Source: Neobacillus sp. SuZ13
GTDB taxonomy: Bacteria; Bacillota; Bacilli; Bacillales; Cytobacillaceae
DNA: 64,000 bases
Direction: 5' to 3'
Assembly: GCF_030123365.1 (NCBI RefSeq)
Contig: NZ_CP126107.1
Location: 1,535,501-1,599,500, forward strand
Position 1 is the first letter of the stretch. The number at the start of each line of letters is the position of its first letter. The notes beneath the pieces were generated by a model, which saw only the letters and a program-made list of their open reading frames with translations, was not told the DNA's origin and made no database searches. Both the position numbers and the translations under genes were made by a program. This document shows, piece by piece, positions 1-64,000 of the stretch.

Positions 1-203
1 AGGAAATTCTAACCTTGCTAGCAAGGAAAATCAGCGGTGATGAACTCAATCTTGAGCCGAAGGTTAATGCCATCAATGAATTTTTAGAAAAAGAAATCAA
101 TCGGCTTGAGGAATACACGAAAACCCTTAAAGTATCCAAAGAGGATATGACCCCAGTTTTGGATAATCTATTCCGAGATATTCTTGATGAGGTTTGGGCA
201 TAA
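1..203 (+). CDS. C-terminal fragment of an unidentified protein (cut by window edge)
   Basis: The frame is open from base 3, so this is the tail (about 66 residues) of a gene beginning left of the window; the TTG at 15 need not be a start. The tail is acidic and rich in Leu, Glu and Lys, predicted helical, and ends LFRDILDEVWA. I do not recognise the family. A clear terminator follows, so the gene ends a transcription unit unrelated to the copper-linked genes downstream. Confidence 0.6.
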   Translation, partial: EILTLLARKISGDELNLEPKVNAINEFLEKEINRLEEYTKTLKVSKEDMTPVLDNLFRDILDEVWA

Positions 204-237
204 TCACCTCAGTCTAAAAAATTTAATTTACTTTGGA

Positions 238-271
238 AGCCACTTTATTTCAAAAGTGGCTTATTTTTTTT
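238..271 (+). terminator. Rho-independent terminator
   Basis: AGCCACTTT pairs with AAAGTGGCT, followed by a long T run. It ends the partial gene at the left edge. Confidence 0.85.
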
Positions 272-320
272 ATATAAATATAAGCGGTTGATAATTGTGA
301 GAGCTATAAAAATTCATAAT

Positions 321-344
321 TTCTGCAAATTTTTGTTGTAGAAT
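321..344 (+). promoter_or_regulatory. TTTCTGCA-type promoter, site 1
   Basis: TTCTGCA at 321-327 lies exactly 18 nt (start to start) ahead of the -10 box TAGAAT at 339-344. There is no TTGACA-like -35; the element occupies its place, which suggests activator dependence. It is one of seven or eight sites with this geometry and lies 84 nt ahead of the CcdA/DsbD-like gene. Confidence 0.7.
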
Positions 345-428
345 ACCTTTTGAAATAAAATTTTAGTAGGAGGTAAATTTTTAAGTCAAGCTTTATCTAT
401 CAAATTTATATTGATTTAAGGTGGTTAA

Positions 429-1163
429 ATGTACAGTATATTAAGTCAATTTAGCTCATTTGTAAGCAAACCGTTTTCTAATATAGCCTATAGCCTAGAA
501 ACATGGCCAATAGTGTTTGCGTTTATTCTAGGACTTATTGGAGCTCTTGCACCTTGTCAGCTAACCGGTAATATTAGTGCTGTAACACTTTATGGTAACC
601 GTTCTATTCAAAAGAAAATCGCTTGGAAGGATGTTATCTTTTTCACTTTCGGTAAAATAGTAGCATTTTCTTTATTAGGTGTTTTGGTGTGGTTGCTCGG
701 AAGGGAATTTGAACAAAATCTTACTTTATATTTTCCTTGGCTTCGGAAGATAATGGGGCCTTTATTAGTTATAGTCGGGTTGTTTATGATGGGTTTTATC
801 AAATTAACAGGAACTTTAAATCTATTAAAAGGATTAAATGTATACAAGGGTGAAAATCCATTCGGATCTTTTATGTTAGGATTTAGTTTTTCACTAGCAT
901 TCTGTCCGACTATGTTTGTACTATTCTTTATGACCTTAATGCCTGTCGTATTGTCTAGTACTTATGGGTTTATTCTACCTCCAATATTTGCAATTGGAAC
1001 CGCAATTCCACTATTGATTTTTATTTTAATCATTTGGTTCCTCGGTGGTAGTGGGATGATAATGAAAAAAGGGAGAAAGTTTGGAATGGTGATACAAAGG
1101 TTTGCCGGGGTTTTGATGCTTCTCTTAGGGATTTTTGACACTTTAACTTATTGGTCTTTATAA
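429..1163 (+). CDS. CcdA/DsbD-like polytopic membrane protein
   Basis: This 244-residue protein has about six hydrophobic segments. Two conserved Cys sit in membrane helices: Cys43 in APCQLTGN and Cys159 in AFCPTMF. This matches the transmembrane thiol-transfer fold of CcdA/DsbD and the related DsbD_2/TauE-like proteins, which pass electrons or metal across the membrane. AGGTGG precedes the ATG by a few bases. The gene is monocistronic between promoter site 1 and a hairpin. Its place among copper genes with the same promoter element suggests a role in extracytoplasmic thiol or copper handling. The exact substrate cannot be read from sequence; a sulfite-exporter-like annotation is also possible. 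Confidence 0.75.
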
Positions 1164-1207
1164 CATGATACAAACAAAAACAATGAATGAATCATGTTGT
1201 TTTTTGT
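1162..1207 (+). terminator. Terminator after the CcdA/DsbD-like gene
   Basis: AACATGAT pairs with ATCATGTT across a 21-nt loop and is followed by GTTTTTT. The long loop makes it moderate in strength. Confidence 0.6.
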
Positions 1208-1480
1208 CATTAATAATTTCTAGGTTTTTGAATCTATCTGTTCCATCTCCAATAGATTGGAATTATTCAAAAGGATATTGGAATAGGATGAAGCCTGTAA
1301 ATACTTTATCTGTTGGCGATTTCGTCTATTACGAAACATATAAACCCGGTCCTTCGCATATGGGGATCTATGTAGGAAATGGTAAAATTCATTCATTCTA
1401 GTTCTTCCAGGGGAGTCGAAATTTCTGATAAGAAAAATTCTTACTGGAAATCTCGATATCTAGGAGCAATACAATTATAA
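1165..1480 (+). pseudogene. NlpC/P60 peptidase remnant, 5'-truncated and frameshifted
   Basis: The frame from about 1260 encodes an NlpC/P60 C-terminal half: [20 protein letters not shown], then [10 protein letters not shown]. It stops at 1401. Shifting by one base at about 1396 restores the rest (SSSRGVEISDKKNSYWKSRY, then LGAIQL) with a stop at 1480. The likely lesion is one extra T in the run after ATTCA. The upstream half, including the catalytic Cys segment, is missing. The intact NlpC/P60 protein at 29604-30815 aligns with it. It is a dead remnant. Confidence 0.8.
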
Positions 1481-1644
1481 CCTAACTTGTATTCTTTTAT
1501 GGTTGCATTTTTTTCTGAATAATTCTCGGATTTATAACCATTTCTGGAGAAACAGAGAGTTTTCCATTAAGAGGAATCTCCCTGTTTTTGGTGTTAACAC
1601 CTTTTATGTAAGAAAGTGTTTATTTTTCAAACAAAATCCATACT

Positions 1645-1668
1645 TTCTGCACATTTTTATAGTAGGAT
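1645..1668 (+). promoter_or_regulatory. TTTCTGCA-type promoter, site 2
   Basis: TTCTGCA at 1645-1651 precedes the -10 box TAGGAT (1663-1668) with the same 18-nt offset as site 1. The flanks are also alike (TTTCTGCACATTTTT here, TTTCTGCAAATTTTT at site 1). It lies 31 nt upstream of the YdhK-like start. Confidence 0.75.
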
Positions 1669-1699
1669 ATGTTTTGTAACAAATTTTAGGAGGGTTAAA

Positions 1700-2326
1700 A
1701 TGAAATCTAAAAAATTGTTGATTGGAATTGTTTCCTTGATATTAATGTTAATGTTAGCTGCTTGTTCTAACAATAATGATGATAAGAGCTCGGATAATTC
1801 TAATATGGATCATGGAAACATGAAGATGGATGATAAAAATTCAAATAAGGATGATTCGAATACAGATGATTCAAGTATGGACATGGGGGATATGGATCAT
1901 TCTGGTACAGGTGAAGTTCCTGAAGGATTAAAAGAAGCAAATAATCCCACCTATAAAGTAGGAACCAACGCCATTGTTCATTCAGAACACATGGAAGGTA
2001 TGAATGGTGCTAAGGCAACCATTGTAGGTGCATATGATACAGTAGTTTACGCGGTTACCTATACACCAACAACCGGGGGAGAACCGGTAAAAAATCATAA
2101 ATGGGTTATTCAAGAAGAAATTAAAGATGCGGGCACTAAAACCTTAGAACCTGGAACAAAAGTTACCTTAAATGCAGACCACATGGAAGGTATGATGGGG
2201 GCAACTGGAACAATTGATTCCGCAGAAAAAACAACGGTATACATGATTGATTACACTCCAACTAACGGAGGAGAAAAAGTAACAAATCATCAATGGGTAA
2301 CAGAAAGTGAACTATCTGCAAAATAA
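1700..2326 (+). CDS. YdhK-like lipoprotein with two DUF1541 repeats
   Basis: This is a 208-residue lipoprotein. The start is the ATG at 1700 after TAGGAGGG; a longer frame from 1616 lacks a ribosome site and would hide the signal peptide. The signal MKSKKLLIGIVSLILMLMLA is followed by a lipobox Cys (LAAC). Residues of about 25-80 form an Asp/His/Met-rich linker (NMDHGNMKMDD, SMDMGDMDH) typical of copper-binding surfaces. Two tandem repeats follow, each starting with HMEGM and ending in NHxWV, matching the YdhK/DUF1541 family. It is anchored outside the membrane and probably buffers or presents copper. It belongs to the TTTCTGCA promoter set. Confidence 0.85.
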   Translation: MKSKKLLIGIVSLILMLMLAACSNNNDDKSSDNSNMDHGNMKMDDKNSNKDDSNTDDSSMDMGDMDHSGTGEVPEGLKEANNPTYKVGTNAIVHSEHMEGMNGAKATIVGAYDTVVYAVTYTPTTGGEPVKNHKWVIQEEIKDAGTKTLEPGTKVTLNADHMEGMMGATGTIDSAEKTTVYMIDYTPTNGGEKVTNHQWVTESELSAK

Positions 2327-2348
2327 TATTAGAGGGTTTAAATATGAA

Positions 2349-2377
2349 GAGGGGTTGCAGTGCACCCCCTTTTTTCA
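2349..2377 (+). terminator. Terminator after the YdhK-like gene
   Basis: A GGGG...CCCC hairpin is followed by T6. Confidence 0.75.
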
Positions 2378-2534
2378 ATTCAAAAAAATGGTTTCCAAGC
2401 TAAGAAATTGTATTGATAATGACTGTAAGGTTATCCTTTTACTTTCTTAAATTATTCCAAAGCTTGTTCCATGTCTTACTTGACTCTCAAAAGAAAAGAG
2501 GAAAAACATTGCAAGGCAGTCCTAAATTATTAGA

Positions 2535-2882
2535 ATGGAGATGTCTAGATTGGAAACTACAAGTAATTATAAAAAATAATTAATTAATATTTTGATAGAA
2601 ATTAATCGCCTAGTAACAGAACATTTAAAAGTTCAAACAAGTGTTTTTAACCCTCCAGGTAGAAAAAGATTCATTTTCAAAAAAAATGATTACGAAAGCC
2701 TCTACGAAACGAACAAAAAAATACAAACTGAGTTATATCAAGTAATTAGTAAAATGCATAGGTTAAAAAAAGAATTAAATATCGATCCATTCATCTACCG
2801 GGGAATAAAAGATTATGCTCTTCTATTTCATGCCTCAAAAGGAAATACAATTCAAAGAATTGCTGTTCTACTTGCCCAATAA
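2535..2882 (+). pseudogene. Unidentified ORF interrupted by an in-frame stop
   Basis: From TTG at 2592 a 96-codon frame runs to 2882, but neither that TTG nor nearby codons have a ribosome site. The same frame continues upstream to ATG 2535 and is broken only by TAA at 2577-2579, so the original protein was perhaps 115 residues. The product is basic and helical (for example KMHRLKKELNIDPFIY) with no family I recognise. Alternatives are a short leader peptide plus a second ORF, or a functional ORF with a weak start. Confidence 0.45.
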
Positions 2883-3053
2883 ATAAGAATGGGTAAAGTT
2901 GTTATAAATAAAAACCTTTTTTTCCTAGTCTTTGTCAATACATCCTTTAATAGATCTATTTCATTGGATTTAGAGCTAATGAAACAACCTTCCTAGGTAG
3001 GATTCGAAAACACTAATCTATAGTTCTGTAGATTGTAATAATTTCTTGTTACT

Positions 3054-3077
3054 TTCTGCAAACTTGTTTACTACACT
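3054..3077 (+). promoter_or_regulatory. TTTCTGCA-type promoter, site 3
   Basis: TTCTGCA at 3054-3060 precedes the -10 box TACACT at 3072-3077 with the same 18-nt offset. A second near-copy, TTCTGTA at 3034-3040, lies 20 nt upstream, about two helical turns. Confidence 0.7.
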
Positions 3078-3131
3078 AAAAGTAGATAAAGGCGCTGTAT
3101 GATTTAATAGGGAATACTAAGGAGGATCCTT

Positions 3132-3299
3132 ATGTGCCAGAAACCCATGAAATTCACTCTCCACCAAATAGAGATGGAAAGAAAGGCAGCATTAGAAACT
3201 AAAAATCAACCACCAAACTTTTTAAGTAAGTTATTTAAAACATTAACTGTTAGCAATAAATCTAAAGTTTTGGTTAAAGGTGGAGTGAAAAATGATTAA
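3132..3299 (+). CDS. Small basic protein of unknown function, coupled to a Cys-rich membrane protein
   Basis: This 55-codon ORF starts at ATG 3132 after AGGAGG with good spacing. The product begins MCQKPMKFTLHQIEMERKAA and ends KGGVKND, is basic, and has no membrane segment. I recognise no family. Its stop overlaps the start of the next gene, so the two are translationally coupled. Promoter site 3 is 54 nt upstream, which puts the pair in the same putative regulon as the YdhK-like and Fe-S genes. The strong ribosome site and the coupling are the evidence that it is real. Confidence 0.65.
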   Translation: MCQKPMKFTLHQIEMERKAALETKNQPPNFLSKLFKTLTVSNKSKVLVKGGVKND

Positions 3300-3435
3300 T
3301 TGGCTTATTGGTATTGTTATATTTACAGTTGCTGGTTTAATCCTATTTAAAAATATTCAAAAATCCAAACAAGGGAAATGCCCTTCTTGCTCGTCGTATT
3401 GCTCTTGTAAGGGAGAAAATTGTCAATGCCATTAG
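3292..3435 (+). CDS. FeoB-associated-type Cys-rich membrane miniprotein
   Basis: This 47-residue protein starts at ATG 3292, overlapping the previous stop by 8 nt. Residues 3-20 form one membrane helix (WLIGIVIFTVAGLILFK). The cytosolic-type tail carries six Cys as CPSC, CSC and CQC. This is the layout of the FeoB-associated Cys-rich membrane proteins. No feoA or feoB gene is present in the window. Given its neighbours, metal capture (copper or iron) is the likely role; the metal is inferred. A strong terminator follows. Confidence 0.75.
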   Translation: MINWLIGIVIFTVAGLILFKNIQKSKQGKCPSCSSYCSCKGENCQCH

Positions 3436-3452
3436 TATTTAGAGAATAATCT

Positions 3453-3482
3453 AAAATCGTTTCCTGTGGGAAACGATTTTTA
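3453..3482 (+). terminator. Terminator
   Basis: AAAATCGTTTCC pairs with GGAAACGATTTT around a 4-base loop and ends in a T run. Confidence 0.9.
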
Positions 3483-3635
3483 ATGTAGTAGTTGGATAAT
3501 AGTATCTGTTTGTTCAAAGTGAACAATTATTATTTCATATCGAAAATTTAATTGAAGAGGGTCAAAATATTTGTCAAATGAATTAAACCTAAATGAAAGT
3601 TGACCAATTCGTGACAATAATGAATAATGCACAAT

Positions 3636-3659
3636 TTCTCAATATTTTTTTGATAGATT
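3636..3659 (+). promoter_or_regulatory. TTTCTGCA-type promoter, site 4 (variant TTTCTCAA)
   Basis: TTCTCAA at 3636-3642 precedes the -10 box TAGATT at 3654-3659 with the 18-nt offset kept. It lies 52 nt ahead of the BNR-repeat lipoprotein start. Confidence 0.6.
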
Positions 3660-3711
3660 AAACATATAAGCAATATAAATTTGTTTAATAAAGACTGTTT
3701 GAGGTGAAGTA

Positions 3712-4635
3712 ATGAAAAAGGCATTTGTATTATCAGTATTATCTTTGAGTTTAATTCTTTCCGCTTGTAGTTCAAAAGAGGAGTCCAAGGTTACATCAGT
3801 AAAAAGCGGGAAAAAAATTGAAGATATCCATGGGGTAGGTGTTTCTAACGATGGGACAACCTACATAGCAACTCATGAAGGACTTTTCTCAACAAACGGA
3901 GAATCTTGGAAGAAGGTGGGTTCTGCAAATGATGATTTTATGGGATTCCATTTGCGTTCAGATGGAACGATGATAACAAGTGGACACCCTGGTACAGACT
4001 CTGAATATCCGAACCCAATGGGAGTTTTAATCAGTAAAGATAAGGGGCTGCATTGGAAAGAGGTAGAGTATGTTGGTAAAATCGATTTCCATACTCTAAC
4101 AACATATCATCACGATCCAAACGTCATTTATGGTCTAAATGATATGGGTACCGGACAATATGGTGCTGGGATTTATAAAAGTTTAGACGGTGGGAAAAAA
4201 TGGGCTAAGGTAGAACCAAAAGGATTACCAAGTGATCTTATGAAAGTTCACTCCCTATTGGTTCTCCCAGAAGATAAAAATACCTTGCTGGCGGGAACTG
4301 AAAATGGAGTTATGGTATCAAAAGATGGTGGAGCAAATTGGGCAATTTTTGATGATACCCGTCTTATTACAGCCATGACACTCATGCCTAATGGAAAAGA
4401 CATTATTGCTTACTCCATGGACAATGTGACCAGAGGAGTTATGATTTCTCAAGATGGAGGGCAATCCTGGAAGAATATTGGTTTAGATCTTGATCAAGAT
4501 GCAGCCTCTTCCATATCAGTAAACCAAAAGGACGAAAAACAAATTGCTGTTTCCACATTTTCAACCTCTTTGTATGAAACAAAAGATGGCGGGGGAAATT
4601 GGGAGCAAATTATTAAATCTGGAAAATTAAAATAA
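3712..4635 (+). CDS. BNR-repeat lipoprotein (F510_1955-type glycosylhydrolase-like)
   Basis: This is a 307-residue protein with a lipoprotein signal (ILSAC, Cys near 20). It then has a beta-propeller made of Asp-box/BNR repeats: SKDKGLHW, SLDGGKKW, SKDGGANW, SQDGGQSW and TKDGGGNW. This matches the sialidase-like superfamily, in particular the Bacillus lipoproteins annotated as F510_1955-family glycosylhydrolases. No catalytic residues can be assigned, so enzymatic activity is uncertain; a metal- or ligand-binding propeller is equally possible. AGGTGAAG precedes the ATG. Promoter site 4 places it in the shared promoter set. Confidence 0.75.
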   Translation: MKKAFVLSVLSLSLILSACSSKEESKVTSVKSGKKIEDIHGVGVSNDGTTYIATHEGLFSTNGESWKKVGSANDDFMGFHLRSDGTMITSGHPGTDSEYPNPMGVLISKDKGLHWKEVEYVGKIDFHTLTTYHHDPNVIYGLNDMGTGQYGAGIYKSLDGGKKWAKVEPKGLPSDLMKVHSLLVLPEDKNTLLAGTENGVMVSKDGGANWAIFDDTRLITAMTLMPNGKDIIAYSMDNVTRGVMISQDGGQSWKNIGLDLDQDAASSISVNQKDEKQIAVSTFSTSLYETKDGGGNWEQIIKSGKLK

Positions 4636-4640
4636 CGATA

Positions 4641-4675
4641 AAAAAGCAGTGATCATCTTGATATCACTGCTTTTT
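4641..4675. terminator. Bidirectional terminator
   Basis: AAAAAGCAGTGAT pairs with ATCACTGCTTTTT. It serves both the lipoprotein gene (+) and the response regulator gene (-). Confidence 0.9.
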
Positions 4676-4689
4676 GAGTAAATAAAGGA

Positions 4690-5412
4690 TTAATTAAGGA
4701 AGATTTTATCATTAATAGATACTTTCGGATCTTTATTTACCCATTTATATCCAATGCCCCATACAGTAAAAAGGTGTCTATCTATAGGGAATCCTGCACT
4801 CCGTAACTTTTCTCGTAAATTCCTAATATGGGAATCAATAGTTCGATCATCTATCTGTGATTTAAGCCCCCATATTAATGACAATAAGTGATCACGGGAG
4901 TACACTTTTTGAGGATTTTTTATAAACAAACCAATTAAAGCAAATTCTTTTGGTGTAACAGAAATGACTTGGCCTTTATACTTCAATTCCATTGATTCTT
5001 CATTCCATTCTAGGCCATTGAAAACTAGAAAATGCTTGTCTTCTGTTGAAACCCTCGTTCTTCTGAGCAATGCCTCCATTCTGGCTAATAACTCCTCTTC
5101 ATTAAAAGGTTTGGTCACATAGTCATCAGCCCCAAATTTTAATCCCTTAATAACATCAGGCGTTTCACTCCTGGCAGTTAGCATAATAATGGGAACATCT
5201 GAAATTTCTCTTATTTTTTGGCAGGTTGTCCAACCATCCATCTCTGGCATCATTATATCAAGAATTACAAGGTCAACCTTTTCTTTTTCAAAATAAGTCA
5301 AAGCAGTTTTCCCTGAATCAGCCTTCTTGCATCTATAACCATGAGGGGATAAATATAGTCCTAAAAGGTCAAGCATTCGAGCTTCATCATCTACAAGTAG
5401 AATTGTCTTCAT
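4690..5412 (-). CDS. OmpR/PhoB-family response regulator, orphan
   Basis: This 240-residue protein has a receiver domain (1-115) with the acidic pair Asp8/Asp9, phospho-acceptor Asp52 in LVILDIMMPEMDGW, Thr79 in IIMLTAR and Lys101 in YVTKPF. The C-terminal winged-helix domain (about 130-225) includes SVTPKEFALIGLFIKNPQKV and DRTIDSHIRNLREKL. No histidine kinase is adjacent or elsewhere in the window, which is unusual because such genes are normally paired. It lies in the middle of the genes carrying the TTTCTGCA promoter element, and its own upstream region contains a near copy. OmpR-family activators bind next to or over the -35 region, which fits that element. Confidence 0.95.
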   Translation of the reverse strand: MKTILLVDDEARMLDLLGLYLSPHGYRCKKADSGKTALTYFEKEKVDLVILDIMMPEMDGWTTCQKIREISDVPIIMLTARSETPDVIKGLKFGADDYVTKPFNEEELLARMEALLRRTRVSTEDKHFLVFNGLEWNEESMELKYKGQVISVTPKEFALIGLFIKNPQKVYSRDHLLSLIWGLKSQIDDRTIDSHIRNLREKLRSAGFPIDRHLFTVWGIGYKWVNKDPKVSINDKIFLN

Positions 5413-5455
5413 ATATCCACCGCCTTAGCAAGGTTTATATCATTATCATAGAAGA

Positions 5456-5479
5456 AATTTATGAAGAAACTTTGCAGAT
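5456..5479 (-). promoter_or_regulatory. Possible TTTCTGCA-type site 8 upstream of the response regulator
   Basis: On the minus strand, ATCTGCAAA begins at 5479, and 18 nt further TAAATT (5461-5456) could be the -10. The first base deviates and the flanks fit less well than at the other sites, so autoregulation is only suggested. A Fur-box-like stretch (TATCATTATCATAG, 5438-5451 on the plus strand) follows closely. Confidence 0.35.
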
Positions 5480-5610
5480 TTAATATTTTTTCTGTACTTC
5501 TAAAAAAATCTACATATAAAAATGGGGGGGCTTCAAACTTTATTTCAATTTTGTGTCAAAATCGAGATATTTTTGCAAATGCCATATTTTATACAACAAA
5601 AAATCAAAGT

Positions 5611-5634
5611 TTCTGCACACTTTTTTATTAATGT
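5611..5634 (+). promoter_or_regulatory. TTTCTGCA-type promoter, site 5
   Basis: TTCTGCA at 5611-5617 precedes the -10 box TAATGT at 5629-5634 with the same 18-nt offset. It lies 55 nt upstream of the His/Met-rich protein start. Confidence 0.7.
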
Positions 5635-5689
5635 TTAAGTTGTTAAGCATTTATCGTACTCTACACATATTTGGAATGAGGTGAGGACT

Positions 5690-6067
5690 TTGAAGGGAAA
5701 ATGGTTGTTAATGATTATCCTTGTGGTTGTATTTTCAGGTGGAAGAATAGCTTTGGCAGATGGTGACCATAGTAAGGTTCCATCCACATCTAACCTTAAT
5801 GGACAATCGGAACATAATATGGAAGACATGAGCGAGGGAAAAAACTCAGACAGTCATGATACAGAAAGCACGAGTAATGATCATGATATGGAAGGAATGG
5901 ACATGGAAGGCAGTGGTGGCCATGGTCATGAGCCTGTCAAGGAAAAACCTGCAAACATGAAGGTTTTAGGAACTTTTGGTGCGGTCAATCTTTCCTTTAT
6001 AGTGATTGGCGTTTGGAATAAGTGGTTTAGAAGAAAGGATGTTTCCAATGGCAATTCCAAAAGATAA
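5690..6067 (+). CDS. His/Met-rich membrane-anchored protein, probable metal binder
   Basis: I take TTG 5690 as the start because GAGGTGAGG (5678-5686) sits just ahead; the in-frame GTG 5681 lies inside that ribosome site. The 125-residue product has an N-terminal hydrophobic segment (WLLMIILVVVFSGG). An extracytoplasmic loop follows, rich in His, Met and Asp (EHNMEDMSEG, NDHDMEGMDMEG, GGHGHE). A C-terminal membrane helix (LGTFGAVNLSFIVIGVWNKW) ends in a basic tail. The composition implies copper or other soft-metal binding. The stop overlaps the next ATG by 20 nt, so the pair is coupled and the two proteins probably act together. Confidence 0.7.
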   Translation: MKGKWLLMIILVVVFSGGRIALADGDHSKVPSTSNLNGQSEHNMEDMSEGKNSDSHDTESTSNDHDMEGMDMEGSGGHGHEPVKEKPANMKVLGTFGAVNLSFIVIGVWNKWFRRKDVSNGNSKR

Positions 6068-7433
6068 GTTATCTAAAGAGAAAAAACAAATGCAAGATAA
6101 GAAACCTTATAATCTATTATCAATACCAATTGTAAAAAAATTCATTCAAAGCAAATGGTATCCAGGGATTTTTCAATGGATTGTACTCGCTGTTTTTTCG
6201 ATAATTGTTTATGAATTGGTGGCGGGAACAGTTGATCCAACTCGAAATGTTGGAACGTCATTAACTTGGGTGTTATGGTGGCCATTAATTCCAATCTTTT
6301 TCTTAGTAATCGGTAGATTTTGGTGTGCGATTTGCCCCTTTGGTAAAGTAAGTGATATTATTCGGAAAACGATAGGCAGTAATCGTCCAATGCCAAAATT
6401 CTTAAGAAAGTATGGACTTTGGATGATTGACCTTTTCTTTATTGCCATTACCTACAGCGATCATATTTGGGGAATTGTTGAATCTCCGAGAGGTTCTGGT
6501 TATTTACTGCTTTTACTTGTAACAATGGTAATAGGAACATCGATTTTTTTCGAGAGAAGAACATTTTGTAAAACTCTATGTTTTCTAGGGGGACTTTCAG
6601 GAAACTATTCACGTTCTGGTTCATTAGAACTTCGAGGCACACCTGAAATATGTAAGACTTGTAAGACACAATCTTGCTTTAAAGGAAGCGAAAAAGCAGA
6701 AGGTTGCCCAATGTTTCAGTTTGTTAGAACGATGGATACTGCAGCTGATTGTAACTTATGTGGGGACTGTGTAAAAAACTGCCCAAATAACTCCATTCGA
6801 ATTTCACCACGGGTACCTACATCTGAACTATGGGTAATTAAAAAGCCAATGATTGAACATACATTCCTAGCAGCAGTCATTATGGGTATTGTTTTCGTTC
6901 AAAATATCACAATGGTAAATATTTGGCAGGACATTTTAAAAGCAATTGGTTCAGTAACAGGAACGGAAAATTATAATGTAAACTTTACTGTGGCCTTTAT
7001 TATTTCAATGGCTATCCCAGTTGCTCTCTTATATGGTACTGCAAAAATTGCTACGATAACTGGCGGATCTGTAGAGAAAGTTAAGAAAAACTTTATTCGG
7101 TTCGGTTATGCAATTATTCCACTGGATTTAGCAGGACACCTTGCTCATAACTTATTCCATATCATTACGGAAGGAAAAGCAATTTGGTACAACTCTGCTG
7201 CATTATTTGGTATGAATGTAACAAGGGGAGACCTTGCATTTGCACCTGCTTCCTCTGTTCAAATTTTACAGTACATCATTATTGTAATAGGAATGGTCGG
7301 CTCAATCTATACTGCCTATCGTATTGGTAATAAGGGCTCCTTTAAAGCATTGGCTCCATATTATGTATTAATGGTATTACTTGCAGTAGCTAATATTTAT
7401 CTATTCTCACTACCTATGATGCATCGAGTTTAA
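6048..7433 (+). CDS. NosR/NapH-like polytopic 4Fe-4S membrane protein
   Basis: This 461-residue protein starts at ATG 6048 (AGAAAGG nine bases before); a frame from 6006 lacks a ribosome site. About eight hydrophobic segments flank Cys clusters. FWCAICPFG (Cys93/96) and CKTLC (Cys174/178) are the Fer4_5-type CxxCP and CxxxC motifs of NosR, NapH and CcoG. Cys202, 205, 210 and 220 form one group, and Cys235, 238, 241 and 245 (CNLCGDCVKNC) form a classical 4Fe-4S ligand set. It presumably moves electrons across the membrane to a metal site or thiols outside. No nosZ or napA gene is in the window. Coupling to the His/Met-rich gene suggests reductive copper delivery or uptake, which is inference. 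Confidence 0.85.
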   Translation: MAIPKDKLSKEKKQMQDKKPYNLLSIPIVKKFIQSKWYPGIFQWIVLAVFSIIVYELVAGTVDPTRNVGTSLTWVLWWPLIPIFFLVIGRFWCAICPFGKVSDIIRKTIGSNRPMPKFLRKYGLWMIDLFFIAITYSDHIWGIVESPRGSGYLLLLLVTMVIGTSIFFERRTFCKTLCFLGGLSGNYSRSGSLELRGTPEICKTCKTQSCFKGSEKAEGCPMFQFVRTMDTAADCNLCGDCVKNCPNNSIRISPRVPTSELWVIKKPMIEHTFLAAVIMGIVFVQNITMVNIWQDILKAIGSVTGTENYNVNFTVAFIISMAIPVALLYGTAKIATITGGSVEKVKKNFIRFGYAIIPLDLAGHLAHNLFHIITEGKAIWYNSAALFGMNVTRGDLAFAPASSVQILQYIIIVIGMVGSIYTAYRIGNKGSFKALAPYYVLMVLLAVANIYLFSLPMMHRV

Positions 7434-7450
7434 TAAATTATCGAAATTTG

Positions 7451-7487
7451 AAAAAGACTAGATTCTTCAAAATCTTGTCTTTTTTTC
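7451..7487 (+). terminator. Terminator after the Fe-S membrane protein gene
   Basis: AAAAAGACTAGAT pairs with ATCTTGTCTTTTT, followed by T residues. Confidence 0.8.
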
Positions 7488-7651
7488 ATATTAATGAAAA
7501 TAAAGGAGCATTTATAGTAACTTTTACTAGTTCCCCATATTTGCTATATAAGCAAACATAAGAAGGCTGGTTTGAGTAAAAAAGCCCATTGGATTTTGAG
7601 ACATGGGATAAACAATTGACATATTTATAAAATAAAAGATAAATGCATAGT

Positions 7652-7675
7652 TTCTCCATATTTATTTGATAAAGT
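7652..7675 (+). promoter_or_regulatory. TTTCTGCA-type promoter, site 6 (variant TTTCTCCA)
   Basis: TTCTCCA at 7652-7658 precedes the -10 box TAAAGT at 7670-7675 with the 18-nt offset kept. The first substantial gene downstream is csoR, 168 nt away, so this would be a second, distal promoter of the copper operon or drive a very small transcript. Confidence 0.6.
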
Positions 7676-7792
7676 TAATAAGGTAAATCGATTGCATAAC
7701 TACTTTGAACAGCATTTATGTAATAAAAGCAAGAGACTTGTGGACATATTGTGAAGTCGTATAAAAATCTAAATAATTTTTAATAACGCCTA

Positions 7793-7822
7793 TTTACATA
7801 GGGTGGGGGGGTATGGTAAATT
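7793..7822 (+). promoter_or_regulatory. csoR promoter with overlapping CsoR-type operator
   Basis: TTTACA (7793-7798) and TAAATT (7817-7822) form a -35/-10 pair with an 18-bp spacer. The spacer is a G-rich tract framed by CATA and TATG (CATAGGGTGGGGGGGTATGG), as in CsoR operators. Copper-responsive autorepression is expected from the family. Confidence 0.65.
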
Positions 7823-7843
7823 AGATTTAAAGGAGGGGTGGTA

Positions 7844-8188
7844 ATGAATAATCACGATCCTGTTAACCTGAATCATTCTAATGAGCACTGTGATCCTTTA
7901 ACATCGGAGCGGAAAAGTCATCATTCAGATAAAACAAAACAAAATCTTATTTCAAGATTAAATCGTATTGAGGGACAGATTCGTGGTATTAAAGGTTTGA
8001 TTGATAAAGATACCTATTGTGATGATGTTATTACGCAAATTGCTGCAACCCAAGCAGCTCTAAATAGTGTGGCGAAAGTGCTATTGGAAGGCCATATGAA
8101 AAGCTGTGTGGTCGAAAGAATTCAAGAGGGTGACTATGAAGTTGTGGATGAATTGCTAACTACCATCCAAAGACTTATAAAAAAATAA
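7844..8188 (+). CDS. csoR: CsoR copper-sensing repressor
   Basis: This 114-residue protein starts at ATG 7844 (AGGAGGGG seven bases ahead). The all-helical CsoR/RcnR fold is recognisable from SRLNRIEGQIRGIKGLIDKD. The Cu(I) ligands of true CsoR are all present: Cys59 (DTYCDDV), His84 and Cys88 (EGHMKSC). The first 30 residues are His-rich (NNHDPVNLNHSNEHC, then SHHSDK), a common N-terminal extension in bacilli. It represses its own operon and copA until Cu(I) binds. It lies directly upstream of copZ with a 25-nt gap. Confidence 0.95.
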   Translation: MNNHDPVNLNHSNEHCDPLTSERKSHHSDKTKQNLISRLNRIEGQIRGIKGLIDKDTYCDDVITQIAATQAALNSVAKVLLEGHMKSCVVERIQEGDYEVVDELLTTIQRLIKK

Positions 8189-8213
8189 TTCATAAAAGAG
8201 AGGGAGTTTCAAA

Positions 8214-8420
8214 ATGGAAAAGGTAACATTAAATGTTCAAGGAATGTCTTGCGGTCATTGTGTAAAGGCTGTCGAAGGAAGTGTTGGTGCACTTAAGGGA
8301 ATCAGTTCCGTTAAAGTGGATTTAAAGGCTGCTAAAGTGGATGTTGAGTTTAATGACCAAGAGGTTTCATTAAATCAAATTAAAGAAACGATTGAAGATC
8401 AAGGATACGATGTGAAATAA
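8214..8420 (+). CDS. copZ: Copper chaperone CopZ
   Basis: This is a 68-residue single heavy-metal-associated (HMA) domain with the Cu-binding motif GMSCGHC near residues 10-16 and the usual beta-alpha-beta-beta-alpha-beta length. It delivers Cu(I) to CopA and CsoR in the cytoplasm. A good ribosome site (GAGAGGGAG) precedes ATG 8214. A hairpin terminator follows, so copZ and copA are not simply co-transcribed. Confidence 0.95.
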   Translation: MEKVTLNVQGMSCGHCVKAVEGSVGALKGISSVKVDLKAAKVDVEFNDQEVSLNQIKETIEDQGYDVK

Positions 8421-8427
8421 CATAGTT

Positions 8428-8460
8428 AAAAAGACGTGCTAGTCTCTAGCACGTTCTTTT
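8428..8460 (+). terminator. Terminator or attenuator between copZ and copA
   Basis: GACGTGCTAG pairs with CTAGCACGTT around TCT, followed by a T-rich tract (CTTTT). Confidence 0.75.
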
Positions 8461-8470
8461 CAAACAAAAA

Positions 8471-8489
8471 TATACCTATATGGGGTATA
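8471..8489 (+). promoter_or_regulatory. CsoR-type operator in front of copA
   Basis: The inverted repeat TATACC-N7-GGTATA with a GGGG core (TATACCTATATGGGGTATA) matches the CsoR operator pattern. It overlaps the base before the copA ribosome site, so copA probably has its own copper-controlled promoter just upstream. Confidence 0.7.
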
Positions 8490-8503
8490 AGGAGTTGGCT
8501 TTA

Positions 8504-10918
8504 ATGAGTCAAAATTTAAAAGAAACAAATTTACAAATCTCAGGTATGACCTGTGCAGCCTGTGCGATAAGAATTGAAAAGGATCTAAATAAGTTAGAAG
8601 GCGTGGAAACAGCCAATGTTAACCTTGCTCTAGAGCGTTCTAATGTTAAATATGATCCGGAAAAAGTAAATGTTGAAGACATTGAAAAAAAGATTAAAGA
8701 TCTGGGTTACGATGTTGTTAATGAGAAAACAGAATTGGACATAACCGGTATGACCTGTGCAGCCTGTGCTACCCGAATCGAAAAGGGTTTAAATAAATTA
8801 GACGGTGTCGTGAAAGCAAATGTGAATTTGGCACTTGAAAAAGCGACCGTGGAGTACAACAGTGCGGTCCTAAATCCAAGTGAAATTATTAAAAAGGTAG
8901 AAAACCTTGGTTATGGTGCTCAAATAAAGGATGATGCAAAAGAAACCAGTGACCACCGTCAAAAGGAAATTGAAAGACAAAAAGGGAAGTTTATCTTTTC
9001 TGCCATCCTTTCCTTCCCGCTTTTATGGGCAATGGTGGGTCACTTTTCGTTCACCTCATTTATTTGGGTCCCCAAAATTTTTATGAATCCATGGGTGCAA
9101 TTAGCTTTAGCTACCCCGGTACAATTTTACATTGGTAAACAATTTTATGTTGGGGCCTATAAAGCATTAAAAAATAAAAGCGCAAATATGGATGTTCTAG
9201 TGGCTTTAGGAACATCGGCAGCTTATTTTTACAGTTTATATTTATCATTAATGTCTATCGGAGGAATGAACCACTCCGTAGAACTTTACTATGAGACTAG
9301 TTCCATTCTTATTACGCTGATTATTCTTGGAAAGCTTTTTGAAGCAAAGGCTAAAGGAAGGTCATCAGAAGCGATAAAAAAACTGATGGGTCTCCAAGCA
9401 AAGACAGCGATTGTTGAAAGAGATGGAGTAGAACAAGAAATCCCCATTGAAGAAGTAATTGTTGGAGATATCGTTCATATTAAACCAGGTGACAAAATAC
9501 CGGTGGACGGAAAGATATTGGAAGGACGTTCCGCCATTGATGAATCGATGCTTACAGGAGAGAGTGTCCCAGTTGATAAGACCATCGGTGATGAGGTAAT
9601 CGGAGCTACAATCAATAAAAATGGTTTCTTATTGATTGAGGCCACAAAAGTGGGCAGAGATACAGCCTTAGCCCAAATTATTAAGGTAGTAGAAGAAGCA
9701 CAGGGGTCAAAGGCACCTATTCAACGTCTAGCTGATAAGATTTCAGGTGTGTTTGTTCCTATTGTAGTTGCCCTTGCCGTCCTAACATTTATTGTTTGGT
9801 ATGTTTGGGTGGAGCCTGGCAATTTTGCAGAAGCATTAGAAAAACTGATTGCCGTTTTAGTTATCGCTTGTCCTTGTGCATTAGGTCTAGCAACGCCAAC
9901 ATCTATCATGGCTGGGTCAGGTCGTGCAGCGGAATATGGCATTCTGTTTAAGGGTGGCGAGCATTTGGAAATGACCCATAAAATTTCTAGCGTTGTATTA
10001 GATAAAACTGGTACCGTAACAAATGGAACACCTGTTTTAACAGATGTAATAACTGTCCAGACTCAAATAGAGGATGAATTTTTATCATTAGTGGGTTCTG
10101 CCGAAAAACAATCTGAACATCCACTAGCTCAAGCCATTGTTCAAGGGATTAAAGATAAAGAGATTCCATTAAAGGATGTAACAGAGTTTGAAGCGATTCC
10201 TGGATTTGGTATTAAAGCAACTGTTGATGGAAAAGAACTATTAGTTGGTACGAGGAAATTAATGAGTAAATTCAATGTAGCTGCAGAAGAGGCTTACGGT
10301 CAAATGGATGAGTTAGAAAAGGTCGGTAAAACAGCAATGCTGGTTGCTATTGACTCTCAATATGCTGGTATGGTTGCAGTAGCTGATACTATCAAAGAAA
10401 CGTCCAAATCAGCTATAGGTCGCCTCAAAAATATGGGAATCGAAGTAATCATGATTACGGGGGATAATAAACAGACTGCAAGAGCTATAGCTGCACAAGT
10501 TGGTATTGATAATGTTATTGCGGAAGTTCTTCCTGAAGGAAAAGCGGATGAAATAAAGAAATTGCAGGCAGAAGGGAAGAAGGTAGCAATGGTTGGTGAT
10601 GGAATCAACGATGCGCCAGCCCTTGCCATTGCAGATATCGGAATGGCTATAGGAACTGGTACCGATGTTGCAATGGAAGCAGCTGATATCACGCTTATTC
10701 GTGGGGATTTAAATAGTATCGCAGATGCAATCTTCATGAGTAAGAAGACAATCAGTAATATTAAGCAGAATTTGTTCTGGGCCCTTGCCTATAATACTCT
10801 TGGTATTCCTGTTTCTGCACTTGGATTTCTGGCGCCTTGGCTAGCAGGTGCAGCAATGGCATTCAGTTCAGTATCTGTTGTTCTCAATGCGTTACGTTTA
10901 CAAAAAGTAAAATTGTAG
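8504..10918 (+). CDS. copA: Copper-exporting P1B-type ATPase CopA
   Basis: The start is ATG 8504 after AAGGAG; the in-frame ATG at 8480 lies inside the operator. The 804-residue protein has two N-terminal HMA domains (Cys17/20 and Cys85/88, both GMTCAAC). Eight membrane segments carry the Cu(I) motif CPC (Cys456-Pro-Cys458). The phosphorylation motif is DKTGT (Asp500), the P1B signature is SEHPLA, and MVGDGINDAPALA is the hinge motif. It pumps Cu(I) out of the cytoplasm. Repression by CsoR is inferred from the operator directly upstream. Confidence 0.97.
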   Translation: MSQNLKETNLQISGMTCAACAIRIEKDLNKLEGVETANVNLALERSNVKYDPEKVNVEDIEKKIKDLGYDVVNEKTELDITGMTCAACATRIEKGLNKLDGVVKANVNLALEKATVEYNSAVLNPSEIIKKVENLGYGAQIKDDAKETSDHRQKEIERQKGKFIFSAILSFPLLWAMVGHFSFTSFIWVPKIFMNPWVQLALATPVQFYIGKQFYVGAYKALKNKSANMDVLVALGTSAAYFYSLYLSLMSIGGMNHSVELYYETSSILITLIILGKLFEAKAKGRSSEAIKKLMGLQAKTAIVERDGVEQEIPIEEVIVGDIVHIKPGDKIPVDGKILEGRSAIDESMLTGESVPVDKTIGDEVIGATINKNGFLLIEATKVGRDTALAQIIKVVEEAQGSKAPIQRLADKISGVFVPIVVALAVLTFIVWYVWVEPGNFAEALEKLIAVLVIACPCALGLATPTSIMAGSGRAAEYGILFKGGEHLEMTHKISSVVLDKTGTVTNGTPVLTDVITVQTQIEDEFLSLVGSAEKQSEHPLAQAIVQGIKDKEIPLKDVTEFEAIPGFGIKATVDGKELLVGTRKLMSKFNVAAEEAYGQMDELEKVGKTAMLVAIDSQYAGMVAVADTIKETSKSAIGRLKNMGIEVIMITGDNKQTARAIAAQVGIDNVIAEVLPEGKADEIKKLQAEGKKVAMVGDGINDAPALAIADIGMAIGTGTDVAMEAADITLIRGDLNSIADAIFMSKKTISNIKQNLFWALAYNTLGIPVSALGFLAPWLAGAAMAFSSVSVVLNALRLQKVKL

Positions 10919-10929
10919 AGGTGAGCATA

Positions 10930-11058
10930 ATGTGGAAAAAGTGGGCACTTTCAGCGATAGCTTATTTATTAATAGTAATGGTTGGTTATGGAATCTATGT
11001 ATCAGTAGTAGGATCGGATACGAATCCATCTCATCAAATGGATGTAAAAGGTGATTAA
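10930..11058 (+). CDS. Small single-span membrane protein downstream of copA
   Basis: This 42-residue ORF starts at ATG 10930 with GAGGTGAG five bases ahead, 11 nt after copA. It has one membrane helix (KWALSAIAYLLIVMVGYGIY) and a short outside tail containing His and Met (NPSHQMDVKGD). No named family is recognised. Its position and tail suggest an accessory to copper export; this is inference. Confidence 0.6.
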   Translation: MWKKWALSAIAYLLIVMVGYGIYVSVVGSDTNPSHQMDVKGD

Positions 11059-11169
11059 TCATATAAGGAAATAAGTGAACTATTAATGACAATTGTATCC
11101 TTCGTTATCAATCTTCATAGAAAATGCAAGTATATTTTATAAGATGGAAAAAAGGAAGGAGTGATTGTT

Positions 11170-11361
11170 ATGGAATGGTTATTATACTTGTTCGTTTTAC
11201 TTTATCCGTTTGTGATGATTATTTGTATGAAAGCAAATAATCATCATAAAGATATAGTTTCTCCAGCGGAGATAGAGAAAAAATTAAAGTTTATTCAAGA
11301 GGAAAATAATATGCTTCGTGATGAAGTTGATTTTCTTTCAGAATTGGTAAAATTAAAGTGA
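11170..11361 (+). CDS. Small membrane protein with coiled-coil tail
   Basis: This 63-residue product starts at ATG 11170 after AAGGAAGGAG. Residues 2-20 form a membrane helix (WLLYLFVLLYPFVMIICMK), followed by KANNHHKD and a heptad-like helix (EIEKKLKFIQEENNMLRDEV). No family is recognised. It sits between copA and a decayed gene and is followed by a good terminator. Confidence 0.6.
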   Translation: MEWLLYLFVLLYPFVMIICMKANNHHKDIVSPAEIEKKLKFIQEENNMLRDEVDFLSELVKLK

Positions 11362-11366
11362 TTGTT

Positions 11367-11399
11367 AAAGCCGTTATCCTTGAGGTTACGGCTTTTTTT
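11367..11399 (+). terminator. Terminator
   Basis: AAAGCCGT pairs with ACGGCTTT around a 13-base loop, then T7. Confidence 0.85.
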
Positions 11400-11419
11400 A
11401 ATTAAAAAGTACGTAATAA

Positions 11420-11863
11420 ATAGTTGCAGTAATAATTTTAGGATTCGTTGGGTTTTATCTAACTAATTTTTTCCTAGATGGAAGTAAGACAAAGGAAAGC
11501 TCCACCTCTGTGAAAGTACAACAAAGTATTTCAAATAAAATGAGTACCGAACAAACAAATGCAAAGGAAATGGAGAGTGAATGGACGAAAATTAATTCTG
11601 AAGGAGCCGTGGAGGTAAAAGCTACCCTAGTTCCAGAAAAAAGCAGCAACAGTCAGCTTGTATTCGAAGTGATAATGAACACTCATTCTGTTAATCTTAG
11701 TCAATATGACTTTACTAAACTAGCTGCAATTTCTTTTGGAACGAATAAAATTATTTCAGGAACTTTTAAATGGGATTCATCGAGTGATGAGAGTAGCCAC
11801 CATGTGATGGGGTTCTTGGTCTGGAACGGCGATTTTAAAAATAACTACAAAAATAACTTTTAA
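11420..11863 (+). pseudogene. Secreted or membrane-anchored protein gene with lost 5' end
   Basis: The frame is open from 11420 to 11863. It first reads a membrane anchor (IVAVIILGFVGFYLTNFFLD) and then a soluble domain ending HHVMGFLVWNGDFKN. No ATG, GTG or TTG precedes the anchor: TAA lies at 11417-11419, and the terminator of the previous gene is directly upstream. GTG 11510 is available but would discard the anchor and lacks a ribosome site. A one- or two-base deletion near AAATAG (11418-11423) would restore a start-like context (AAAAAGTACGTAATA). The domain family is unknown to me. Confidence 0.5.
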
Positions 11864-12207
11864 TAATCCTTTTCGAATGGTCCTAAAAGCTTTCAATCGA
11901 TCATTACTTTGTAAAAGCCATGTGTGATACACGGATTATTGGTCAGTTTTATACAATTCTATTAATGACTTCATGTTTGTTTCTTCCCTTCTAATATTTC
12001 ATCTAGGGTAGTACACCAACCTATTATAGGATTTTTAAGATTAGGAGGATATGACAAAGTTCATACAAAATAGAATAGAAAGTTAGCAATTGAATGTAAA
12101 AAAGGTCTGGTAGGTATACCAAACCATTAGAAAAAATATAGTTGACAATCATTTCTTATTTTACGATGTTTCGAAACACTAATTTATCTGCTATAGTCAC
12201 GCCATTT
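11864..12207. other. Intergenic region without recognisable gene
   Basis: This is about 340 bp of AT-rich sequence between convergent units. I see no coding frame with a ribosome site. A TTGACA at 12142 has no well-spaced -10 partner, and a short GTTTCGAAAC palindrome occurs near 12169. Confidence 0.4.
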
Positions 12208-12465
12208 TTAAAAACTATTCATCATATTATCACTTTCCATTTCCTTTCCTTTTGTATCACCCATCATCCCATCATTTTTATGACAAGCTTTGTACATGTT
12301 TTTTAATTCAGCCTTGGAAGAATCAGGATGCATCTTTTGCATAAACGGTAACATTTTTTCAAAGCTTACACCATTACCAGAGTGGCCGTTTCCAGATGCA
12401 AATACAGCAGTGCCAGCTCCTAGAATAAAAGTTGCACTTAGAATTCCAACAACAAACTTTTTCAT
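12208..12465 (-). CDS. Small secreted His/Met-containing protein
   Basis: The start is ATG 12465 after AAAGGAG; the longer frame to 12492 would include the ribosome site. The 85-residue product has a signal peptide (FVVGILSATFILGAGTAVFA, cut after SxxxA-type FAS) and a mature region with SGNGHSGNG, MLPFMQKMHPD, a CHK motif and a Met-rich end (KNDGMMGDTKGKEMESDNMM). No named family is recognised. Composition and the promoter directly upstream (site 7, the best match to site 1) suggest an extracellular metal-binding role. Confidence 0.7.
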   Translation of the reverse strand: MKKFVVGILSATFILGAGTAVFASGNGHSGNGVSFEKMLPFMQKMHPDSSKAELKNMYKACHKNDGMMGDTKGKEMESDNMMNSF

Positions 12466-12496
12466 TATTTTACAACTCCTTTCTTTTATCACCTTT

Positions 12497-12520
12497 ATCC
12501 TAAAACAAAAATTTGCAGAA
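12497..12520 (-). promoter_or_regulatory. TTTCTGCA-type promoter, site 7 (minus strand)
   Basis: On the minus strand, TTCTGCA (12520-12514) precedes the -10 box TAGGAT (12502-12497) with the 18-nt offset kept. The core TTCTGCAAATTTTTGTT is identical to site 1 over 17 bases. It lies 31 nt ahead of the small secreted protein start. Confidence 0.75.
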
Positions 12521-12815
12521 ATAAGGGAGATTTGGTGTTGATCTTATGAAGATTTTTATTAGACAATGAATTTATTCCTAATGGCTATTTAATAGAGGTT
12601 TATTGTTTTAATAAAATATTAGCGGTAAGGATGATAATGTGTAACAAATTCCTCAATTACTGAGAAAGTTCAACAATTAGTCACAAGTTGGACTGATATA
12701 GATATTGTTATTACCTCTATTTATCATTATCATAGTATCGATAGTAGAAACTATTTTGCATAAAGCTATAATTTATTAATTACAACAACGATTTTGATGA
12801 TAAGGGTGTGAGGGT
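12521..12815. other. Divergent intergenic region upstream of the CopC-CopD gene
   Basis: No gene is seen. It contains a Fur-box-like TATCATTATCATAG (12723-12736) and TATAAT (12768-12773), the likely -10 for the CopC-CopD gene, with a poor -35 at about 12745. Confidence 0.4.
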
Positions 12816-14465
12816 TTGCAAACAAAACAGAAGGTCAGTACATTACTAGGAATCCTTGCCCTGTTTCTATTTTTATTTCCGTCTATTTCATCTGCGCATG
12901 CCTACATAAAAAAATCTACACCATTGGAAAATGAAAAAGTAGAAAAAGCTCCAGCGGAGGTAATAATAAAATTTGATGAATCAATCCAGCCTGCCTTTAA
13001 CTCCATTAAGGTATTTGATTCGGAAGGTAATCGAGTTGATAAAAACAATGGGCAAATTGATCCAGAACATCCGTCTATCTTAAAAAGCGGATTAAAGAAG
13101 GACCTTCCCATTGGATCCTATCGAATTAAATGGAAGGTGGTTTCAAGTGATGGCCATCCTGTCGAAGGAGTCATTCCATTTCAGGTTGGTGATGAAGGTC
13201 AAAATTCAGCTTCTTCCAATAAGGAAACAAAGGGTTATATTCCTAAAGCCGATCTAATCGTCATTCGTTGGCTTCAATATATTAGTAATGCCTGTTATGT
13301 AGGGCTAATCTTTTTTTATATGATGGTCATGCCCAAGAAGTTAAGGGAGATAGAAACAGTTGACAAGAAGTTCCGGAGACTAATTAGTGCAAGTCTAACA
13401 CTACTATTCTTTAGCATCCTGTTAAGTCTGCCATTACAGGCAACGATTGAATCTGGTTTCCCATGGAGTGAAGTGTTCAGCATTACATTAATTGAAAGTA
13501 TCTTAACAAACACGAATTATGGTCATTCATGGCTTCTGCAAATCGCCCTTCTCATTACTCTTACTCTCCTTACCTCGTTCATCGGGATGGCCAAGAGTAC
13601 GAAACGAATCATTTTGTGGGCTTGTTTTATTTTAGGAAATGCTTTGCTATGGACCAAGTCGATGACAAGTCATGCCGCTTCACAATCAAATCAATTTTTA
13701 CCGCTTGCAATGGATTTCCTTCATTTATTTGGCGCATCGATTTGGATTGGAAGTTTAATTGGTTTTGTCGGATTCCTTTCCTTCCGGAAAAATACGGATT
13801 TAAAACAGGATTATCTAAGAATGATAAAAAACTTCTCCAAATGGGGATTAATAATTGTTCTTCTCTTAACCTTTACAGGAATATATAGCAGCCTATTATA
13901 TATTCCCAACCTTTCAGCTTTAGTGCAAACAAACTATGGACAGGTATTAATAGGTAAAGTTAGTTTATTTGTACTGATGGTATTGCTTGCTGCTGTGAAT
14001 TTGTTTAAAGGAAGAAAGGAAACCACTAAAGGACTTGGGGCATCATTAAAGGGTGAACTTTTAATAGGACTAATGATCCTTATTCTTTCTGTGGTCTTAA
14101 CCAATTTACCAACAGCCATGCAGTCGCCGGGGCCGTACAATAACACCAATATAGTGAATCATGGCAAGCGAATTACACTGAAAACAACCCCAAATATAGT
14201 TGGAACAAATTTATTTGAAGTTACATTAAAAGACAGAACAGGTCAGCCAATTAAAGATATTGAACAATTACACTTAACGTTTACAATGCTTGAAATGGAT
14301 ATGGGAAAAGAAACTGTGAGCTTAGCAAAAACGGCTGAAGGAAAGTACGAAGTGAAAGGTTTACATTTTAGCATGGCTGGGAAGTGGAACGTACATGTAC
14401 ACGTTCTAACAAAGTCATTAGAAAGTATCGATACAGATTTCCATGTTTTAGTGGGAAGTCAATAA
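12816..14465 (+). CDS. ycnJ: CopC-CopD fusion copper protein (YcnJ type)
   Basis: This 549-residue protein starts at TTG 12816 (GTGAGGG ahead). The signal peptide ends SSA with mature His28 (HAYIKKSTP), the N-terminal His of CopC domains that binds Cu(II). The CopC domain spans about 28-125, with HPSILKSGL and SSDGHPVEGVIPFQV. The CopD domain has about eight membrane segments (150-450), with conserved His in MDFLHLFGASIWIG and TSHAAS. A C-terminal YtkA-like domain (about 450-549) carries LEMDMGKE and WNVHVHV. The family imports or handles copper at the membrane. YcnI follows 22 nt downstream, as in B. subtilis ycnJ-ycnI. Confidence 0.93.
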   Translation: MQTKQKVSTLLGILALFLFLFPSISSAHAYIKKSTPLENEKVEKAPAEVIIKFDESIQPAFNSIKVFDSEGNRVDKNNGQIDPEHPSILKSGLKKDLPIGSYRIKWKVVSSDGHPVEGVIPFQVGDEGQNSASSNKETKGYIPKADLIVIRWLQYISNACYVGLIFFYMMVMPKKLREIETVDKKFRRLISASLTLLFFSILLSLPLQATIESGFPWSEVFSITLIESILTNTNYGHSWLLQIALLITLTLLTSFIGMAKSTKRIILWACFILGNALLWTKSMTSHAASQSNQFLPLAMDFLHLFGASIWIGSLIGFVGFLSFRKNTDLKQDYLRMIKNFSKWGLIIVLLLTFTGIYSSLLYIPNLSALVQTNYGQVLIGKVSLFVLMVLLAAVNLFKGRKETTKGLGASLKGELLIGLMILILSVVLTNLPTAMQSPGPYNNTNIVNHGKRITLKTTPNIVGTNLFEVTLKDRTGQPIKDIEQLHLTFTMLEMDMGKETVSLAKTAEGKYEVKGLHFSMAGKWNVHVHVLTKSLESIDTDFHVLVGSQ

Positions 14466-14487
14466 AATCATCTGAGGAGAGTTACTA

Positions 14488-15153
14488 ATGAAAAAAATGA
14501 TTGGCATAATTTCAAAAGTATTTATTCCGACAGTAATCAACTTATTTTTCTTCACAAGTATGGCAAGTGCACATGTAACAGTGATGCCAAAAACATCTTC
14601 AACTGGAGCATGGGAAACTTATACCTTAAAAGTGCCAGTTGAAAAAGATGTTGCCACTACCAAAGTAACAGTCAAAGCACCAGCAGGTGTAGAAATTATG
14701 TCTTATCAACCCGTTCCAGGCTGGACCTATTCATCTGAAAAGGATGCTAGTGGAAAAGTAAAAACATTCACCTTTGAAGCGACTGGGGAAGGGATTTTAA
14801 GTGGTCAATTCCAACAATTTGAATTTGTAGCCAAAAACCCTGAAAAGGCAACCAAAGCTGCTTGGGATGCTTTTCAATATTACAAGGATGGCAGTATAGT
14901 GGAATGGACAGGAGAAGAAGGGTCTGACTCACCACATTCGATTACAGATATTATAAAAGCTGCTACCACGGGTCAACATAGCAGTCAAACAACAGAACAT
15001 AGTGATAAGACACCGACAAAAGATAACGAAAAAACGAAAACAGAAGTGACTGAAAAGAAAACAGAAACATCCACATCTTTATCACTAATTTTATCAGGAT
15101 TAGCAGCGTTGCTTTCCTTTGCTGCACTGATTATCGCAATCCGAAAAAAATAA
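14488..15153 (+). CDS. ycnI: YcnI-like copper-binding membrane protein (DUF1775)
   Basis: This 221-residue protein has a signal peptide, and His29 begins the mature protein (SAHVTVMP), a copper ligand in the family. The DUF1775 domain covers about 29-160 with the conserved WxxxQY-type aromatic sites (GAWETYTLKV, AAWDAFQYYKDG). A Thr/Lys-rich stalk (about 165-198) leads to a C-terminal membrane helix. It is probably a chaperone working with the CopC-CopD protein upstream in the same operon. Confidence 0.92.
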   Translation: MKKMIGIISKVFIPTVINLFFFTSMASAHVTVMPKTSSTGAWETYTLKVPVEKDVATTKVTVKAPAGVEIMSYQPVPGWTYSSEKDASGKVKTFTFEATGEGILSGQFQQFEFVAKNPEKATKAAWDAFQYYKDGSIVEWTGEEGSDSPHSITDIIKAATTGQHSSQTTEHSDKTPTKDNEKTKTEVTEKKTETSTSLSLILSGLAALLSFAALIIAIRKK

Positions 15154-15159
15154 CCTTAA

Positions 15160-15195
15160 AAAAATAGAGGATGCCGTGGGCATCTTCTATTTTTT
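15160..15195 (+). terminator. Terminator of the ycnJ-ycnI operon
   Basis: AATAGAGGATGCC pairs with GGCATCTTCTATT around GTG, then a T run. Confidence 0.85.
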
Positions 15196-15253
15196 ATAAG
15201 GTTTTCTTTAATTAGCTACTATATAAAAAAAAATGGTGGACTCATGGTCTTAT

Positions 15254-15889
15254 TTAAAGGGCAATCCCTTGTGGTTGGCTTTTTTTCTTTTTGATCGCTT
15301 CTACTAATGACTTAAATAGCTTTAGAGAATGTTGGAAAATTGGACTTTGAATAAATGTATATAGGAAAGTAGCAATAAACACAGGCCCCCCTAAAAATAA
15401 ACCAATCAAAAGGACCATGGACTCTACGATAATGCGAGCTTGACTAACTGATAACTTAGTTTTATCAGAGATGGATAGCATAAAGCCATCGCGAGGACCC
15501 GCACCAATTCCTGCTGCAACATACATCCCGCCGCCGACCCCTGTAATTATGATTCCACAGAGAAGAATGAGATAATCAACCCAAGTACCCGTTGCTTTTG
15601 GGAGAATATCTAACCAGAGGAAGAAGTCCATGATAGGTCCAATACATAAGGCATTAAGGACAGTACCTATGCTAATATAACTCCTTGCTACAAAAAAAGA
15701 TATGATTATCAAGATCAGCCCGCATATGACTCCCCAAGTGCCAATGGTGAAACCAAAATGTTCAAATAGCGCAACATTCAGTACCTCCCAAGGATGTAGG
15801 CCTACATATTTTACCTTAACGGCAATTGCATTTCCTAAGCCAAAAAAGGTTAGTCCCGCAAAAAATAATAAATACTGAACCAGCTTCAT
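15254..15889 (-). CDS. YczE/YitT-family integral membrane protein
   Basis: This 211-residue protein has about five membrane helices and the family signature GAGPRDGFMLSISDKTKLSV. Family members (YczE, YyaS, YitT) are widespread and poorly characterised; YczE affects lipopeptide production in bacilli. GGTAACTG-rich sequence with GAGGT precedes ATG 15889. The gene is monocistronic and divergent from the aminotransferase gene, so the two may share control. Confidence 0.85.
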   Translation of the reverse strand: MKLVQYLLFFAGLTFFGLGNAIAVKVKYVGLHPWEVLNVALFEHFGFTIGTWGVICGLILIIISFFVARSYISIGTVLNALCIGPIMDFFLWLDILPKATGTWVDYLILLCGIIITGVGGGMYVAAGIGAGPRDGFMLSISDKTKLSVSQARIIVESMVLLIGLFLGGPVFIATFLYTFIQSPIFQHSLKLFKSLVEAIKKKKSQPQGIAL

Positions 15890-16067
15890 TTTTCAGTTAC
15901 CTCCACATAAAGCCCTTTTCCTGAATATTAAAACCTATCTTAAGATTCTAAAGTATGAGTGAATAATAATCAATGATTATCTTAAAATATAGAATTGAAT
16001 TCATTAGACTGATATAATTTAAATATGTTTGAATTGTTGAAATTTTACTTAGGATAGAGGGATATCT

Positions 16068-17249
16068 ATGAATCTCGTTGCATCAGAAAAAGTAAAAAAA
16101 ATGTCGGCAAGTATTTTCCAAGAGGTAGCAAATCGGAAATTAAAAGCAATGAAAGCCGGTAAGGATGTCATTGATTTAAGTGTAGGAAGTCCAGATTTTC
16201 CACCGCCTTCATTTGTTGTGGATACATTGCTTGACTCCGCAAGTGACTCAAGCAAATATGGTTATACCCTGGCAGGGATACCTGAATTTAATCAGGCAGT
16301 AAGTTATTTTTATAAACAAAGATATGGGGTCGACCTTAACCCAGAGTCCGAAGTATTGCAGTTGATGGGGTCTCAGGATGGTCTTGCCCATTTGGCTACG
16401 GCAATCATTAATCCAGGTGATTATGTCCTAGTACCGGATCCCGGGTATCCTATCTATGAGGCAAGCGTAAATATTGCAGGCGGGATTATCTATCCGATGC
16501 CATTATTAGCTGAAAACAAGTTTCTACCAATGCTTGAGGAAATCCCGTTAGATGTGCTAGATAAAACGAAAATGATGATAATCAGTTATCCTGGTAACCC
16601 AGTAACAGCTTTAGCTGATCAGTCATTTTTTGAAAAGGTAGTTTCCTTTGCTAAGCATCACAATATTTTGGTTGTTCATGATTTTGCGTATTCTGAGTTG
16701 ATATTCGATGGGAATCCACAACTTAGTTTCATGTCGGTTCCAGGGGCTAAGGAGATTGGAATTGAATTTAATTCCCTTTCGAAAACCTTTAATATGGCAG
16801 GATGCCGTATCGGTTATGTCGTAGGCAATGAACAAGCGATTGACATCTTGGCTTCATTTAAATCCCACATAGATTATGGAGTCTTTTATCCTATCCAAAA
16901 AGCAGCAGTAAGGGCGTTAACTTCAGATTTCGCTTTTCTTAAAAAACAGGTTAATGAATATGAACTTCGCCGCGATGTGTTAATTTCTGGGCTTGAAAAA
17001 AGCGGTTGGCAAGTGGCCAAGTCTCCGGCAACCATGTTTGTGTGGGCAAGAATCCCTGCAGGCTGGAAATCCCGTGAGTTTGCCTTTGAATTGATTGACA
17101 AAGCTGGAGTGGCTGTCATTCCTGGTGATGCGTTTGGAAACTTGGGTGAGGGCTATGTTCGGATTGCCATGGTACAACCACCAGAACGACTATCTCAAGC
17201 AGCTGAACGAATTCATGAATTCCTAATGGAATATTCAAGAAATAAGTAA
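16068..17249 (+). CDS. PLP-dependent class I/II aminotransferase
   Basis: This 393-residue aspartate-aminotransferase fold protein has DLSVGSPDFPPPSFV (substrate loop), SYPGNPVTALA, and HDFAYSELIF with the PLP Asp/Tyr. The Schiff-base Lys239 lies in NSLSKTFNMAGCRIGY, and a C-terminal Arg lies in GYVRIAMV. It resembles LL-diaminopimelate-aminotransferase-like and PatA-type enzymes; the amino donor is not determinable. The start is ATG 16068 after AGAGGG. Confidence 0.85.
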   Translation: MNLVASEKVKKMSASIFQEVANRKLKAMKAGKDVIDLSVGSPDFPPPSFVVDTLLDSASDSSKYGYTLAGIPEFNQAVSYFYKQRYGVDLNPESEVLQLMGSQDGLAHLATAIINPGDYVLVPDPGYPIYEASVNIAGGIIYPMPLLAENKFLPMLEEIPLDVLDKTKMMIISYPGNPVTALADQSFFEKVVSFAKHHNILVVHDFAYSELIFDGNPQLSFMSVPGAKEIGIEFNSLSKTFNMAGCRIGYVVGNEQAIDILASFKSHIDYGVFYPIQKAAVRALTSDFAFLKKQVNEYELRRDVLISGLEKSGWQVAKSPATMFVWARIPAGWKSREFAFELIDKAGVAVIPGDAFGNLGEGYVRIAMVQPPERLSQAAERIHEFLMEYSRNK

Positions 17250-17334
17250 AAAGTAACTTCATCTGTGATGAGGATATTTTTGGCAAACTGCTTCGCGCCT
17301 CTTCTATAAATATAAATTTCTACATATATATTGT

Positions 17335-17370
17335 AAAAGACCTTCTGCCATATGAGGGTCTTTTATTTTT
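17335..17370 (+). terminator. Terminator
   Basis: AAAAGACC pairs with GGTCTTTT around a 14-base loop, then T residues. Confidence 0.75.
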
Positions 17371-17389
17371 AAAACGAAAGAGGGATAAG

Positions 17390-17839
17390 ATGCTTAGCGA
17401 TTTACAACATCTAGAATTAGATATCCCAATTGAAGTGATTTGGGACTTTATTCGAGACGAAAATAATTGGGCACCGCTTGTACCAGGTTATATTCAACAT
17501 GAAAAGAGAAATGAGCGTCAAATCTGTTGGGAATTTAAGAGTGATCTTGGCGTAATGAAGAAAAAGGTTAGTTTATTGATAGATATTAAAGAGTGGAATG
17601 AACCATCCAGAGTATCTTTTGAATTAAAACGTTCAAATGAAAAACATTTAGGTGAAGGTTATTTTGAAGCAAAAGCCTTAAATAAAAATAAAACTCGTGT
17701 AACGGGCTTTCTAGAAATCAATGCGTCAGGGCCGATGGGATCATTAGCTAATTCCCTTTTTAAAAAAGCACTCCAAAAATCGGATGATGAGGTAGCCTCA
17801 GTCATTTCTACAAAGTTAGAAGAATTTCATCGCAGGTAA
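17390..17839 (+). CDS. CoxG-like SRPBCC-fold protein
   Basis: This 149-residue protein has a START/SRPBCC (Bet v 1-like) profile. N-terminal residues IEVIWDFIRDENNWAPLVPG are the CoxG entry helix, a curved beta-sheet follows, and a long C-terminal helix (SLFKKALQKSDDEVASVIS) closes it. CoxG relatives accompany CO dehydrogenases, but here there is no cox gene, so a generic hydrophobic-ligand-binding or membrane-associated role is likelier. AAAGAGGGA precedes ATG 17390. Confidence 0.75.
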   Translation: MLSDLQHLELDIPIEVIWDFIRDENNWAPLVPGYIQHEKRNERQICWEFKSDLGVMKKKVSLLIDIKEWNEPSRVSFELKRSNEKHLGEGYFEAKALNKNKTRVTGFLEINASGPMGSLANSLFKKALQKSDDEVASVISTKLEEFHRR

Positions 17840-17923
17840 AAAATTAAGATAAACTTAAGCAATCCATGATAAAGTTAGTCCAAATTCCACTATCCCACAA
17901 GATAGAGGACAGGAGGATTAACG

Positions 17924-19075
17924 ATGAAACAATTAAAATCAAACAAAGCCCTAAATGTAATGATAGTTATTTCACTGGCATGGTTGGGAACTGGATCACC
18001 CATTACATCTGCCTATGCTGAAACTAACACAACAACAGTTCAAGAAAACCAATTAGCGAGCACTCTTTCAAAATTAGAGATTGAAGGAATCAAACTCGAG
18101 CAGAAATTCGCTGCAGATTTATTTGAATATACTGCCACAGTAGGGAACGAGGTTCAAAATATAAAGTTATTAGTAGATAGCTCTAATACAGATTCATCGA
18201 TTACAATCAACGATCAGGTGATTGTCAATGGATCAATAGGGACCTACGCCCTTCAAACAGGTGAAAATAAGTTTATTATTTCTGTAAATAATGGCAATGG
18301 TTCATCCAATTCCTATACCCTGACGGTAACAAGAGAGAAAAATGCTAATAATTTCTTGCAAAGTATTGAACTATCAAAAGGTGAATTATCACCCAAATTT
18401 TCTTCAGATGTTAATGACTATAAGGTCAATGTTCCAAATGAAGTTCCTGCCATTACATTTAAACCGACAGCCATAGAAGCAACTTCAACAATAAAGGTGA
18501 ATTCTACTATAGCAGGAAAAGATGGAGTGGATGTTTCGCTACCCGTTGGTCAGTCAAATATTATGATCACGGTAACTGCTGAAAATGGCTCGATGAAGAT
18601 TTATACCATCCACGTTACAAGAGAGAAACCTGTTGAGGATAAAGCGGTGGAAGATAAACCAGCTGAAGTTAAAACACCTGCAGAAAATCAGAACAATAAT
18701 CCAGGTTCTATACAGCCCAATATAAAAACAAATAATCGGGCTAATTCTACACAGCCTACTTCTCAACAGCCAAGTTCCATAAATACCGATAAAGTAAGTA
18801 AAGCATTACTATCGTCACTGTCAGTATCTGAAGGAACATTTGACAGCGCGTTTACAAGTAATGAGTTTACGTACCATGTGAAGGTTTCAAGTGATGTGGA
18901 TGAAATAACACTAGAGCCGATTGCAAAATATAGCAGTGCTGAAATATTAATAGAAGGAGAAACGAGGAAAACAATAAAACTGGAAAGTGACAAGAAAACA
19001 ATTATTTCTGTCGTCGTTACGTATGATGATGATGATCGAAAGACATATGTGCTTGTGTTTGATAAAGAATCTTAA
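17924..19075 (+). CDS. Secreted protein with three cadherin-like beta-sandwich domains
   Basis: This 383-residue protein has a signal peptide of about 32 residues (IVISLAWLGTGSPITSAYA). Three repeats of the bacterial cadherin-like beta-sandwich fold (PF12733 type) follow at about 48-142, 145-235 and 293-383. Each begins L..L.L..G.L.P.F...Y.V and ends with YTLTVTRE, YTIHVTRE or YVLVF. A Pro/Gln/Asn-rich linker (236-290) separates the second and third domains. There is no LPXTG motif, so it is probably secreted or loosely wall-bound. The function is unknown. AGGAGG precedes ATG 17924, and a strong terminator follows. Confidence 0.85.
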   Translation: MKQLKSNKALNVMIVISLAWLGTGSPITSAYAETNTTTVQENQLASTLSKLEIEGIKLEQKFAADLFEYTATVGNEVQNIKLLVDSSNTDSSITINDQVIVNGSIGTYALQTGENKFIISVNNGNGSSNSYTLTVTREKNANNFLQSIELSKGELSPKFSSDVNDYKVNVPNEVPAITFKPTAIEATSTIKVNSTIAGKDGVDVSLPVGQSNIMITVTAENGSMKIYTIHVTREKPVEDKAVEDKPAEVKTPAENQNNNPGSIQPNIKTNNRANSTQPTSQQPSSINTDKVSKALLSSLSVSEGTFDSAFTSNEFTYHVKVSSDVDEITLEPIAKYSSAEILIEGETRKTIKLESDKKTIISVVVTYDDDDRKTYVLVFDKES

Positions 19076-19101
19076 AAAGATTACTTTTAGAAAAAAATCG
19101 T

Positions 19102-19129
19102 AAAAAACCTGCACAGAGCAGGTTTTTTT
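19102..19129 (+). terminator. Terminator
   Basis: AAAAACCTGC pairs with GCAGGTTTTT, then T residues. Confidence 0.9.
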
Positions 19130-19248
19130 CGTATAATTGAAAATTTATTAAAAAAAAAGAAAACTTATTTTTAACATGTCCTTTAAAATTGTGGTATATT
19201 AATAAATAAAAAATTTAGCGAATTTTGAGATTAAAGGAAGGTGGCAGT

Positions 19249-22008
19249 ATGACAACAGAAGTTAAAGTAAATGACAGCAGTCTTCCGTTGCGTCGTGATG
19301 TGAAATTACTGGGGAAAATGTTAGGAGATATTCTGATAAATCACAGTGGTTCCGCATTATTTGATAAAGTGGAAAAAATACGTTTAATGTGTAAAACATT
19401 AAGGGAACATTTTGATCAATCAATTTATGATGCCTTAAAGGAAGAAATCTCTAGTTTAGATGCACCGATGAGGAAACAAGTTATTCGAGCATTCTCAATG
19501 TATTTTCATTTAATTAATGCAGCGGAACAGAACCATCGTATGCGTAGAAGAAGACAGTACCAACTTCAAGAGGAAAGGGTTGTCCAACCTGCTTCTATTG
19601 AAAGTGCGATTCTTTTGCTTAAAGAGAATAATATAGAAGAAGATGTCATTCAAGATACTTTAAATACTTTATCTCTTGAGCTTGTGATTACAGCTCATCC
19701 AACAGAGGCAACGAAACGCTCCATACTTGAGATTCAGCAGCGAATTGCTGAAATTCTTAAAAACCTCGATCACCCCTTATTAACAAGAAGAGAAAGAAAA
19801 AAGCTGGAAGAAAGTCTGTTTAACGAAGTTTCAATACTTTGGCAAACGGATGAATTACGACAGAACAAGCCTACTGTTTTAGACGAAGTTCGAAATGGTT
19901 TGTATTATTTTGATCAAACTCTATTCGAAGTACTGCCTGAAATTCATCAAGAAGTGGCGGAATGTTTAGAGAAGAACTTCACAAATGCACAATGGGAAGT
20001 TCCTAATTTCTTACGTTTTGGTTCCTGGATCGGTGGTGACCGGGATGGAAATCCAAATGTTACACATGATGTCACTTGGGAGACATTGAAAAAACAAAGA
20101 AGACTCGTCTTAAAAAAATATAAAAATGCCTTAGTTGAATTAATGAAACGATATAGTCATTCCACTACCAGGGTGGAGGTAAGTGATGATCTTCTTACAT
20201 TAATTGAGCAAGAGGATATTTATTTAACGGATGACAAAAAATGGCCAAATAAAGGTGAGGCATACCGCCGTGCATTTGCAATTATTATTGAACGTGTAAA
20301 ACAAGTAGGAAAAACGGACTTAGGCTATAAATCTGCCGAAGAATTATTAGAAGACTTGTATGTGATTAAAAGGAGTTTGAAAAAGCATCATCCAGCAGCC
20401 CATGAATCAAAAATTATTCAAAAGCTGATCCGACAAGTACAATTATTTGGGTTTCATTTAGCTACACTCGATATTCGAAATCATAGCGGCGAACATGAAG
20501 CAGCCATGACAGAAATATTGCGCAAAGTCAGTATCACTGAGAATTATGCGGGTCTTTCTGAAGAAGAAAAACTAAAAATATTGCAAAATATATTATTGGA
20601 TCCTCGTCCACTCTTATTACTAAATGAAGACTACTCTGCTGAAACACAGGAAATGATTAAAGTATTCCAAACGATTAAGAAGGCACACGAAGAATTCGGA
20701 AAGCGAGCTATTTCCGTTTATCTTGTGAGCATGACAAAATCACCGAGTGATTTGCTTGAGGTACTTGTCCTTGCAAAAGAAGCTGGAATTTATCGCCTTC
20801 ACGCAGATGGCACATTAGAAAGTCACTTACATGTGGCACCATTACTGGAAACAATTGACGATTTAACAGCTGGACCAAAAATAATGGAAACTCTTTTCGA
20901 GATGCCTGTCTATCGTAATCATTTGCAAATATTGGGGGACCAGCAGGAAATAATGCTTGGGTACTCGGACGGTAGCAAAGATGGTGGAACGTTAACAGCT
21001 AACTGGAAACTATATAAGGCTCAAATTGAGATTCATGAAATGGCGAAAAGGTACCAAATCGGACTTAAGTTCTTCCATGGCCGTGGTGGTTCATTAGGCC
21101 GTGGCGGCGGTCCATTAAATAAAAGTATCCTGTCGCAGCCTGCTGAAACGATTGGGGATGGTGTCAAAATAACCGAGCAAGGTGAAGTATTATCTTCAAG
21201 ATATTTACTTGAGGATATTGCCTACCGCAGTTTAGAACAAGCTACATCCACGTTACTTTTAGCAGTTACACATATTTCTAAAGAAGCAGAGCAAGGGCAT
21301 CAACGTGATCCAATTTGGGTTGAGACAATAGAAGAAATCTCAAGCTTAGCCTTAACGAAATATCAATCATTGGTGTTTGGTGATCCAGATTTCCTTACCT
21401 ATTTCACTGAAGCAACACCACTAAGAGAACTAGGGGACTTAAACATCGGCTCCAGACCAATGAGCAGAAAAAATCAAGGGCGTTTTGAAGATTTACGGGC
21501 CATTCCTTGGGTATTCGCTTGGACGCAAAGCCGCCAATTGCTTCCTGCATGGTATGCAGCCGGAACTGGTTTAGAAGGATTTGCAGCAAAGGGAGAACAA
21601 AATTTGCATATTCTTCAGGATATGTATGAAAAATGGCCGTTTTTCCGATCAACAATTGATAATTTACAAATGGCATTAATGAAAGCAGACATTACGACGG
21701 CCAGAGAATATTTATCACTTGTTGAAGACCAAAATATGGCTGAACGGATATTTACTAATATTCTTGAAGAATATGAACGAACCAAAGAAATTCTTCTCCG
21801 AATTACAGGCGATAAAGAATTGCTTGATCATACACCGAATATTAAGGAATCGGTATTTAGAAGAAATCCATATGTCGATCCGTTGAACTTTTTACAAGTG
21901 GAGTTAATAAAAGATCTGCGAAATCAGGGTGGCTCTAACGACGATCTATTAATTGAGGTATTGTTAACTATCAGTGGAATATCAGCTGGACTACGGAATA
22001 CTGGTTGA
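19249..22008 (+). CDS. ppc: Phosphoenolpyruvate carboxylase
   Basis: The start is ATG 19249 after AAAGGAAGGTGG; a frame from 19225 has no ribosome site. The 919-residue length is normal for bacterial PEPC. Visible motifs are VITAHPTEATKRS with the catalytic His, FGSWIGGDRDGNPNVT, the mobile loop and substrate site FHGRGGSLGRGGGP, GYSDGSKDGG, and the C-terminal RNTG end that closes the active site. It carboxylates PEP to oxaloacetate to refill the TCA cycle. B. subtilis lacks this enzyme, so it separates the host from that species. It is monocistronic, with a terminator behind it. Confidence 0.97.
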   Translation: MTTEVKVNDSSLPLRRDVKLLGKMLGDILINHSGSALFDKVEKIRLMCKTLREHFDQSIYDALKEEISSLDAPMRKQVIRAFSMYFHLINAAEQNHRMRRRRQYQLQEERVVQPASIESAILLLKENNIEEDVIQDTLNTLSLELVITAHPTEATKRSILEIQQRIAEILKNLDHPLLTRRERKKLEESLFNEVSILWQTDELRQNKPTVLDEVRNGLYYFDQTLFEVLPEIHQEVAECLEKNFTNAQWEVPNFLRFGSWIGGDRDGNPNVTHDVTWETLKKQRRLVLKKYKNALVELMKRYSHSTTRVEVSDDLLTLIEQEDIYLTDDKKWPNKGEAYRRAFAIIIERVKQVGKTDLGYKSAEELLEDLYVIKRSLKKHHPAAHESKIIQKLIRQVQLFGFHLATLDIRNHSGEHEAAMTEILRKVSITENYAGLSEEEKLKILQNILLDPRPLLLLNEDYSAETQEMIKVFQTIKKAHEEFGKRAISVYLVSMTKSPSDLLEVLVLAKEAGIYRLHADGTLESHLHVAPLLETIDDLTAGPKIMETLFEMPVYRNHLQILGDQQEIMLGYSDGSKDGGTLTANWKLYKAQIEIHEMAKRYQIGLKFFHGRGGSLGRGGGPLNKSILSQPAETIGDGVKITEQGEVLSSRYLLEDIAYRSLEQATSTLLLAVTHISKEAEQGHQRDPIWVETIEEISSLALTKYQSLVFGDPDFLTYFTEATPLRELGDLNIGSRPMSRKNQGRFEDLRAIPWVFAWTQSRQLLPAWYAAGTGLEGFAAKGEQNLHILQDMYEKWPFFRSTIDNLQMALMKADITTAREYLSLVEDQNMAERIFTNILEEYERTKEILLRITGDKELLDHTPNIKESVFRRNPYVDPLNFLQVELIKDLRNQGGSNDDLLIEVLLTISGISAGLRNTG

Positions 22009-22019
22009 TTTATGAAAGT

Positions 22020-22060
22020 AAGCCATAAATTCTTTTTCAAAAGGATTTATGGCTTTTTTT
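22020..22060 (+). terminator. Terminator of ppc
   Basis: AGCCATAAAT pairs with ATTTATGGCT, then T7. Confidence 0.9.
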
Positions 22061-22102
22061 ATATGGGGGACAATTTATGAACATTTTATGAATTCTTTAA
22101 AA

Positions 22103-22122
22103 ATGAATGGTTATTCATTCAT
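22103..22122 (+). promoter_or_regulatory. FadR-type operator upstream of adhE
   Basis: The sequence is ATGAATGGTTATTCATTCAT. It matches the B. subtilis FadR (TetR-family, fatty-acid degradation) consensus ATGAATGA-N-TA-N-TCATTCAT at all but one defined base. The longer arms AAAATGAATG/CATTCATTTT pair perfectly. It lies 154 nt ahead of the adhE start. Confidence 0.75.
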
Positions 22123-22275
22123 TTTAACGCAAAATTCGACATTTTTCGATTTATCCATCGTGCTATATTTTAACCAGAAAAGAGAAGAAGTGAAAATCCA
22201 CGTAATTATAAACGATATACAAGCCTAGTTTTAATGGAATCAATAAAAGAGGAATGAACTTGGAGGGGATATTAC

Positions 22276-24879
22276 ATGGCAGTTGAAGAAAAGGCAGTAC
22301 ATGAAAAACATCTAATTACTTCAATGATTGATATGTTAGCAAATAATGCAGAGAAAGCACTTAGTGAATTCCGTACATACAACCAAGAGATGGTTGATGA
22401 AATCGTCAAACAAATGGCTCTTACTGCTCTTCAAAATCATAAGAATCTTGCAAAATTGGCTGTAAATGAAACAAGAAGAGGGGTTTATGAAGATAAGGTA
22501 TTCAAAAATATGTTTGCGACTGAGTTCATTTATAACAATATTAGAGATATGAAAACTGTTGGTGTAATCAACGAAAACGAAAATGAAGGAATGGTAGAGA
22601 TCGCCGAGCCAGTAGGTGTGATTGCTGCTGTTATTCCAATCACAAATCCGACCTCTACTGTAATTTTTAAATCATTGATTTCGCTTAAAACAAGGAACCC
22701 AATTATTTTTGCATTCCCACATTTTGCCCAAAAATGTTGTACGGAGACCGCGATTTTACTGAAGGAAGCAGCCATGAGGGCAGGTGCACCAGAGAATTGC
22801 ATTCAGTGGATTGAAGTTCCTTCACATGAAGCGTTTCAGGCTTTAATGAAGCATCCGAAAGTTTCTCTTATTCTAGCAACGGGTGGACCAAATTTGGTAA
22901 AAGCGGCTTACAGCTCAGGGAAACCGGCACTTGGGGTTGGTGCAGGAAATGTACCTTGTTATATTGAAAAAACAGCAAATATCAAAAGGGCTGTTAACGA
23001 CATTATCCTGTCGAAAACCTTTGATAACGGGATGATCTGCGCTTCTGAACAAGCATTAATTATTGATCAAGAAATTTATGATGAAGTGAAACAGGAACTA
23101 ATCTTAAATAATTGTTATTACCTTAATGAAGAAGAAAGATTAATGGTAGAGAAGGTTGCCGTTTTTGAAAAGACGAATACAATTAATCATTTAATTGTCG
23201 GGTTATCAGCCACAATGATTGCCAAATTGGCAGGTGTGAATGTACCTGCAAATACCAAGATTCTCATTGCAGAACTAGAGGGTGTAGGGCCAAAATATAC
23301 GCTCTCATGTGAAAAACTAAGTCCGATTCTAGCCTGTTACAAGGTTAATTGTTTTGAAGAGGGCATGCAAATTGCGGAAGAAACCTTAGAATATGGTGGT
23401 CTTGGGCATTCAGCAGCTATTCATACCTCAGATCAAGGTTTAGTAGATTTGTTCTCACTACGTATGAAGGCAGGGCGAATCATGGTCAATACCCCATCGA
23501 CGCATGGTGCAATCGGGGATATTTATAATACATCCTTACCGTCCTTAACGATCGGATGTGGTACTTATGGAGGGAACTCTGTGTCACAAAATGTAGGAGC
23601 ACAAAATCTCATAAATATTAAAAAGGTTGCAAAAAGAAGAACATTTACCCAGTGGTTTAAAGTACCTTCGCAAATTTTCTTTGAAAAAAATTCAATCCAA
23701 ATGCTTGCGTCAATGCCAGGAATCTCGAAGGCATTCATTTTAACAAGCAACAGTGCTGTCAAAAATGGAAATGTGGACAAGGTTGTTTACTATTTAAACA
23801 AGAATCAAAGGACAATCCAATTTGAAAAATTCTCCGAAATTGAACCTGAACCTACCATTGATACGGTAATAAGTGGTGCAGAGCGGATGAGAAGATTTCA
23901 GCCAGATTGCATTATTGCTCTTGGCGGCGGCTCTGTGATGGATGCTGCAAAAGCGATGTGGCTATTTTACGAACATCCAGAAACTGATTTTCATAGCTTG
24001 ACACAAAAATTCTTTGATCCTAGTAAAAGAGTTGTTAAATTCCCAGCGCTTCGTGGAAAAGCAAAATTGGTTGCGATTCCCACTACATCCGGAACGGGTT
24101 CAGAGGTCACAGCCTTCTCTGTTATTTCAGATAATAAAACAAATATAAAATATCCACTTGCAGATTTCCAATTGACACCAGATGTAGCCATTATTGATCC
24201 ACAGTTTGTTATGACAGTTCCGAAACATGTTACCGCTGACACCGGGATGGATGTATTGACACACGCGATTGAATCGTATGTTTCCGTATTGGCCAATGAC
24301 TTTACAGATGGACTTGCATTAAAAGCGATTCAACTTGTCTTTAAGTATTTGCCAGTAGCTTACCGAGATGGAAGTAATGAACTTGCCCGTGAAAAAATGC
24401 ACAATGCTTCTACAATTGCAGGTATGGCTTTTGCCAATTCCTACCTTGGAATAAACCATAGCCTAGCCCATGTTTTGGGAGCTGAATTTAATATCCCACA
24501 TGGACGCGCCAATGCGATTCTTTTGCCGCATGTAATCCGTTACAATGCTGCTAAACCGAATAAGTTCATGACATACCCTAAATATGAAAGTTTCATAGCA
24601 GATGAACGTTATGCGGAAATTGCTAAAATGCTTGGGCTCCCTGCGGGTACGACAGAGGAAGGCATTGAAAGCCTAGTCCAAGCAATTATTAAATTAACGG
24701 AGGAATTAGAAATTCCGATGAGTATTGAAGCAAGCGGGGTTGGTAAGGAAGTATTTGAAAGCAAAGTAGCCGTTCTCGCAGAACGTGCATTCGACGATCA
24801 AGATACAATTGCAAATCCAAAACAACCATTTATCAGCGAACTTGCAGAAATTTATCGTCAGGCCTTTAGTGGTATTTAA
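22276..24879 (+). CDS. adhE: Bifunctional aldehyde-alcohol dehydrogenase AdhE
   Basis: This 867-residue fusion has an N-terminal CoA-acylating aldehyde dehydrogenase (about 15-440; catalytic Cys255 in GMICASEQA, and GVGAGNVPCYIE). It is joined to a C-terminal iron-type alcohol dehydrogenase (about 460-867; NAD site ALGGGSVMDAAKAMW, metal site DTGMDVLTHAIES and NHSLAHVLGAEFNIPHGRAN). It converts acetyl-CoA to acetaldehyde and ethanol with NADH, or the reverse. GGAGGGG precedes ATG 22276. The FadR-like operator upstream hints at use with longer acyl-CoAs or aldehydes, or at control by fatty acids. The PHA genes follow 39 nt later without a clear terminator, so read-through is possible. Confidence 0.96.
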   Translation: MAVEEKAVHEKHLITSMIDMLANNAEKALSEFRTYNQEMVDEIVKQMALTALQNHKNLAKLAVNETRRGVYEDKVFKNMFATEFIYNNIRDMKTVGVINENENEGMVEIAEPVGVIAAVIPITNPTSTVIFKSLISLKTRNPIIFAFPHFAQKCCTETAILLKEAAMRAGAPENCIQWIEVPSHEAFQALMKHPKVSLILATGGPNLVKAAYSSGKPALGVGAGNVPCYIEKTANIKRAVNDIILSKTFDNGMICASEQALIIDQEIYDEVKQELILNNCYYLNEEERLMVEKVAVFEKTNTINHLIVGLSATMIAKLAGVNVPANTKILIAELEGVGPKYTLSCEKLSPILACYKVNCFEEGMQIAEETLEYGGLGHSAAIHTSDQGLVDLFSLRMKAGRIMVNTPSTHGAIGDIYNTSLPSLTIGCGTYGGNSVSQNVGAQNLINIKKVAKRRTFTQWFKVPSQIFFEKNSIQMLASMPGISKAFILTSNSAVKNGNVDKVVYYLNKNQRTIQFEKFSEIEPEPTIDTVISGAERMRRFQPDCIIALGGGSVMDAAKAMWLFYEHPETDFHSLTQKFFDPSKRVVKFPALRGKAKLVAIPTTSGTGSEVTAFSVISDNKTNIKYPLADFQLTPDVAIIDPQFVMTVPKHVTADTGMDVLTHAIESYVSVLANDFTDGLALKAIQLVFKYLPVAYRDGSNELAREKMHNASTIAGMAFANSYLGINHSLAHVLGAEFNIPHGRANAILLPHVIRYNAAKPNKFMTYPKYESFIADERYAEIAKMLGLPAGTTEEGIESLVQAIIKLTEELEIPMSIEASGVGKEVFESKVAVLAERAFDDQDTIANPKQPFISELAEIYRQAFSGI

Positions 24880-24918
24880 AAAGAAGATATAAAAAATTCA
24901 TAAAAGGATGCGAGTAGG

Positions 24919-25572
24919 ATGTCTGAGAAAAGAAAAATTGAAAAAGAGCAAGGACCTATCCTTGAATCCACCAATAAGGACGATGAACAAATTAGAGAAA
25001 AAGAGGTAAGCGATGCACAGCTATCAAGCCTAGACGTTCTCTGGCACAATGCATTTAATGAATTAGACGAATGGGCCAAGCGTTCAGACTTCCGGGACGA
25101 GGTATTTCTAAAAGAGGCCAAGTTTTTTGCAGATAGCATCCAAAGGAATCAAGAAAATATAGAAGAGATGGCAGAGAAATTTAATAAAGAATTTACTGAA
25201 TGGGAAAGGACAGCAAGAGAGGAATTCTTGATGTCCACCACTAGCCTGCAGCATTTCTTTCCACTTAAGTCATATGAAGAAATCAATGCCCAGATTGATC
25301 AACTTCAAAAAAGAACCATGTCGATTCTAAGTACACCTTGCCAAGTTATTAGCAAAAATCAAGTAATGGATAAATATCTTAAAATGATTGAGGAGTATGT
25401 TTCTCTTAGGAAAAAAGGCAGGAAGCAATATCTCAAGGCTACTAAACAAGTAGGGAACCTAATCTATGAAAATCAAAAAGGGTTTGTCAATTTATTTGCA
25501 CGCCAAATTAAACCGTTGATGTTTCCATTTAATAAATACTTGGAGAAAGAAGAAGAGATGACAAATTCCTAA
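24919..25572 (+). CDS. PHA-cluster protein of unknown function, phasin/PhaE-like
   Basis: This 217-residue protein is very charged and helical without a membrane segment. The N-terminal 45 residues are disordered-looking (EKRKIEKEQGPILE). Amphipathic helices follow, including EFNKEF-type and QIDQLQKRTMSIL stretches, and the C-terminal end is basic and aromatic (NLFARQIKPLMFPFNKYLEK). It lies 19 nt ahead of phaR with its own position in the synthase operon. It resembles PHA granule-associated or synthase-subunit proteins in style, but I cannot name a family. Its place before phaR is not part of the well-known B. megaterium phaRBC order. Confidence 0.65.
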   Translation: MSEKRKIEKEQGPILESTNKDDEQIREKEVSDAQLSSLDVLWHNAFNELDEWAKRSDFRDEVFLKEAKFFADSIQRNQENIEEMAEKFNKEFTEWERTAREEFLMSTTSLQHFFPLKSYEEINAQIDQLQKRTMSILSTPCQVISKNQVMDKYLKMIEEYVSLRKKGRKQYLKATKQVGNLIYENQKGFVNLFARQIKPLMFPFNKYLEKEEEMTNS

Positions 25573-25591
25573 TTAAGGAGGCAAAAGGCTT

Positions 25592-26140
25592 ATGTCAAAG
25601 GATAAAACCTATGATCCATTGCAAGGACTTAGAAGAATAAGTGAAATGTGGGAAAGACAATTAAATGGCATGCTATATATGATATCTGACAATAATGAGT
25701 TCGTTCGACTTCTTAAGGTTGGAACAGACAGTCATGCAAGATATATGGAGCGGTTAAGAAAGAACCAAGAACTCATGGCGGGTGTAATGAATATTCCAAC
25801 CAAAAAAGATATTGCAAATGTAGCTAAATTATCTCTTCAAACCGAAGAAAAAATTGATATTTTAGAAGAACAGGTTTGGAATTTACAGGATAGTTTGGAA
25901 TCCTTAAATAATGGAAACGTGGCAATGTTCCAAGATATGGTGACGATCATAAAACAGATGAAGGAAGAATCAGCTTTCATTCAAACAGAGTTTCAAAATG
26001 TAAGACAAGAAATCTCTCAATTAACAGAGATTAAACAGGAACTTGAGGCCTTGAAAAATCTTGTGCAGCCAGGGAAGCCGAAAGTCAGGGAAAATGCGCT
26101 TGTTCTGACTGGTGCTGGCAGTGAGAGTGAAAGGGGCTGA
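25592..26140 (+). CDS. phaR: PhaR, subunit of the class IV PHA synthase
   Basis: This 182-residue protein has the PhaR entry segment DPLQGLRRISEMWERQLNGM and LYMISDNNEFVRLLKVG. A long coiled coil (about 75-165) follows. AAGGAGG precedes ATG 25592. PhaR forms the active PHA synthase heterodimer with PhaC; it is not the unrelated repressor of the same name. It overlaps the phaC translation start region with a 1-nt gap, a coupling that fits 1:1 stoichiometry. Confidence 0.88.
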   Translation: MSKDKTYDPLQGLRRISEMWERQLNGMLYMISDNNEFVRLLKVGTDSHARYMERLRKNQELMAGVMNIPTKKDIANVAKLSLQTEEKIDILEEQVWNLQDSLESLNNGNVAMFQDMVTIIKQMKEESAFIQTEFQNVRQEISQLTEIKQELEALKNLVQPGKPKVRENALVLTGAGSESERG

Positions 26141-26141
26141 T

Positions 26142-27203
26142 ATGATGATTGCAAAAGCATTAGGAAATATTCCATTAGTTGATTTGAAAAAGGAATCTTT
26201 AAGGTGGGAACAAGTCTATAAAGTTTTAACAGAACCGAAACCGGATATTGTTCCAACAACGAGAGAAATTGTCTGGAAAAAAAATAAATCAACAGTATAT
26301 TATCATCCTGCTAAAGAAAAAAAATATCAAATCCCTGTGTTTTTAGTCTATTCACTGCTAAATAAATCGTATATTTTAGATGTTGGGGAAGGAAGTAGTG
26401 TAGTAGGAGGATTAACGGAAAGAGGATATGATGTTTACTTCCTTGATTGGGGTTCTCCTGGTTATGAAGATAGTGATATCACTCTTGATGATTATATTCT
26501 TGAATACTTGGAAAAAGGCGTCAAACGTGCGTTACGACATTCCGGTGCAAAAGAAATATCGATGATTGGCTATTGTTTAGGAGGCACAATTGCCGCTATT
26601 TTTACCTCACTAACAAACTTGCCTATTAAGAATTTAGTCCTAGCAACCGTACCAATTGATTTCAGTATAGGAATCGTTCCGGATAAGTGGTTAAAAGGAC
26701 TTCAAAAAGGGACAATTAATTTTGATCGACTTTCTGAGGTTTATGGTGTTATTCCATCTGAGATAATGTACGGAATGTTTAGAGGACTTTCCCCCGTCTA
26801 CGTTAGTCCATTGGTAAACCTGATTTCCCGTGCACATGATGATGAATATGTTAAAAAGTGGCGGCGGATGGACAAGTGGACAAAAGACTCCGCATCGTTT
26901 TCAGGGGCTGCTTTCAAACAGCTATTTAATGATCTCTATAAAGATAACAAACTCCTAAAAGGAGAGCTGACAATTGGCGGCAGGAAAGTAGATTTAAGAA
27001 ATATCCATTGTTCATTCTTTGTCTTCTCAACATCACGAGATACTTTGATACTAGAGAAACAAAGCCTCCCTGTTATTGACATGGTTTCCAGTGAAGATAA
27101 GACATACGAGGTATTTGAAGGTGGACACGTTTCTTTAGCCTTAACCGGAAAGTTTGCCATTTTCGCGGACAAATGGCTCTGCTCACGTTCACAAGTAATT
27201 TAG
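26142..27203 (+). CDS. phaC: Class IV PHA synthase catalytic subunit PhaC
   Basis: The start is ATG 26142 (GAAAGGGG ahead, inside the phaR end); the frame from 26112 runs into phaR. The 353-residue alpha/beta hydrolase fold has the synthase lipase-box variant GYCLGG with catalytic Cys145, Asp300 (TSRDTL) and His329 (EGGHVSLAL). The 155- and 29-residue spacings match those I recall for B. megaterium PhaC. It polymerises (R)-3-hydroxyacyl-CoA into PHA at the granule surface together with PhaR. No phaB reductase gene lies between phaR and phaC, unlike the classical operon, so monomer supply must be encoded elsewhere. Confidence 0.95.
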   Translation: MMIAKALGNIPLVDLKKESLRWEQVYKVLTEPKPDIVPTTREIVWKKNKSTVYYHPAKEKKYQIPVFLVYSLLNKSYILDVGEGSSVVGGLTERGYDVYFLDWGSPGYEDSDITLDDYILEYLEKGVKRALRHSGAKEISMIGYCLGGTIAAIFTSLTNLPIKNLVLATVPIDFSIGIVPDKWLKGLQKGTINFDRLSEVYGVIPSEIMYGMFRGLSPVYVSPLVNLISRAHDDEYVKKWRRMDKWTKDSASFSGAAFKQLFNDLYKDNKLLKGELTIGGRKVDLRNIHCSFFVFSTSRDTLILEKQSLPVIDMVSSEDKTYEVFEGGHVSLALTGKFAIFADKWLCSRSQVI

Positions 27204-27229
27204 GAATTTCTTAATTAAGTCAAGAATGT

Positions 27230-27270
27230 AGTAAAAGCAGGAAGGACTCCCCTCCTTCTCGCTTTTACTA
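27230..27270. terminator. Bidirectional terminator between convergent genes
   Basis: GTAAAAGC plus GGAAGG pairs with CCTTC plus GCTTTTAC. It ends the phaRC unit (+) and the hydrolase gene (-). Confidence 0.75.
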
Positions 27271-27271
27271 G

Positions 27272-28054
27272 TTATGAAGCAGATTTTTGTTGGGCAAGGA
27301 ATGTCCTTAAAAGTTGATTAAACCGGTCTTTTGCCTCCAATTTGACCAGATGGCCGGTATTTCTCATAATAATAAACTCTGAATTTGGAATCAGCTTGTG
27401 CATCCAAGCCTGAATCCAAACAGGCAAGACTGAGTCGTACTGACCTCCAACAATAAGGGTCGGAACAACTACCATCGGTAATAACGATAAATTATTTACC
27501 TCAAAACATGCCACTAATGAGTCAACAAATATCTGTGGTTTTGGTTGGAAAAACTTATTGAATTTTTCAACTGTGTCTTTATTCCAGGAATATAGTGTCA
27601 TCCGTGCGGCATAATCCGAGTGTTCTTTCGTATATGAAATCTGCTGAAGAAGTTCTTTTCGTGGTTCATATAATACGCATTTAAGTTTCTTAGGAAAATA
27701 ATGAAATGAACTAATTAACAGGAGAGTCCGGCAGCGTTCGGGTGCCTGCCGGTAAATCTCCTGTGCAACTGCACCACCCATTGACAGACCTAAAATATGA
27801 GCGCTTTCAATTTTTAATTCATTTAATAAGCTGAGTATATCTAAGGCAAAGTTTTCTATTGATATTCCTTCCGTCTTACTGCATTCTCCATGACCACGTA
27901 AGTCAGGGATGATCAACTTATATTGATCAGCCAATTCAAATTGGTCTTCCCACCCTTCTTTGACTTCACCTAAACCATGGATCAAGACCAACGGGTCGCC
28001 TGTACCTATATGCATATAAGGCACTCCCAATTTACTAATTCTTGATTTTTCCAT
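27272..28054 (-). CDS. Alpha/beta hydrolase, possibly PHA-related
   Basis: This 260-residue alpha/beta hydrolase has the oxyanion segment HGLGEVKEGWED, IIPDLRGHGEC, nucleophile Ser in GLSMGGAVAQE, Asp in GGQYDSVLP and His in NTGHLVKLE. It is typical of carboxylesterases and lactonase-like enzymes. Lying inside the PHA cluster between phaC and phaQ, it may be an intracellular depolymerase or oligomer hydrolase, but the motif does not prove that. CAAGGTGGTG precedes ATG 28054. Confidence 0.82.
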   Translation of the reverse strand: MEKSRISKLGVPYMHIGTGDPLVLIHGLGEVKEGWEDQFELADQYKLIIPDLRGHGECSKTEGISIENFALDILSLLNELKIESAHILGLSMGGAVAQEIYRQAPERCRTLLLISSFHYFPKKLKCVLYEPRKELLQQISYTKEHSDYAARMTLYSWNKDTVEKFNKFFQPKPQIFVDSLVACFEVNNLSLLPMVVVPTLIVGGQYDSVLPVWIQAWMHKLIPNSEFIIMRNTGHLVKLEAKDRFNQLLRTFLAQQKSAS

Positions 28055-28147
28055 TTCACACCACCTTGTTATAATTATTAGTGTATTGCCGAATAATTAT
28101 AAATGTAGACAGTAATTTTTAACTTTTAATCATAATTATTTACTAAG

Positions 28148-28190
28148 TTGACAAAATATTACCCATAGGTGTAAAATACATATATAGGGT
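28148..28190 (+). promoter_or_regulatory. phaQ-phaP promoter with inverted repeat
   Basis: TTGACA (28148-28153) and TAAAAT (28172-28177) form a promoter with an 18-bp spacer. ACCCATA (from 28161) and TATAGGGT (28183-28190) form imperfect inverted arms around the -10, a candidate PhaQ autoregulatory operator. Confidence 0.5.
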
Positions 28191-28204
28191 GAGGTGATGA
28201 AGAT

Positions 28205-28642
28205 ATGGGAAATCAGGACAATCAAACAATTAATCCATCCAAAAATTTTGTGCTGCCATTTATTTTATTGCTTCTTAGCAGGGTGTCACTTCATGGGTAT
28301 GAACTTATACAGAAGTTAGAGGCATTCGGGTTTAAGACGCTTGACCAAGGGAATTTATACAGACTTTTAAGACAACTAGAAAAGGACGAGCTTCTTTCTT
28401 CGGAATGGGATACAAATGGGAGCGGTCCTGCTAAAAGAAAATATTCAATAACGAATGCAGGAATTACATACCTAAAGGGTTATGCCAATCAACTAGAATC
28501 TTACCAATCGTTATTAGATCAATTTTTCAACATGTATACCAGTTTCTTTGAGCTCTACATTCCTTCGTTCCAAAAGAAGGATCCAATAGAGAAAGTCAAT
28601 AATAGAAAGAGGAGGAAAGACGATGGCACAGAAGAAAATTGA
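28205..28642 (+). CDS. phaQ: PhaQ, PadR-family PHA-responsive repressor
   Basis: This 145-residue protein has a PadR-type winged helix: LPFILLLLSRVSLHGYELIQ, then QGNLYRLLRQLEKDELLSSE and GPAKRKYSITNAG. The C-terminal helix is followed by a basic tail. In B. megaterium PhaQ senses PHA and represses phaQ-phaP; the position here directly before phaP supports the same role. It overlaps phaP by 20 nt. ATG 28205 follows GAGGTGATGA. Confidence 0.9.
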   Translation: MGNQDNQTINPSKNFVLPFILLLLSRVSLHGYELIQKLEAFGFKTLDQGNLYRLLRQLEKDELLSSEWDTNGSGPAKRKYSITNAGITYLKGYANQLESYQSLLDQFFNMYTSFFELYIPSFQKKDPIEKVNNRKRRKDDGTEEN

Positions 28643-29207
28643 AACGGTTCAAGCTGCTAAAGAAGCAGAAGAATCGGTAGCGGTAGGATCATTTGTAAAC
28701 ACATTTTGGGATCAATTTGAACTTTCACGTGTACGGGCAGAAAAGCTTCGGGAGAATAGTGAGGATGCATACATTAATGCATTAAGAGAGGTCTTTAATT
28801 TTAATAAACAATTTAGAAAATCGGTTGCGAATTTGTATCAACAGTCGAAAAAAACAAACAAGGAAATGGTTTCTGAACTAATGCAGCAATTCTCATTTGG
28901 TAAAGAAGAAATCATGGATGAGAATTTACCAATAAACGAGAGAGAAGAACTTAAGAAACAGATACTAGAGGTTTCTGGGCAATTTGAGAACTTAGCATTA
29001 ACACCAATTAAATCAGTTTTCCATATTGTTGACCAGCTAGAAGATAATTTTGAAAAAAATGCAGAATCAAGTGTAGCCTTTGGTCGTGACCAGCGCAATG
29101 CATGGCAGCAGGTTGGGAAGGAATATATTAAATTTGCAAGAGATACTCATTTAAACATTATTGACAAAAGCAAAAATAGTCTTAAAGAATTTGTAAAGAT
29201 GCAATAA
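28623..29207 (+). CDS. phaP: Phasin PhaP
   Basis: This 194-residue, all-helical, charged protein has no signal peptide. It has N-terminal FVNTFWDQFELSRVRAEKLR and long amphipathic helices, as in Bacillus phasins that coat PHA granules. GAGGAGG precedes ATG 28623, inside the end of phaQ, and a strong terminator follows. Confidence 0.88.
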   Translation: MAQKKIETVQAAKEAEESVAVGSFVNTFWDQFELSRVRAEKLRENSEDAYINALREVFNFNKQFRKSVANLYQQSKKTNKEMVSELMQQFSFGKEEIMDENLPINEREELKKQILEVSGQFENLALTPIKSVFHIVDQLEDNFEKNAESSVAFGRDQRNAWQQVGKEYIKFARDTHLNIIDKSKNSLKEFVKMQ

Positions 29208-29274
29208 TTACTAGGTATTAACTTCTAAGGAGAATCAACAGCATTGAGCAATATAAGCATCGATTGCAAGTCAT

Positions 29275-29326
29275 AAGAACCACAATCTCTTTTCTTAAAA
29301 TTATAGAGATTGTGGTTCTTTTTTTT
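29275..29326 (+). terminator. Terminator of phaQ-phaP
   Basis: AAGAACCACAATCT pairs with AGATTGTGGTTCTT, then T8. Confidence 0.92.
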
Positions 29327-29603
29327 GTTGGAGGTTATACATTCAGTGGATTAATAACCAGTAATTACCATTTAAATGTAAATGTAATAAAATTAATACT
29401 CATTTGACAAAGATAGTTGATATACTTTTAGTTGGGACAAAATAAGATGATATTGGAAAGTTTATATGAATAATGACCTACATAATTGAAAGCTTAGATT
29501 ATTAAATTGGCAATTACATAGGAATTTTGTCGCGCGACCTAGAAATTAATATAAAATCGTCTTAGATGCTTGATGTCTATTTTAAGAAGGCAGGGGAACC
29601 AGA
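29327..29603. other. Intergenic region before the NlpC/P60 gene
   Basis: AT-rich with no gene seen. A perfect GC-rich palindrome GTCGCGCGAC (29529-29538) stands out about 65 bp ahead of the gene start. No well-spaced vegetative promoter is obvious. Confidence 0.4.
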
Positions 29604-30815
29604 TTGAAAAAGAAGATGATCGCACTATGTACGACCATTATTATGGGACTCGGGAGTGTTTTCTCTTGTCCAGCAGTATATGCAAAGGAAAATAAACTTA
29701 AAATTGTACAGGATCAGCGAACAGGTCTTCAAACAGATATTTCAAAAGCAAATATAGAAATTTTTCAAGTCCAAGATGAATTAATTAAACTAATTGAACA
29801 AATTAATAGAGTTGAGCAAGCCATTAAAGATAATAATAAAATGATTGTTCAAACAGAAGAAAAGGTAAAAGCCTCACAGTCCCAAGTGCAGGATCTTCAG
29901 GAAGAAATAACAACCATTCAAGAGAGAATTAATAAACGCAATGAATTAATAAAAAAACGTGCCTTATCGCTTCAAGAGAGTGGTGGTCAGGTTAGCTATA
30001 TTCACGTTTTTCTAGGTTCTTCAAGCTTTAGTGATTTTGTAGAAAGACTTGGTGCGGTTGCATCTATGGTGGAAGCAGACCAAGACCTAGTTAAGCAGTA
30101 TAAAGAGGATCAGAATGAAGTCCAAACTAAACAATCTTCAGTAGTGAAAAAGTTAAACGAATTGCAAAATATGAAAACAGAACTTTTAGGAATGCAAGAA
30201 CAAATATTAGAACAAAAAGAGCAAAATGATGCATTAAAAGCAGAACTTAAAATGAAGGAGCAGGAAAAACTTTCTGAGAAAGCAGATTTACAACAGAAAG
30301 ATGGTACACTGGCAATAAAAGAAGCGCTATTATTAAACGAAGCCCATAATTCTAAGGATACAGATAAAAATAATGAAACCGTTAATGTGAATGTTCCTTT
30401 GCCTACAACCACCAATGAAGCGATTAATGTGGTCATTCATGCTGGAGAAAAATATATTGGAAACTCTGTTTATGTATTTGGCGGGGGGAGAAACGCTTAT
30501 GATGTTGCCCATGGTAGATTTGATTGTTCCGGATTTGTTGCGTGGGCCTTTAGACAGGCAGGAATTAAAGTGGGCGCTCATACAGATATCCTAAAAAATA
30601 CTGGCACTAGAGTTACCCTAAGTGATGCGCGTCCTGGAGATCTAGTATTCTTTGACACTTATAAAATTGATGGGCATGTAGGGATTTACCTTGGTGGAGG
30701 TAAATTTATTGGTTCTCAAAGTTCAACCGGAATAGCAGTTGCAGATTTAACACAAGGATTTTACAAAAAGAAGTTTAATGGGCGTGTTATGAGAATCATC
30801 AACGACCAACAATAA
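29604..30815 (+). CDS. CwlO-like secreted NlpC/P60 peptidoglycan hydrolase
   Basis: This 403-residue protein starts at TTG 29604 (GCAGGGG ahead). The signal peptide ends AVYA. A long coiled coil (about 35-245, Gln/Glu/Lys heptads) follows, then a linker, then the NlpC/P60 domain (about 275-400) with catalytic Cys308 (RFDCSGFVAW) and His358 (DGHVGIYLGGGKF). This is the architecture of CwlO-type DL-endopeptidases, which cut stem peptides during wall growth and use the coiled coil for FtsEX-like control. Its last 90 residues align with the remnant at 1165-1480. Confidence 0.9.
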   Translation: MKKKMIALCTTIIMGLGSVFSCPAVYAKENKLKIVQDQRTGLQTDISKANIEIFQVQDELIKLIEQINRVEQAIKDNNKMIVQTEEKVKASQSQVQDLQEEITTIQERINKRNELIKKRALSLQESGGQVSYIHVFLGSSSFSDFVERLGAVASMVEADQDLVKQYKEDQNEVQTKQSSVVKKLNELQNMKTELLGMQEQILEQKEQNDALKAELKMKEQEKLSEKADLQQKDGTLAIKEALLLNEAHNSKDTDKNNETVNVNVPLPTTTNEAINVVIHAGEKYIGNSVYVFGGGRNAYDVAHGRFDCSGFVAWAFRQAGIKVGAHTDILKNTGTRVTLSDARPGDLVFFDTYKIDGHVGIYLGGGKFIGSQSSTGIAVADLTQGFYKKKFNGRVMRIINDQQ

Positions 30816-30817
30816 GG

Positions 30818-30849
30818 AGAAGCGATGCTTCAATGCATCGCTTCTTTTT
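30818..30849. terminator. Bidirectional terminator
   Basis: GAAGCGATGC pairs with GCATCGCTTC, flanked by A- and T-rich ends. Confidence 0.88.
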
Positions 30850-31417
30850 ATTGATGCTGGCTGTTTAGTAAATACTTTAAATTTGTTTTCATTTGGATAA
30901 GTTCATCCTCGCTTTTTGGTTCCAATTCAACTTCGCCGCCCTCGTTAAACCCTAACTGGAATTGGGGAAGGTTGGAATTATTAGCTGTTACACGATGTGC
31001 TAATAATTTAATCTTTTTAAAACCAATATTACCAGAACCTGGTAAATAGTGCTCAGCAAATTCAGTATTTGTAACATGAAGGGTTAAATTGTTGAATATG
31101 ACCGTTTCTTTAGGATTCATATCGATTGTAACAATCCCCTTAGGAGATTGAACTAATTTTTTTATACGTAAACCCTCTGCTGAAAGATTTTCAAATTTCA
31201 ATTTAAGCATTGGCCGAGCTTTCTGTGCTGCCGTATCTTCAGTTATAATGACAGGCTCTTCTAAGGTACCTTCAATTTGATCAGCTTCAATAATGAATCC
31301 AATAACTATGGTATTGCTAGCAAAACTATCCTTGGTGGGTATAAACAGACCACCCAAAATAAGAACCAAAATGATTAAAAACTTATAAATATTATTTCTT
31401 TCCAAAGCGATCACCAT
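30848..31417 (-). CDS. Secreted protein, third member of the DUF6230/DUF6114-like operon
   Basis: This is about 189 residues. The start is uncertain: TTG 31402 (GGTGAT six bases ahead) is an alternative to ATG 31417. An N-terminal hydrophobic signal or anchor (FLIILVLILGGLFIPTK) is followed by a beta-rich domain: VIGFIIEADQIEGTLEEP and LKLKFENLSAEGLRIKKLV. Its layout parallels the DUF6230-like protein two genes upstream (secreted, beta, acting on lipid-like or surface structures). I do not recognise a named family. It is the last gene of the trio. Confidence 0.6.
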   Translation of the reverse strand: MVIALERNNIYKFLIILVLILGGLFIPTKDSFASNTIVIGFIIEADQIEGTLEEPVIITEDTAAQKARPMLKLKFENLSAEGLRIKKLVQSPKGIVTIDMNPKETVIFNNLTLHVTNTEFAEHYLPGSGNIGFKKIKLLAHRVTANNSNLPQFQLGFNEGGEVELEPKSEDELIQMKTNLKYLLNSQHQ

Positions 31418-31499
31418 TTCTGCGAATGCTATTAATATTTCTTAAACAAGCTTGCCTGTATATTTAACAAGCCTTTATAAAAGGTACTGCTTTAAACTA

Positions 31500-31949
31500 T
31501 TATTCTGATAATATATCTTTACCTGATGCTACTTCCTTCTCTGCGAAATTATTGTTTTTTGACTCATGTTCTGCCGGTTTTGATGCAATCTCAGGCTTCC
31601 AAGCAATCAGCATCGAACCGCCAATGATACCGAGAATGGTACCAATGAGGAATCCGCCTAGTGCACCCATTATTGAAAGAACTGAAGCAAAAATAGCCAA
31701 AATACCAAGAAGTGTAGAAAGCCTTGGCATAATATACGATAAGAAACCCATTAACAATGTCAGACCGCCTAAGAAGAAGCCCACAAATAGGATACTTCCT
31801 GGGGCAGCTGCCACTTCATAAAGTTTTGCCGGTACCCATAAAATGATCAGTCCAGAAAGGATACACAAGGTCGCCCCCCAAAAAGGGCGCCTTGCTCTCC
31901 AGCTCTTAAACCGCTCACGTTTTGAATAAGTAGAGTTCATTTTTATCAT
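31500..31949 (-). CDS. DUF6114-like integral membrane protein
   Basis: This 149-residue protein has a short basic N-terminus, then FWGATLCILSGLIILWVPAK and three more membrane helices (about 50-120), then a polar C-terminal tail. This matches DUF6114-type proteins, which I know mainly from actinomycetes, next to DUF6230. It lies 28 nt after the DUF6230-like gene, so the two form one operon. Confidence 0.65.
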   Translation of the reverse strand: MIKMNSTYSKRERFKSWRARRPFWGATLCILSGLIILWVPAKLYEVAAAPGSILFVGFFLGGLTLLMGFLSYIMPRLSTLLGILAIFASVLSIMGALGGFLIGTILGIIGGSMLIAWKPEIASKPAEHESKNNNFAEKEVASGKDILSE

Positions 31950-31977
31950 CCTTACTCAATAATCTGTGGTGGTTAAA

Positions 31978-32583
31978 TTAGTTTAGCTTTTCGAAGTAAA
32001 CCTTCATACCTGGTAAGCTTACAGTTTTTTGGAATAGATATAATGTTTGTAAATTACCATTTTCAATTGTGATGGTATTGGCCTTTTGAGTAAATTCCTT
32101 AGCCAGGGCTTCTGCTCTTTGTGCTGGGTCAGTGAGGTCATAATTTCCAATGTAATTTTCGGACATTGTAAGTTCTTCAAATTTGGCATCCCCATTTACC
32201 ATTGTTGCTTTTTGAAGAAGTCCATTAATCTCAACTGGTTTGTCAGAGGTAATAACAACCCGAATTCCAAGAGCAGGGATCGCTTTAGAAATTTCTAAGC
32301 CATTAATCGTAGCTTTATCAATAGCGTTGACGGCAACTGGATTATTTTTCGTTGTTGCTCCGTCCGCAACGCCACCATATAATTGGAATCCCTCGCCAAC
32401 CATTTTGTCGAATTTGACAGTAAATTCACCAAAACCACTTAATGGAGCTGCAACGGCTACACCTGTAATTCCAAAAATACTAAGCAGCATCCCTAAGAAT
32501 AAAAAACCACCTAATAAAGCATAGACCAACTTCTTTTTAACTGTTTGCCCACCAACAATTACTGATTCTGCTGTTAAATTCAT
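31978..32583 (-). CDS. DUF6230-like secreted/membrane-anchored protein
   Basis: This 201-residue protein starts at ATG 32583 after AAAGGAGG. A hydrophobic anchor (LVYALLGGFLFLGMLLSIFG) ends AAPLSGFGEFTVKFDKMVG. A beta-rich ectodomain follows (FQLYGGVADG, ATINGLEISKAI, NLQTLYLFQKTVSLPGMKVY). It agrees with DUF6230 proteins as I know them from Streptomyces. The function is unknown; co-occurrence with DUF6114 suggests a surface assembly. It is divergent from the LuxR-type regulator. Confidence 0.65.
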   Translation of the reverse strand: MNLTAESVIVGGQTVKKKLVYALLGGFLFLGMLLSIFGITGVAVAAPLSGFGEFTVKFDKMVGEGFQLYGGVADGATTKNNPVAVNAIDKATINGLEISKAIPALGIRVVITSDKPVEINGLLQKATMVNGDAKFEELTMSENYIGNYDLTDPAQRAEALAKEFTQKANTITIENGNLQTLYLFQKTVSLPGMKVYFEKLN

Positions 32584-32631
32584 TCCCTTTCCTCCTTTTG
32601 TATTATAAATCGCGCAAGCATTACAGCCGCT

Positions 32632-32702
32632 TGTAAGTGCTTACACTATTCGTCACAATTTTATGATAAATCAGTAGATTCCGAAATCCCTACATTTGTA
32701 GG
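32632..32702. promoter_or_regulatory. Two palindromes in the DUF6230/LuxR divergent region
   Basis: TGTAAG-TG-CTTACA (32632-32645) and CCTACA-TT-TGTAGG (32689-32702) are both perfect 6-2-6 palindromes, 57 bp apart. They are candidate binding sites for the divergent LuxR-type regulator. Confidence 0.45.
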
Positions 32703-32853
32703 AAGATTATTAATAGTAAGAACAAAGTTCTACGAAAATGCAAAAAAATCCAAAATTAGCAGGGATTTTGGCAGGTTTAGAGGAAATATGTATAGAAGAT
32801 AACTATGATTTCATTCAGAATCAATAACATCTTAGATTTTCAGGGAAGGGAGT

Positions 32854-34044
32854 GTGGGTGAATTGTCGAAGTCATTAAACCACCATTTAGACAATCTTTT
32901 AATTGATGCTGTTAAAATGTTAGCAATTTATCAGGATGATTTATTAAAAGAATGGGGATTAATGCTCCAATCTCTAAAGAATACAAATAAAAAATCGGTA
33001 GCAGTTTTTGAATTTATTAGTGATTTTTTAGTAAGTTTTTTACGGTCCGTCAATGATCAACCATCTGATATATATAGGATGTTGGATGAGATTCAAGATC
33101 AGTGGTTTGCACAATTCCAACGTCGTCCGGAGCCAGAGGCCCTCGTCTTTCACCTGAATTTGTTGGAAAATGCAGCACACAAGGTCTTAAAATCAAGGAT
33201 TATGTACTCATCAAAATTACATCCATCGGTCCATTATTTATTTTCAAAAATGAGTGAAGTTATGTTGTTTCATTCTGAAAAAGATAATTATAGTATTTGG
33301 AAGGATGCTGTAATCTTATTTAATGAATGGATTATCCGTTCACAAAATTTTCGTGAATCAATTGAAAATATATGCTTTGGATTTGGCTATTTTCTTCCTT
33401 TTAAGCGCTGTGCACTATTTAAGTTTACAAATCATGAAAGTATCGGAATTGGTTTATTTGGACATCATTTCAACAATGATGAAGTGCAGGCGATAGCTGA
33501 AAAAATTACTAACATTCCAGTCCTTAGTGAAAGTCTGGTCAAATTAAAATCACAAGGGCACGAAATGAAGAATTTTCAGCCAATATATATTTCTAGTGCA
33601 GAAAATGACCTCCCCGAGAGATATGTGAAAAGATTTGACCTTGGCTCCTTAATCATTGTTCCTATTTATGTTCCAGCGGAAGGGAAAATAATCGGTGGAG
33701 TAATTTTAGATCAAGGTCAGGGAATCCATTTTACAGTTGACACTAGCCTATTTCCAGCCCTAATGAAATTTGGCCAAAGTTCGGGTGAATTACTAACAAA
33801 GTTTATTAAGGCTGATATTAAGAAGCAGGATATATTAACTGATGATTCGATTACACTTTCACCAAGGGAAATTGAAATTATCAAACTTTTGGCTGATGGT
33901 GCCTCAACTGCTGAGGCAGCTTTAAAGCTATATTTAAGTGAATTTACGGTAAGAGATTATATATCAAATATCATGAAAAGATTAAATGCCCAAAATAGAA
34001 CAGAAGTTGCTGTAAAAGCAATTCGGTTGGGAATTATTGATTAA
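32854..34044 (+). CDS. LuxR-type transcriptional regulator with N-terminal sensor region
   Basis: This is about 396 residues. The start is ambiguous: GTG 32854 lies close behind AAGGGAG, and TTG 32863 has better spacing. The first about 325 residues include a helical part and a GAF-like segment (GYFLPFKRCALFKFTNH, IIVPIYVPAEGKIIGGVI). The C-terminal LuxR HTH is clear: LSPREIEIIKLLADGASTAE, then LYLSEFTVRDYISNIMKRLN. There is no receiver domain, so the signal is probably a ligand. It probably controls the divergent DUF6230/DUF6114 genes. Confidence 0.85.
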   Translation: MGELSKSLNHHLDNLLIDAVKMLAIYQDDLLKEWGLMLQSLKNTNKKSVAVFEFISDFLVSFLRSVNDQPSDIYRMLDEIQDQWFAQFQRRPEPEALVFHLNLLENAAHKVLKSRIMYSSKLHPSVHYLFSKMSEVMLFHSEKDNYSIWKDAVILFNEWIIRSQNFRESIENICFGFGYFLPFKRCALFKFTNHESIGIGLFGHHFNNDEVQAIAEKITNIPVLSESLVKLKSQGHEMKNFQPIYISSAENDLPERYVKRFDLGSLIIVPIYVPAEGKIIGGVILDQGQGIHFTVDTSLFPALMKFGQSSGELLTKFIKADIKKQDILTDDSITLSPREIEIIKLLADGASTAEAALKLYLSEFTVRDYISNIMKRLNAQNRTEVAVKAIRLGIID

Positions 34045-34059
34045 GAATAACAATATAAA

Positions 34060-34103
34060 GAAAAAACACCGAATGTGGCAAAACTTTAACGCCGCATTTT
34101 TTC
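34060..34103 (+). terminator. Terminator
   Basis: AATGTGGC pairs with GCCGCATT (one G-T type pair), then T residues. Confidence 0.65.
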
Positions 34104-34272
34104 TTTGGAAAAAATACATGAAACCATTTTTGAATGCCTGCGTTATTAATAGTAGAGTGTAAACTGGAATTTAATAAATATTGCTTTGTTATTGTTTAAT
34201 GAGTAAAATGGATGAGTTATACCATATAATCACTTACAATACTTTTGCAAATAGGTTAGGAGATAAACAGAA

Positions 34273-35103
34273 ATGGATCTACTTATGATTATTAAAGCTA
34301 TTATTCTAGGGCTAGTAGAAGGTTTAACAGAATTTGCACCAGTATCATCTACAGGGCACATGATTATCGTGGATGATATGTGGCTTCAATCCGAAAAGTT
34401 TTTGACACAGCATGGAGCAAACACATTTAAAGTCGTTATCCAACTTGGTTCCATATTGGCGGTTGTTGTCACCTTTAAAGATCGCTTTATTGATTTATTA
34501 GGGTTAGGGCGCTTCAAAAAACAAGCTGCCTCGCAACAAGGCCGTTTAAAACTTTCTCAAGTAATGGTGGGATTAATTCCGGCTGGTGTTCTAGGCGTTC
34601 TTTTTAACGACTATATTGATGAACACTTATTTTCAACTGCAACTGTTTTAATTGGGCTAGTTATTGGGGCGATCCTAATGATTCTTGCTGACGTTATTGG
34701 TCCAAAGAGTCCGAAAGTACAAACAGTTGACCAAATTACCTATAAGCAAGCATTGACTGTCGGTTTGTTTCAATGCTTTTCACTTTGGCCAGGATTCTCT
34801 CGTTCAGGGTCAACGATTTCTGGAGGAGTTCTGATGGGGATGAGTCACCGTGCTGCCGCTGATTTTACCTTTATCATGGCAGTGCCAATCATGGCAGGTG
34901 CTAGTTTTCTCTCTTTATTAAAGAATTGGGAATATATGACGGCTGATGCCCTTCCCATCTTTATCGCAGGATTTATTAGTGCCTTTATTTTTGCTCTTTT
35001 GTCTATTCGCTTTTTCCTAAAGCTTATTAACAAAATAAGATTATTACCATTTGCCATTTATCGTATTGTACTGGCAATCATCCTGTATTTTATATTTATC
35101 TAA
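34273..35103 (+). CDS. uppP: Undecaprenyl-diphosphatase UppP (BacA)
   Basis: This 276-residue, eight-helix membrane protein has the family motifs EGLTEFAPVSSTGHMI and SLWPGFSRSGSTISGGVLMG. It dephosphorylates undecaprenyl diphosphate to recycle the cell-wall lipid carrier and confers bacitracin tolerance. TTAGGAGAT precedes ATG 34273. Confidence 0.95.
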   Translation: MDLLMIIKAIILGLVEGLTEFAPVSSTGHMIIVDDMWLQSEKFLTQHGANTFKVVIQLGSILAVVVTFKDRFIDLLGLGRFKKQAASQQGRLKLSQVMVGLIPAGVLGVLFNDYIDEHLFSTATVLIGLVIGAILMILADVIGPKSPKVQTVDQITYKQALTVGLFQCFSLWPGFSRSGSTISGGVLMGMSHRAAADFTFIMAVPIMAGASFLSLLKNWEYMTADALPIFIAGFISAFIFALLSIRFFLKLINKIRLLPFAIYRIVLAIILYFIFI

Positions 35104-35157
35104 ATCATTCGTTGCTTTTCTGTATTATAGAACCAAAAGGTTAATAAAGAATGTGAG

Positions 35158-35191
35158 TGGGTCTATTCAGTCAAAAATAGACCCTTTTTCT
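35158..35191. terminator. Bidirectional terminator
   Basis: GGGTCTATT pairs with AATAGACCC, then T5 on the plus strand. It separates convergent uppP and the GDPD gene. Confidence 0.85.
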
Positions 35192-35193
35192 AT

Positions 35194-36000
35194 TTATGAT
35201 AAATCTGGAAAATCACTGATGATTCCTTCTACATGGAAATTTTTTAGCGTCCTTAAGTCATTCTTTTTATTAACTGTCCAAATAATTGTTTTAAAGCCAT
35301 GGTAATGAATTCTTTTGATCATTCGCTTATTCACCATGGTTATTTTTGGATTTACATACGACACAAAGCTAGAAAAAGACTTTAAATTCTTATTCGAAAT
35401 CATCTTTACCCCGGTGTTTTTAACCAAAATGCCAATTGGAATGGCCGGCACAAGTTCATGAAACCGTTTGAGCGCACCACGGTCAAAGGATTGAACAATA
35501 ATTTGCTTGTCACCGGATGTTAACTCTCTTTTCTCTAGTTCCTCCGCAAGTTTTTCCTCCATGAGGGGATAAAGTGAGGGTTTTTTTAATTCAATTAAAA
35601 TGCCAATTTTCCCAGCAAACTCATCAAATACTTCAGAGAGAGATGGGATCTTTTCTCCCGCAAAATTACAATGAAACCAGCTTCCTGCGTCAAGTCTTTG
35701 AATTTCTTGTAAAGTAAAATCCTTTACTTTTCCTTTCCCATTCGTTGTCCTGTTAACGGTTGGATCATGTATCACAACTAATTTACGGTCTTTTGTCATC
35801 TGAATGTCAAGCTCGAGGTAGTCGACACCTAATTCTACCGCTTTCTTAAAGGATGAGATTGTATTTTCTGGACAGTAGCCTGCCGCACCTCTATGACCAA
35901 TTTTCAAGGGGGAATTTTCTTTCTTTTTCTCGCTGAACCGTGTTATTGCTCGTACTATTACCGTGATAAGTATTAAAAAAAGCGTAGCAGCATTCCTCAA
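35194..36000 (-). CDS. Membrane-anchored glycerophosphodiester phosphodiesterase (GDPD)
   Basis: This 268-residue protein has an N-terminal membrane helix (LFLILITVIVRAITRF) and then a GDPD TIM barrel. Its motifs are IGHRGAAGYCPENTISSF (metal and catalytic His/Arg/Glu), YLELDIQMTKD, VIHDPTVNRTTNGKG and IIWTVNKKNDLRTL. It hydrolyses glycerophosphodiesters from phospholipid or teichoic-acid turnover. The TTG at 36000 is the only start in frame and has no good ribosome site. The open frame continues upstream without a start, so the true N-terminus is uncertain. Confidence 0.88.
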   Translation of the reverse strand: MRNAATLFLILITVIVRAITRFSEKKKENSPLKIGHRGAAGYCPENTISSFKKAVELGVDYLELDIQMTKDRKLVVIHDPTVNRTTNGKGKVKDFTLQEIQRLDAGSWFHCNFAGEKIPSLSEVFDEFAGKIGILIELKKPSLYPLMEEKLAEELEKRELTSGDKQIIVQSFDRGALKRFHELVPAIPIGILVKNTGVKMISNKNLKSFSSFVSYVNPKITMVNKRMIKRIHYHGFKTIIWTVNKKNDLRTLKNFHVEGIISDFPDLS

Positions 36001-36246
36001 GTTGGGGCCCCAATCTAAATTTATTTGTGAACATGGTATGAAAAATAGAAAGGAATGTCAATTGGAGGAGGATGAAATTGTAAAAAATATTTTTTTGAGG
36101 GTCAAAATCCATTATTATACTTGATTTTTCACCTAATTATGGGCTTCTTCTTTTTTTCTTAAACTGGGTAATTTGGATATGTGTCTATCGCACATTTTTA
36201 ACCAAGTGAATAGGATATATGGAATTAAGAAAAGGAGGTAATGTAA

Positions 36247-36342
36247 ATGTCAGGTGTAGCTGGTGGATACGGCGGCGGATTTGCCCTACTAGTCGTTTTA
36301 TTTATTTTGTTAATTATTATTGGGGCTTCATGGTGTTACTAA
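36247..36342 (+). CDS. YjcZ-family spore miniprotein 1
   Basis: This 31-codon ORF has AAAGGAGG ahead and encodes [20 protein letters not shown] then GASWCY. This is the Gly-rich head plus membrane helix of YjcZ/SscA-type sporulation proteins. It is in tandem with a paralogue 34 nt downstream. Confidence 0.88.
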   Translation: MSGVAGGYGGGFALLVVLFILLIIIGASWCY

Positions 36343-36376
36343 AAAAACAATTTAGATAAAAAGGAGGTCTTGAAAA

Positions 36377-36502
36377 ATGTTTGGTTACGGATATGGTGGA
36401 TGCGGCTATGGTTACGGCGGCTGCGGCTACGGCGGGGGATTTGCTTTAATCGTAGTATTATTTATCCTCTTGATTATTGTCGGTGCAGCTTGCTTCAGAT
36501 AA
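36377..36502 (+). CDS. YjcZ-family spore miniprotein 2
   Basis: This 41-codon ORF after AAGGAGG encodes a Gly/Tyr/Cys-rich head ([18 protein letters not shown]) and the same [17 protein letters not shown] helix as its neighbour. It probably arose by tandem duplication with head expansion. Expression in sporulation is inferred from the family. Confidence 0.88.
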
Positions 36503-36518
36503 AAATATAAAAAGGGAG

Positions 36519-36546
36519 GCCCGCTTGCTTAATCAAGCGGGTTTTC
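36519..36546. terminator. Bidirectional terminator
   Basis: CCCGCTTG pairs with CAAGCGGG, followed by TTTTC on the plus strand. It is shared with the YkvA-like gene on the minus strand. Confidence 0.75.
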
Positions 36547-36954
36547 ATTTGAAAAAGCTCGTTTCCATTTACTAAAAGCATCTAATTCAGTGGAGATTTT
36601 CTTTACAGTAAAGCCAATCAGAGCTGCATCATCCAGTATGCCTAGACCAATAATGAAATCTGGTACTAAGTCAAGTGGTGAAACAAAGTAAAGCAGAGTA
36701 CCGATGACAGTAAGAATTGTGCTTGGCGAGACATTTTTATATTCACCTTTTGAATAGGATTTAACTAATTCAAAAAATAATTGCAGTTTTTCCCAAACTT
36801 CTCCTAGACTTCCTTTTTTCTCATTTGCCATTTTTAATGCTTTGTTAAGTAATCCCTCTGTTTTTTGCGGGTTAAGAAGGTATTCTTTTGCCTCATTAGT
36901 ATATTTATGCTGCTCTTTTTCAAAAATCTTAGTTTTACCAAACAAATCATTCAC
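36529..36954 (-). CDS. YkvA-like DUF1232 membrane protein
   Basis: This 141-residue protein carries the DUF1232 signature near its C-terminal half: LYFVSPLDLVPDFIIGLGIL and DDAALIGFTVKKI. The N-terminal half is helical and basic. The function is unknown. AAAAAGGAAGTG precedes ATG 36954. Confidence 0.85.
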   Translation of the reverse strand: MNDLFGKTKIFEKEQHKYTNEAKEYLLNPQKTEGLLNKALKMANEKKGSLGEVWEKLQLFFELVKSYSKGEYKNVSPSTILTVIGTLLYFVSPLDLVPDFIIGLGILDDAALIGFTVKKISTELDAFSKWKRAFSNENPLD

Positions 36955-37023
36955 TTCCTTTTTGTGAAGTCCATGCTTAGTTTACCACCAAATGAAAAAA
37001 ACATTAGATGATTCATGAAAAAT

Positions 37024-37059
37024 GAAAACCAGGTGCCCCATAAGCAGCACCTGGTTTTC
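37024..37059. terminator. Terminator of the FtsH-like gene
   Basis: GAAAACCAGGTGC pairs with GCACCTGGTTTTC. The near-perfect symmetry allows either direction. Confidence 0.8.
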
Positions 37060-37070
37060 GTAGGTTATAT

Positions 37071-38810
37071 TTATACAAAGACCATATTATCACTAATGGC
37101 TGCCGGCGATCCCCAAACTATCTCTTCAATTTCTGAGCCTTCAAGTGTTTCTTTCTTTAGTAATGCATCAACTAATTGTTGATACTGATACTGATTGTTA
37201 CTAATAAGACTCTCTGCTTTTTGTAAAGCTTTTTCAAATAGCTCTTGCATTTTTTCTTCTTTATCTTGTTTTTTGAAGGTCAATGTGAATCCTTCTTGAA
37301 GCATTCCGGTATCTACCATTTGTTCGATAATTTGTTTTGCTTGCTGAACATCGCCACTTACGCCGATGCTGTGTTCTCCTAAATGCATTCTCTCAGCAAC
37401 CCCGCCAGCTAATACCATTGCGACACGCTCTAACAAGTCACTGGTCGTAGATAAATGCAATTCTTTTGGAATTGGTGCAACATACCCGAGTGCCTCACCA
37501 CGAGGGATAATGGTTGCTTTCCTAACTGAACCAGGTTTCGTTAAGGATGCTACAATGGCATGACCTGCTTCATGAATAGCGACCCTGCGTTTTGTATCAT
37601 AATCTTGTAATGACCGGGAAGTGCTCCCTAAAATTGTTCGATCAAGGGCATAGTCGATGTCTTGCTTCTGGATCGTTTCTTGGCCGTTCCGAACAGCTCT
37701 TCTGCTAGCCGTCTCAAATAATGATTGAAGTTCCGCACCTGAAAAGCCTGAAGTACTTTCTGCTAATTCATCTAATTGTGCAAGAGCATCCTTATCAAAT
37801 GATTTATCTTTAGCATGAATAGCGATAATCTCTCTTCTTCCTTTTGTATCTGGAAGTGGTACATGGAAGGAGAAGTCGATTCTTCCTGGACGAAGGAAGG
37901 CTTCATCCAACATGTCTTTTCTATTTGTGGCAGCAATAAAAAGAATTCCATCATTTGAATGGCCGCCATCAAGCTGCACAAGTAATTCTGTTAATGTTTT
38001 TTCGGCTTCCTCGCCGCCATGTGCCTTTCTTTTTGCGGCTAAAGCATCCACCTCATCAATGAATACAACGGCAGGACTATGCTTTCTTGCTGATTTGAAC
38101 AATGACCGGACCCGGCTTGCTCCAACACCAATAAACATTTCATTAAATGACGAACCGCTTGCCGAAAAGAAAGCAGCGTTTAATTCTCGGGCGATTGCTT
38201 GAGCCAGTAAGGTTTTACCAGTACCCGGGGGACCGTATAAAAGAATCCCTTTGGGTGGGGTAATCCCTAATTTTGAAGCCCGCTCCGGTTCTTTTAGGGT
38301 CGAGAGTGTTTGTAAGATTTCTTCCTTCATTTCGTCACCGAGTCCACCTACATCTTTCAAACTAATGGAGGGAAGGGTTTGAGACTTTGCAACACTATTC
38401 TTCATCGAATTATTTATTCCCAATCCACCTTTTGTTTTTTGAAGGGTAAATGCTGCCCCAGCCAACAGAAGGATAACTCCGCCTAATATCCATTTTCCAT
38501 ATTTACTGCTCTTTGAATAGGAGTATTCGATATTATATTTAACAACCAACTTATCTACCATTTGGCTGTTTGGTGGGACATGGGAAAGATATACCGTTTC
38601 ACCCGCATGAATATAAAGGCTTCCATCGGGTTTTTCAATTATGTTAACGGTTTTTCCTTGTTGAGCTTGAATGGTTTTCTCAACAGAAGAGAATGGGATA
38701 GCCACTTCATTATTGGTTGTTTGTATAATCCAGACGATTCCTGCAATAACTAATATTAACGCTGCAATGAGCGGAATAAACTTATAAACTTTTTTTATTT
38801 TTGGCTTCAA
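37071..38810 (-). CDS. FtsH-type AAA+ zinc metalloprotease (second paralogue)
   Basis: This 579-residue protein has two membrane helices (about 12-32 and 107-122) around an extracytoplasmic loop. The AAA domain follows with Walker A GPPGTGKTLLA, Walker B AVVFIDEVDAL and SRH RKDMLDEAFLRPGRIDF. The protease domain has zinc site HEAGHAIV and the third ligand Asp in GVSGDVQQA. It is shorter than housekeeping FtsH (about 640-670 residues), lacks its long C-terminal tail, and sits away from tilS-hpt. It is therefore probably an extra, perhaps stage-specific protease. The start is TTG 38810 with GAAGGAG ten bases ahead. Confidence 0.88.
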   Translation of the reverse strand: MKPKIKKVYKFIPLIAALILVIAGIVWIIQTTNNEVAIPFSSVEKTIQAQQGKTVNIIEKPDGSLYIHAGETVYLSHVPPNSQMVDKLVVKYNIEYSYSKSSKYGKWILGGVILLLAGAAFTLQKTKGGLGINNSMKNSVAKSQTLPSISLKDVGGLGDEMKEEILQTLSTLKEPERASKLGITPPKGILLYGPPGTGKTLLAQAIARELNAAFFSASGSSFNEMFIGVGASRVRSLFKSARKHSPAVVFIDEVDALAAKRKAHGGEEAEKTLTELLVQLDGGHSNDGILFIAATNRKDMLDEAFLRPGRIDFSFHVPLPDTKGRREIIAIHAKDKSFDKDALAQLDELAESTSGFSGAELQSLFETASRRAVRNGQETIQKQDIDYALDRTILGSTSRSLQDYDTKRRVAIHEAGHAIVASLTKPGSVRKATIIPRGEALGYVAPIPKELHLSTTSDLLERVAMVLAGGVAERMHLGEHSIGVSGDVQQAKQIIEQMVDTGMLQEGFTLTFKKQDKEEKMQELFEKALQKAESLISNNQYQYQQLVDALLKKETLEGSEIEEIVWGSPAAISDNMVFV

Positions 38811-38903
38811 TTTTCTTCATCTCCTTCAACAGAGTACTACTCTATTATAAAGGGGTTTCCAGAAAAATGGATGTGGGAATCGTTGGGAAACGCAAATCCC
38901 TGC

Positions 38904-38944
38904 ATAAAAAAATAACCAGCACAATTTTTTATAAATGTGCTGGT
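38904..38944 (-). terminator. Terminator (minus strand)
   Basis: CCAGCACA and TGTGCTGG arms are followed on the minus strand by a T-rich tract. It ends the 38959-39219 gene. Confidence 0.8.
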
Positions 38945-38958
38945 GTGATTGATAAAAG

Positions 38959-39219
38959 CTACGATAATAAGCGAAGATGTGGAATGATTGGCAGTAATAC
39001 ACTTTGAGCAATTGCCCCAATACTGGCTCCTATACAGGATGCTTTATTCCATTTAAAAACATGAACTTTTTCATCTTTTCCTTCAAACAAGAATAATAAT
39101 TGGACATCTTCTTCTGCAATTCCAATTTTTTTATAATGAATATTGTTCTCATTGAGGACAATTTCAAAGGCTTTATGCAATAAATTCAGGGTCTGCTGAT
39201 CGATTTTAGTAATATCCAA
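38959..39219 (-). CDS. Small hypothetical protein
   Basis: This 86-residue protein starts at TTG 39219 with GGAGG eight bases ahead. It has a helical N-terminal part (QQTLNLLHKAFEIVLNENN), a beta-hairpin (VQLLFLFEGKDEKVHVFKWN) and a hydrophobic end (ASIGAIAQSVLLPIIPHLRL). I recognise no family. It is monocistronic. Confidence 0.6.
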   Translation of the reverse strand: MDITKIDQQTLNLLHKAFEIVLNENNIHYKKIGIAEEDVQLLFLFEGKDEKVHVFKWNKASCIGASIGAIAQSVLLPIIPHLRLLS

Positions 39220-39393
39220 GTCATGTACCTCCGATGTGTTATGTACTCACGCTACTTATTTTTCTCATTACCACTTTCTTTCATTATATTCTTTATGCTC
39301 TCGTGTTTAAAGAAATATTGCAAAGTTTCTGTTTGAGAGATAAGATTGAAGTTATGGACAAAAATTTTTATTGTCAAAAGAGAGGAAAACGAA

Positions 39394-40974
39394 ATGGGTA
39401 ACAATTTTAAAGAAGATGTATTGTCACGCCGGACATTTGCGATTATTTCCCACCCAGATGCCGGAAAAACTACGCTAACCGAAAAATTATTATTATTCGG
39501 AGGCGCTATTCGAGACGCGGGAACTGTAAAAGCGAAAAAGACAGGAAAGTTTGCAACCAGTGACTGGATGGAGATTGAAAAGCAACGGGGAATTTCCGTT
39601 ACCTCCAGTGTCATGCAATTTGACTATGAAGGATTCCGAGTTAACATTTTGGATACTCCTGGACACCAAGATTTCAGTGAAGATACGTATCGGACTTTGA
39701 TGGCTGTAGATAGTGCTGTAATGATCGTTGATGCTGCCAAGGGGATAGAGGCACAAACACTTAAACTATTTAAAGTATGCCGGATGCGCGGGATCCCTAT
39801 TTTCACATTTATGAATAAACTTGATCGTCAGGGCAAGCCGCCGCTTGAACTGTTAGCTGAATTAGAAGAGGTTCTAGGCATAGAATCATATCCAATGAAC
39901 TGGCCGATTGGGATGGGGAAAGAATTCCTTGGTATTTATGATCGATATAACAATCGAGTGGAACAGTTCCGAGTAGATGATGAAGACCGTTTTATACCAT
40001 TAAATGATGACGGAGAAATTGCCGGTGATCATCCGCTAAAAAATTCCGGACTTTACGATCAAACGCTAGATGAAATTATGCTCCTAAATGAAGCTGGGAA
40101 TGAGTTTTCAGCTGAAAGGATCGCAGCAGGAAACTTGACACCTGTATTTTTTGGAAGTGCGTTAACTGCCTTTGGAGTCCAAACATTTTTGGAGTCATAC
40201 TTAAAATTTGCTCCGCCGCCAATGGCCCGGAATTCATCCATTGGAGAAATTGATCCGTTAGGGGAACAATTTTCAGGTTTTGTGTTTAAGATTCAAGCAA
40301 ATATGAATCCTGCACACCGTGATAGGATTGCCTTTGTGCGTGTGTGTTCTGGGAAATTTGAGCGGGGAATGACAGTGAATATTCCACGTTTGAATAAACA
40401 AATTAAGCTCTCCCAGTCAACTTCATTTATGGCTGAAGAACGGAATACTGTGGATGAAGCGGTTAGTGGAGATATTATCGGGTTATACGACACAGGAACA
40501 TATCAAATTGGTGATACTTTGACTACCGGGAAGAACGATTTCCAATATGAAAGACTTCCGCAATTTACACCAGAATTGTATGTCAGGGTTTCGGCTAAAA
40601 ACGTTATGAAGCAAAAGTCTTTCTATAAAGGAATTCAGCAACTGGTTCAAGAAGGAGCCATTCAGTTATATAAAACCGTTAAAACGGATGATTATTTATT
40701 AGGTGCCGTGGGTCAATTACAATTTGAAGTTTTTGAGCATCGGATGAGAAATGAATATAATGCCGAGGTTTTAATGGAAAGAATGGGTTCAAAAATTGCC
40801 CGGTGGGTAGATAGTGAAACGGTTGATGAAAATTTATCGAGTTCTCGTTCAATGTTAGTGAAAGACAGATATGATCATTATGTATTTTTGTTTGAAAATG
40901 ATTTTGCTCTCAGATGGTTTCAAGAGAAAAATCCATCGGTTAAACTCTATAATCCAATGGACCAACATGACTAA
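39394..40974 (+). CDS. prfC: Peptide chain release factor 3
   Basis: The start is ATG 39394 after AGAGAGG; the frame from 39346 has no ribosome site. The 526-residue length is typical of RF3. The GTPase domain has [17 protein letters not shown] (P-loop), [23 protein letters not shown] and MNKLDRQG. C-terminal domains include [11 protein letters not shown]. It recycles RF1/RF2 from ribosomes after termination. B. subtilis lacks prfC as I recall, so its presence is informative about the lineage. Confidence 0.94.
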
Positions 40975-40978
40975 GAAA

Positions 40979-41009
40979 AGTGGCGGAATAGAATCCGCCA
41001 TTTTTTTTT
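40979..41009 (+). terminator. Terminator of prfC
   Basis: TGGCGGA pairs with TCCGCCA, then T9. Confidence 0.92.
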
Positions 41010-41116
41010 CGCGTTTATTAAACTGAAAATTCAGACTAATTACCCATGGACGAATCTTTTCCTAGGACTTTACGATTGATTACAATCGTCTTAATAAAGA
41101 CTAAGGAGGAGATAAG

Positions 41117-42214
41117 TTGGTAAAAGGTTTCTTTTTTACTGGGTTTCCTGGGTTCATTTGTAATCAATTGATTCGCGAAGTATTAAAAAGCAATCAATTG
41201 AATGGATCTGTTTTTGTCCTAATCCTGCCTGATATGGTTGCAAGTGCAAAAAAAGAATCGGCGGCTATAATAGCGGAATATGGGTTAGATGAGTCCACCT
41301 TCCACATAATTGTTGGAGATATAACCAAACCGTTTCTTGCTATTACAGAAGAAGAACAAGAAGTTTTACAACACAGGGTTACCCATGTTTTTCATCTAGC
41401 AGCCATTTATGATTTAGCCGTTCCAAGAGATATTGCGCAAAAAGTGAATGTAAATGGAACGGAAAACGTAAATGAATGGGTACGAAGATTACCAAACCTA
41501 GATAGATATATTTATTTTAGTACTGCCTATGTAGTCGGAAATAGAGAAGGGACTCTGTATGAAACGGAACTTATTGCACCACCCGGTTTTAAAAATCATT
41601 ATGAACAGACAAAATATGAAGCAGAAGTTTTAGTGGAAACTTTAAAAAAGGAAGTACCTGTTACTATCATTCGGCCGGGGATTGTCAAAGGCCATTCCAA
41701 TACGGGAGAAACCATTAAATTTGATGGCCCTTATTTTATTATGAACTTTTTAGATCGGTTAAAATTTCTTCCTCTCATACCTCGACTAGGGAAAGGTGAA
41801 GCCTTTGTGAACCTTGTTCCAATAGATTATATTATAAAAGCCACTACCTATCTAAGCCAATTAGACAAAGCTGCTGGAAAAACGTATCATCTAACAGACC
41901 CTCATCCCTATCGTGCTTCAGAAATATATGAAATCATGATGCAAGAAATGCTAAACAAACAACCAAAAGGAATGATACCATTAACTATAGGGAAATGGTT
42001 CCTTTCTATTAAACCGTTGCGCAAATTTCTGGGAGTAGAGAAAGAAGCATTAGATTACTTTACTTGGAAAGGACAATTCGACTGCACACATGCTGTCACA
42101 GATCTTAAGGAATCAGGGATCGCCTGTCCTGACTTTAAAGATGGGGTTAAACCAATGACAGCATTTTATTTACAAGAAAAAAATAACCCAACCTTTCAAA
42201 TTAATATCTTATAG
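41117..42214 (+). CDS. Fatty acyl reductase-like SDR-family protein
   Basis: This 365-residue extended SDR starts at TTG 41117 (AAGGAGGAG ahead). The Rossmann entry is FFTGFPGFICNQLIRE, followed by VTHVFHLAAIYDL, FSTAYVVGN, and the catalytic Tyr and Lys in YEQTKYEAE. This layout (male-sterility/NAD_binding_4 type) is seen in acyl-CoA reductases and thioester reductase domains. Followed 15 nt later by an aldehyde dehydrogenase gene, it may make or use a fatty aldehyde. No acyl-CoA ligase or carrier protein is nearby. Confidence 0.75.
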   Translation: MVKGFFFTGFPGFICNQLIREVLKSNQLNGSVFVLILPDMVASAKKESAAIIAEYGLDESTFHIIVGDITKPFLAITEEEQEVLQHRVTHVFHLAAIYDLAVPRDIAQKVNVNGTENVNEWVRRLPNLDRYIYFSTAYVVGNREGTLYETELIAPPGFKNHYEQTKYEAEVLVETLKKEVPVTIIRPGIVKGHSNTGETIKFDGPYFIMNFLDRLKFLPLIPRLGKGEAFVNLVPIDYIIKATTYLSQLDKAAGKTYHLTDPHPYRASEIYEIMMQEMLNKQPKGMIPLTIGKWFLSIKPLRKFLGVEKEALDYFTWKGQFDCTHAVTDLKESGIACPDFKDGVKPMTAFYLQEKNNPTFQINIL

Positions 42215-42229
42215 CAGGGGTGATGACTG

Positions 42230-43768
42230 ATGGATGCCACTCAAGAAAAGCTTAAAATAATTGCCCCGGCAACAGGAGAGCAGATCGGAGAAATTCCTGA
42301 AACGCCAATAAGCGAGGTTGACAGCTTTTATCAAAAGGGTAAAACTGCGTTTAAGCAGTGGAGTAATCTGACAATATCTGAGAGGGCAAAATACCTATTA
42401 AAGCTCAAAGATATTATCGTAGAGCAGATGGAGGCTATAGCTAAAACAATCGCTGCGGATACTGGAAAAGTGGTTACGGAGGCATTGGTAGCTGATATCA
42501 TGCCAACCCTTGACAGTATTGATCACATAATAAAGCATGGGGAGAGAATTCTTCAGCGCCAAAAAGTAAAAACGCCTCTTTTATTGATAGGAAAGAAATC
42601 ATTTATTGAATACATGCCGAGGGGAGTGGTTTTAGTAATTTCGCCATGGAATTATCCATTTCAATTGGCAATGGTCCCAATGCTTAGTGCTTTGGCATCG
42701 GGGAACACAGTGATTTTAAAACCATCAGAAGTAACTCCACTAGTAGGCAAATGTATAGAGGGGCTTTTTGCTAAAGTGGGCTTTCCTATGGGAGTTGTTC
42801 AAGTTGCACATGGTGGAAAAGAGGTAGGGGCAGCCTTTACAAATGGAAAACCAGATTATATTTTCTTTACAGGATCTATCCCGACCGGGAAAATCATTCA
42901 ACAAGTTGCTTCAAAGCATCTTATTCCAACAACGCTAGAACTTGGCGGCAAGGATCCAATGATTGTATTTGCAGACGCTCATTTGGAACGTGCGGCAAAA
43001 GGGGCAGTGTGGGCGGCATTTACTAACAGTGGTCAAGTATGCATGAGTGCAGAAAGGCTGTATGTTGAAAAATCGATTTATCCGAAGTTTCTATCCTTAC
43101 TTAAAAAAGAAATTTTAAACTTAAAACAGGGGATAGATGAAGATGATGATGTCGGCTCGATGACCTTCCCGGCTCAAAAAGAAATTGTAAGAGACCAGTT
43201 AGAGGATGCATTAAAGAAGGGCGCAAGTCTAGAGACCGGTCTAATTCCTGAAAAATGGGATAGTAGTATGTTTTTACCACTAATGGTAGTTACAAATGTG
43301 AATCATGATATGAAAATAGTCCAGGAAGAATCCTTTGGACCTATTCTGCCAGTCATTCCATTTGAGAGTGAAGATGAAGTAATTAGTCTTGCAAATGATA
43401 CGGTTTATGGATTAAATGCAAGTGTTTGGTCAAATGATAATGAAAGAGCGAGAAGAGTATCCTCTAAACTCGTATCAGGGGCAGTGGTGATAAATGATGC
43501 TATTATTAGTATTGCCAATCATGGCCTTCCCTTTGGAGGGGCCAAACAAAGTGGAATCGGCAGGTACCATGGGGATGCCGGGTTAAGAATTTTTTGCCAT
43601 GAAAAAGCAATTGTCGAGGATACCGGACGGAAAAAAAGTGAAATTCATTGGTATCCATATCAAGGAAAATACCCATTATTTCTTCAACTCTTTAAAAGTT
43701 ATTTCCAAACCAATCGAAACTGGATTAAATTTTCACAAACCTATTTACGAATCCTTAAAAAGAATTAA
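42230..43768 (+). CDS. Aldehyde dehydrogenase, fatty-aldehyde (YwdH-like) type
   Basis: This 512-residue ALDH has active-site Glu in TTLELGGKDPM, Cys in SGQVCMSAERLY, NAD segment ISPWNYPFQLAMV and GPILPVIPFESED. The C-terminal extension (HWYPYQGKYPLFLQLFKSYF) is aromatic and basic, like the membrane-binding tails of class 3 fatty aldehyde dehydrogenases. It oxidises a long-chain aldehyde to the acid with NAD(P). GGGGTGATGA precedes ATG 42230. It is co-transcribed with the acyl-reductase-like gene. Confidence 0.85.
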   Translation: MDATQEKLKIIAPATGEQIGEIPETPISEVDSFYQKGKTAFKQWSNLTISERAKYLLKLKDIIVEQMEAIAKTIAADTGKVVTEALVADIMPTLDSIDHIIKHGERILQRQKVKTPLLLIGKKSFIEYMPRGVVLVISPWNYPFQLAMVPMLSALASGNTVILKPSEVTPLVGKCIEGLFAKVGFPMGVVQVAHGGKEVGAAFTNGKPDYIFFTGSIPTGKIIQQVASKHLIPTTLELGGKDPMIVFADAHLERAAKGAVWAAFTNSGQVCMSAERLYVEKSIYPKFLSLLKKEILNLKQGIDEDDDVGSMTFPAQKEIVRDQLEDALKKGASLETGLIPEKWDSSMFLPLMVVTNVNHDMKIVQEESFGPILPVIPFESEDEVISLANDTVYGLNASVWSNDNERARRVSSKLVSGAVVINDAIISIANHGLPFGGAKQSGIGRYHGDAGLRIFCHEKAIVEDTGRKKSEIHWYPYQGKYPLFLQLFKSYFQTNRNWIKFSQTYLRILKKN

Positions 43769-43872
43769 GTTGGGAAAAATAATAGAATTTCCGCTGTTTT
43801 TTGGCAAAAATGGATAAACTAAGTTTAGGTTTTTCACCTTAAAAAATATGCCATGAAAAGCGGGACTGTACG

Positions 43873-44337
43873 ATGAAAAAGATGAATAAACTGGAAGCTG
43901 TTTTTTGGAATATTGCTTTTCCTGGTTTTAGTCAGTTGTTAATGGGTCAATATATCAAAGGAATATTGTTTGTCACCTTAGAAGTAATGATAAATGCCAA
44001 TAGTCATTTTAATTCGGCAATCATGTACAGCTTTTTAGGTGAAATTGACAATGCAGAGGCGGTTCTTAACTATCAATGGCTAATGTTTTACCCATGTGTC
44101 TATTTATTTTCCTTGTGGGATGGGTATCGTTCTGCCATGCCTGCTAATGAAAAATACTCATTCTTTCCATTTGTCTTCGGTGCCTATTTTGTTACTGTAG
44201 GATTAATGGTATCACCTAAGGTTACAATTTTTCAAATCCATCCTGGTCCAGTCTTTCTACCGATGCTGTTTTTAATTCCTGGGTTGCTTATTGGTTTTTT
44301 AATTAAATTTTTACTGTCTTTAAAGCTAAAAAATTAA
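43873..44337 (+). CDS. Hypothetical four-helix membrane protein
   Basis: This 154-residue protein has four hydrophobic segments, with FWNIAFPGFSQLLMGQYIKG at the start, WLMFYPCVYLFSLWDGYRSA in the middle and two C-terminal helices. The NxxFPGxGQ-like opening resembles the TM2/DUF5683-type small membrane proteins, but I do not assign a family. A strong terminator follows. Confidence 0.65.
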   Translation: MKKMNKLEAVFWNIAFPGFSQLLMGQYIKGILFVTLEVMINANSHFNSAIMYSFLGEIDNAEAVLNYQWLMFYPCVYLFSLWDGYRSAMPANEKYSFFPFVFGAYFVTVGLMVSPKVTIFQIHPGPVFLPMLFLIPGLLIGFLIKFLLSLKLKN

Positions 44338-44665
44338 AGTTTATTTAATAAAAAGCTTCAAATCAGGATATTCTGATTTGAAGCTTTTTATTGGGAAAAA
44401 TTTTTTAAAATGAACCCCCACAAATTGCTTAAGATGCAACGTAACTATGTAGTGAAAATAAGGTTTTATACAGAAGAAACAAGATTAAAGGGTGTGGTAA
44501 GGGAAATAAAAAAACATGAAACAAAGGAAATGTAAAATAAATAAGCGCTATAACAATAAACAGGAAAAGATAGCCATTCTTGGGGCTTTTTTTTTCTAAA
44601 TGCTTAACACCAAAAAGTCCAAGTTATCACTCATATGTTATAATTGGTCGAATAGAGGTGAGCAT
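44338..44665. other. Long leader region of sigI
   Basis: After the terminator, about 270 nt lie before sigI. They contain ACCCCC (44414-44419) and CGTA (44440-44443), which resemble SigI promoter elements, and a weak hairpin AGCC...GGCT before T9 (about 44571-44595) that could act as attenuator. A 27-codon ORF (44516-44599) there is judged incidental. Confidence 0.4.
44351..44390 (+). terminator. Terminator
   Basis: AAAAAGCTTCAAATCAG pairs perfectly with CTGATTTGAAGCTTTTT. Confidence 0.92.
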
Positions 44666-45415
44666 ATGCTAGGTTTATTGTTTATGGCCAAAAAGAAAAA
44701 GAAGAACACCCTGGAAGAAATGGTTCTTCTGATTCAACAAGGCGACCGTTATTTGCTTGACGAAATTATTAATTCTTACAAACCATTTATAGCTAAAACA
44801 GTATCTTCTGTATGCAAACGATATATCTATGAAACCGATGATGAATTTAGTATTGGTCTCATCGCATTCAATGAAGCGATAGAGAAATATTCAAAAGAGC
44901 GAGGAAACTCCTTATTGAGTTTTTCCGAAGTCATTATCAAGAGAAGAGTAATTGACTATATTCGTAAGCAATCCAAAAATCAACATTTAAGTTTTGACTT
45001 AACCAATGATACTAACGAAGAAGAAACAGCTGGAACAATTATTGTTAATGAACTCTCATTAGATGATTACCAAAAAAAGAATGATGAACAATTAAGAAAG
45101 GATGAGATTGTTCACTTTCAGAAATTATTAACTACTTTTGATTTAAGTTTTTCTGACTTAGTTGAGAATTCACCGAAGCATGTCGATGCGCGCAAAAACG
45201 CAATTATGGCTGCAAAATTGTTAGTAGAAAACGAAGAATTAAAAGAAATGTTATTCACTAATAAACGTCTTCCCATTAAACAATTAGAGAAAATGGTAGA
45301 TGTCAGCAGAAAGACGATTGAACGAAATAGGAAATATATTATTGCCATTGCACTTATTTTATCTAGTGATTATGTTTATATGAAAGATTATATAAAGGGG
45401 GTGCTAGACACATGA
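44666..45415 (+). CDS. sigI: RNA polymerase sigma factor SigI
   Basis: The start is ATG 44666 after GAGGTGAG; the frame from 44600 has none. The 249-residue protein shows the SigI region 2: NTLEEMVLLIQQGDRYLLDE, TDDEFSIGLIAFNEAIEKYS, FSEVIIKRRVIDYIRKQ. The C-terminal SigI domain includes LPIKQLEKMVDVSRKTIERN and RKYIIAIALILSSDYVYMKD. SigI responds to heat or envelope stress and is held by RsgI. It overlaps rsgI by 4 nt (ATGA). Confidence 0.94.
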   Translation: MLGLLFMAKKKKKNTLEEMVLLIQQGDRYLLDEIINSYKPFIAKTVSSVCKRYIYETDDEFSIGLIAFNEAIEKYSKERGNSLLSFSEVIIKRRVIDYIRKQSKNQHLSFDLTNDTNEEETAGTIIVNELSLDDYQKKNDEQLRKDEIVHFQKLLTTFDLSFSDLVENSPKHVDARKNAIMAAKLLVENEELKEMLFTNKRLPIKQLEKMVDVSRKTIERNRKYIIAIALILSSDYVYMKDYIKGVLDT

Positions 45416-46641
45416 AAAAGGGAATTATAATGGAAATAGAAGAAGAATTCCTAACGCTAATGACCCCTGAAGGTGAGTTTTTGCATACTACGAGGCAAAA
45501 TCAGCCATATGCAATTGGGGAAGAAATTTACTTTTTTCCAATGGAACGTGTTAGAAGTTCGAATCCTTTTAATTGGTTTATTAGCATTTTTAAATTTAAA
45601 CCTGTTTGGGCACTAGTAGCTGTGTTCGTTATTATGCTAGGCTCATTTTTCCCTATGTATCAAAGTAATAAAGCATATGCCTATATGTCCATTGATGTTA
45701 ATCCTAGTATAGAACTTGGTGTTAATAAGAAGATGCAGGTTGTTAAGATCAAAGGATTTAACAAAGACGGTAAGAAGATTGTCTCGCATCTGACTAGCTG
45801 GAAAAAGAAAAATGTTTCTGATTTAGTACAAACGATCTTAGCTGAAATGAATAAAGAAGGTTATTTGAGTAAAAATGATCACGTTATTATATCCACAGCT
45901 CGAACCAAAAGTCCGGAAGAAAATGTGGAAAAGGAACTTAAAGCGAACATTGAGGAGATTAAAGCATCAATTGAAAAGCAAAATGCTGAACCAACAGTTG
46001 TTAACGCCTCAAAAGAGTCATTAGATGATGCTCATAAACGTGGTATTACTACTGGTAAATTACATGATAATAATACCCAAGTTTCCATTAATAAAACAAA
46101 AAAAGTGAAAACAAAAGATAAAAAGAAAACTTCAGATAGTAAAGCTATACAAACGAAACCGCCTGTTAAATCTCCGCCTTCTGTACCACTAAAAAAACGA
46201 ACAGAAACTAAGGCCCTACAAAATAAGGCTTTTGCAGAAAATAAAAGGCAGCCTGAAAAGAAAGGGATAAATGGAAAATTTACTCCACCCGGACAATTGA
46301 AAAAGATAAATGAAAAGCAAATAAAGCAAAATCAAGAGCGTCCTAAAAAACAAAATAATAATCAAAAAGAAAATAAGGCAGAGAACAAAAAATCGACGAA
46401 ACAAGAAAAGTCTAAAGGGAAAGACAGCCATAGAGATCCCGGAAAAGAAAAAAAAGCAGAGAACAAAAAACCGTCGAATCAAGAAAAGTCTGAAAAGAAA
46501 GACAGTTATAGAGATACCGGTAAAAATAAGAATGGGAACAAATGGAAAGATAAAAATAAAGAAAAAGAAATAGCTAAACAGGATGACAAAAAAAATAAAA
46601 AACCTTATGGAAACCATAGGAGTAATCAAAAGGATAAATAA
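45412..46641 (+). CDS. rsgI: Anti-sigma-I factor RsgI
   Basis: This 409-residue protein has a cytosolic RsgI_N domain (1-50; GIIMEIEEEFLTLMTPEGEF) that binds SigI. One membrane helix follows (about 62-82; VWALVAVFVIMLGSFFPMY). The extracytoplasmic linker contains the conserved cleavage-associated region YMSIDVNPSIELGVNKKMQV, up to about 200. The last 200 residues are extremely Lys/Asn/Glu-rich with near repeats (ENKKSTKQEKSKGKDSHRD, then ENKKPSNQEKSEKKDSYRD). There is no recognisable carbohydrate-binding module, unlike clostridial RsgIs; a polybasic tail may sense wall polymers. Confidence 0.92.
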   Translation: MKKGIIMEIEEEFLTLMTPEGEFLHTTRQNQPYAIGEEIYFFPMERVRSSNPFNWFISIFKFKPVWALVAVFVIMLGSFFPMYQSNKAYAYMSIDVNPSIELGVNKKMQVVKIKGFNKDGKKIVSHLTSWKKKNVSDLVQTILAEMNKEGYLSKNDHVIISTARTKSPEENVEKELKANIEEIKASIEKQNAEPTVVNASKESLDDAHKRGITTGKLHDNNTQVSINKTKKVKTKDKKKTSDSKAIQTKPPVKSPPSVPLKKRTETKALQNKAFAENKRQPEKKGINGKFTPPGQLKKINEKQIKQNQERPKKQNNNQKENKAENKKSTKQEKSKGKDSHRDPGKEKKAENKKPSNQEKSEKKDSYRDTGKNKNGNKWKDKNKEKEIAKQDDKKNKKPYGNHRSNQKDK

Positions 46642-46668
46642 AGTCCGGAAGTAATTCCGGACTTTTTC
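46640..46668. terminator. Bidirectional terminator
   Basis: AAGTCCGGAA pairs with TTCCGGACTT. It is shared by rsgI (+) and the spore protein gene (-). Confidence 0.9.
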
Positions 46669-46681
46669 CATATTTATAAAG

Positions 46682-46879
46682 TTATTGTTGTTGTCCAGAT
46701 AATTGTGCTTGTGCTTGTTGGACAAGGCGTTTTGTAATTTCCCCGCCTACAGATCCATTTGCTCTTGAAACTGTATCTGACCCTAAATTTACTCCAAATT
46801 CTTGGGCAATTTCGTATTTAACTTGATCTAAATATTGTTCAATCCCAGGTACTAACAACTTGTTCCTGCTATTAGCCAT
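46682..46879 (-). CDS. Alpha/beta-type small acid-soluble spore protein
   Basis: This 65-residue protein has both family motifs: [20 protein letters not shown] (with the GPR protease site EFGV) and [20 protein letters not shown]. It binds and protects DNA in dormant spores. TAAGGAGCTG precedes ATG 46879. Forespore expression is inferred from the family. Confidence 0.96.
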
Positions 46880-46999
46880 ATAAATCAGCTCCTTATTTTC
46901 TGTCCAGAGATAATTTTACCTCTGTATAGGTATTATTAATTTATTTTGTTGTTTTATTAGTGGAAATGTTTTTCGTTATTGGATATAAATTTCTAAAGA

Positions 47000-47027
47000 A
47001 AAATAAAAAGGAGCCAAACGGCTCCTT
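47000..47027 (-). terminator. Terminator of glcD-glcF
   Basis: GGAGCC pairs with GGCTCC around AAAC, with a T-rich tract on the minus strand. Confidence 0.8.
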
Positions 47028-47031
47028 CCTC

Positions 47032-48357
47032 CTATTCCTTCACTGCCTCTAATAATAGGTCAACGATGTGAACACCTCGCATCTTCTCAGCGAGTCCTTC
47101 CTTTTCAATCCCAACCTTTACTTGTAATAAGCAGCCTGGGTTAGCAGTTACAATTGTGGTAGCATGAATATTTTTGGCTTGGACCATTTTGTAATCAAGC
47201 ATTTTCATCGACATTTCTGATTCGATAATATTATATATGCCCGCAGAACCGCAACAACGGTCCGCATCTTTCATCTCAACATACGTTGCTCCTTTAATAG
47301 ATTGCAGAAGGAGCCTTGGTGCAGATGCAGTTTTCATTACATTTCTTAAATGACAAGAATCCTGATACGTAATTATTTGAGATGGAAGCTCTAATTTTAC
47401 TCTTTCATGGAAGGTAACTGAAACTAGAATTTCGGACACATCCTGAATTTTTTCTGTGAATTTCTTTGCTCGTTCGCTCCACTCTGGGTCTTCTTTTAAT
47501 AAGTGATCATAACCAAGTAAGAATGCGCCACAACCCCCGGCATTTGTAATGATAAAATCAATATTTAAATCTTCAAAAGCTTTGATATTTCTCTTGGCAA
47601 GATCTTTTGAACCACCCTTTTCACCATAATGACCGTGCAGGGCACCACAACATGTTTGCTCCTCGGGAATAACAATTTCACAGCCAGCCAGTTGGAGTAA
47701 TTTGATGGTAGCGTCATTTGTTTTCATAAACATGGAGTCCATCAAACAGCCACTAAAGAAGGCAACTCGGTGTGTTTTTTTTCCAATTGGTTCTGCATGA
47801 ACCGGTCTATTTTTCAGTTCTTTCATCGTTGATACTGGAGGTAGTACTTTTTCCATTAAGGTTAGATGCTCAGGCAATATACCTAAGAATCCAATTTTTC
47901 TCGCCATAGTTTGTAAACCAGACCGTTGGTAAAACCCAATTAACCCTGTCACATTTTTCATTCGATTTGGATGTGGGAACAATCCTTCGAATACTGTTTT
48001 TCGAACGATACTAGTCGATAATGAGTATTTCTTATTCTGACTGACAATATCACGTGCTTCTTCGAGTAAATGGCCATACTTTACTCCAGATGGGCAAACA
48101 GTTTCACATGCCACACAGCCAAGACAAAGGTTAAGTGAACGCTCAAAATCTTCATCCGGTTCAATTAAACCATCGGTTACAGCCTTCATTAAGGCGATCC
48201 TGCCTCGCGGGGAATGTGATTCTTTATAGCCTGATTCAATATATGTGGGACACGCAGGCAAACAAAAGCCACATCGCATACAATTTAATAGTTCATCTTC
48301 ATTCATTCTCACTTTAAACTGTTCTTGGATGATTTCTTTTTCTTTAACAGTTGTCAT
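47032..48357 (-). CDS. glcF: Glycolate oxidase iron-sulfur subunit GlcF
   Basis: This 441-residue protein has two 4Fe-4S motifs (CMRCGFCLPACPTY near 25 and CLGCVACETVCPSG near 77). Two CCG domains follow: SGCLMDSMF with EQTCCGALHGHYG, and YQDSCHLRN with DRCCGSAGIYN. It passes electrons from glycolate or a similar 2-hydroxyacid, oxidised by GlcD, to the quinone pool. Its ATG overlaps the glcD stop by 4 nt. Confidence 0.92.
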   Translation of the reverse strand: MTTVKEKEIIQEQFKVRMNEDELLNCMRCGFCLPACPTYIESGYKESHSPRGRIALMKAVTDGLIEPDEDFERSLNLCLGCVACETVCPSGVKYGHLLEEARDIVSQNKKYSLSTSIVRKTVFEGLFPHPNRMKNVTGLIGFYQRSGLQTMARKIGFLGILPEHLTLMEKVLPPVSTMKELKNRPVHAEPIGKKTHRVAFFSGCLMDSMFMKTNDATIKLLQLAGCEIVIPEEQTCCGALHGHYGEKGGSKDLAKRNIKAFEDLNIDFIITNAGGCGAFLLGYDHLLKEDPEWSERAKKFTEKIQDVSEILVSVTFHERVKLELPSQIITYQDSCHLRNVMKTASAPRLLLQSIKGATYVEMKDADRCCGSAGIYNIIESEMSMKMLDYKMVQAKNIHATTIVTANPGCLLQVKVGIEKEGLAEKMRGVHIVDLLLEAVKE

Positions 48358-49817
48358 TTTGAAACCACCATGTCTTTTTTGTCGTCTGCTGCTAATACTG
48401 TTCCTTGGCCAGAAACTACCACGCGCTTTTTATAACTTTTAGCAAAAACCTTCCCTGGATTCATGATATTATTTGGATCCAAAGCAAGCTTAATGGCTTT
48501 CATCACGGCAATTCCTTCTTTACCCAGTTTCCATTCAAGATAAGGTGCTTTCATAACTCCAACACCATGCTCACCTGTAATGGTTCCGCCAAGTTCCACT
48601 GCTTTTTCAAAGATTTCAGCAAAAGCCATCTCGACACGTTCCATTTCTTCGTGATTTCTTGCATCCGTTGGGCATGTAGGATGGAGATTTCCATCACCTG
48701 CATGGCCAAAAGTACAAATTTGCAGATTGTATTTGTCAGCAATGTTATTGATGGCGTTTACCATTTTCGCTAGTTCTGACCTTGGGACAGTAGCATCTTC
48801 AAGTACAGTAGTTGGCTTGAGTCGTGCAAGTGCAGAAAGTGCTGTGCGCCTTGCAGCAGCTAAGGCTAACGCTTCTTCCTCTGAAGATGCTACTTTAACG
48901 GAGACGGCACCTTCCTGCTCGCAAACCTTGATGATTTTTTCAATATCACGTTCGACAACTTCAGGTGAACCATCTTGTTCAATTAATAAAACTGCTTGAA
49001 CGTCTGTAGGTAATCCAATTTTAGAATAGTCTTCGACTACTCTAATCGTAGGTTGATCTAGGAATTCAAGTGTGATAGGTATAATTTTATTGGCGATAAT
49101 TTTGGAAACAGATTTTGCTGCAGCTTCTAGATCCTGATACAAGGCTAGCATCGTTTTCTTGGTTTCAGGCATGGGGATAAGCTTTAAAATTGCTTCAGTG
49201 ATGATCCCAAGAGTTCCTTCCGAACCCACCATTAACCGAGTTAAGTCATAACCTGCGACATCTTTTGCCAGTTTTCCACCTGTTCTTACGATATCCCCGT
49301 TCGGCATGACAACCTCAAGACCAATCACATAATCCCGGGTTACTCCATATTTAAGTCCACGTAATCCACCAGAGTTTTCGTTAATAGCTCCACCAATCGT
49401 GGCAATTTTCATTGAACCTGGATCAGGTGGATAAAAAAGTCCCTTTGCTGAAGCAGCGTTAGCTACATCGAGGCAAATGACGCCTGGCTGGACAGTAATC
49501 GTTAAATTTTCTTCATCTAGATCAACAATTCTGTTCATATGCTTGAAAAGAATAACTACGCCACCCTCAGTTGGGCAGGTACCTCCACAAAGATTTGTCC
49601 CAGAACCTCGCGGTACAATAGGCACTTTATTTTCATTACATACCTTAACAACTTCTGAGACTTCCTTTGTATTCCTTGGGCTGACAACCGCATCTGGCAT
49701 AGCCTGCAAGTTTGGTGTTGAATCATAAGAATAAACAAGTCTTTCGGTTTTAGCATCATCAAAATTTTCCTTTGAGACAATGCTGATTAATTTGTCTTTT
49801 ACTACTTTGGAAAGCAT
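48354..49817 (-). CDS. glcD: Glycolate oxidase FAD subunit GlcD
   Basis: The start is ATG 49817 after GGAGG. The 487-residue VAO-type flavoprotein has FAD-binding VPRGSGTNLCGGTCPTEGG and PPDPGSMKIATIGGAINENS, plus VAGYDLTRLMVGSEGTLG. The C-terminal domain has CTFGHAGDGNLHPTCPTDA and GEHGVGVMKAPYL. It oxidises glycolate or D-lactate-like acids; the substrate is not fixed by sequence. It forms a two-gene operon with glcF, with the CdaR-type regulator just upstream. Confidence 0.93.
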   Translation of the reverse strand: MLSKVVKDKLISIVSKENFDDAKTERLVYSYDSTPNLQAMPDAVVSPRNTKEVSEVVKVCNENKVPIVPRGSGTNLCGGTCPTEGGVVILFKHMNRIVDLDEENLTITVQPGVICLDVANAASAKGLFYPPDPGSMKIATIGGAINENSGGLRGLKYGVTRDYVIGLEVVMPNGDIVRTGGKLAKDVAGYDLTRLMVGSEGTLGIITEAILKLIPMPETKKTMLALYQDLEAAAKSVSKIIANKIIPITLEFLDQPTIRVVEDYSKIGLPTDVQAVLLIEQDGSPEVVERDIEKIIKVCEQEGAVSVKVASSEEEALALAAARRTALSALARLKPTTVLEDATVPRSELAKMVNAINNIADKYNLQICTFGHAGDGNLHPTCPTDARNHEEMERVEMAFAEIFEKAVELGGTITGEHGVGVMKAPYLEWKLGKEGIAVMKAIKLALDPNNIMNPGKVFAKSYKKRVVVSGQGTVLAADDKKDMVVSK

Positions 49818-49926
49818 TCTGTTTCCTCCATTCACTGAATACGCTTACAAGCTAAATGATTTTTTCTTCTAAATTAAGTATAAAAAAACAGGCTTCTGCC
49901 TGCTATGGATGAATATCTAAAAAACC

Positions 49927-51054
49927 TCAATAATATTTTTGAATTTTTGTTTGTTCATCCAAAAAGAGAATTGCAAGATACAACGTAACTAAATCTTGGA
50001 TATTATTAGGGTTTAATTGTGTTAATTCCTCAACTTTTTTTAAACGGTAGTGGAGGGTATTAATATGTATATGTAATGTATTGGATGTGTTCTTCAGCGA
50101 ATGATTTTGCTTAAATAATTCTTTAATGGTTTCTAATAGTTCTGTTTCCTTCAATAGGGGGCCAATGGTTCTTGTAATAAAATCAGCTTTGATTTTAGGA
50201 TTTATTTCTTCAGAAATCATTTCAAGTGTCAAATCTTCATCGAAGATAATCGAGGAATTTAACTTAGCTATTTTCAGGGATCTTTCGGCTTGTCGATATG
50301 AATTACTGATTTCCTGCGAATCCACTGCCTGACCAACACCAGCAACCGCTTGAATCCCGAAATTGCTTGTCAAGAATTGAAAAAATTGCTTCAAGCGTCT
50401 TTCAATACTCTCCCGTGTAGGCCGATTAGTGCAATTTATGAGTAAAACCATCCTTTCGTTGCCCGACCGGGAGACAACTTCTTTTGTATTTTGCTGAAAC
50501 CTATTAAAAATCATTGTCCAACTATCTCTCGAAAGTGGTGCATTTAACCCGATAAACTCAATAATTACAACCATTCTTTTGACTTCTATGTCTATTGATA
50601 GAAGCTTAGCTCTGTCTAAGAAGGAGTAATTCCACTCTTTGGCTTGGACCCAATCCATTATGAATGATTCTACTGCCCGGGTATGCCATTCAAACTGTTC
50701 TGCATAATAATTTTCACTAATAAGGAGTTCAGTCATTTTTCGGATTACTTCTCCAAAGGGGGTAACTTTATTTGGTTCGCCAGTAATCCCAATAACACCA
50801 ATCACATCATGTTGAAATAAGATCGGTAAATTAATCCCAGCTTTTACACCAGATAACTTTAATTGGTCTTCATCTTTAATAATCATCTTTCGTTTTTGTT
50901 GTAATGCGATCAATGCTCCTTCATGGAAAGAACCTACTCTATCGAGGTCTGTACTTGCAATGATATAGCCCTCCGTATTTACAACTATAATATCTTCACC
51001 AATTAACTTCTGAACTTCTTTGACAATTTTTTCTGCTAATTCAGGTAATATCAA
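49927..51054 (-). CDS. CdaR/PucR-family transcriptional regulator
   Basis: TTG 51054 is the best start because GGAGGTG lies six bases ahead; an upstream ATG at 51069 overlaps that site. The 375-residue protein has an N-terminal sugar-diacid-recognition domain (EDIIVVNTEGYIIASTDLDR, RVGSFHEGA). A C-terminal PucR-type HTH ends it (LKNTSNTLHIHINTLHYRLK, KVEELTQLNP). CdaR proteins activate glycerate/glycolate-type pathways. Being upstream of glcD-glcF on the same strand, it probably controls them in response to a 2-hydroxyacid. Confidence 0.9.
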   Translation of the reverse strand: MILPELAEKIVKEVQKLIGEDIIVVNTEGYIIASTDLDRVGSFHEGALIALQQKRKMIIKDEDQLKLSGVKAGINLPILFQHDVIGVIGITGEPNKVTPFGEVIRKMTELLISENYYAEQFEWHTRAVESFIMDWVQAKEWNYSFLDRAKLLSIDIEVKRMVVIIEFIGLNAPLSRDSWTMIFNRFQQNTKEVVSRSGNERMVLLINCTNRPTRESIERRLKQFFQFLTSNFGIQAVAGVGQAVDSQEISNSYRQAERSLKIAKLNSSIIFDEDLTLEMISEEINPKIKADFITRTIGPLLKETELLETIKELFKQNHSLKNTSNTLHIHINTLHYRLKKVEELTQLNPNNIQDLVTLYLAILFLDEQTKIQKYY

Positions 51055-51118
51055 GGGTGACACCTCCATGAACAACTGCTTATATTATAACAGTGTTTGT
51101 CTGCAAGTTGTTTTGGTA

Positions 51119-51150
51119 TAAAAAATACTCTGGATGTATCACCCAGAGTT
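51119..51150 (-). terminator. Terminator (minus strand)
   Basis: ACTCTGG pairs with CCAGAGT, followed by a T-rich tract on the minus strand. It ends the DUF3905 gene. Confidence 0.75.
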
Positions 51151-51167
51151 TGGTAGAAATTATAATC

Positions 51168-51521
51168 TTAATCACTTCCTTGACTTACATCTTTTGAAGG
51201 ATGCATAAAAGGATATGCTTGCGGTTTCTTTTTGCTTTCCAATAGCTCACGATTTTCACTTGTGTTCCAGCCAATATCATTTGTCGGATGAACCCATTCA
51301 TCTCCCGCCATAATCGAAGGGTCGGTATCCTTTGTCCAGTTTTCTAATGGAGAATTAGGCGAGGCATAAATACTATCACCAATTGTAACGCCATGTTTAT
51401 TAACAAAGGGAGGCTCCATTTTTATTCCCGTACCCTCAAAACTAGGCGCACTGATTTGATGGGGCATCGTTTCATTCAAGCTCACTGGTTTGGCGGACTG
51501 TGTATTTTTCGCTTTTTTCAT
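51168..51521 (-). CDS. DUF3905-family protein
   Basis: This 117-residue hydrophilic protein has GTGIKMEPPFVNKHGVTIGD, SPLENWTKDTDPSIMAGDEW and VHPTNDIGWNTSENRELLES, typical of DUF3905 proteins found in spore-forming bacilli. The function is unknown; a spore role is plausible. AGGAGTG precedes ATG 51521. Confidence 0.8.
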   Translation of the reverse strand: MKKAKNTQSAKPVSLNETMPHQISAPSFEGTGIKMEPPFVNKHGVTIGDSIYASPNSPLENWTKDTDPSIMAGDEWVHPTNDIGWNTSENRELLESKKKPQAYPFMHPSKDVSQGSD

Positions 51522-51660
51522 TTTCTAATCACTCCTGTTTTTTCTTTATTTTCTTCGAGAAGGACAATTTTATTTATGAAAAATAAGGAAAGGAATGATT
51601 ACCTTTAGTTTGTTCAAAACTATGGAAGTAAGATTAAACTATTTCAGGGAGGATTATTTG

Positions 51661-51822
51661 ATGGCTAAGCGTAAAGCAGAATTTGATGCAGTGGAAAAAT
51701 ATACAAAAACACCTCATAAAAATGTTCAAGAAAGTGAATTTTCAGCGGAATTTACTGATAATAACAATGCGATTAGATTTCAAAATCGAAATTCAAAATT
51801 AGGGAAAAAGGGAAGAAGTTAA
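51661..51822 (+). CDS. Small basic protein, paralogue of its neighbour
   Basis: The start is ATG 51661 after AGGGAGGA; the frame from 51595 has no ribosome site. The 53-residue hydrophilic product (MAKRKAEFDAVEKYTKTPHK, then ESEFSAEFTDNNNAIRFQNR) has the composition of minor spore proteins. No named family is recognised. It overlaps the next start by one base (TAATG). The core EFSxEFxDxN is shared with the neighbour, suggesting duplication. Confidence 0.65.
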   Translation: MAKRKAEFDAVEKYTKTPHKNVQESEFSAEFTDNNNAIRFQNRNSKLGKKGRS

Positions 51823-51959
51823 TGAAAAGCCGCCGTAAAACCCCACCACGTATTCCTACTGAAGAATTCAGCATCGAATTTGGCGATGTTAACGGCACAA
51901 AATTATATGATATTATGCAGGTGACTCAAAAAGAGAAGAAAAACAATAAAAAGAAATAA
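51822..51959 (+). CDS. Small basic protein, coupled to the preceding gene
   Basis: This 45-codon ORF starts at ATG 51822, overlapping the previous stop. AGGGAAAAAGGGAAG provides the ribosome site. The product (KSRRKTPPRIPTEEFSIEFG, then DVNGTKLYDIMQ) is basic at both ends and shares EFSxEFxDxN with its neighbour. No known family is recognised; a spore core or coat-associated role is a guess from composition. Confidence 0.65.
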   Translation: MKSRRKTPPRIPTEEFSIEFGDVNGTKLYDIMQVTQKEKKNNKKK

Positions 51960-51986
51960 GCCGGCAACGCCGGCTTGTTACTTTTC
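51957..51986. terminator. Terminator
   Basis: AAGCCGGC pairs with GCCGGCTT around AAC, with T residues beyond. It lies between convergent genes. Confidence 0.8.
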
Positions 51987-53723
51987 AGAATATGAAAAGA
52001 TAAGTGTACGATTGTTCATTGGGTCAAAATAAGCTAATAGACAGGAGGCTTGTTTAGAAATTTTCCCAGTTGTTTGGAACTCTGATAAATCAAAAGAGAG
52101 TTCTTCAAGCATCGTATGTTTATATAACTCTTTTTCATCGAGACCAAGCTCTACAAATGAATGTCCTAAAATAGCTGGGTGTTCTGAAATTCGTTTGTAA
52201 ATTTGTGTTCTTTTTTCCTTATTAAAGCTTGCTTCCCACCAGGGTTTCCTCGGTTTGAATTTGTGCTTCAAGAGGTAATCATATTTCATTAGCCCAACAA
52301 TAACATCAAGGTCGGCTACATCCTGGTGTTCCAAAAAGGCAAACAGTCTTCGGAATAAATCTTCTAGTTGATGACCAATTCTAGACCAGCCTTGGCTTTC
52401 CCAAAAAGAACCAAATTCTTGAAAGAAGTCAAACGGTGAAGGAAACACATTGGTTATTAAATATTCCACAGTAGTATCCATCCGATGATCATTCCAATAC
52501 TTTTCCAACACATCCTCCACCTGCTTAATTCTAACGATATCATCGAAAGAGAGGACATTGTTACTTAAAATTTCATAGGGAGAATGATCCATATATATAT
52601 ATTTGTGGTCATCCGCACGAAGCCGGACTCCAGTTCCTCTGAGCATTTTTAGAAAACCTAATTGCAGCTCTTCAGGACGGAGTTCAAATACATCATTGAA
52701 AGTTTTTCGAAAAGAAGCGTAATCTTCTTCAGGTAAACCAGCTATTAAATCAAGATGCTGGTCGATTTTTTTGCCTTCTTTCACTAATGAGACTGTTCTT
52801 GTCAGTTTTGAAAAATTTTGTTTTCGCATTACGAGTTCATTGGTAAAGTCATTGGTGGATTGAACACCGATTTCAAAGCGGAAAAGACCTTTTGGTGCTT
52901 CTTGATTAAGAAATTCAATCACTTCAGGACGCATGATATCGGCTGTAATTTCAAACTGAAAGACGGTTCCCGGGAGATGTTCATCTATTAAGAAACGAAA
53001 CATTTCCATTGCATAACTCCTGCTAATATTGAAGGTACGATCGACAAACTTAATTGTTTTTGCCCCATTTGCCATTAAATAGCGTATATCTTCTTTAATT
53101 TTTTCACGGTCAAAGTACCGAACCCCCACCTCAATCGATGACAAGCAAAATTGGCAGCTGAATGGACAACCACGGCTAGTCTCAATATAAGTGACACGTT
53201 TGCCTAAATTGGCGATGTCTTCAGGGAAACGATAAGGTGAAGGCAATTCCTTAAGGTCCAACTTATTTATTTGGGGAGTAATAACAATTTGCTGATCCTC
53301 ACGTAAGGCAATTCCAGGAACTTTTTTAAAGTTATGATTATTTTGTATTTCTGTTAGCAATTGTTTAAAGGTTTGTTCTCCTTCACCCATAACAATAAAG
53401 TCCACCTCTGGGACTTTTTCCATCCATTCACGGGTGTCATAAGTAACCTCAGGTCCGCCCAGAACAATAATTAGCGACGGGTCCACTTTTTTTAACAGAT
53501 TGACCACTTTAATGGTTTCTTCGATGTTCCAGATATAGCAGCTAAATCCAATCACTTTCGGTTTCTGTTGATAAAGATCTGTAACAATATTTAATATAGG
53601 GTCCTTTATGGTATATTCTTTGATTTGTATATTAAAATCTGGTTCTGCATATGCCTTTAAATAGCGAATCGCTAGGTTGGTATGGATAAACTTAGCATTC
53701 AAGGTGGAACAAATAACATTCAT
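51978..53723 (-). CDS. B12-binding-domain radical SAM protein (DUF4080 type)
   Basis: The start is ATG 53723 after AAAGGAG; the longer frame to 53810 has no ribosome site. The 581-residue protein has an N-terminal cobalamin-binding-like Rossmann domain (VIGFSCYIWNIEETIKVVN, IIVLGGPEVTYD). The radical SAM core has the CxxxCxxC motif in SRGCPFSCQFCLSS. The C-terminal DUF4080 region covers about 380-575. Such proteins catalyse methyl transfer or other radical chemistry on unknown substrates. It is monocistronic. Confidence 0.88.
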   Translation of the reverse strand: MNVICSTLNAKFIHTNLAIRYLKAYAEPDFNIQIKEYTIKDPILNIVTDLYQQKPKVIGFSCYIWNIEETIKVVNLLKKVDPSLIIVLGGPEVTYDTREWMEKVPEVDFIVMGEGEQTFKQLLTEIQNNHNFKKVPGIALREDQQIVITPQINKLDLKELPSPYRFPEDIANLGKRVTYIETSRGCPFSCQFCLSSIEVGVRYFDREKIKEDIRYLMANGAKTIKFVDRTFNISRSYAMEMFRFLIDEHLPGTVFQFEITADIMRPEVIEFLNQEAPKGLFRFEIGVQSTNDFTNELVMRKQNFSKLTRTVSLVKEGKKIDQHLDLIAGLPEEDYASFRKTFNDVFELRPEELQLGFLKMLRGTGVRLRADDHKYIYMDHSPYEILSNNVLSFDDIVRIKQVEDVLEKYWNDHRMDTTVEYLITNVFPSPFDFFQEFGSFWESQGWSRIGHQLEDLFRRLFAFLEHQDVADLDVIVGLMKYDYLLKHKFKPRKPWWEASFNKEKRTQIYKRISEHPAILGHSFVELGLDEKELYKHTMLEELSFDLSEFQTTGKISKQASCLLAYFDPMNNRTLIFSYSEK

Positions 53724-53799
53724 AAAAAAACTCCTTTGCATAAATGAAAACAATATTTTATTATAGCCTAGTTTAGACAAAAAATGAAGCAAACGATAC

Positions 53800-53833
53800 A
53801 AAAGACCCATGCCGCTTTGGCATAGGTCTTTTC
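53800..53833 (-). terminator. Terminator of the lactate permease gene
   Basis: AAAAGACCCATGCC pairs with GGCATAGGTCTTTT. Confidence 0.88.
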
Positions 53834-53842
53834 AATTAATTA

Positions 53843-55534
53843 TTAAGGAATCATAAAACTGAGGAAATGACTCTGAACAAAGGTCATAATTCCAATTATT
53901 ATCACTAGGAAGAAGCTGTGTTTGATTGTAAAACGGAAAAGTTCGGATTCCTTACCTGCAAGTCCAACAGCAGCACAGGCAACGGCTATTGATTGTGGTG
54001 AAATCATTTTTCCTGTTACTCCACCTGAAGAGTTAGCTGCCAGAGCTAACACCGGATCCATACCAATAGAAGTAGCTGTGATTTTTTGGAGGTTACCGAA
54101 TAATAAGTTTGCAGAAGTATCAGACCCAGTAATGAACACACCAAGCCAGCCAAGGAAAGGTGAGAAAAACGGAAATAGTAAAGAACCTGTTTTGGCAAGT
54201 GTCATTCCAAGAGTAGTACTCATTCCAGATGCATTCGTAACATAGGCAAAACCAACAACAGAAGCGATTGTAATGACTGGATATTTTAATTCATTAATTG
54301 TTTCGCCAAAAGTAATAGCCCAATTTTTCCATGAGATGCCGACAATGAATTTTGTTAAAATCGCTGCGATTAGAATTGCTGTACCGGCTGCTCCAAGAAG
54401 TTCCAATTTATAAATTGCTGGGATAGGAGCCCCAGCGGTGTTAATGATTTTATTATTTATTAATGGCACATTTGGAATATATGTAAATGCATGCCCAATC
54501 GAATTAACTGCCTTTAAGATGGCGTTTGTACCCTCGTAATGACCAGTTAATGCAAGCTTAACGGTAGGCATACCCCATAATGTAATTATTGCTGTTAACA
54601 ATAGGAAAGGTGACCATGCCTTGAAAATTTGTCCACCCGTATGCTGTACATCTTGTGTTTTAAGTTGCCTTGCTGACGTAGCGGCAAGTTCTTGCTCAGA
54701 AGCAAATCGAAAGATTGTTTTTGGCTTCCAGAATTTTAAGAAGATGGCAAGTGCAAATAAGGAAACTAAAGCTGATAAGATATCGGGAAGTTCTGGTCCC
54801 ATAAAGTTAGAGGTAAAATATTGAGTCCCAGCAAATGCTACTCCTGATACGAGAATTGCTGGCATGACTTCTTTCGTTTTTTTCCAGCCAGCCATGATAA
54901 ATACTAGATAGAATGGGATAAAGACTGATAAAAATGGCAACTGGCGGCCTACCATTTTTGAGATCTCTGTTGCTGCAATACCAGTTGGCCCTTCCATGGC
55001 AATAATCGGTGCACCAATCGCTCCGAATGCAACAGGTGCAGTATTAGCAATCAGACAAAGTCCTGCTGCATATAAAGGATTAAATCCTAAACCTACTAAA
55101 AGTGCTGCCGAGATGGCAACTGGTGCTCCAAATCCTGCAGCACCTTCAAGAAACGCTCCAAAGGAAAACGCTACCAATAATGCTTGTAAACGGCGGTCCT
55201 CAGTAATAGAAACAACAGAGGTTCGAATAATATCAAATTGTCCAGTCTTTACAGTAAGTTTATAGAGGAATACTGATGTAATGATAATCCAGCCAATCGG
55301 CAGTATACCATATACAGCACCTTGTGAGGCAGACATAAATGCCATACCTGCAGGCATTTTATAGGCAAAAATTGCAATCACTAAGGCTATAGCAAGTGTC
55401 GATAATCCAGCAAGATAGCCCTTCATCCGTTTAATAGCTAAAGCCCAGAAAAAGTAAAGAATCGGAATTAGTGCAACAACAGCAGATAATGCGAGATTAT
55501 CCCCCACTGCTGTAAAATTTTGAGTAAATGTCAT
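53843..55534 (-). CDS. lldP: L-lactate permease (LctP/LldP family)
   Basis: This 563-residue protein has about 13 membrane helices. Family segments are FGAFLEGAAGFGAPVAISAA and LGWLGVFITGSDTSANLLFG, plus SSGGVTGKMISPQSIAVA. It imports lactate or glycolate by proton symport. It is divergent from lutR and carries a LutR operator 100 nt upstream, so control by lactate is expected. Confidence 0.94.
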   Translation of the reverse strand: MTFTQNFTAVGDNLALSAVVALIPILYFFWALAIKRMKGYLAGLSTLAIALVIAIFAYKMPAGMAFMSASQGAVYGILPIGWIIITSVFLYKLTVKTGQFDIIRTSVVSITEDRRLQALLVAFSFGAFLEGAAGFGAPVAISAALLVGLGFNPLYAAGLCLIANTAPVAFGAIGAPIIAMEGPTGIAATEISKMVGRQLPFLSVFIPFYLVFIMAGWKKTKEVMPAILVSGVAFAGTQYFTSNFMGPELPDILSALVSLFALAIFLKFWKPKTIFRFASEQELAATSARQLKTQDVQHTGGQIFKAWSPFLLLTAIITLWGMPTVKLALTGHYEGTNAILKAVNSIGHAFTYIPNVPLINNKIINTAGAPIPAIYKLELLGAAGTAILIAAILTKFIVGISWKNWAITFGETINELKYPVITIASVVGFAYVTNASGMSTTLGMTLAKTGSLLFPFFSPFLGWLGVFITGSDTSANLLFGNLQKITATSIGMDPVLALAANSSGGVTGKMISPQSIAVACAAVGLAGKESELFRFTIKHSFFLVIIIGIMTFVQSHFLSFMIP

Positions 55535-55854
55535 AATAGCTTAATCCCCCCGAATTAGCTTTTTTTGATTTTTCTTCAAGTAATGATGTCTACCCTCCTT
55601 TATTTCAGCAACCGCTTACAAATGGTGACTAGGTCATCAGATGACTAGATGTTTCCTGCTTCTAAAATGAATTATAGGGACGAAATGGAAGAAATTCAAT
55701 CTTTTTTTTAAAAATTTGCATTATTAAATATTATCATGTAACAAATAGTAGAATATTGTTTAAATTGATGAAGTTGATTACATAGGCAGATTTTTGAAAA
55801 AACTGTATAATGAAGATGCGTCTGAGAAACGAATGCTTGTTAGGGGCTGGACCG
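55535..55854. other. Divergent lldP-lutR control region
   Basis: This is about 320 bp without a gene. It holds one LutR operator (55634-55644) and AT-rich promoter-like sequence for both genes. Confidence 0.6.
55634..55644. promoter_or_regulatory. LutR operator 1 (lldP side)
   Basis: TCATC-A-GATGA is an exact match to the LutR motif TCATC-N-GATGA known from B. subtilis. It lies within the longer palindrome GTCATCAGATGAC. Confidence 0.85.
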
Positions 55855-56583
55855 GTGAATTATAAAAAAATAAAACCAAAAAAGATCTATGAAGAAGTAG
55901 CAGAGGCCATATATGAAATGATTCGAACGGGTCAAGTTAAACCAGGTGAAAAACTTGATTCGGTACAACAACTTGCAGAAAATTTCCAAGTGGGCCGCTC
56001 CGCCATCCGTGAAGCGTTAACCTCGTTAAGAGCGATGGGTCTCGTTGAAATGAAGCAAGGGGAGGGTACATTTGTAAAGGAATTTGAACCAGAGCAAATC
56101 ACTTTTCCGCTATCGACAGCTATTTTAATGAACCAAGAAGACATTGCTCAATTATTAGAGGTTCGTAAGATAATTGAAATTGGTACGGCTGCTGCAGCTG
56201 CTAAAAAAAGAACGAGTCAACATTTATCCATGCTGGAGGAAGCACTGGAAGAAATGAAGAAAGCACAAGGGAATGAAACACTGGGTGAAAAAGCTGATTT
56301 ACAATTTCATCTTGCTCTTGCTGATGCCGCGCAAAATCCTTTGTTGCTTAGCTTAATGAATCATGTTTCTGGTTTGATGGGAGAAACCATGAAAGAAACA
56401 CGACGTGTTTGGCTCTTTTCTAAACAAACCACAGTGGAGCGACTATTTGATGAACACAAGGATATATTTGAAGCTGTAAAAGAGCAGGATGAAGAAAAAG
56501 CGAGAAAGTTTATGCTCGTACACTTAGAAAATGTAGAAGCTGTGCTGCAAAAGTATTTTCAATCTGCGAATTTTCCAAACTAA
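55855..56583 (+). CDS. lutR: LutR, GntR-family lactate-responsive repressor
   Basis: I take GTG 55855 as start (AGGGG ten bases ahead); ATG 55810 in frame lacks a ribosome site and adds an odd tail. The roughly 242-residue protein has an N-terminal winged helix (AEAIYEMIRTGQVKPGEKLD, LAENFQVGRSAIREALTSLR, GLVEMKQGEGTFVKEF). A FadR-type FCD domain (about 95-225) follows. It lies between lldP and lutABC, both with matching operators, so it represses both until L-lactate is present. Confidence 0.92.
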   Translation: MNYKKIKPKKIYEEVAEAIYEMIRTGQVKPGEKLDSVQQLAENFQVGRSAIREALTSLRAMGLVEMKQGEGTFVKEFEPEQITFPLSTAILMNQEDIAQLLEVRKIIEIGTAAAAAKKRTSQHLSMLEEALEEMKKAQGNETLGEKADLQFHLALADAAQNPLLLSLMNHVSGLMGETMKETRRVWLFSKQTTVERLFDEHKDIFEAVKEQDEEKARKFMLVHLENVEAVLQKYFQSANFPN

Positions 56584-56614
56584 CTATTTTACAGCCAAAA
56601 TCGATTGAACCCAT

Positions 56615-56656
56615 AAAACATGCGTCTCCTAGCCATTGGAGAATGCATGTTTTTTA
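56615..56656 (+). terminator. Terminator of lutR
   Basis: ACATGCGTCTCC pairs with GGAGAATGCATGT (small internal loop), then T6. Confidence 0.78.
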
Positions 56657-56750
56657 TAATTTTATTTTTTTTTGCTGGAAGCACTTTCAAAAGGTTCTAG
56701 TTTTATTGTAGTATGAATAATATAAAAATTTATTTCTTTTTTTATTTAAG

Positions 56751-56761
56751 TCATCAGATGA
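56751..56761. promoter_or_regulatory. LutR operator 2 (lutABC side)
   Basis: TCATC-A-GATGA is identical to operator 1, 54 nt before lutA. A half-site TTCATCAG follows at about 56765. Confidence 0.85.
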
Positions 56762-56814
56762 CCAGTTCATCAGCGGAAATTATGAAAATTGAATTATAGG
56801 AGAGGAAGACAATC

Positions 56815-57531
56815 ATGAAGGTTACACTTTTTGCAACTTGTATTGTAGATATGTTCCAAAGTAATGTAGGAAAGGCCACCGTCGAACTCCTTGAGAGGCT
56901 CGGTTGTGAAATTGATTTTCCTGAATCACAAGTTTGTTGCGGGCAGCCGTCATATAATAGTGGTTATGTTAAAGAAACAAAAGAAGCAATGAAACGGATG
57001 ATAGACACATTTATCGATGCTGAATACATAGTCTCTCCATCAGGATCTTGCATAACGATGTTCCATGAGTATCAGCATATTTTTAAGGGGGACCCCGTTT
57101 GGGAACCAAAGGCAAAAAAACTTGCTGAAAAATCATTTGAACTTACGCAATTTATTGTTGATGTTTTGAAAATTGAGGATGTCGGTGCCCGTTTTGAAGG
57201 AAGTGTAACCTATCATACCTCCTGTCATATGACAAGATTGTTAGGTGTGAAGAAAGCTCCTATGATTCTATTAAGTAATGTAAAAGGTCTAAAGTTTACT
57301 GAATTGCCTGGGAAGGAACAATGCTGTGGATTTGGGGGTACTTTTGCAGTAAAAATGGCTCAAATTTCAGAGCAAATGGTGGATGAAAAAGTCCGACATG
57401 TTGAAGAAACTGGTGCTGAATATCTAATCGGTGCCGATGCAGCCTGCTTAATGAATATTGGCGGAAGAATTGATAGAGTTGGAAAACCGATCAAGGTAAT
57501 GCATATTGCCGAGGTATTAAATAGCCGTTGA
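56815..57531 (+). CDS. lutA: Lactate utilisation protein LutA
   Basis: This 238-residue CCG-domain protein has [35 protein letters not shown] and [14 protein letters not shown]. These Cys-rich repeats bind an iron-sulfur or heterodisulfide-type site. With LutB and LutC it forms the lactate dehydrogenase complex that oxidises L-lactate to pyruvate. GGAGAGGAAG precedes ATG 56815. Confidence 0.95.
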
Positions 57532-57615
57532 TTTTGGAACTCTATTAATTGAAGTGCCTGGAACGGAAATCAACAGACAAGTTTTATAAACTTAGAAGAA
57601 TGGAGGAATAATTGT

Positions 57616-59040
57616 ATGGCAATGAAGATTAGCACAGATCAATTTAAAGAGCGTGTTGATAAAGGAATTCATGATGACTTCATGCGCGGTGCCGTTGCTG
57701 GAGCACAGGACGGTATGGGTGTAAAAAGAAGAGTCGCCGCTGAGGAACTAGGAAACTGGGAAGAATGGCGCTCTCATGGGGAAGAAATTCGTCAACATGT
57801 ACTGGAAAATTTGGATTATTATTTAGAACAACTAAGTGAGAATGTTGCCAAGCGTGGTGGACATGTATTTTTTGCACAAACTAAGGAAGAAGCAAATGAG
57901 TATATCCAAGGGATTGTAAAAAAGAAGGAAGCCAAGAAAATTGTTAAATCGAAATCGATGGTAACTGAAGAAATCAGTTTAAATGCGATGTTGGAACAAG
58001 AAGGCTGTGAGGTTATAGAAACAGACCTTGGCGAATACATTCTTCAAATTGATGATCATGATCCGCCGTCTCATATTGTTGTACCTGCGCTCCATAAAAA
58101 CAAAGAGCAAATTCGCGATGTGTTTACGGAGAGGTTAGGTTACACAAAAACATCAAAACCAGAAGAGTTAGCTTGGCATGCCCGTGAGATGCTTCGTAAG
58201 GAATACCTATCAGCCGATATTGGAATTACTGGCTGTAATTTTGCTGTGGCCGAAACAGGTTCTTTTAGTCTAGTAACTAACGAAGGAAATGCTGATTTAG
58301 TAACAGCATTACCTAAAACACAAATTACAGTTATGGGAATGGAAAGACTGGTTCCAACCTTTGAAGAGATGGAAGTTTTAGTAAGCTTACTAACGAGAAG
58401 TGCGGTAGGTCAGAAATTAACTAGCTATATTACTGTGTTAACAGGACCGAAAGAAGCATTTGATGTCGATGGTCCGGAGGAATTTCACCTTGTCATTGTT
58501 GATAACGGAAGATCCAAGATACTTGGGGGAGAGTTCCAATCTGTTTTACAGTGTATCCGCTGTGCTGCCTGTATTAACGTATGTCCAGTGTATCGGCATG
58601 TGGGCGGTCACTCATACGGCTCTATTTATTCCGGCCCTATCGGTGCAGTCCTATCACCATTATTAGGCGGATATGACGAATTTAAAGAGCTTCCTTACGC
58701 TTCAACCCTATGTGGTGCTTGCACAGAAGTATGTCCAGTAAAAATACCATTACATAACCTTCTTCATAAACACCGAGAAGTTATTGTCGAAAAAGAGGGA
58801 AAAGCACCAATATCCGAAAAGCTATTAATGAAAGCTTTTGGTTTAGGGGCAGCCTCTCCAATCATGTATAAGATAGGATCTAAGATGGCACCCGCTGCCA
58901 TGAACCCTTTTACAGTGGGTGAGAAGATAACTAAAGGACCAGGTCCATTAAAGGCTTGGACAGATATTCGAGATTTTCCGGCACCAAATAAAGAGCGATT
59001 CAGAGATTGGTTTAAAAACCGTGAAAAAGGAGGCAAATAA
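57616..59040 (+). CDS. lutB: Iron-sulfur lactate utilisation protein LutB
   Basis: This 474-residue protein has an N-terminal LUD domain (about 60-295; [20 protein letters not shown]). Two 4Fe-4S clusters follow: [15 protein letters not shown] near 313 and [13 protein letters not shown] near 366. It is the electron-transfer subunit of the LutABC complex. ATTGGAGGAA precedes the start. It sits 84 nt after lutA and 2 nt before lutC. Confidence 0.95.
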
Positions 59041-59042
59041 TC

Positions 59043-59762
59043 ATGGTTGGGACGATTCACAATCGAGATAAATTTCTAAACCAAATCGCGGGCAGTCTTG
59101 GGCGGCCACGCATTTCCTCTCCAGTTGAAAGGCCGACCTGGAAATTCCAGCCCCAATATGAGGTTTTGAAAGATGCTACACAAGATGAATTGTTAGAGGT
59201 ACTTAAAGACCAATGTAAAAAAATTCATACAAGCCTTTATGTAACTGAAAGCAATGATTTATCTTCAGTCCTAAATGAAGTAGTTTCTGGTTTTGGCGGC
59301 GGTCCGATTGTCACTTGGAAAGATGATCGCTTTTCCAAGTGGGGACTAGATCCGCTTTTGAAGAAGGAATGGCCTGCACAGAATATAGAGGTTTACGAGT
59401 GGAATCATAGCAAGGGGCAACAAAACATTGCAAAGGCGGAAAAGGCTAATGTAGGGATTACTATTAGTGAAATAACACTGGCTGAATCCGGAACGGTCGT
59501 ATTGTTTAGTGATGAGAATAAAGGAAGAACTGTCAGCTTTCTACCTGCAACATATATCGCACTTATACCGAAAAGTACACTAGTACCGCGGATTACGCAA
59601 GCATCTCAAAAGATGCGGGAGATTCATAAGAAAACTGGTCATGTTGCTTCATGCGTCAATTTTATTACTGGACCGAGTAACTCTGCGGATATTGAATTGA
59701 ATCTTGTCGTTGGAGTGCATGGACCAGTAAAGGCATCGTATATTGTCATTAATGATTTATAA
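59043..59762 (+). CDS. lutC: Lactate utilisation protein LutC
   Basis: This 239-residue LUD-domain protein has VGITISEITLAESGTVVLFS, SFLPATYIALIPKSTLVPRI and ITGPSNSADIELNLVVGVHG. It is the third member of the lactate oxidation complex. Its start is 2 nt after the lutB stop (AAAGGAGG inside lutB), so translation is coupled. Confidence 0.95.
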   Translation: MVGTIHNRDKFLNQIAGSLGRPRISSPVERPTWKFQPQYEVLKDATQDELLEVLKDQCKKIHTSLYVTESNDLSSVLNEVVSGFGGGPIVTWKDDRFSKWGLDPLLKKEWPAQNIEVYEWNHSKGQQNIAKAEKANVGITISEITLAESGTVVLFSDENKGRTVSFLPATYIALIPKSTLVPRITQASQKMREIHKKTGHVASCVNFITGPSNSADIELNLVVGVHGPVKASYIVINDL

Positions 59763-59770
59763 ATATTTTT

Positions 59771-59808
59771 AAAGGTCTGTACCATAATCGGGTGCAGGCT
59801 TTTTTTAT
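59771..59808 (+). terminator. Terminator of lutABC
   Basis: AAAGGTCTGTACC pairs imperfectly with GGGTGCAGGCTTT, then T7. Confidence 0.65.
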
Positions 59809-60082
59809 TTTCTGTTCTACAACAATTTTGAATCTGTTATACAATGAAAAATCATCTTGAAAATCATATATACTAGCATTTATTCAATAATGAATTTTTG
59901 TGTTATAAAATTTTTTTCTCTGTGTTTGACTTTTATCACAGATTAATAAAAATATTCGTTTTACAATAGTTGTGGGGAAGTAAAATTTTATTTTACGAGA
60001 TTTCTAGCTACAGCGCCTAGGGGCTCGGGGTCATAAGCCCCTGGTCACTGCGCTTCCGCTTTTCAAATCAGGGAGGGACATT
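59809..60082. other. Intergenic region before the 2-oxoacid oxidoreductase genes
   Basis: No gene. It is AT-rich with a dispersed GC-rich repeat at its right end. TTTGACTTTTATCACAG...TTTACAATAG-like stretches could hold a promoter, but none is convincing. Confidence 0.45.
60004..60064. repeat. Short copy of a dispersed Bacillaceae intergenic repeat
   Basis: The sequence opens CTAGCTACAGCGCCTAGGGG and closes CACTGCGCTTCCGCTTTTC. These are the ends of the imperfect-palindrome repeat scattered through many Bacillaceae genomes, usually beginning TCTAGCTCCAGCGCC. Here the centre is reduced, leaving AGGGGCT/AGCCCCT arms inside AGCGC/GCGCT arms. It lies in the leader of the next gene, seven bases before its ribosome site. 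Confidence 0.7.
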
Positions 60083-61096
60083 ATGTCTATTTTACCGAAA
60101 AAAAATGAATTGGGCTTTTTTGAAATCCGTCTTGAATCAATTGGGGGGTTAGGTGCTAACCTTGCTGGAAAAATGTTGGCGGAGGCAGGCGTTTTAAGTC
60201 TTGGCTTGAAGGGTTCTAATTTTTCATCCTACGGATCAGAAAAAAAGGGGTCTCCAGTAAAGAGCTTTATCCGCTTCTGTGAACCAGATGTGGAAATTAG
60301 AGACCATAGTCCAATTGAACAACCACATATTGTTGGGGTTTTCCATGAAGCCTTATATAGAACTGTTAATGTTGTCAGCGGATTAAATGCTGATGGTATC
60401 GTACTCGTTAATACAGCGAGAGAATTTGATGAAGTAAAAAAGGATTTACAATTGGAATACGGAACACTTGCCATTGTAGATGCCCTTTCGATTGCTGTTG
60501 AAGAAAAAACGAAAGTAAATACAGCCATGCTAGGTGCACTCTATCGCATTTGTGACTTTTTAGATCCAGAATCAATGAGAGATGTAATAAGGAAAACGTT
60601 CACAAAAAAATACCCGCATCTAGTTGAGCCAAATATCCGTACTTTTGACCGCGGTTATAATGAGGTTCAGTTTAAAACATACGAAGTACCAGCCGGGGCG
60701 GAAGGAAAAGCTTTTACCCGTCCATTGCCAATGCTGGGATATATGACTCAGGAAATCGGTGGAGTCATGGTTTCACAAGCTAATAGTATTTATAAAGATT
60801 TAAGCGGTTCACGCCAAGGATTCCTTCCAGAATTCCAACAAGAGAAATGTATTCATTGTGCAGCTTGTGACAATGTTTGTCCGGACTATTGTTTCGTTTG
60901 GGAAGAAGGAGAGGATAAGCGTGGCAGAAAACAAATGTTCCTTAAAGGTATTGATTATCAATACTGTAAAGGCTGCCTAAAATGCGTGGAAGCCTGTCCA
61001 ACGGATGCCCTTGGTGATCTTCGCGAATTACTTGGGTATGCAGATGACCACCGCGTTAAACAAAACTTTCCGTATATTGCAGGAGGGGTCCAATAA
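60083..61096 (+). CDS. 2-oxoacid:ferredoxin oxidoreductase, fused gamma-delta subunit
   Basis: This 337-residue protein has a gamma-type catalytic domain (1-185; IRLESIGGLGANLAGKMLAE, SYGSEKKGSPVKSFIRF). A C-terminal bacterial-ferredoxin delta part follows with two 4Fe-4S motifs: CIHCAACDNVCPDYC near 256 and CKGCLKCVEACPTDA near 297. It works with the alpha-beta gene that overlaps by one base. It forms or uses acyl-CoA plus reduced ferredoxin from a 2-oxoacid such as pyruvate or 2-oxoglutarate. The repeat element lies in its leader. Confidence 0.88.
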   Translation: MSILPKKNELGFFEIRLESIGGLGANLAGKMLAEAGVLSLGLKGSNFSSYGSEKKGSPVKSFIRFCEPDVEIRDHSPIEQPHIVGVFHEALYRTVNVVSGLNADGIVLVNTAREFDEVKKDLQLEYGTLAIVDALSIAVEEKTKVNTAMLGALYRICDFLDPESMRDVIRKTFTKKYPHLVEPNIRTFDRGYNEVQFKTYEVPAGAEGKAFTRPLPMLGYMTQEIGGVMVSQANSIYKDLSGSRQGFLPEFQQEKCIHCAACDNVCPDYCFVWEEGEDKRGRKQMFLKGIDYQYCKGCLKCVEACPTDALGDLRELLGYADDHRVKQNFPYIAGGVQ

Positions 61097-63390
61097 TGTC
61101 TATTTTAGAAGAAAAATTAACATCAAAAAGCATTGCAGAACAAATTTCTACTTTTGAATCAGGGAATGAAATGGCTGCAATGGCCGCAGCACAAATCAAT
61201 TATCATATTATGGGATACTTCCCAATAACGCCTTCCACTGAGGTCGCTCAATTTTTAGATCAAATGAAAACACGTGGAGAACATGATATTAAACTGATTC
61301 CTGCAGATGGTGAGCACGGTTCGGCCGGGATTTGCTATGGTGCAGCAGCAACAGGTGCACGGGTAATCAATGCAACAAGTGCAAATGGATTCTTGTATAT
61401 GCTTGAGCAAATGCCAGTCCAATCAGGTACTCGTTTTCCTATGGTAATGAATCTTGTTACGCGTGCTGTGAGTGGTCCATTAGATATTCGCGGAGATCAT
61501 TCTGACTTATATTATGCTTTAAATACAGGCTGGGTCATATTAACAGCAAAAACCCCGCAAGCTGTTTATGATATGAATATTATGGCATTAAAAATTGCGG
61601 AACATTCTAAGGTCCGTTTACCTGTTATTGTTGCTTATGATGGATTCTTTACTTCCCATCAAAAGCGCCGGGTTGAATTCTTTAAGGAGCGCAGTGTTGT
61701 GCAGCAATTTGTGGGTGAATGCCCAACAGATTACAACTTTATTAGGGATTTAAGTAAACCAGTAACGATTGGTGCCCATATGAGCGGGGATGATTTCCTT
61801 AACAATCACTTCCAACAGTCTGAAGCAATGTACAATGCTGGTGAGATTTTTAAAGAGGTAGCTGAAGAATACGCTAAGCTATCGGGAAGAGAATATCCTG
61901 TACTAGATTTATATAAAATGGAAGATGCAGAAGTTGCTTTATTTCTATTAAACTCTGCTGCAGAATCTGCTAAGGATGTTGTGGATCAACTTCGTGAAAA
62001 AGGAATAAAGGCTGGAGTGATCAGTCCAAATATTATTCGTCCATTCCCTGCAAAAGAAATTCGCGAAGCTCTTAAGAATGTAAAATCATTATTAATTGGG
62101 GAACGCGCCGATTCCTATGGAGCAAATGGTCCTAACCTTACACATGAAGTGAAATCTGCACTTCAAGATGACAAAGACAACAAGACCATTGTGTTAAGTC
62201 GCGTATTTGGACTTGGCGGTAAGGATTTCTACGCAAGTGATGCCGAGGCATTCTTTGATATGGCATTGGATACATTGGAAAAAGGCTATGCCGAAAAGCC
62301 ATTTGATTACTATGGACATATCCCTGGCAATCCTGAGAAAATTCTTAAGCCAGTCATTTTACCTCAACATGGAGATGTCTATAAAACTGGACTAATCGAT
62401 GTGAAAATGGATGAAGAAACAAATAAATTAAAAGTAAAAATACCACCACTTCGGGCCTTAACTGGTAAACCAAAACGAATTGCATCAGGTCACGGTGCAT
62501 GTCCGGGCTGTGGAATTTTTGCTGGGCTTGAGTTGTTCTTTAAAGGAATTGAGGGAGACATCGTTACTCTATTCCAAACAGGCTGTGCCTATGTAACTAC
62601 TACATCTTATCCAAGCACATCCCATAAGCAAACAATGATGCACAATTTATTCCAAAACGGTGCTGCAACATTATCAGGTACTGTTGAAGCGTTCATGGAA
62701 TTAAAACGCCGTGGTGAAATTCAGGTATCTGATGATGCTACATTCGTAATGATTACTGGTGATGGCGGAATGGATATCGGGATGGGATCAGCTATCGGTA
62801 CAGCGCTTCGTGGTCATAAGCTAATTATGCTCGAATATGATAATGAAGGCTACATGAATACCGGCTCACAGATGTCTTATTCCACGCCAATCGGTCATAT
62901 GACAAGTACTTCAGGTGTAGGAAAAACACAGCGTGGTAAGGCTTTCCATCATAAAGATACAGCACAAATTATGGCAGCAACGAATATTTCATATGTGTTT
63001 ACAGGTTCCGAAGCATTCCCTCAGGACCTAGTTAAAAAAGGCGCTAAAGCACAGTGGTATGCACAAAATGTCGGTACAGTTTACGGGAAACTTCTCATCA
63101 CATGCCCGCTTAACTGGAAATCTGACGATCGTTTTGGCACAACCATTGTGGAGGCTGCGGTAAACTCATGTTTCTTCCCTCTTTATGAAGTGGAACAGGG
63201 GGTTACATCGATTACTTACAATCCAGAAGAGAAGAATAAACGAATTCCACTTTCGGATTGGTTAAAGTATATGGGGAAAACAAAACACCTTCTAAAAGAA
63301 GAGAACAAGCCAATGTTAGAAGAGTTTGAAGCTGAAGTTGAGAAAAGATGGCAGCGTCTAAAAGCAAAGGATGAAAATCCAATGTTGTAA
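61096..63390 (+). CDS. 2-oxoacid:ferredoxin oxidoreductase, fused alpha-beta subunit
   Basis: This 764-residue protein has an alpha domain (about 15-400; NYHIMGYFPITPSTEVAQFL, ADGEHGSAGICYGAAATGAR). The beta domain (about 455-764) has the TPP site SGHGACPGCGIFAGLELFF, ITGDGGMDIGMGSAIGTA and EYDNEGYMNTG. Substrate specificity (pyruvate, 2-oxoglutarate or branched-chain 2-oxoacids) cannot be fixed. No ferredoxin gene is adjacent. Its start overlaps the preceding stop by one base (TAATG). Confidence 0.9.
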   Translation: MSILEEKLTSKSIAEQISTFESGNEMAAMAAAQINYHIMGYFPITPSTEVAQFLDQMKTRGEHDIKLIPADGEHGSAGICYGAAATGARVINATSANGFLYMLEQMPVQSGTRFPMVMNLVTRAVSGPLDIRGDHSDLYYALNTGWVILTAKTPQAVYDMNIMALKIAEHSKVRLPVIVAYDGFFTSHQKRRVEFFKERSVVQQFVGECPTDYNFIRDLSKPVTIGAHMSGDDFLNNHFQQSEAMYNAGEIFKEVAEEYAKLSGREYPVLDLYKMEDAEVALFLLNSAAESAKDVVDQLREKGIKAGVISPNIIRPFPAKEIREALKNVKSLLIGERADSYGANGPNLTHEVKSALQDDKDNKTIVLSRVFGLGGKDFYASDAEAFFDMALDTLEKGYAEKPFDYYGHIPGNPEKILKPVILPQHGDVYKTGLIDVKMDEETNKLKVKIPPLRALTGKPKRIASGHGACPGCGIFAGLELFFKGIEGDIVTLFQTGCAYVTTTSYPSTSHKQTMMHNLFQNGAATLSGTVEAFMELKRRGEIQVSDDATFVMITGDGGMDIGMGSAIGTALRGHKLIMLEYDNEGYMNTGSQMSYSTPIGHMTSTSGVGKTQRGKAFHHKDTAQIMAATNISYVFTGSEAFPQDLVKKGAKAQWYAQNVGTVYGKLLITCPLNWKSDDRFGTTIVEAAVNSCFFPLYEVEQGVTSITYNPEEKNKRIPLSDWLKYMGKTKHLLKEENKPMLEEFEAEVEKRWQRLKAKDENPML

Positions 63391-63401
63391 ATTGAAGAGC
63401 C

Positions 63402-63433
63402 TAAAAAACACTTCCTTTGGGAGTGTTTTTTTA
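63402..63433 (+). terminator. Terminator
   Basis: AAAAAACACTTCC pairs with GGAGTGTTTTTT around TTTG. Confidence 0.9.
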
Positions 63434-63439
63434 TAATTA

Positions 63440-63492
63440 TTGACAAGGTTAATCCAATTTGATAAAAATCTAATTAGATAATTGTCAAATAT
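63440..63492 (+). promoter_or_regulatory. Promoter/operator region of the ArsR-type gene
   Basis: TTGACA (63440-63445) could be a -35. ATTTGATAA (from about 63458) and TTGTCAAAT (about 63483-63491) form near-perfect inverted arms, a plausible autoregulatory operator. Confidence 0.4.
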
Positions 63493-63513
63493 AAAGGAAA
63501 GCGAGGTAGGACA

Positions 63514-64000
63514 ATGATCCAATTAGATAAAATCGTATCTTTTTATAAAACAATGGGAGACCCAACAAGAATTCGGATTGTAGCCATATTGGCAAAAGGT
63601 CCACTTCATGGTCAGGCGATTGCTGGAAAGCTTGGCTTATCTGCTCCAACGATTACACATCATTTAAAGAAATTACGGGAAATTCATGTGGTTTATGACA
63701 GAAGAGTCAAGAATACTATCTACTTTTACCTAAATGAATCGCTGATAAATCAGCAGGCAAAGGTGTTTACAGAACTGTTAGAAAAAAAGGGAGAGGAGTT
63801 GGATGAAATGGTCGAGTCCAGTCTCGAGAGACAAAAAATCATCGAAAATTTCTTTACGAAAACTGGGAAACTAAAAAATATTCCAGCACAACGAAAAAAG
63901 AAGTTAATCGTATTTGAACACATGATACGCGGGTTAAAAATGGGTGAAAAGTACGAAGAAAAACAATTAAATGAGTTTATAAAACAATTCCATGACGACT
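63514..64000 (+). CDS. ArsR-type winged-helix regulator with DUF2087-like tail (cut by window edge)
   Basis: The frame is open from ATG 63514 (AAGGAAAGCGAGG ahead) to the right edge, so at least 162 residues. The N-terminal HTH is ArsR-like: FYKTMGDPTRIRIVAILAKG, IAGKLGLSAPTITHHLKKLR. The tail KLKNIPAQRKKKLIVFEHMI looks like a DUF2087 domain, known in ArsR-like regulators. No Cys-rich metal site is visible. The target is unknown. Confidence 0.82.
   Translation, partial: MIQLDKIVSFYKTMGDPTRIRIVAILAKGPLHGQAIAGKLGLSAPTITHHLKKLREIHVVYDRRVKNTIYFYLNESLINQQAKVFTELLEKKGEELDEMVESSLERQKIIENFFTKTGKLKNIPAQRKKKLIVFEHMIRGLKMGEKYEEKQLNEFIKQFHDD

Follow-up and report, generated by a model that had tools for sequence, protein, structure and literature searches.

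A direct-repeat promoter element and its predicted two-component regulator in a copper gene cluster of Neobacillus

Introduction

Which regulator reads the promoter element that recurs throughout a cluster of copper-handling genes in Neobacillus sp. SuZ13? Within 12 kb of the window (the whole 64-kb stretch of DNA analysed here), the initial annotation had listed seven sites resembling TTTCTGCA at a fixed distance from a -10 box and a weak eighth copy, and it had proposed a probable activator at the -35 position. We show that the element, termed the copper-box here, consists of two 11-bp direct repeats, roughly CTCCATAnTTT and CTGCACAnTTT. With high probability, its sequence and surroundings mark it as the promoter site of an LcoRS/CopRS-type two-component system linked to copper, which would govern the regulon.

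Results and Discussion

Genes and promoters of the cluster

A pattern check recovered all seven listed sites at their positions with the -10 boxes assigned to them, and the gene distances claimed earlier (31-84 nt, and 168 nt for csoR) agree with the 32-85 and 169 nt measured here from the end of the -10 to the start codon. Scoring relied on a matrix 36 bp wide, for which 27 sites served as input, all from other genomes of the genus. These derive from 29 strict sites, of which L040 (inside phoU) and L041 (without a close gene) were left out as chance or doubtful matches. Some counts given below used an earlier matrix that still contained the phoU site, and a clean repeat changed the figures little.

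The first site (309..344, plus strand, -10 TAGAAT, 39.7 bits) lies 85 nt from a gene (429..1163, plus) for a CcdA-like DsbD_2 transmembrane protein (PF13386, 81.1 bits), which scores 137 against the ArsG family NF040495, below the cut-off of 200. The second (1633..1668, plus, TAGGAT, 40.3 bits) precedes by 32 nt a gene (1700..2326, plus) whose domain match identifies a DUF1541 lipoprotein of the CopL/YdhK type. A third (3042..3077, plus, TACACT, 22.9 bits) stands 55 nt before a conserved 55-aa ORF (3132..3299, plus; MCQKPMKF...), which is followed by a 47-aa ORF (3292..3435, plus; MINWLIG...CPSCSSYCSCKGENCQCH) with a Cys-rich C terminus, picked out by eye and with a similar ORF in L199. Next, a site at 3624..3659 (plus, TAGATT, 22.0 bits) precedes by 53 nt the gene (3712..4635, plus) of an F510_1955-family BNR-repeat protein, probably a lipoprotein (NF045728, 224.7 bits against a cut-off of 175). 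Downstream of the site at 5599..5634 (plus, TAATGT, 35.9 bits), and 47 nt from its -10, begins at a GTG the gene of a His/Met-rich small membrane protein without a family match (5681..6067, plus), followed by that of a membrane Fe-S protein (6048..7433, plus; Fer4_5, weakly NapH-like but below the cut-off). The site at 7640..7675 (plus, TAAAGT, 27.0 bits) lies 169 nt 5' of csoR-copZ-copA, coding for CsoR (7844..8188, plus; PF02583) and for a CopZ-like chaperone (8214..8420, plus) and a CopA-type P-type ATPase (8504..10918, plus), both recognised by eye. On the minus strand, the site at 12497..12532 (TAGGAT, 38.4 bits) precedes by 32 nt the gene of an 85-aa, probably secreted protein without a family match (12208..12465). 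The remaining minus-strand site (5445..5480, TATGAT, 26.2 bits) lies in the promoter of an OmpR/PhoB-family response regulator of the LcoR type (4690..5412, minus; Response_reg and Trans_reg_C), whose ATG follows 33 nt after the -10 ending at 5445. This is the weak eighth copy: it is a genuine site, but its register had been set 11 bp off, because the CTGCA at 5479 (minus) is the upstream half-site and the canonical TTTCTTCA starts at 5469 (minus). The initial annotation overlooked that a probable activator gene lies inside the cluster with a site in its own promoter.

Structure of the copper-box

The motif described earlier as one TTTCTGCA is real, but the true unit is the 11-bp direct repeat. 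Across the 29 strict sites, TCCATA (positions -7 to -2, outside the pattern by which these sites were selected) is conserved exactly 11 bp 5' of CTGCA, with C at -5 reaching a frequency of 0.88. Of 157 non-training sites picked without regard to the -10, 107 have TANNNT at a distance of 19 nt downstream of the initial T of TTTCTGCA. At least two direct half-sites with an 11-bp period are thus held at a fixed distance from a sigma-A-like -10, and unscored inspection by eye of the eight window site sequences found no TTGACA. Judged by its sequence, this geometry is that of PhoB-type promoters, in which a response regulator takes the place of the -35, and the copper-box appears to be where a two-component regulator linked to copper would land. 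The activator proposed earlier for the -35 position is supported as a prediction.

The fixed distance to the -10, with no TTGACA apparent, would also suit a dedicated alternative (ECF-type) sigma factor reading TTTCTGCA as its -35. We consider this very unlikely, since the -10 boxes are of the sigma-A-like TANNNT form, another half-site is present 11 bp to the 5' side, and the promoter of DUF6803-PCYCGC elsewhere in the genome (4388689-4388720) carries one further repeat beyond the two half-sites. Tandem arrays with an 11-bp period are what a response regulator would be expected to bind, in contrast to a sigma factor -35.

Distribution within and across genomes

Because the window has a G+C content of 37% and the box is T-rich, a chance agreement of AT-rich promoter sequence deserves consideration. 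In the window, the eight sites are the top eight matches at 22.0-40.3 bits, followed by one of 10.9, and the reversed-sequence control does not exceed 10.6, in keeping with the earlier statement that such agreement is unlikely by chance. The pattern TTTCT[GC][CA]A-N11-TANNNT has eight matches in the 64 kb, namely the seven listed sites and one at 50216 (minus). Genome-wide controls were pattern searches with a reversed counterpart: the strict form has six matches in the whole 6.09-Mb genome against none for the reversed pattern, and the two-half-site form with at most three mismatches has 10 against two, eight of the 10 being window sites. Two candidates elsewhere in the genome were set aside: 4021905, from the relaxed scan, is a repeat of the separate TTCATA class and was excluded from the regulon, and L006 (4827291), which the strict scan had returned, was judged a chance match, having at least two mismatches to the refined pattern and being absent from the two-half-site matches. 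Over 61 genomes we counted 110 matches (17 of the TTCATA class) against nine in the control. In 80 named loci around close relatives of the response regulator, the clean matrix gave 105 matches of at least 16 bits against none reversed, and 130 against one at 14 bits; with the phoU site included, the counts were 107 against none and 130 against three. Together with the genome-wide counts, these figures make chance the least credible of all the explanations considered, to the point of being negligible. In 24 of the 80 loci, no match reached 14 bits.

A genome scan had been suggested as a check on whether the element falls inside genes as often as upstream of them, and its outcome does not count against the element. 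We typed the downstream genes of 78 of the 104 matches outside the SuZ13 genome and counted 74 after removal of four of the TTCATA class; the 26 untyped matches comprise 13 of that class, 12 identical in sequence to typed ones elsewhere and one overlapping a typed match. For 61 of these 74 TCTGCA/TCTTCA-class matches, all from other genomes of the genus, the next gene is on the same strand and belongs to one of nine families of the cluster, starting 5-55 nt after the -10 in 60 cases and 161 nt after it in one. Five more precede multicopper oxidase-, Cys-rich- or lipoprotein-like genes (labelled by eye except the Pfam-identified oxidase of L099), and for the other eight the next gene is distant, unlabelled or absent. 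Four matches overlap an antisense ORF (46, 46, 102 and 160 aa), of which only the 160-aa one (G050) has a length suggesting a real gene.

In other genera, the copper-box precedes kinase, regulator, DUF1541 (CopL-type) and CopA genes. With the matrix including the phoU site, 70 of the 130 matches of at least 14 bits lie before DUF1541 (28), kinase (26), CopA (7) and response regulator or RRb (9) genes, RRb being the paralogue introduced below. The box occurs in many Gram-positive bacteria, namely in Bacillaceae, Planococcaceae, Staphylococcaceae and on plasmids of Lactobacillales, and the same repeat occurs on copper plasmids of L. sakei and Priestia. The coordinated regulon of extracytoplasmic copper or thiol genes proposed in the initial annotation is supported as a prediction.

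Conservation of the sites and the case of csoR

Most sites recur in orthologous upstream regions: 5/5 for the 3042 site at E 1e-8 (5/6 at a looser limit), 2/2 for 3624, 7/8 for 5599, 12/14 for 12497 (minus) and 9/10 for the response-regulator promoter. CcdA-like upstreams carry the site in 11 of 21 cases (12 with the phoU-containing matrix). Conservation in relatives is lowest for the site of the csoR operon, with none of 11 csoR upstreams reaching 18 bits (one reaches 15.6) and one of 14 copZ upstreams doing so. This bears on a possible role of the box as operator for CsoR or another cytoplasmic copper regulator, as the presence of csoR in the cluster and of one box 5' of it might suggest. 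Besides its rarity before csoR, the box, compared by eye, does not resemble the ATACC-N4-GGGGGTA type of CsoR operator, and the S. aureus CsoR sites ATACCtataGGGGGTAC and ATACCctggGTGGGTAT, as given in PMC5947656, look unlike the direct repeat. We regard a CsoR operator as slightly less probable still than the sigma factor.

Candidate regulator and kinase

The response regulator in the window (4690-5412, minus) is likely the regulator of the copper-box, judging from its type and location. It is 52% identical, at 93% coverage, to the response regulator of Lactococcus plasmid pNZ712, and 58% identical to RRb, a paralogue in the same genome (4500000-4500686). The recognition-helix segment RT[IV]DSH[IV][RK]N occurs in 11/11 sequences of the family and is absent from two other response regulators of this genome. 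The candidate partner kinase (4999276-5000643) combines HAMP, HisKA and HATPase domains with an outer sensor domain, in which two His (G[NE]xH and TxxH) are found in 17/17 family kinases; one unrelated kinase of the genome also has His in the second column. On the contig, 3.46 Mb separate the kinase gene from the window regulator and 0.5 Mb separate it from RRb. The two genes are adjacent in many relatives, and adjacency in LcoRS/CopRS-type systems is usual, not essential. A tandem of weak half-sites some 240 nt before the kinase gene (14.9 bits) is noted here and not claimed as a site.

Close relatives of the regulator and of the kinase share one set of 31 genomes out of 61, including genomes in which the two are not linked, at cut-offs of 290 and 450 bits placed at visible gaps; at looser limits each is found in 36, with 35 in common. 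The copper-box is present in 30 of these 31 genomes vs four of the other 30 (Fisher P = 5.6e-12, kinship ignored), or in 24 and four with a simpler pattern. The exceptions are G052, with a close regulator and no motif, and G005, G013, G046 and G049, with the motif and no close regulator. In G005, regulator relatives reach at best E 2.5e-49 (43% identity), so the box may have a different reader.

Accordingly, one might suppose that an OmpR/PhoB-type response regulator binds the box but that the main one is RRb or a more distant protein, the window regulator sharing or modulating this role. The four genomes lacking a close regulator fit this, as do 18 of the 31 regulator-bearing genomes, where the motif coexists with no regulator closer than 58-65% identity, and the recognition helices of the window regulator and RRb are nearly alike. 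However, the window regulator lies inside the cluster, and its own-promoter site is found in nine of 10 orthologues vs none of 11 RRb upstreams. The F510b neighbour of RRb likewise had no site in 14 upstreams, though the box had been expected at both. A leading role for RRb or a distant regulator thus appears rather unlikely, if a serious contender.

With the window regulator as the preferred reader, the membrane kinase (4999276-5000643) probably senses extracytoplasmic copper and would phosphorylate the regulator, perhaps also its RRb paralogue. A phosphorylated dimer would bind the pair of half-sites, arranged head to tail with an 11-bp spacing (CTCCATA-nTTT-CTGCACA), in the -35 place and recruit sigma-A RNA polymerase to the TANNNT -10, nine nt past the second half-site. 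The regulon would comprise eight promoters in 12 kb, including the regulator's own, and that of DUF6803-PCYCGC.

Significance

We tentatively suggest, with somewhat less than even confidence, that the box marks an extracytoplasmic copper/thiol regulon that spans the Bacilli and had not been mapped before: one copper-handling system of uncharacterised families (DUF6803, PCYCGC/CYCXC, F510_1955, the small His-rich protein and the membrane Fe-S protein that partners it, and the 85-aa protein) with CopL- and CcdA-like proteins, one unlinked kinase driving two response regulators in Neobacillus. The literature searched, which did not extend to the original lco papers (Gene 1999, 2002), yielded no prior description of the operator. 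A defined operator with a candidate regulator and kinase makes the regulon testable, ties families of unknown function to copper through their promoters, beyond mere neighbourhood, and offers a quick search handle for extracytoplasmic copper genes.

Comparison with known systems

Promoters with a response-regulator box replacing the -35 are already known. The pho box of PhoB and the PhoP box of Bacillus consist of direct half-sites spaced by 11 bp that replace the -35 and leave about 9-10 bp to the -10; they differ from the copper-box in half-site sequence and gene set. For the response regulator of the copper two-component system CopRS of C. glutamicum, PMC3140484 gives a direct repeat with an 11-bp period, TGAAGATTT-nn-TGAAGATTT, although of another sequence and present once, at -266 to -285, outside the -35 place. 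L. monocytogenes CopRS, connected with copper-induced lit, is mentioned as a copper two-component system on mobile elements (PMC12345273). S. aureus CopL, with tandem DUF1541 domains according to PMC5947656, is a DUF1541 lipoprotein like the 1700-2326 product; the same paper has copXL repressed by CsoR, whereas the DUF1541 gene here stands behind a response-regulator box.

The closest counterpart is LcoRS/lcoABC of the L. lactis plasmids pND306 and pNZ712, with a response regulator 52% identical and a kinase of the same build. PMC5152845 identifies KX138409 as pNZ712 with lcoRSABC and reports that copper resistance of this plasmid was shown, and a reference-list title (Gene 1999) links copper-inducible transcription to a two-component system. 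On pNZ712, a CTGCACA-N4-CTGCAAA repeat with TATAAT precedes the genes after lcoRS; it is the single match in 13.7 kb (19.3 bits, control 12.1) and separates the lcoRS-like genes from the operon that follows. The same operator thus stands before target genes, and LcoR would be its reader. The lco system is one plasmid locus, whereas that of Neobacillus is a chromosomal, multi-promoter regulon with two response regulators and an unlinked kinase.

Recurrence and architecture of the promoter element

We show that the promoter element, two 11-bp direct repeats followed by a TANNNT -10 box, is genuine and stands on firmer ground than the initial annotation could know. A regex search of the 64 kb confirmed the positions proposed for seven sites and their -10 boxes, which made up seven of its eight matches. 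Across the whole genome (a single contig of 6.09 Mb; window G000:C1:1535501-1599500), a strict pattern gave 6 matches vs 0 for the reversed pattern, and TNCATANTTTCTGCANANTTTTNNNNTANNNT with up to three mismatches gave 10 vs 2. These ten comprise the seven sites, the promoter of a response regulator gene (RR; window 5445-5476, minus strand), a site ahead of DUF6803-PCYCGC (4388689-4388720) and one of another class (4021905). With up to two mismatches allowed, 61 genomes of the genus yielded 110 matches, 17 of them of a TTCATA class, vs 9 reversed. Chance agreement, which the annotation had considered very unlikely, does not account for these counts. Likewise, a clean matrix built from 27 sites, all from other genomes and some orthologous to window sites, scored eight window sites at 22.0-40.3 bits, with a runner-up of 10.9 and at most 10.6 in the reversed control.

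The repeat was examined in 29 non-redundant sites of other genomes, with TTTCTGCA-N-A-N-TTT-N5-TANNNT as the sole selection criterion. Positions -7 to -2, which played no part in that selection, read TCCATA (frequency of C at -5, 0.88) and form a second half-site, placed 11 bp upstream of CTGCA; C recurs more weakly at -16 (0.50) and -27 (0.40). The DUF6803 promoter carries the repeats TTTCTCCATAA/TTTCTCCTAAG/TTTCTGCACAC. Spacing was assessed in 157 non-redundant, non-training sites chosen with a version of the matrix that stops short of the -10 box: TANNNT lay exactly 19 nt past the first T in 107, while each remaining offset from 8 to 35 held at most 16 (17 in a parallel run), except for 37 at offset 8, an excess that falls within the box itself. 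With a second half-site 11 bp upstream and the +19 spacing in 107/157 sites, both the direct repeat and the fixed distance to the -10 box are real. No TTGACA at normal spacing was seen by eye in the eight window sites.

Site 4021905-4021936 (minus strand; locus L194) and locus L256 carry a distinct, related 11-bp repeat, TTCATA/TTCACA-CTTTA-TTCATA...TAGAAT, ahead of a 44-aa ORF common to two genomes (MTKNQLTELVNKLKKAGIKASLTKPKSNYLLSLQKIKNYPSSVN in this one), which adjoins, on the opposite strand, a gene that by eye looks SCO1-like. Three further loci (L254, L255, L258) show TTCATA-[GA]TTTG-TTCATA-[TC]TTTT-N4-5-T[TA]..., present in 14/61 genomes with or without the window RR type. This latter repeat is perhaps the box of another response regulator.

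Genes behind the element

In other genomes of the genus, 74 motif matches were typed by the next same-strand gene: DUF1541 (27), DUF6803 (9), 5681-type (6), CcdA-like (6), 12208-type (5), kinase (5), and RR, F510 (F510_1955 family) and CopZ (1 each). In all, 61/74 matches precede these cluster families; five others precede genes resembling multicopper-oxidase, Cys-rich or lipoprotein genes, and in eight the gene was distant, unlabelled or absent. The commonest gap from -10 box to start codon was 30-45 nt.

We then scored orthologous upstream regions with the clean matrix at 18 bits; the reversed control gave 0 in all classes even at 12 bits. The box preceded RR in 9/10, F510 in 2/2, the 3132 ORF in 5/5, CcdA-like genes in 11/21 and the kinase in 5/9, classes whose promoters, as far as records show, supplied no training sites. 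Counts for 5681-type (7/8), 12208-type (12/14), DUF6803 (13/13) and DUF1541 (35/64) are partly circular, since these classes did supply them. The box was found in 0/11 csoR, 1/14 copZ, 0/9 copA, 0/12 Fer4_5, 1/10 PCYCGC, 0/4 CopCD and 0/1 YcnI upstreams, and in 0/11 and 0/14 for RRb (the RR paralogue) and its neighbour F510b. Such low counts either speak against regulon membership or are expected for operon-internal genes.

Directly before csoR (window 7795-7816), TACATAGGGTGGGGGGGTATGG resembles a CsoR-type operator; csoR-copZ-copA may therefore be served by two promoters, one under a repressor and the other under an activator. In window 309-375, AGTAGGAGG comes next after the first site, and no start codon follows it. 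The stretch looks like the DUF1541 promoter of G038, a relative whose CcdA-like gene (L239) has no box of its own. This stretch is possibly a DUF1541 promoter that lost its gene and now serves the CcdA-like gene. Between the first two sites, window 1165-1480 holds a broken, NlpC/P60-like gene remnant (by eye).

A candidate regulator and its probable kinase

The RR gene (window 4690-5412, minus strand) encodes receiver and Trans_reg_C domains. In many relatives it adjoins a gene for a 454-493-aa kinase, amid CopA, CopZ, CsoR, DUF1541, multicopper oxidase or four-helix copper-protein genes. Close relatives of RR and kinase occupied an identical set of 31/61 genomes at cut-offs we placed at score gaps (RR at least 290 bits, gap 294 to 217; kinase at least 450 bits, gap 450 to 321); at the searches' own E-value limits, each was found in 36/61, with 35 in common. 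The motif (TCTGCA/TCTTCA class) occurred in 30/31 genomes with RR vs 4/30 without (Fisher P = 5.6 × 10−12, kinship ignored), and a simpler pattern in 24/31 vs 4/30. The exceptions are G052, with RR and no motif, and G005, G013, G046 (94% complete) and G049, with the motif and no close RR; a loose-limit search of G005 for an RR relative gave at best 43% identity. The recognition-helix segment is kept in 11/11 family sequences and the kinase's outer-domain His pair in 17/17, the second His also occurring in one unrelated kinase of this genome.

The only kinase of this type here (4999276-5000643) lies far from both RR and RRb (4500000-4500686; 58% identical to RR), each of which adjoins an F510_1955-type gene. 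In locus L091 (2994-4690), RRb and such a gene are paired without kinase or box. Ahead of this genome's kinase gene (3771 in locus L195), weak tandem half-sites CTTCACAAATT, CACCACAAGTT, CTTCATAACAT and CTTCAAT lie at 3472-3530, and recur with small changes in G007 and G057.

Given the sequence, geometry, conservation and co-occurrence observed here, we infer that these promoters most likely answer to a kinase-RR copper mechanism. The kinase would sense outer copper and phosphorylate RR, whose dimer would occupy both half-sites across the -35 region, recruiting sigma-A polymerase much as at a PhoB/PhoP-type activated promoter. RR would control its own gene, and the unlinked kinase may serve both RR and RRb.

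The element beyond the genus and in known copper systems

Among the matches listed, 80 named loci (1.53 Mb) around the closest RR relatives contained 130 boxes at 14 bits and 105 at 16 bits, vs 1 and 0 reversed. With an earlier matrix version, 130 matches at 14 bits in these loci preceded DUF1541 (28), kinase (26), CopA (7), RR (6), CcdA-like, 5681-type, 12208-type and F510-type (4 each), RRb (3), CopZ (1), other (28) or no genes (15). Taxa with the box among the listed loci include Cytobacillus, Peribacillus, Anoxybacillus, Parageobacillus, Lysinibacillus, Oceanobacillus, Planococcus relatives and Macrococcoides. No box reached 14 bits in 24 of the 80 listed loci; among these loci, those of Planococcus type often had none, where the box may have drifted.

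The operator and regulon breadth were not found described in the literature searched, the original lco papers lying outside that search. The window RR shares 52% identity over 93% with its counterpart on Lactococcus plasmids, whose lco two-component system reportedly, by the title of a 1999 paper, acts in copper-inducible transcription. The matrix found one site in the 13.7-kb lco region, CTGCACA-AGTT-CTGCAAA...TATAAT, whose end lies 118 nt upstream of the start of the gene that directly follows the RR-kinase pair. An L. sakei plasmid likewise has one box after its RR-kinase pair (29.3 bits), and a Priestia plasmid has boxes before the kinase (28.2), before a multicopper oxidase (23.7) and, weakly, before YdhK. 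On the tested features, the RR system is a member of the already known LcoRS/CopRS kind, from whose arrangement it differs in that the kinase gene is unlinked in this genome.
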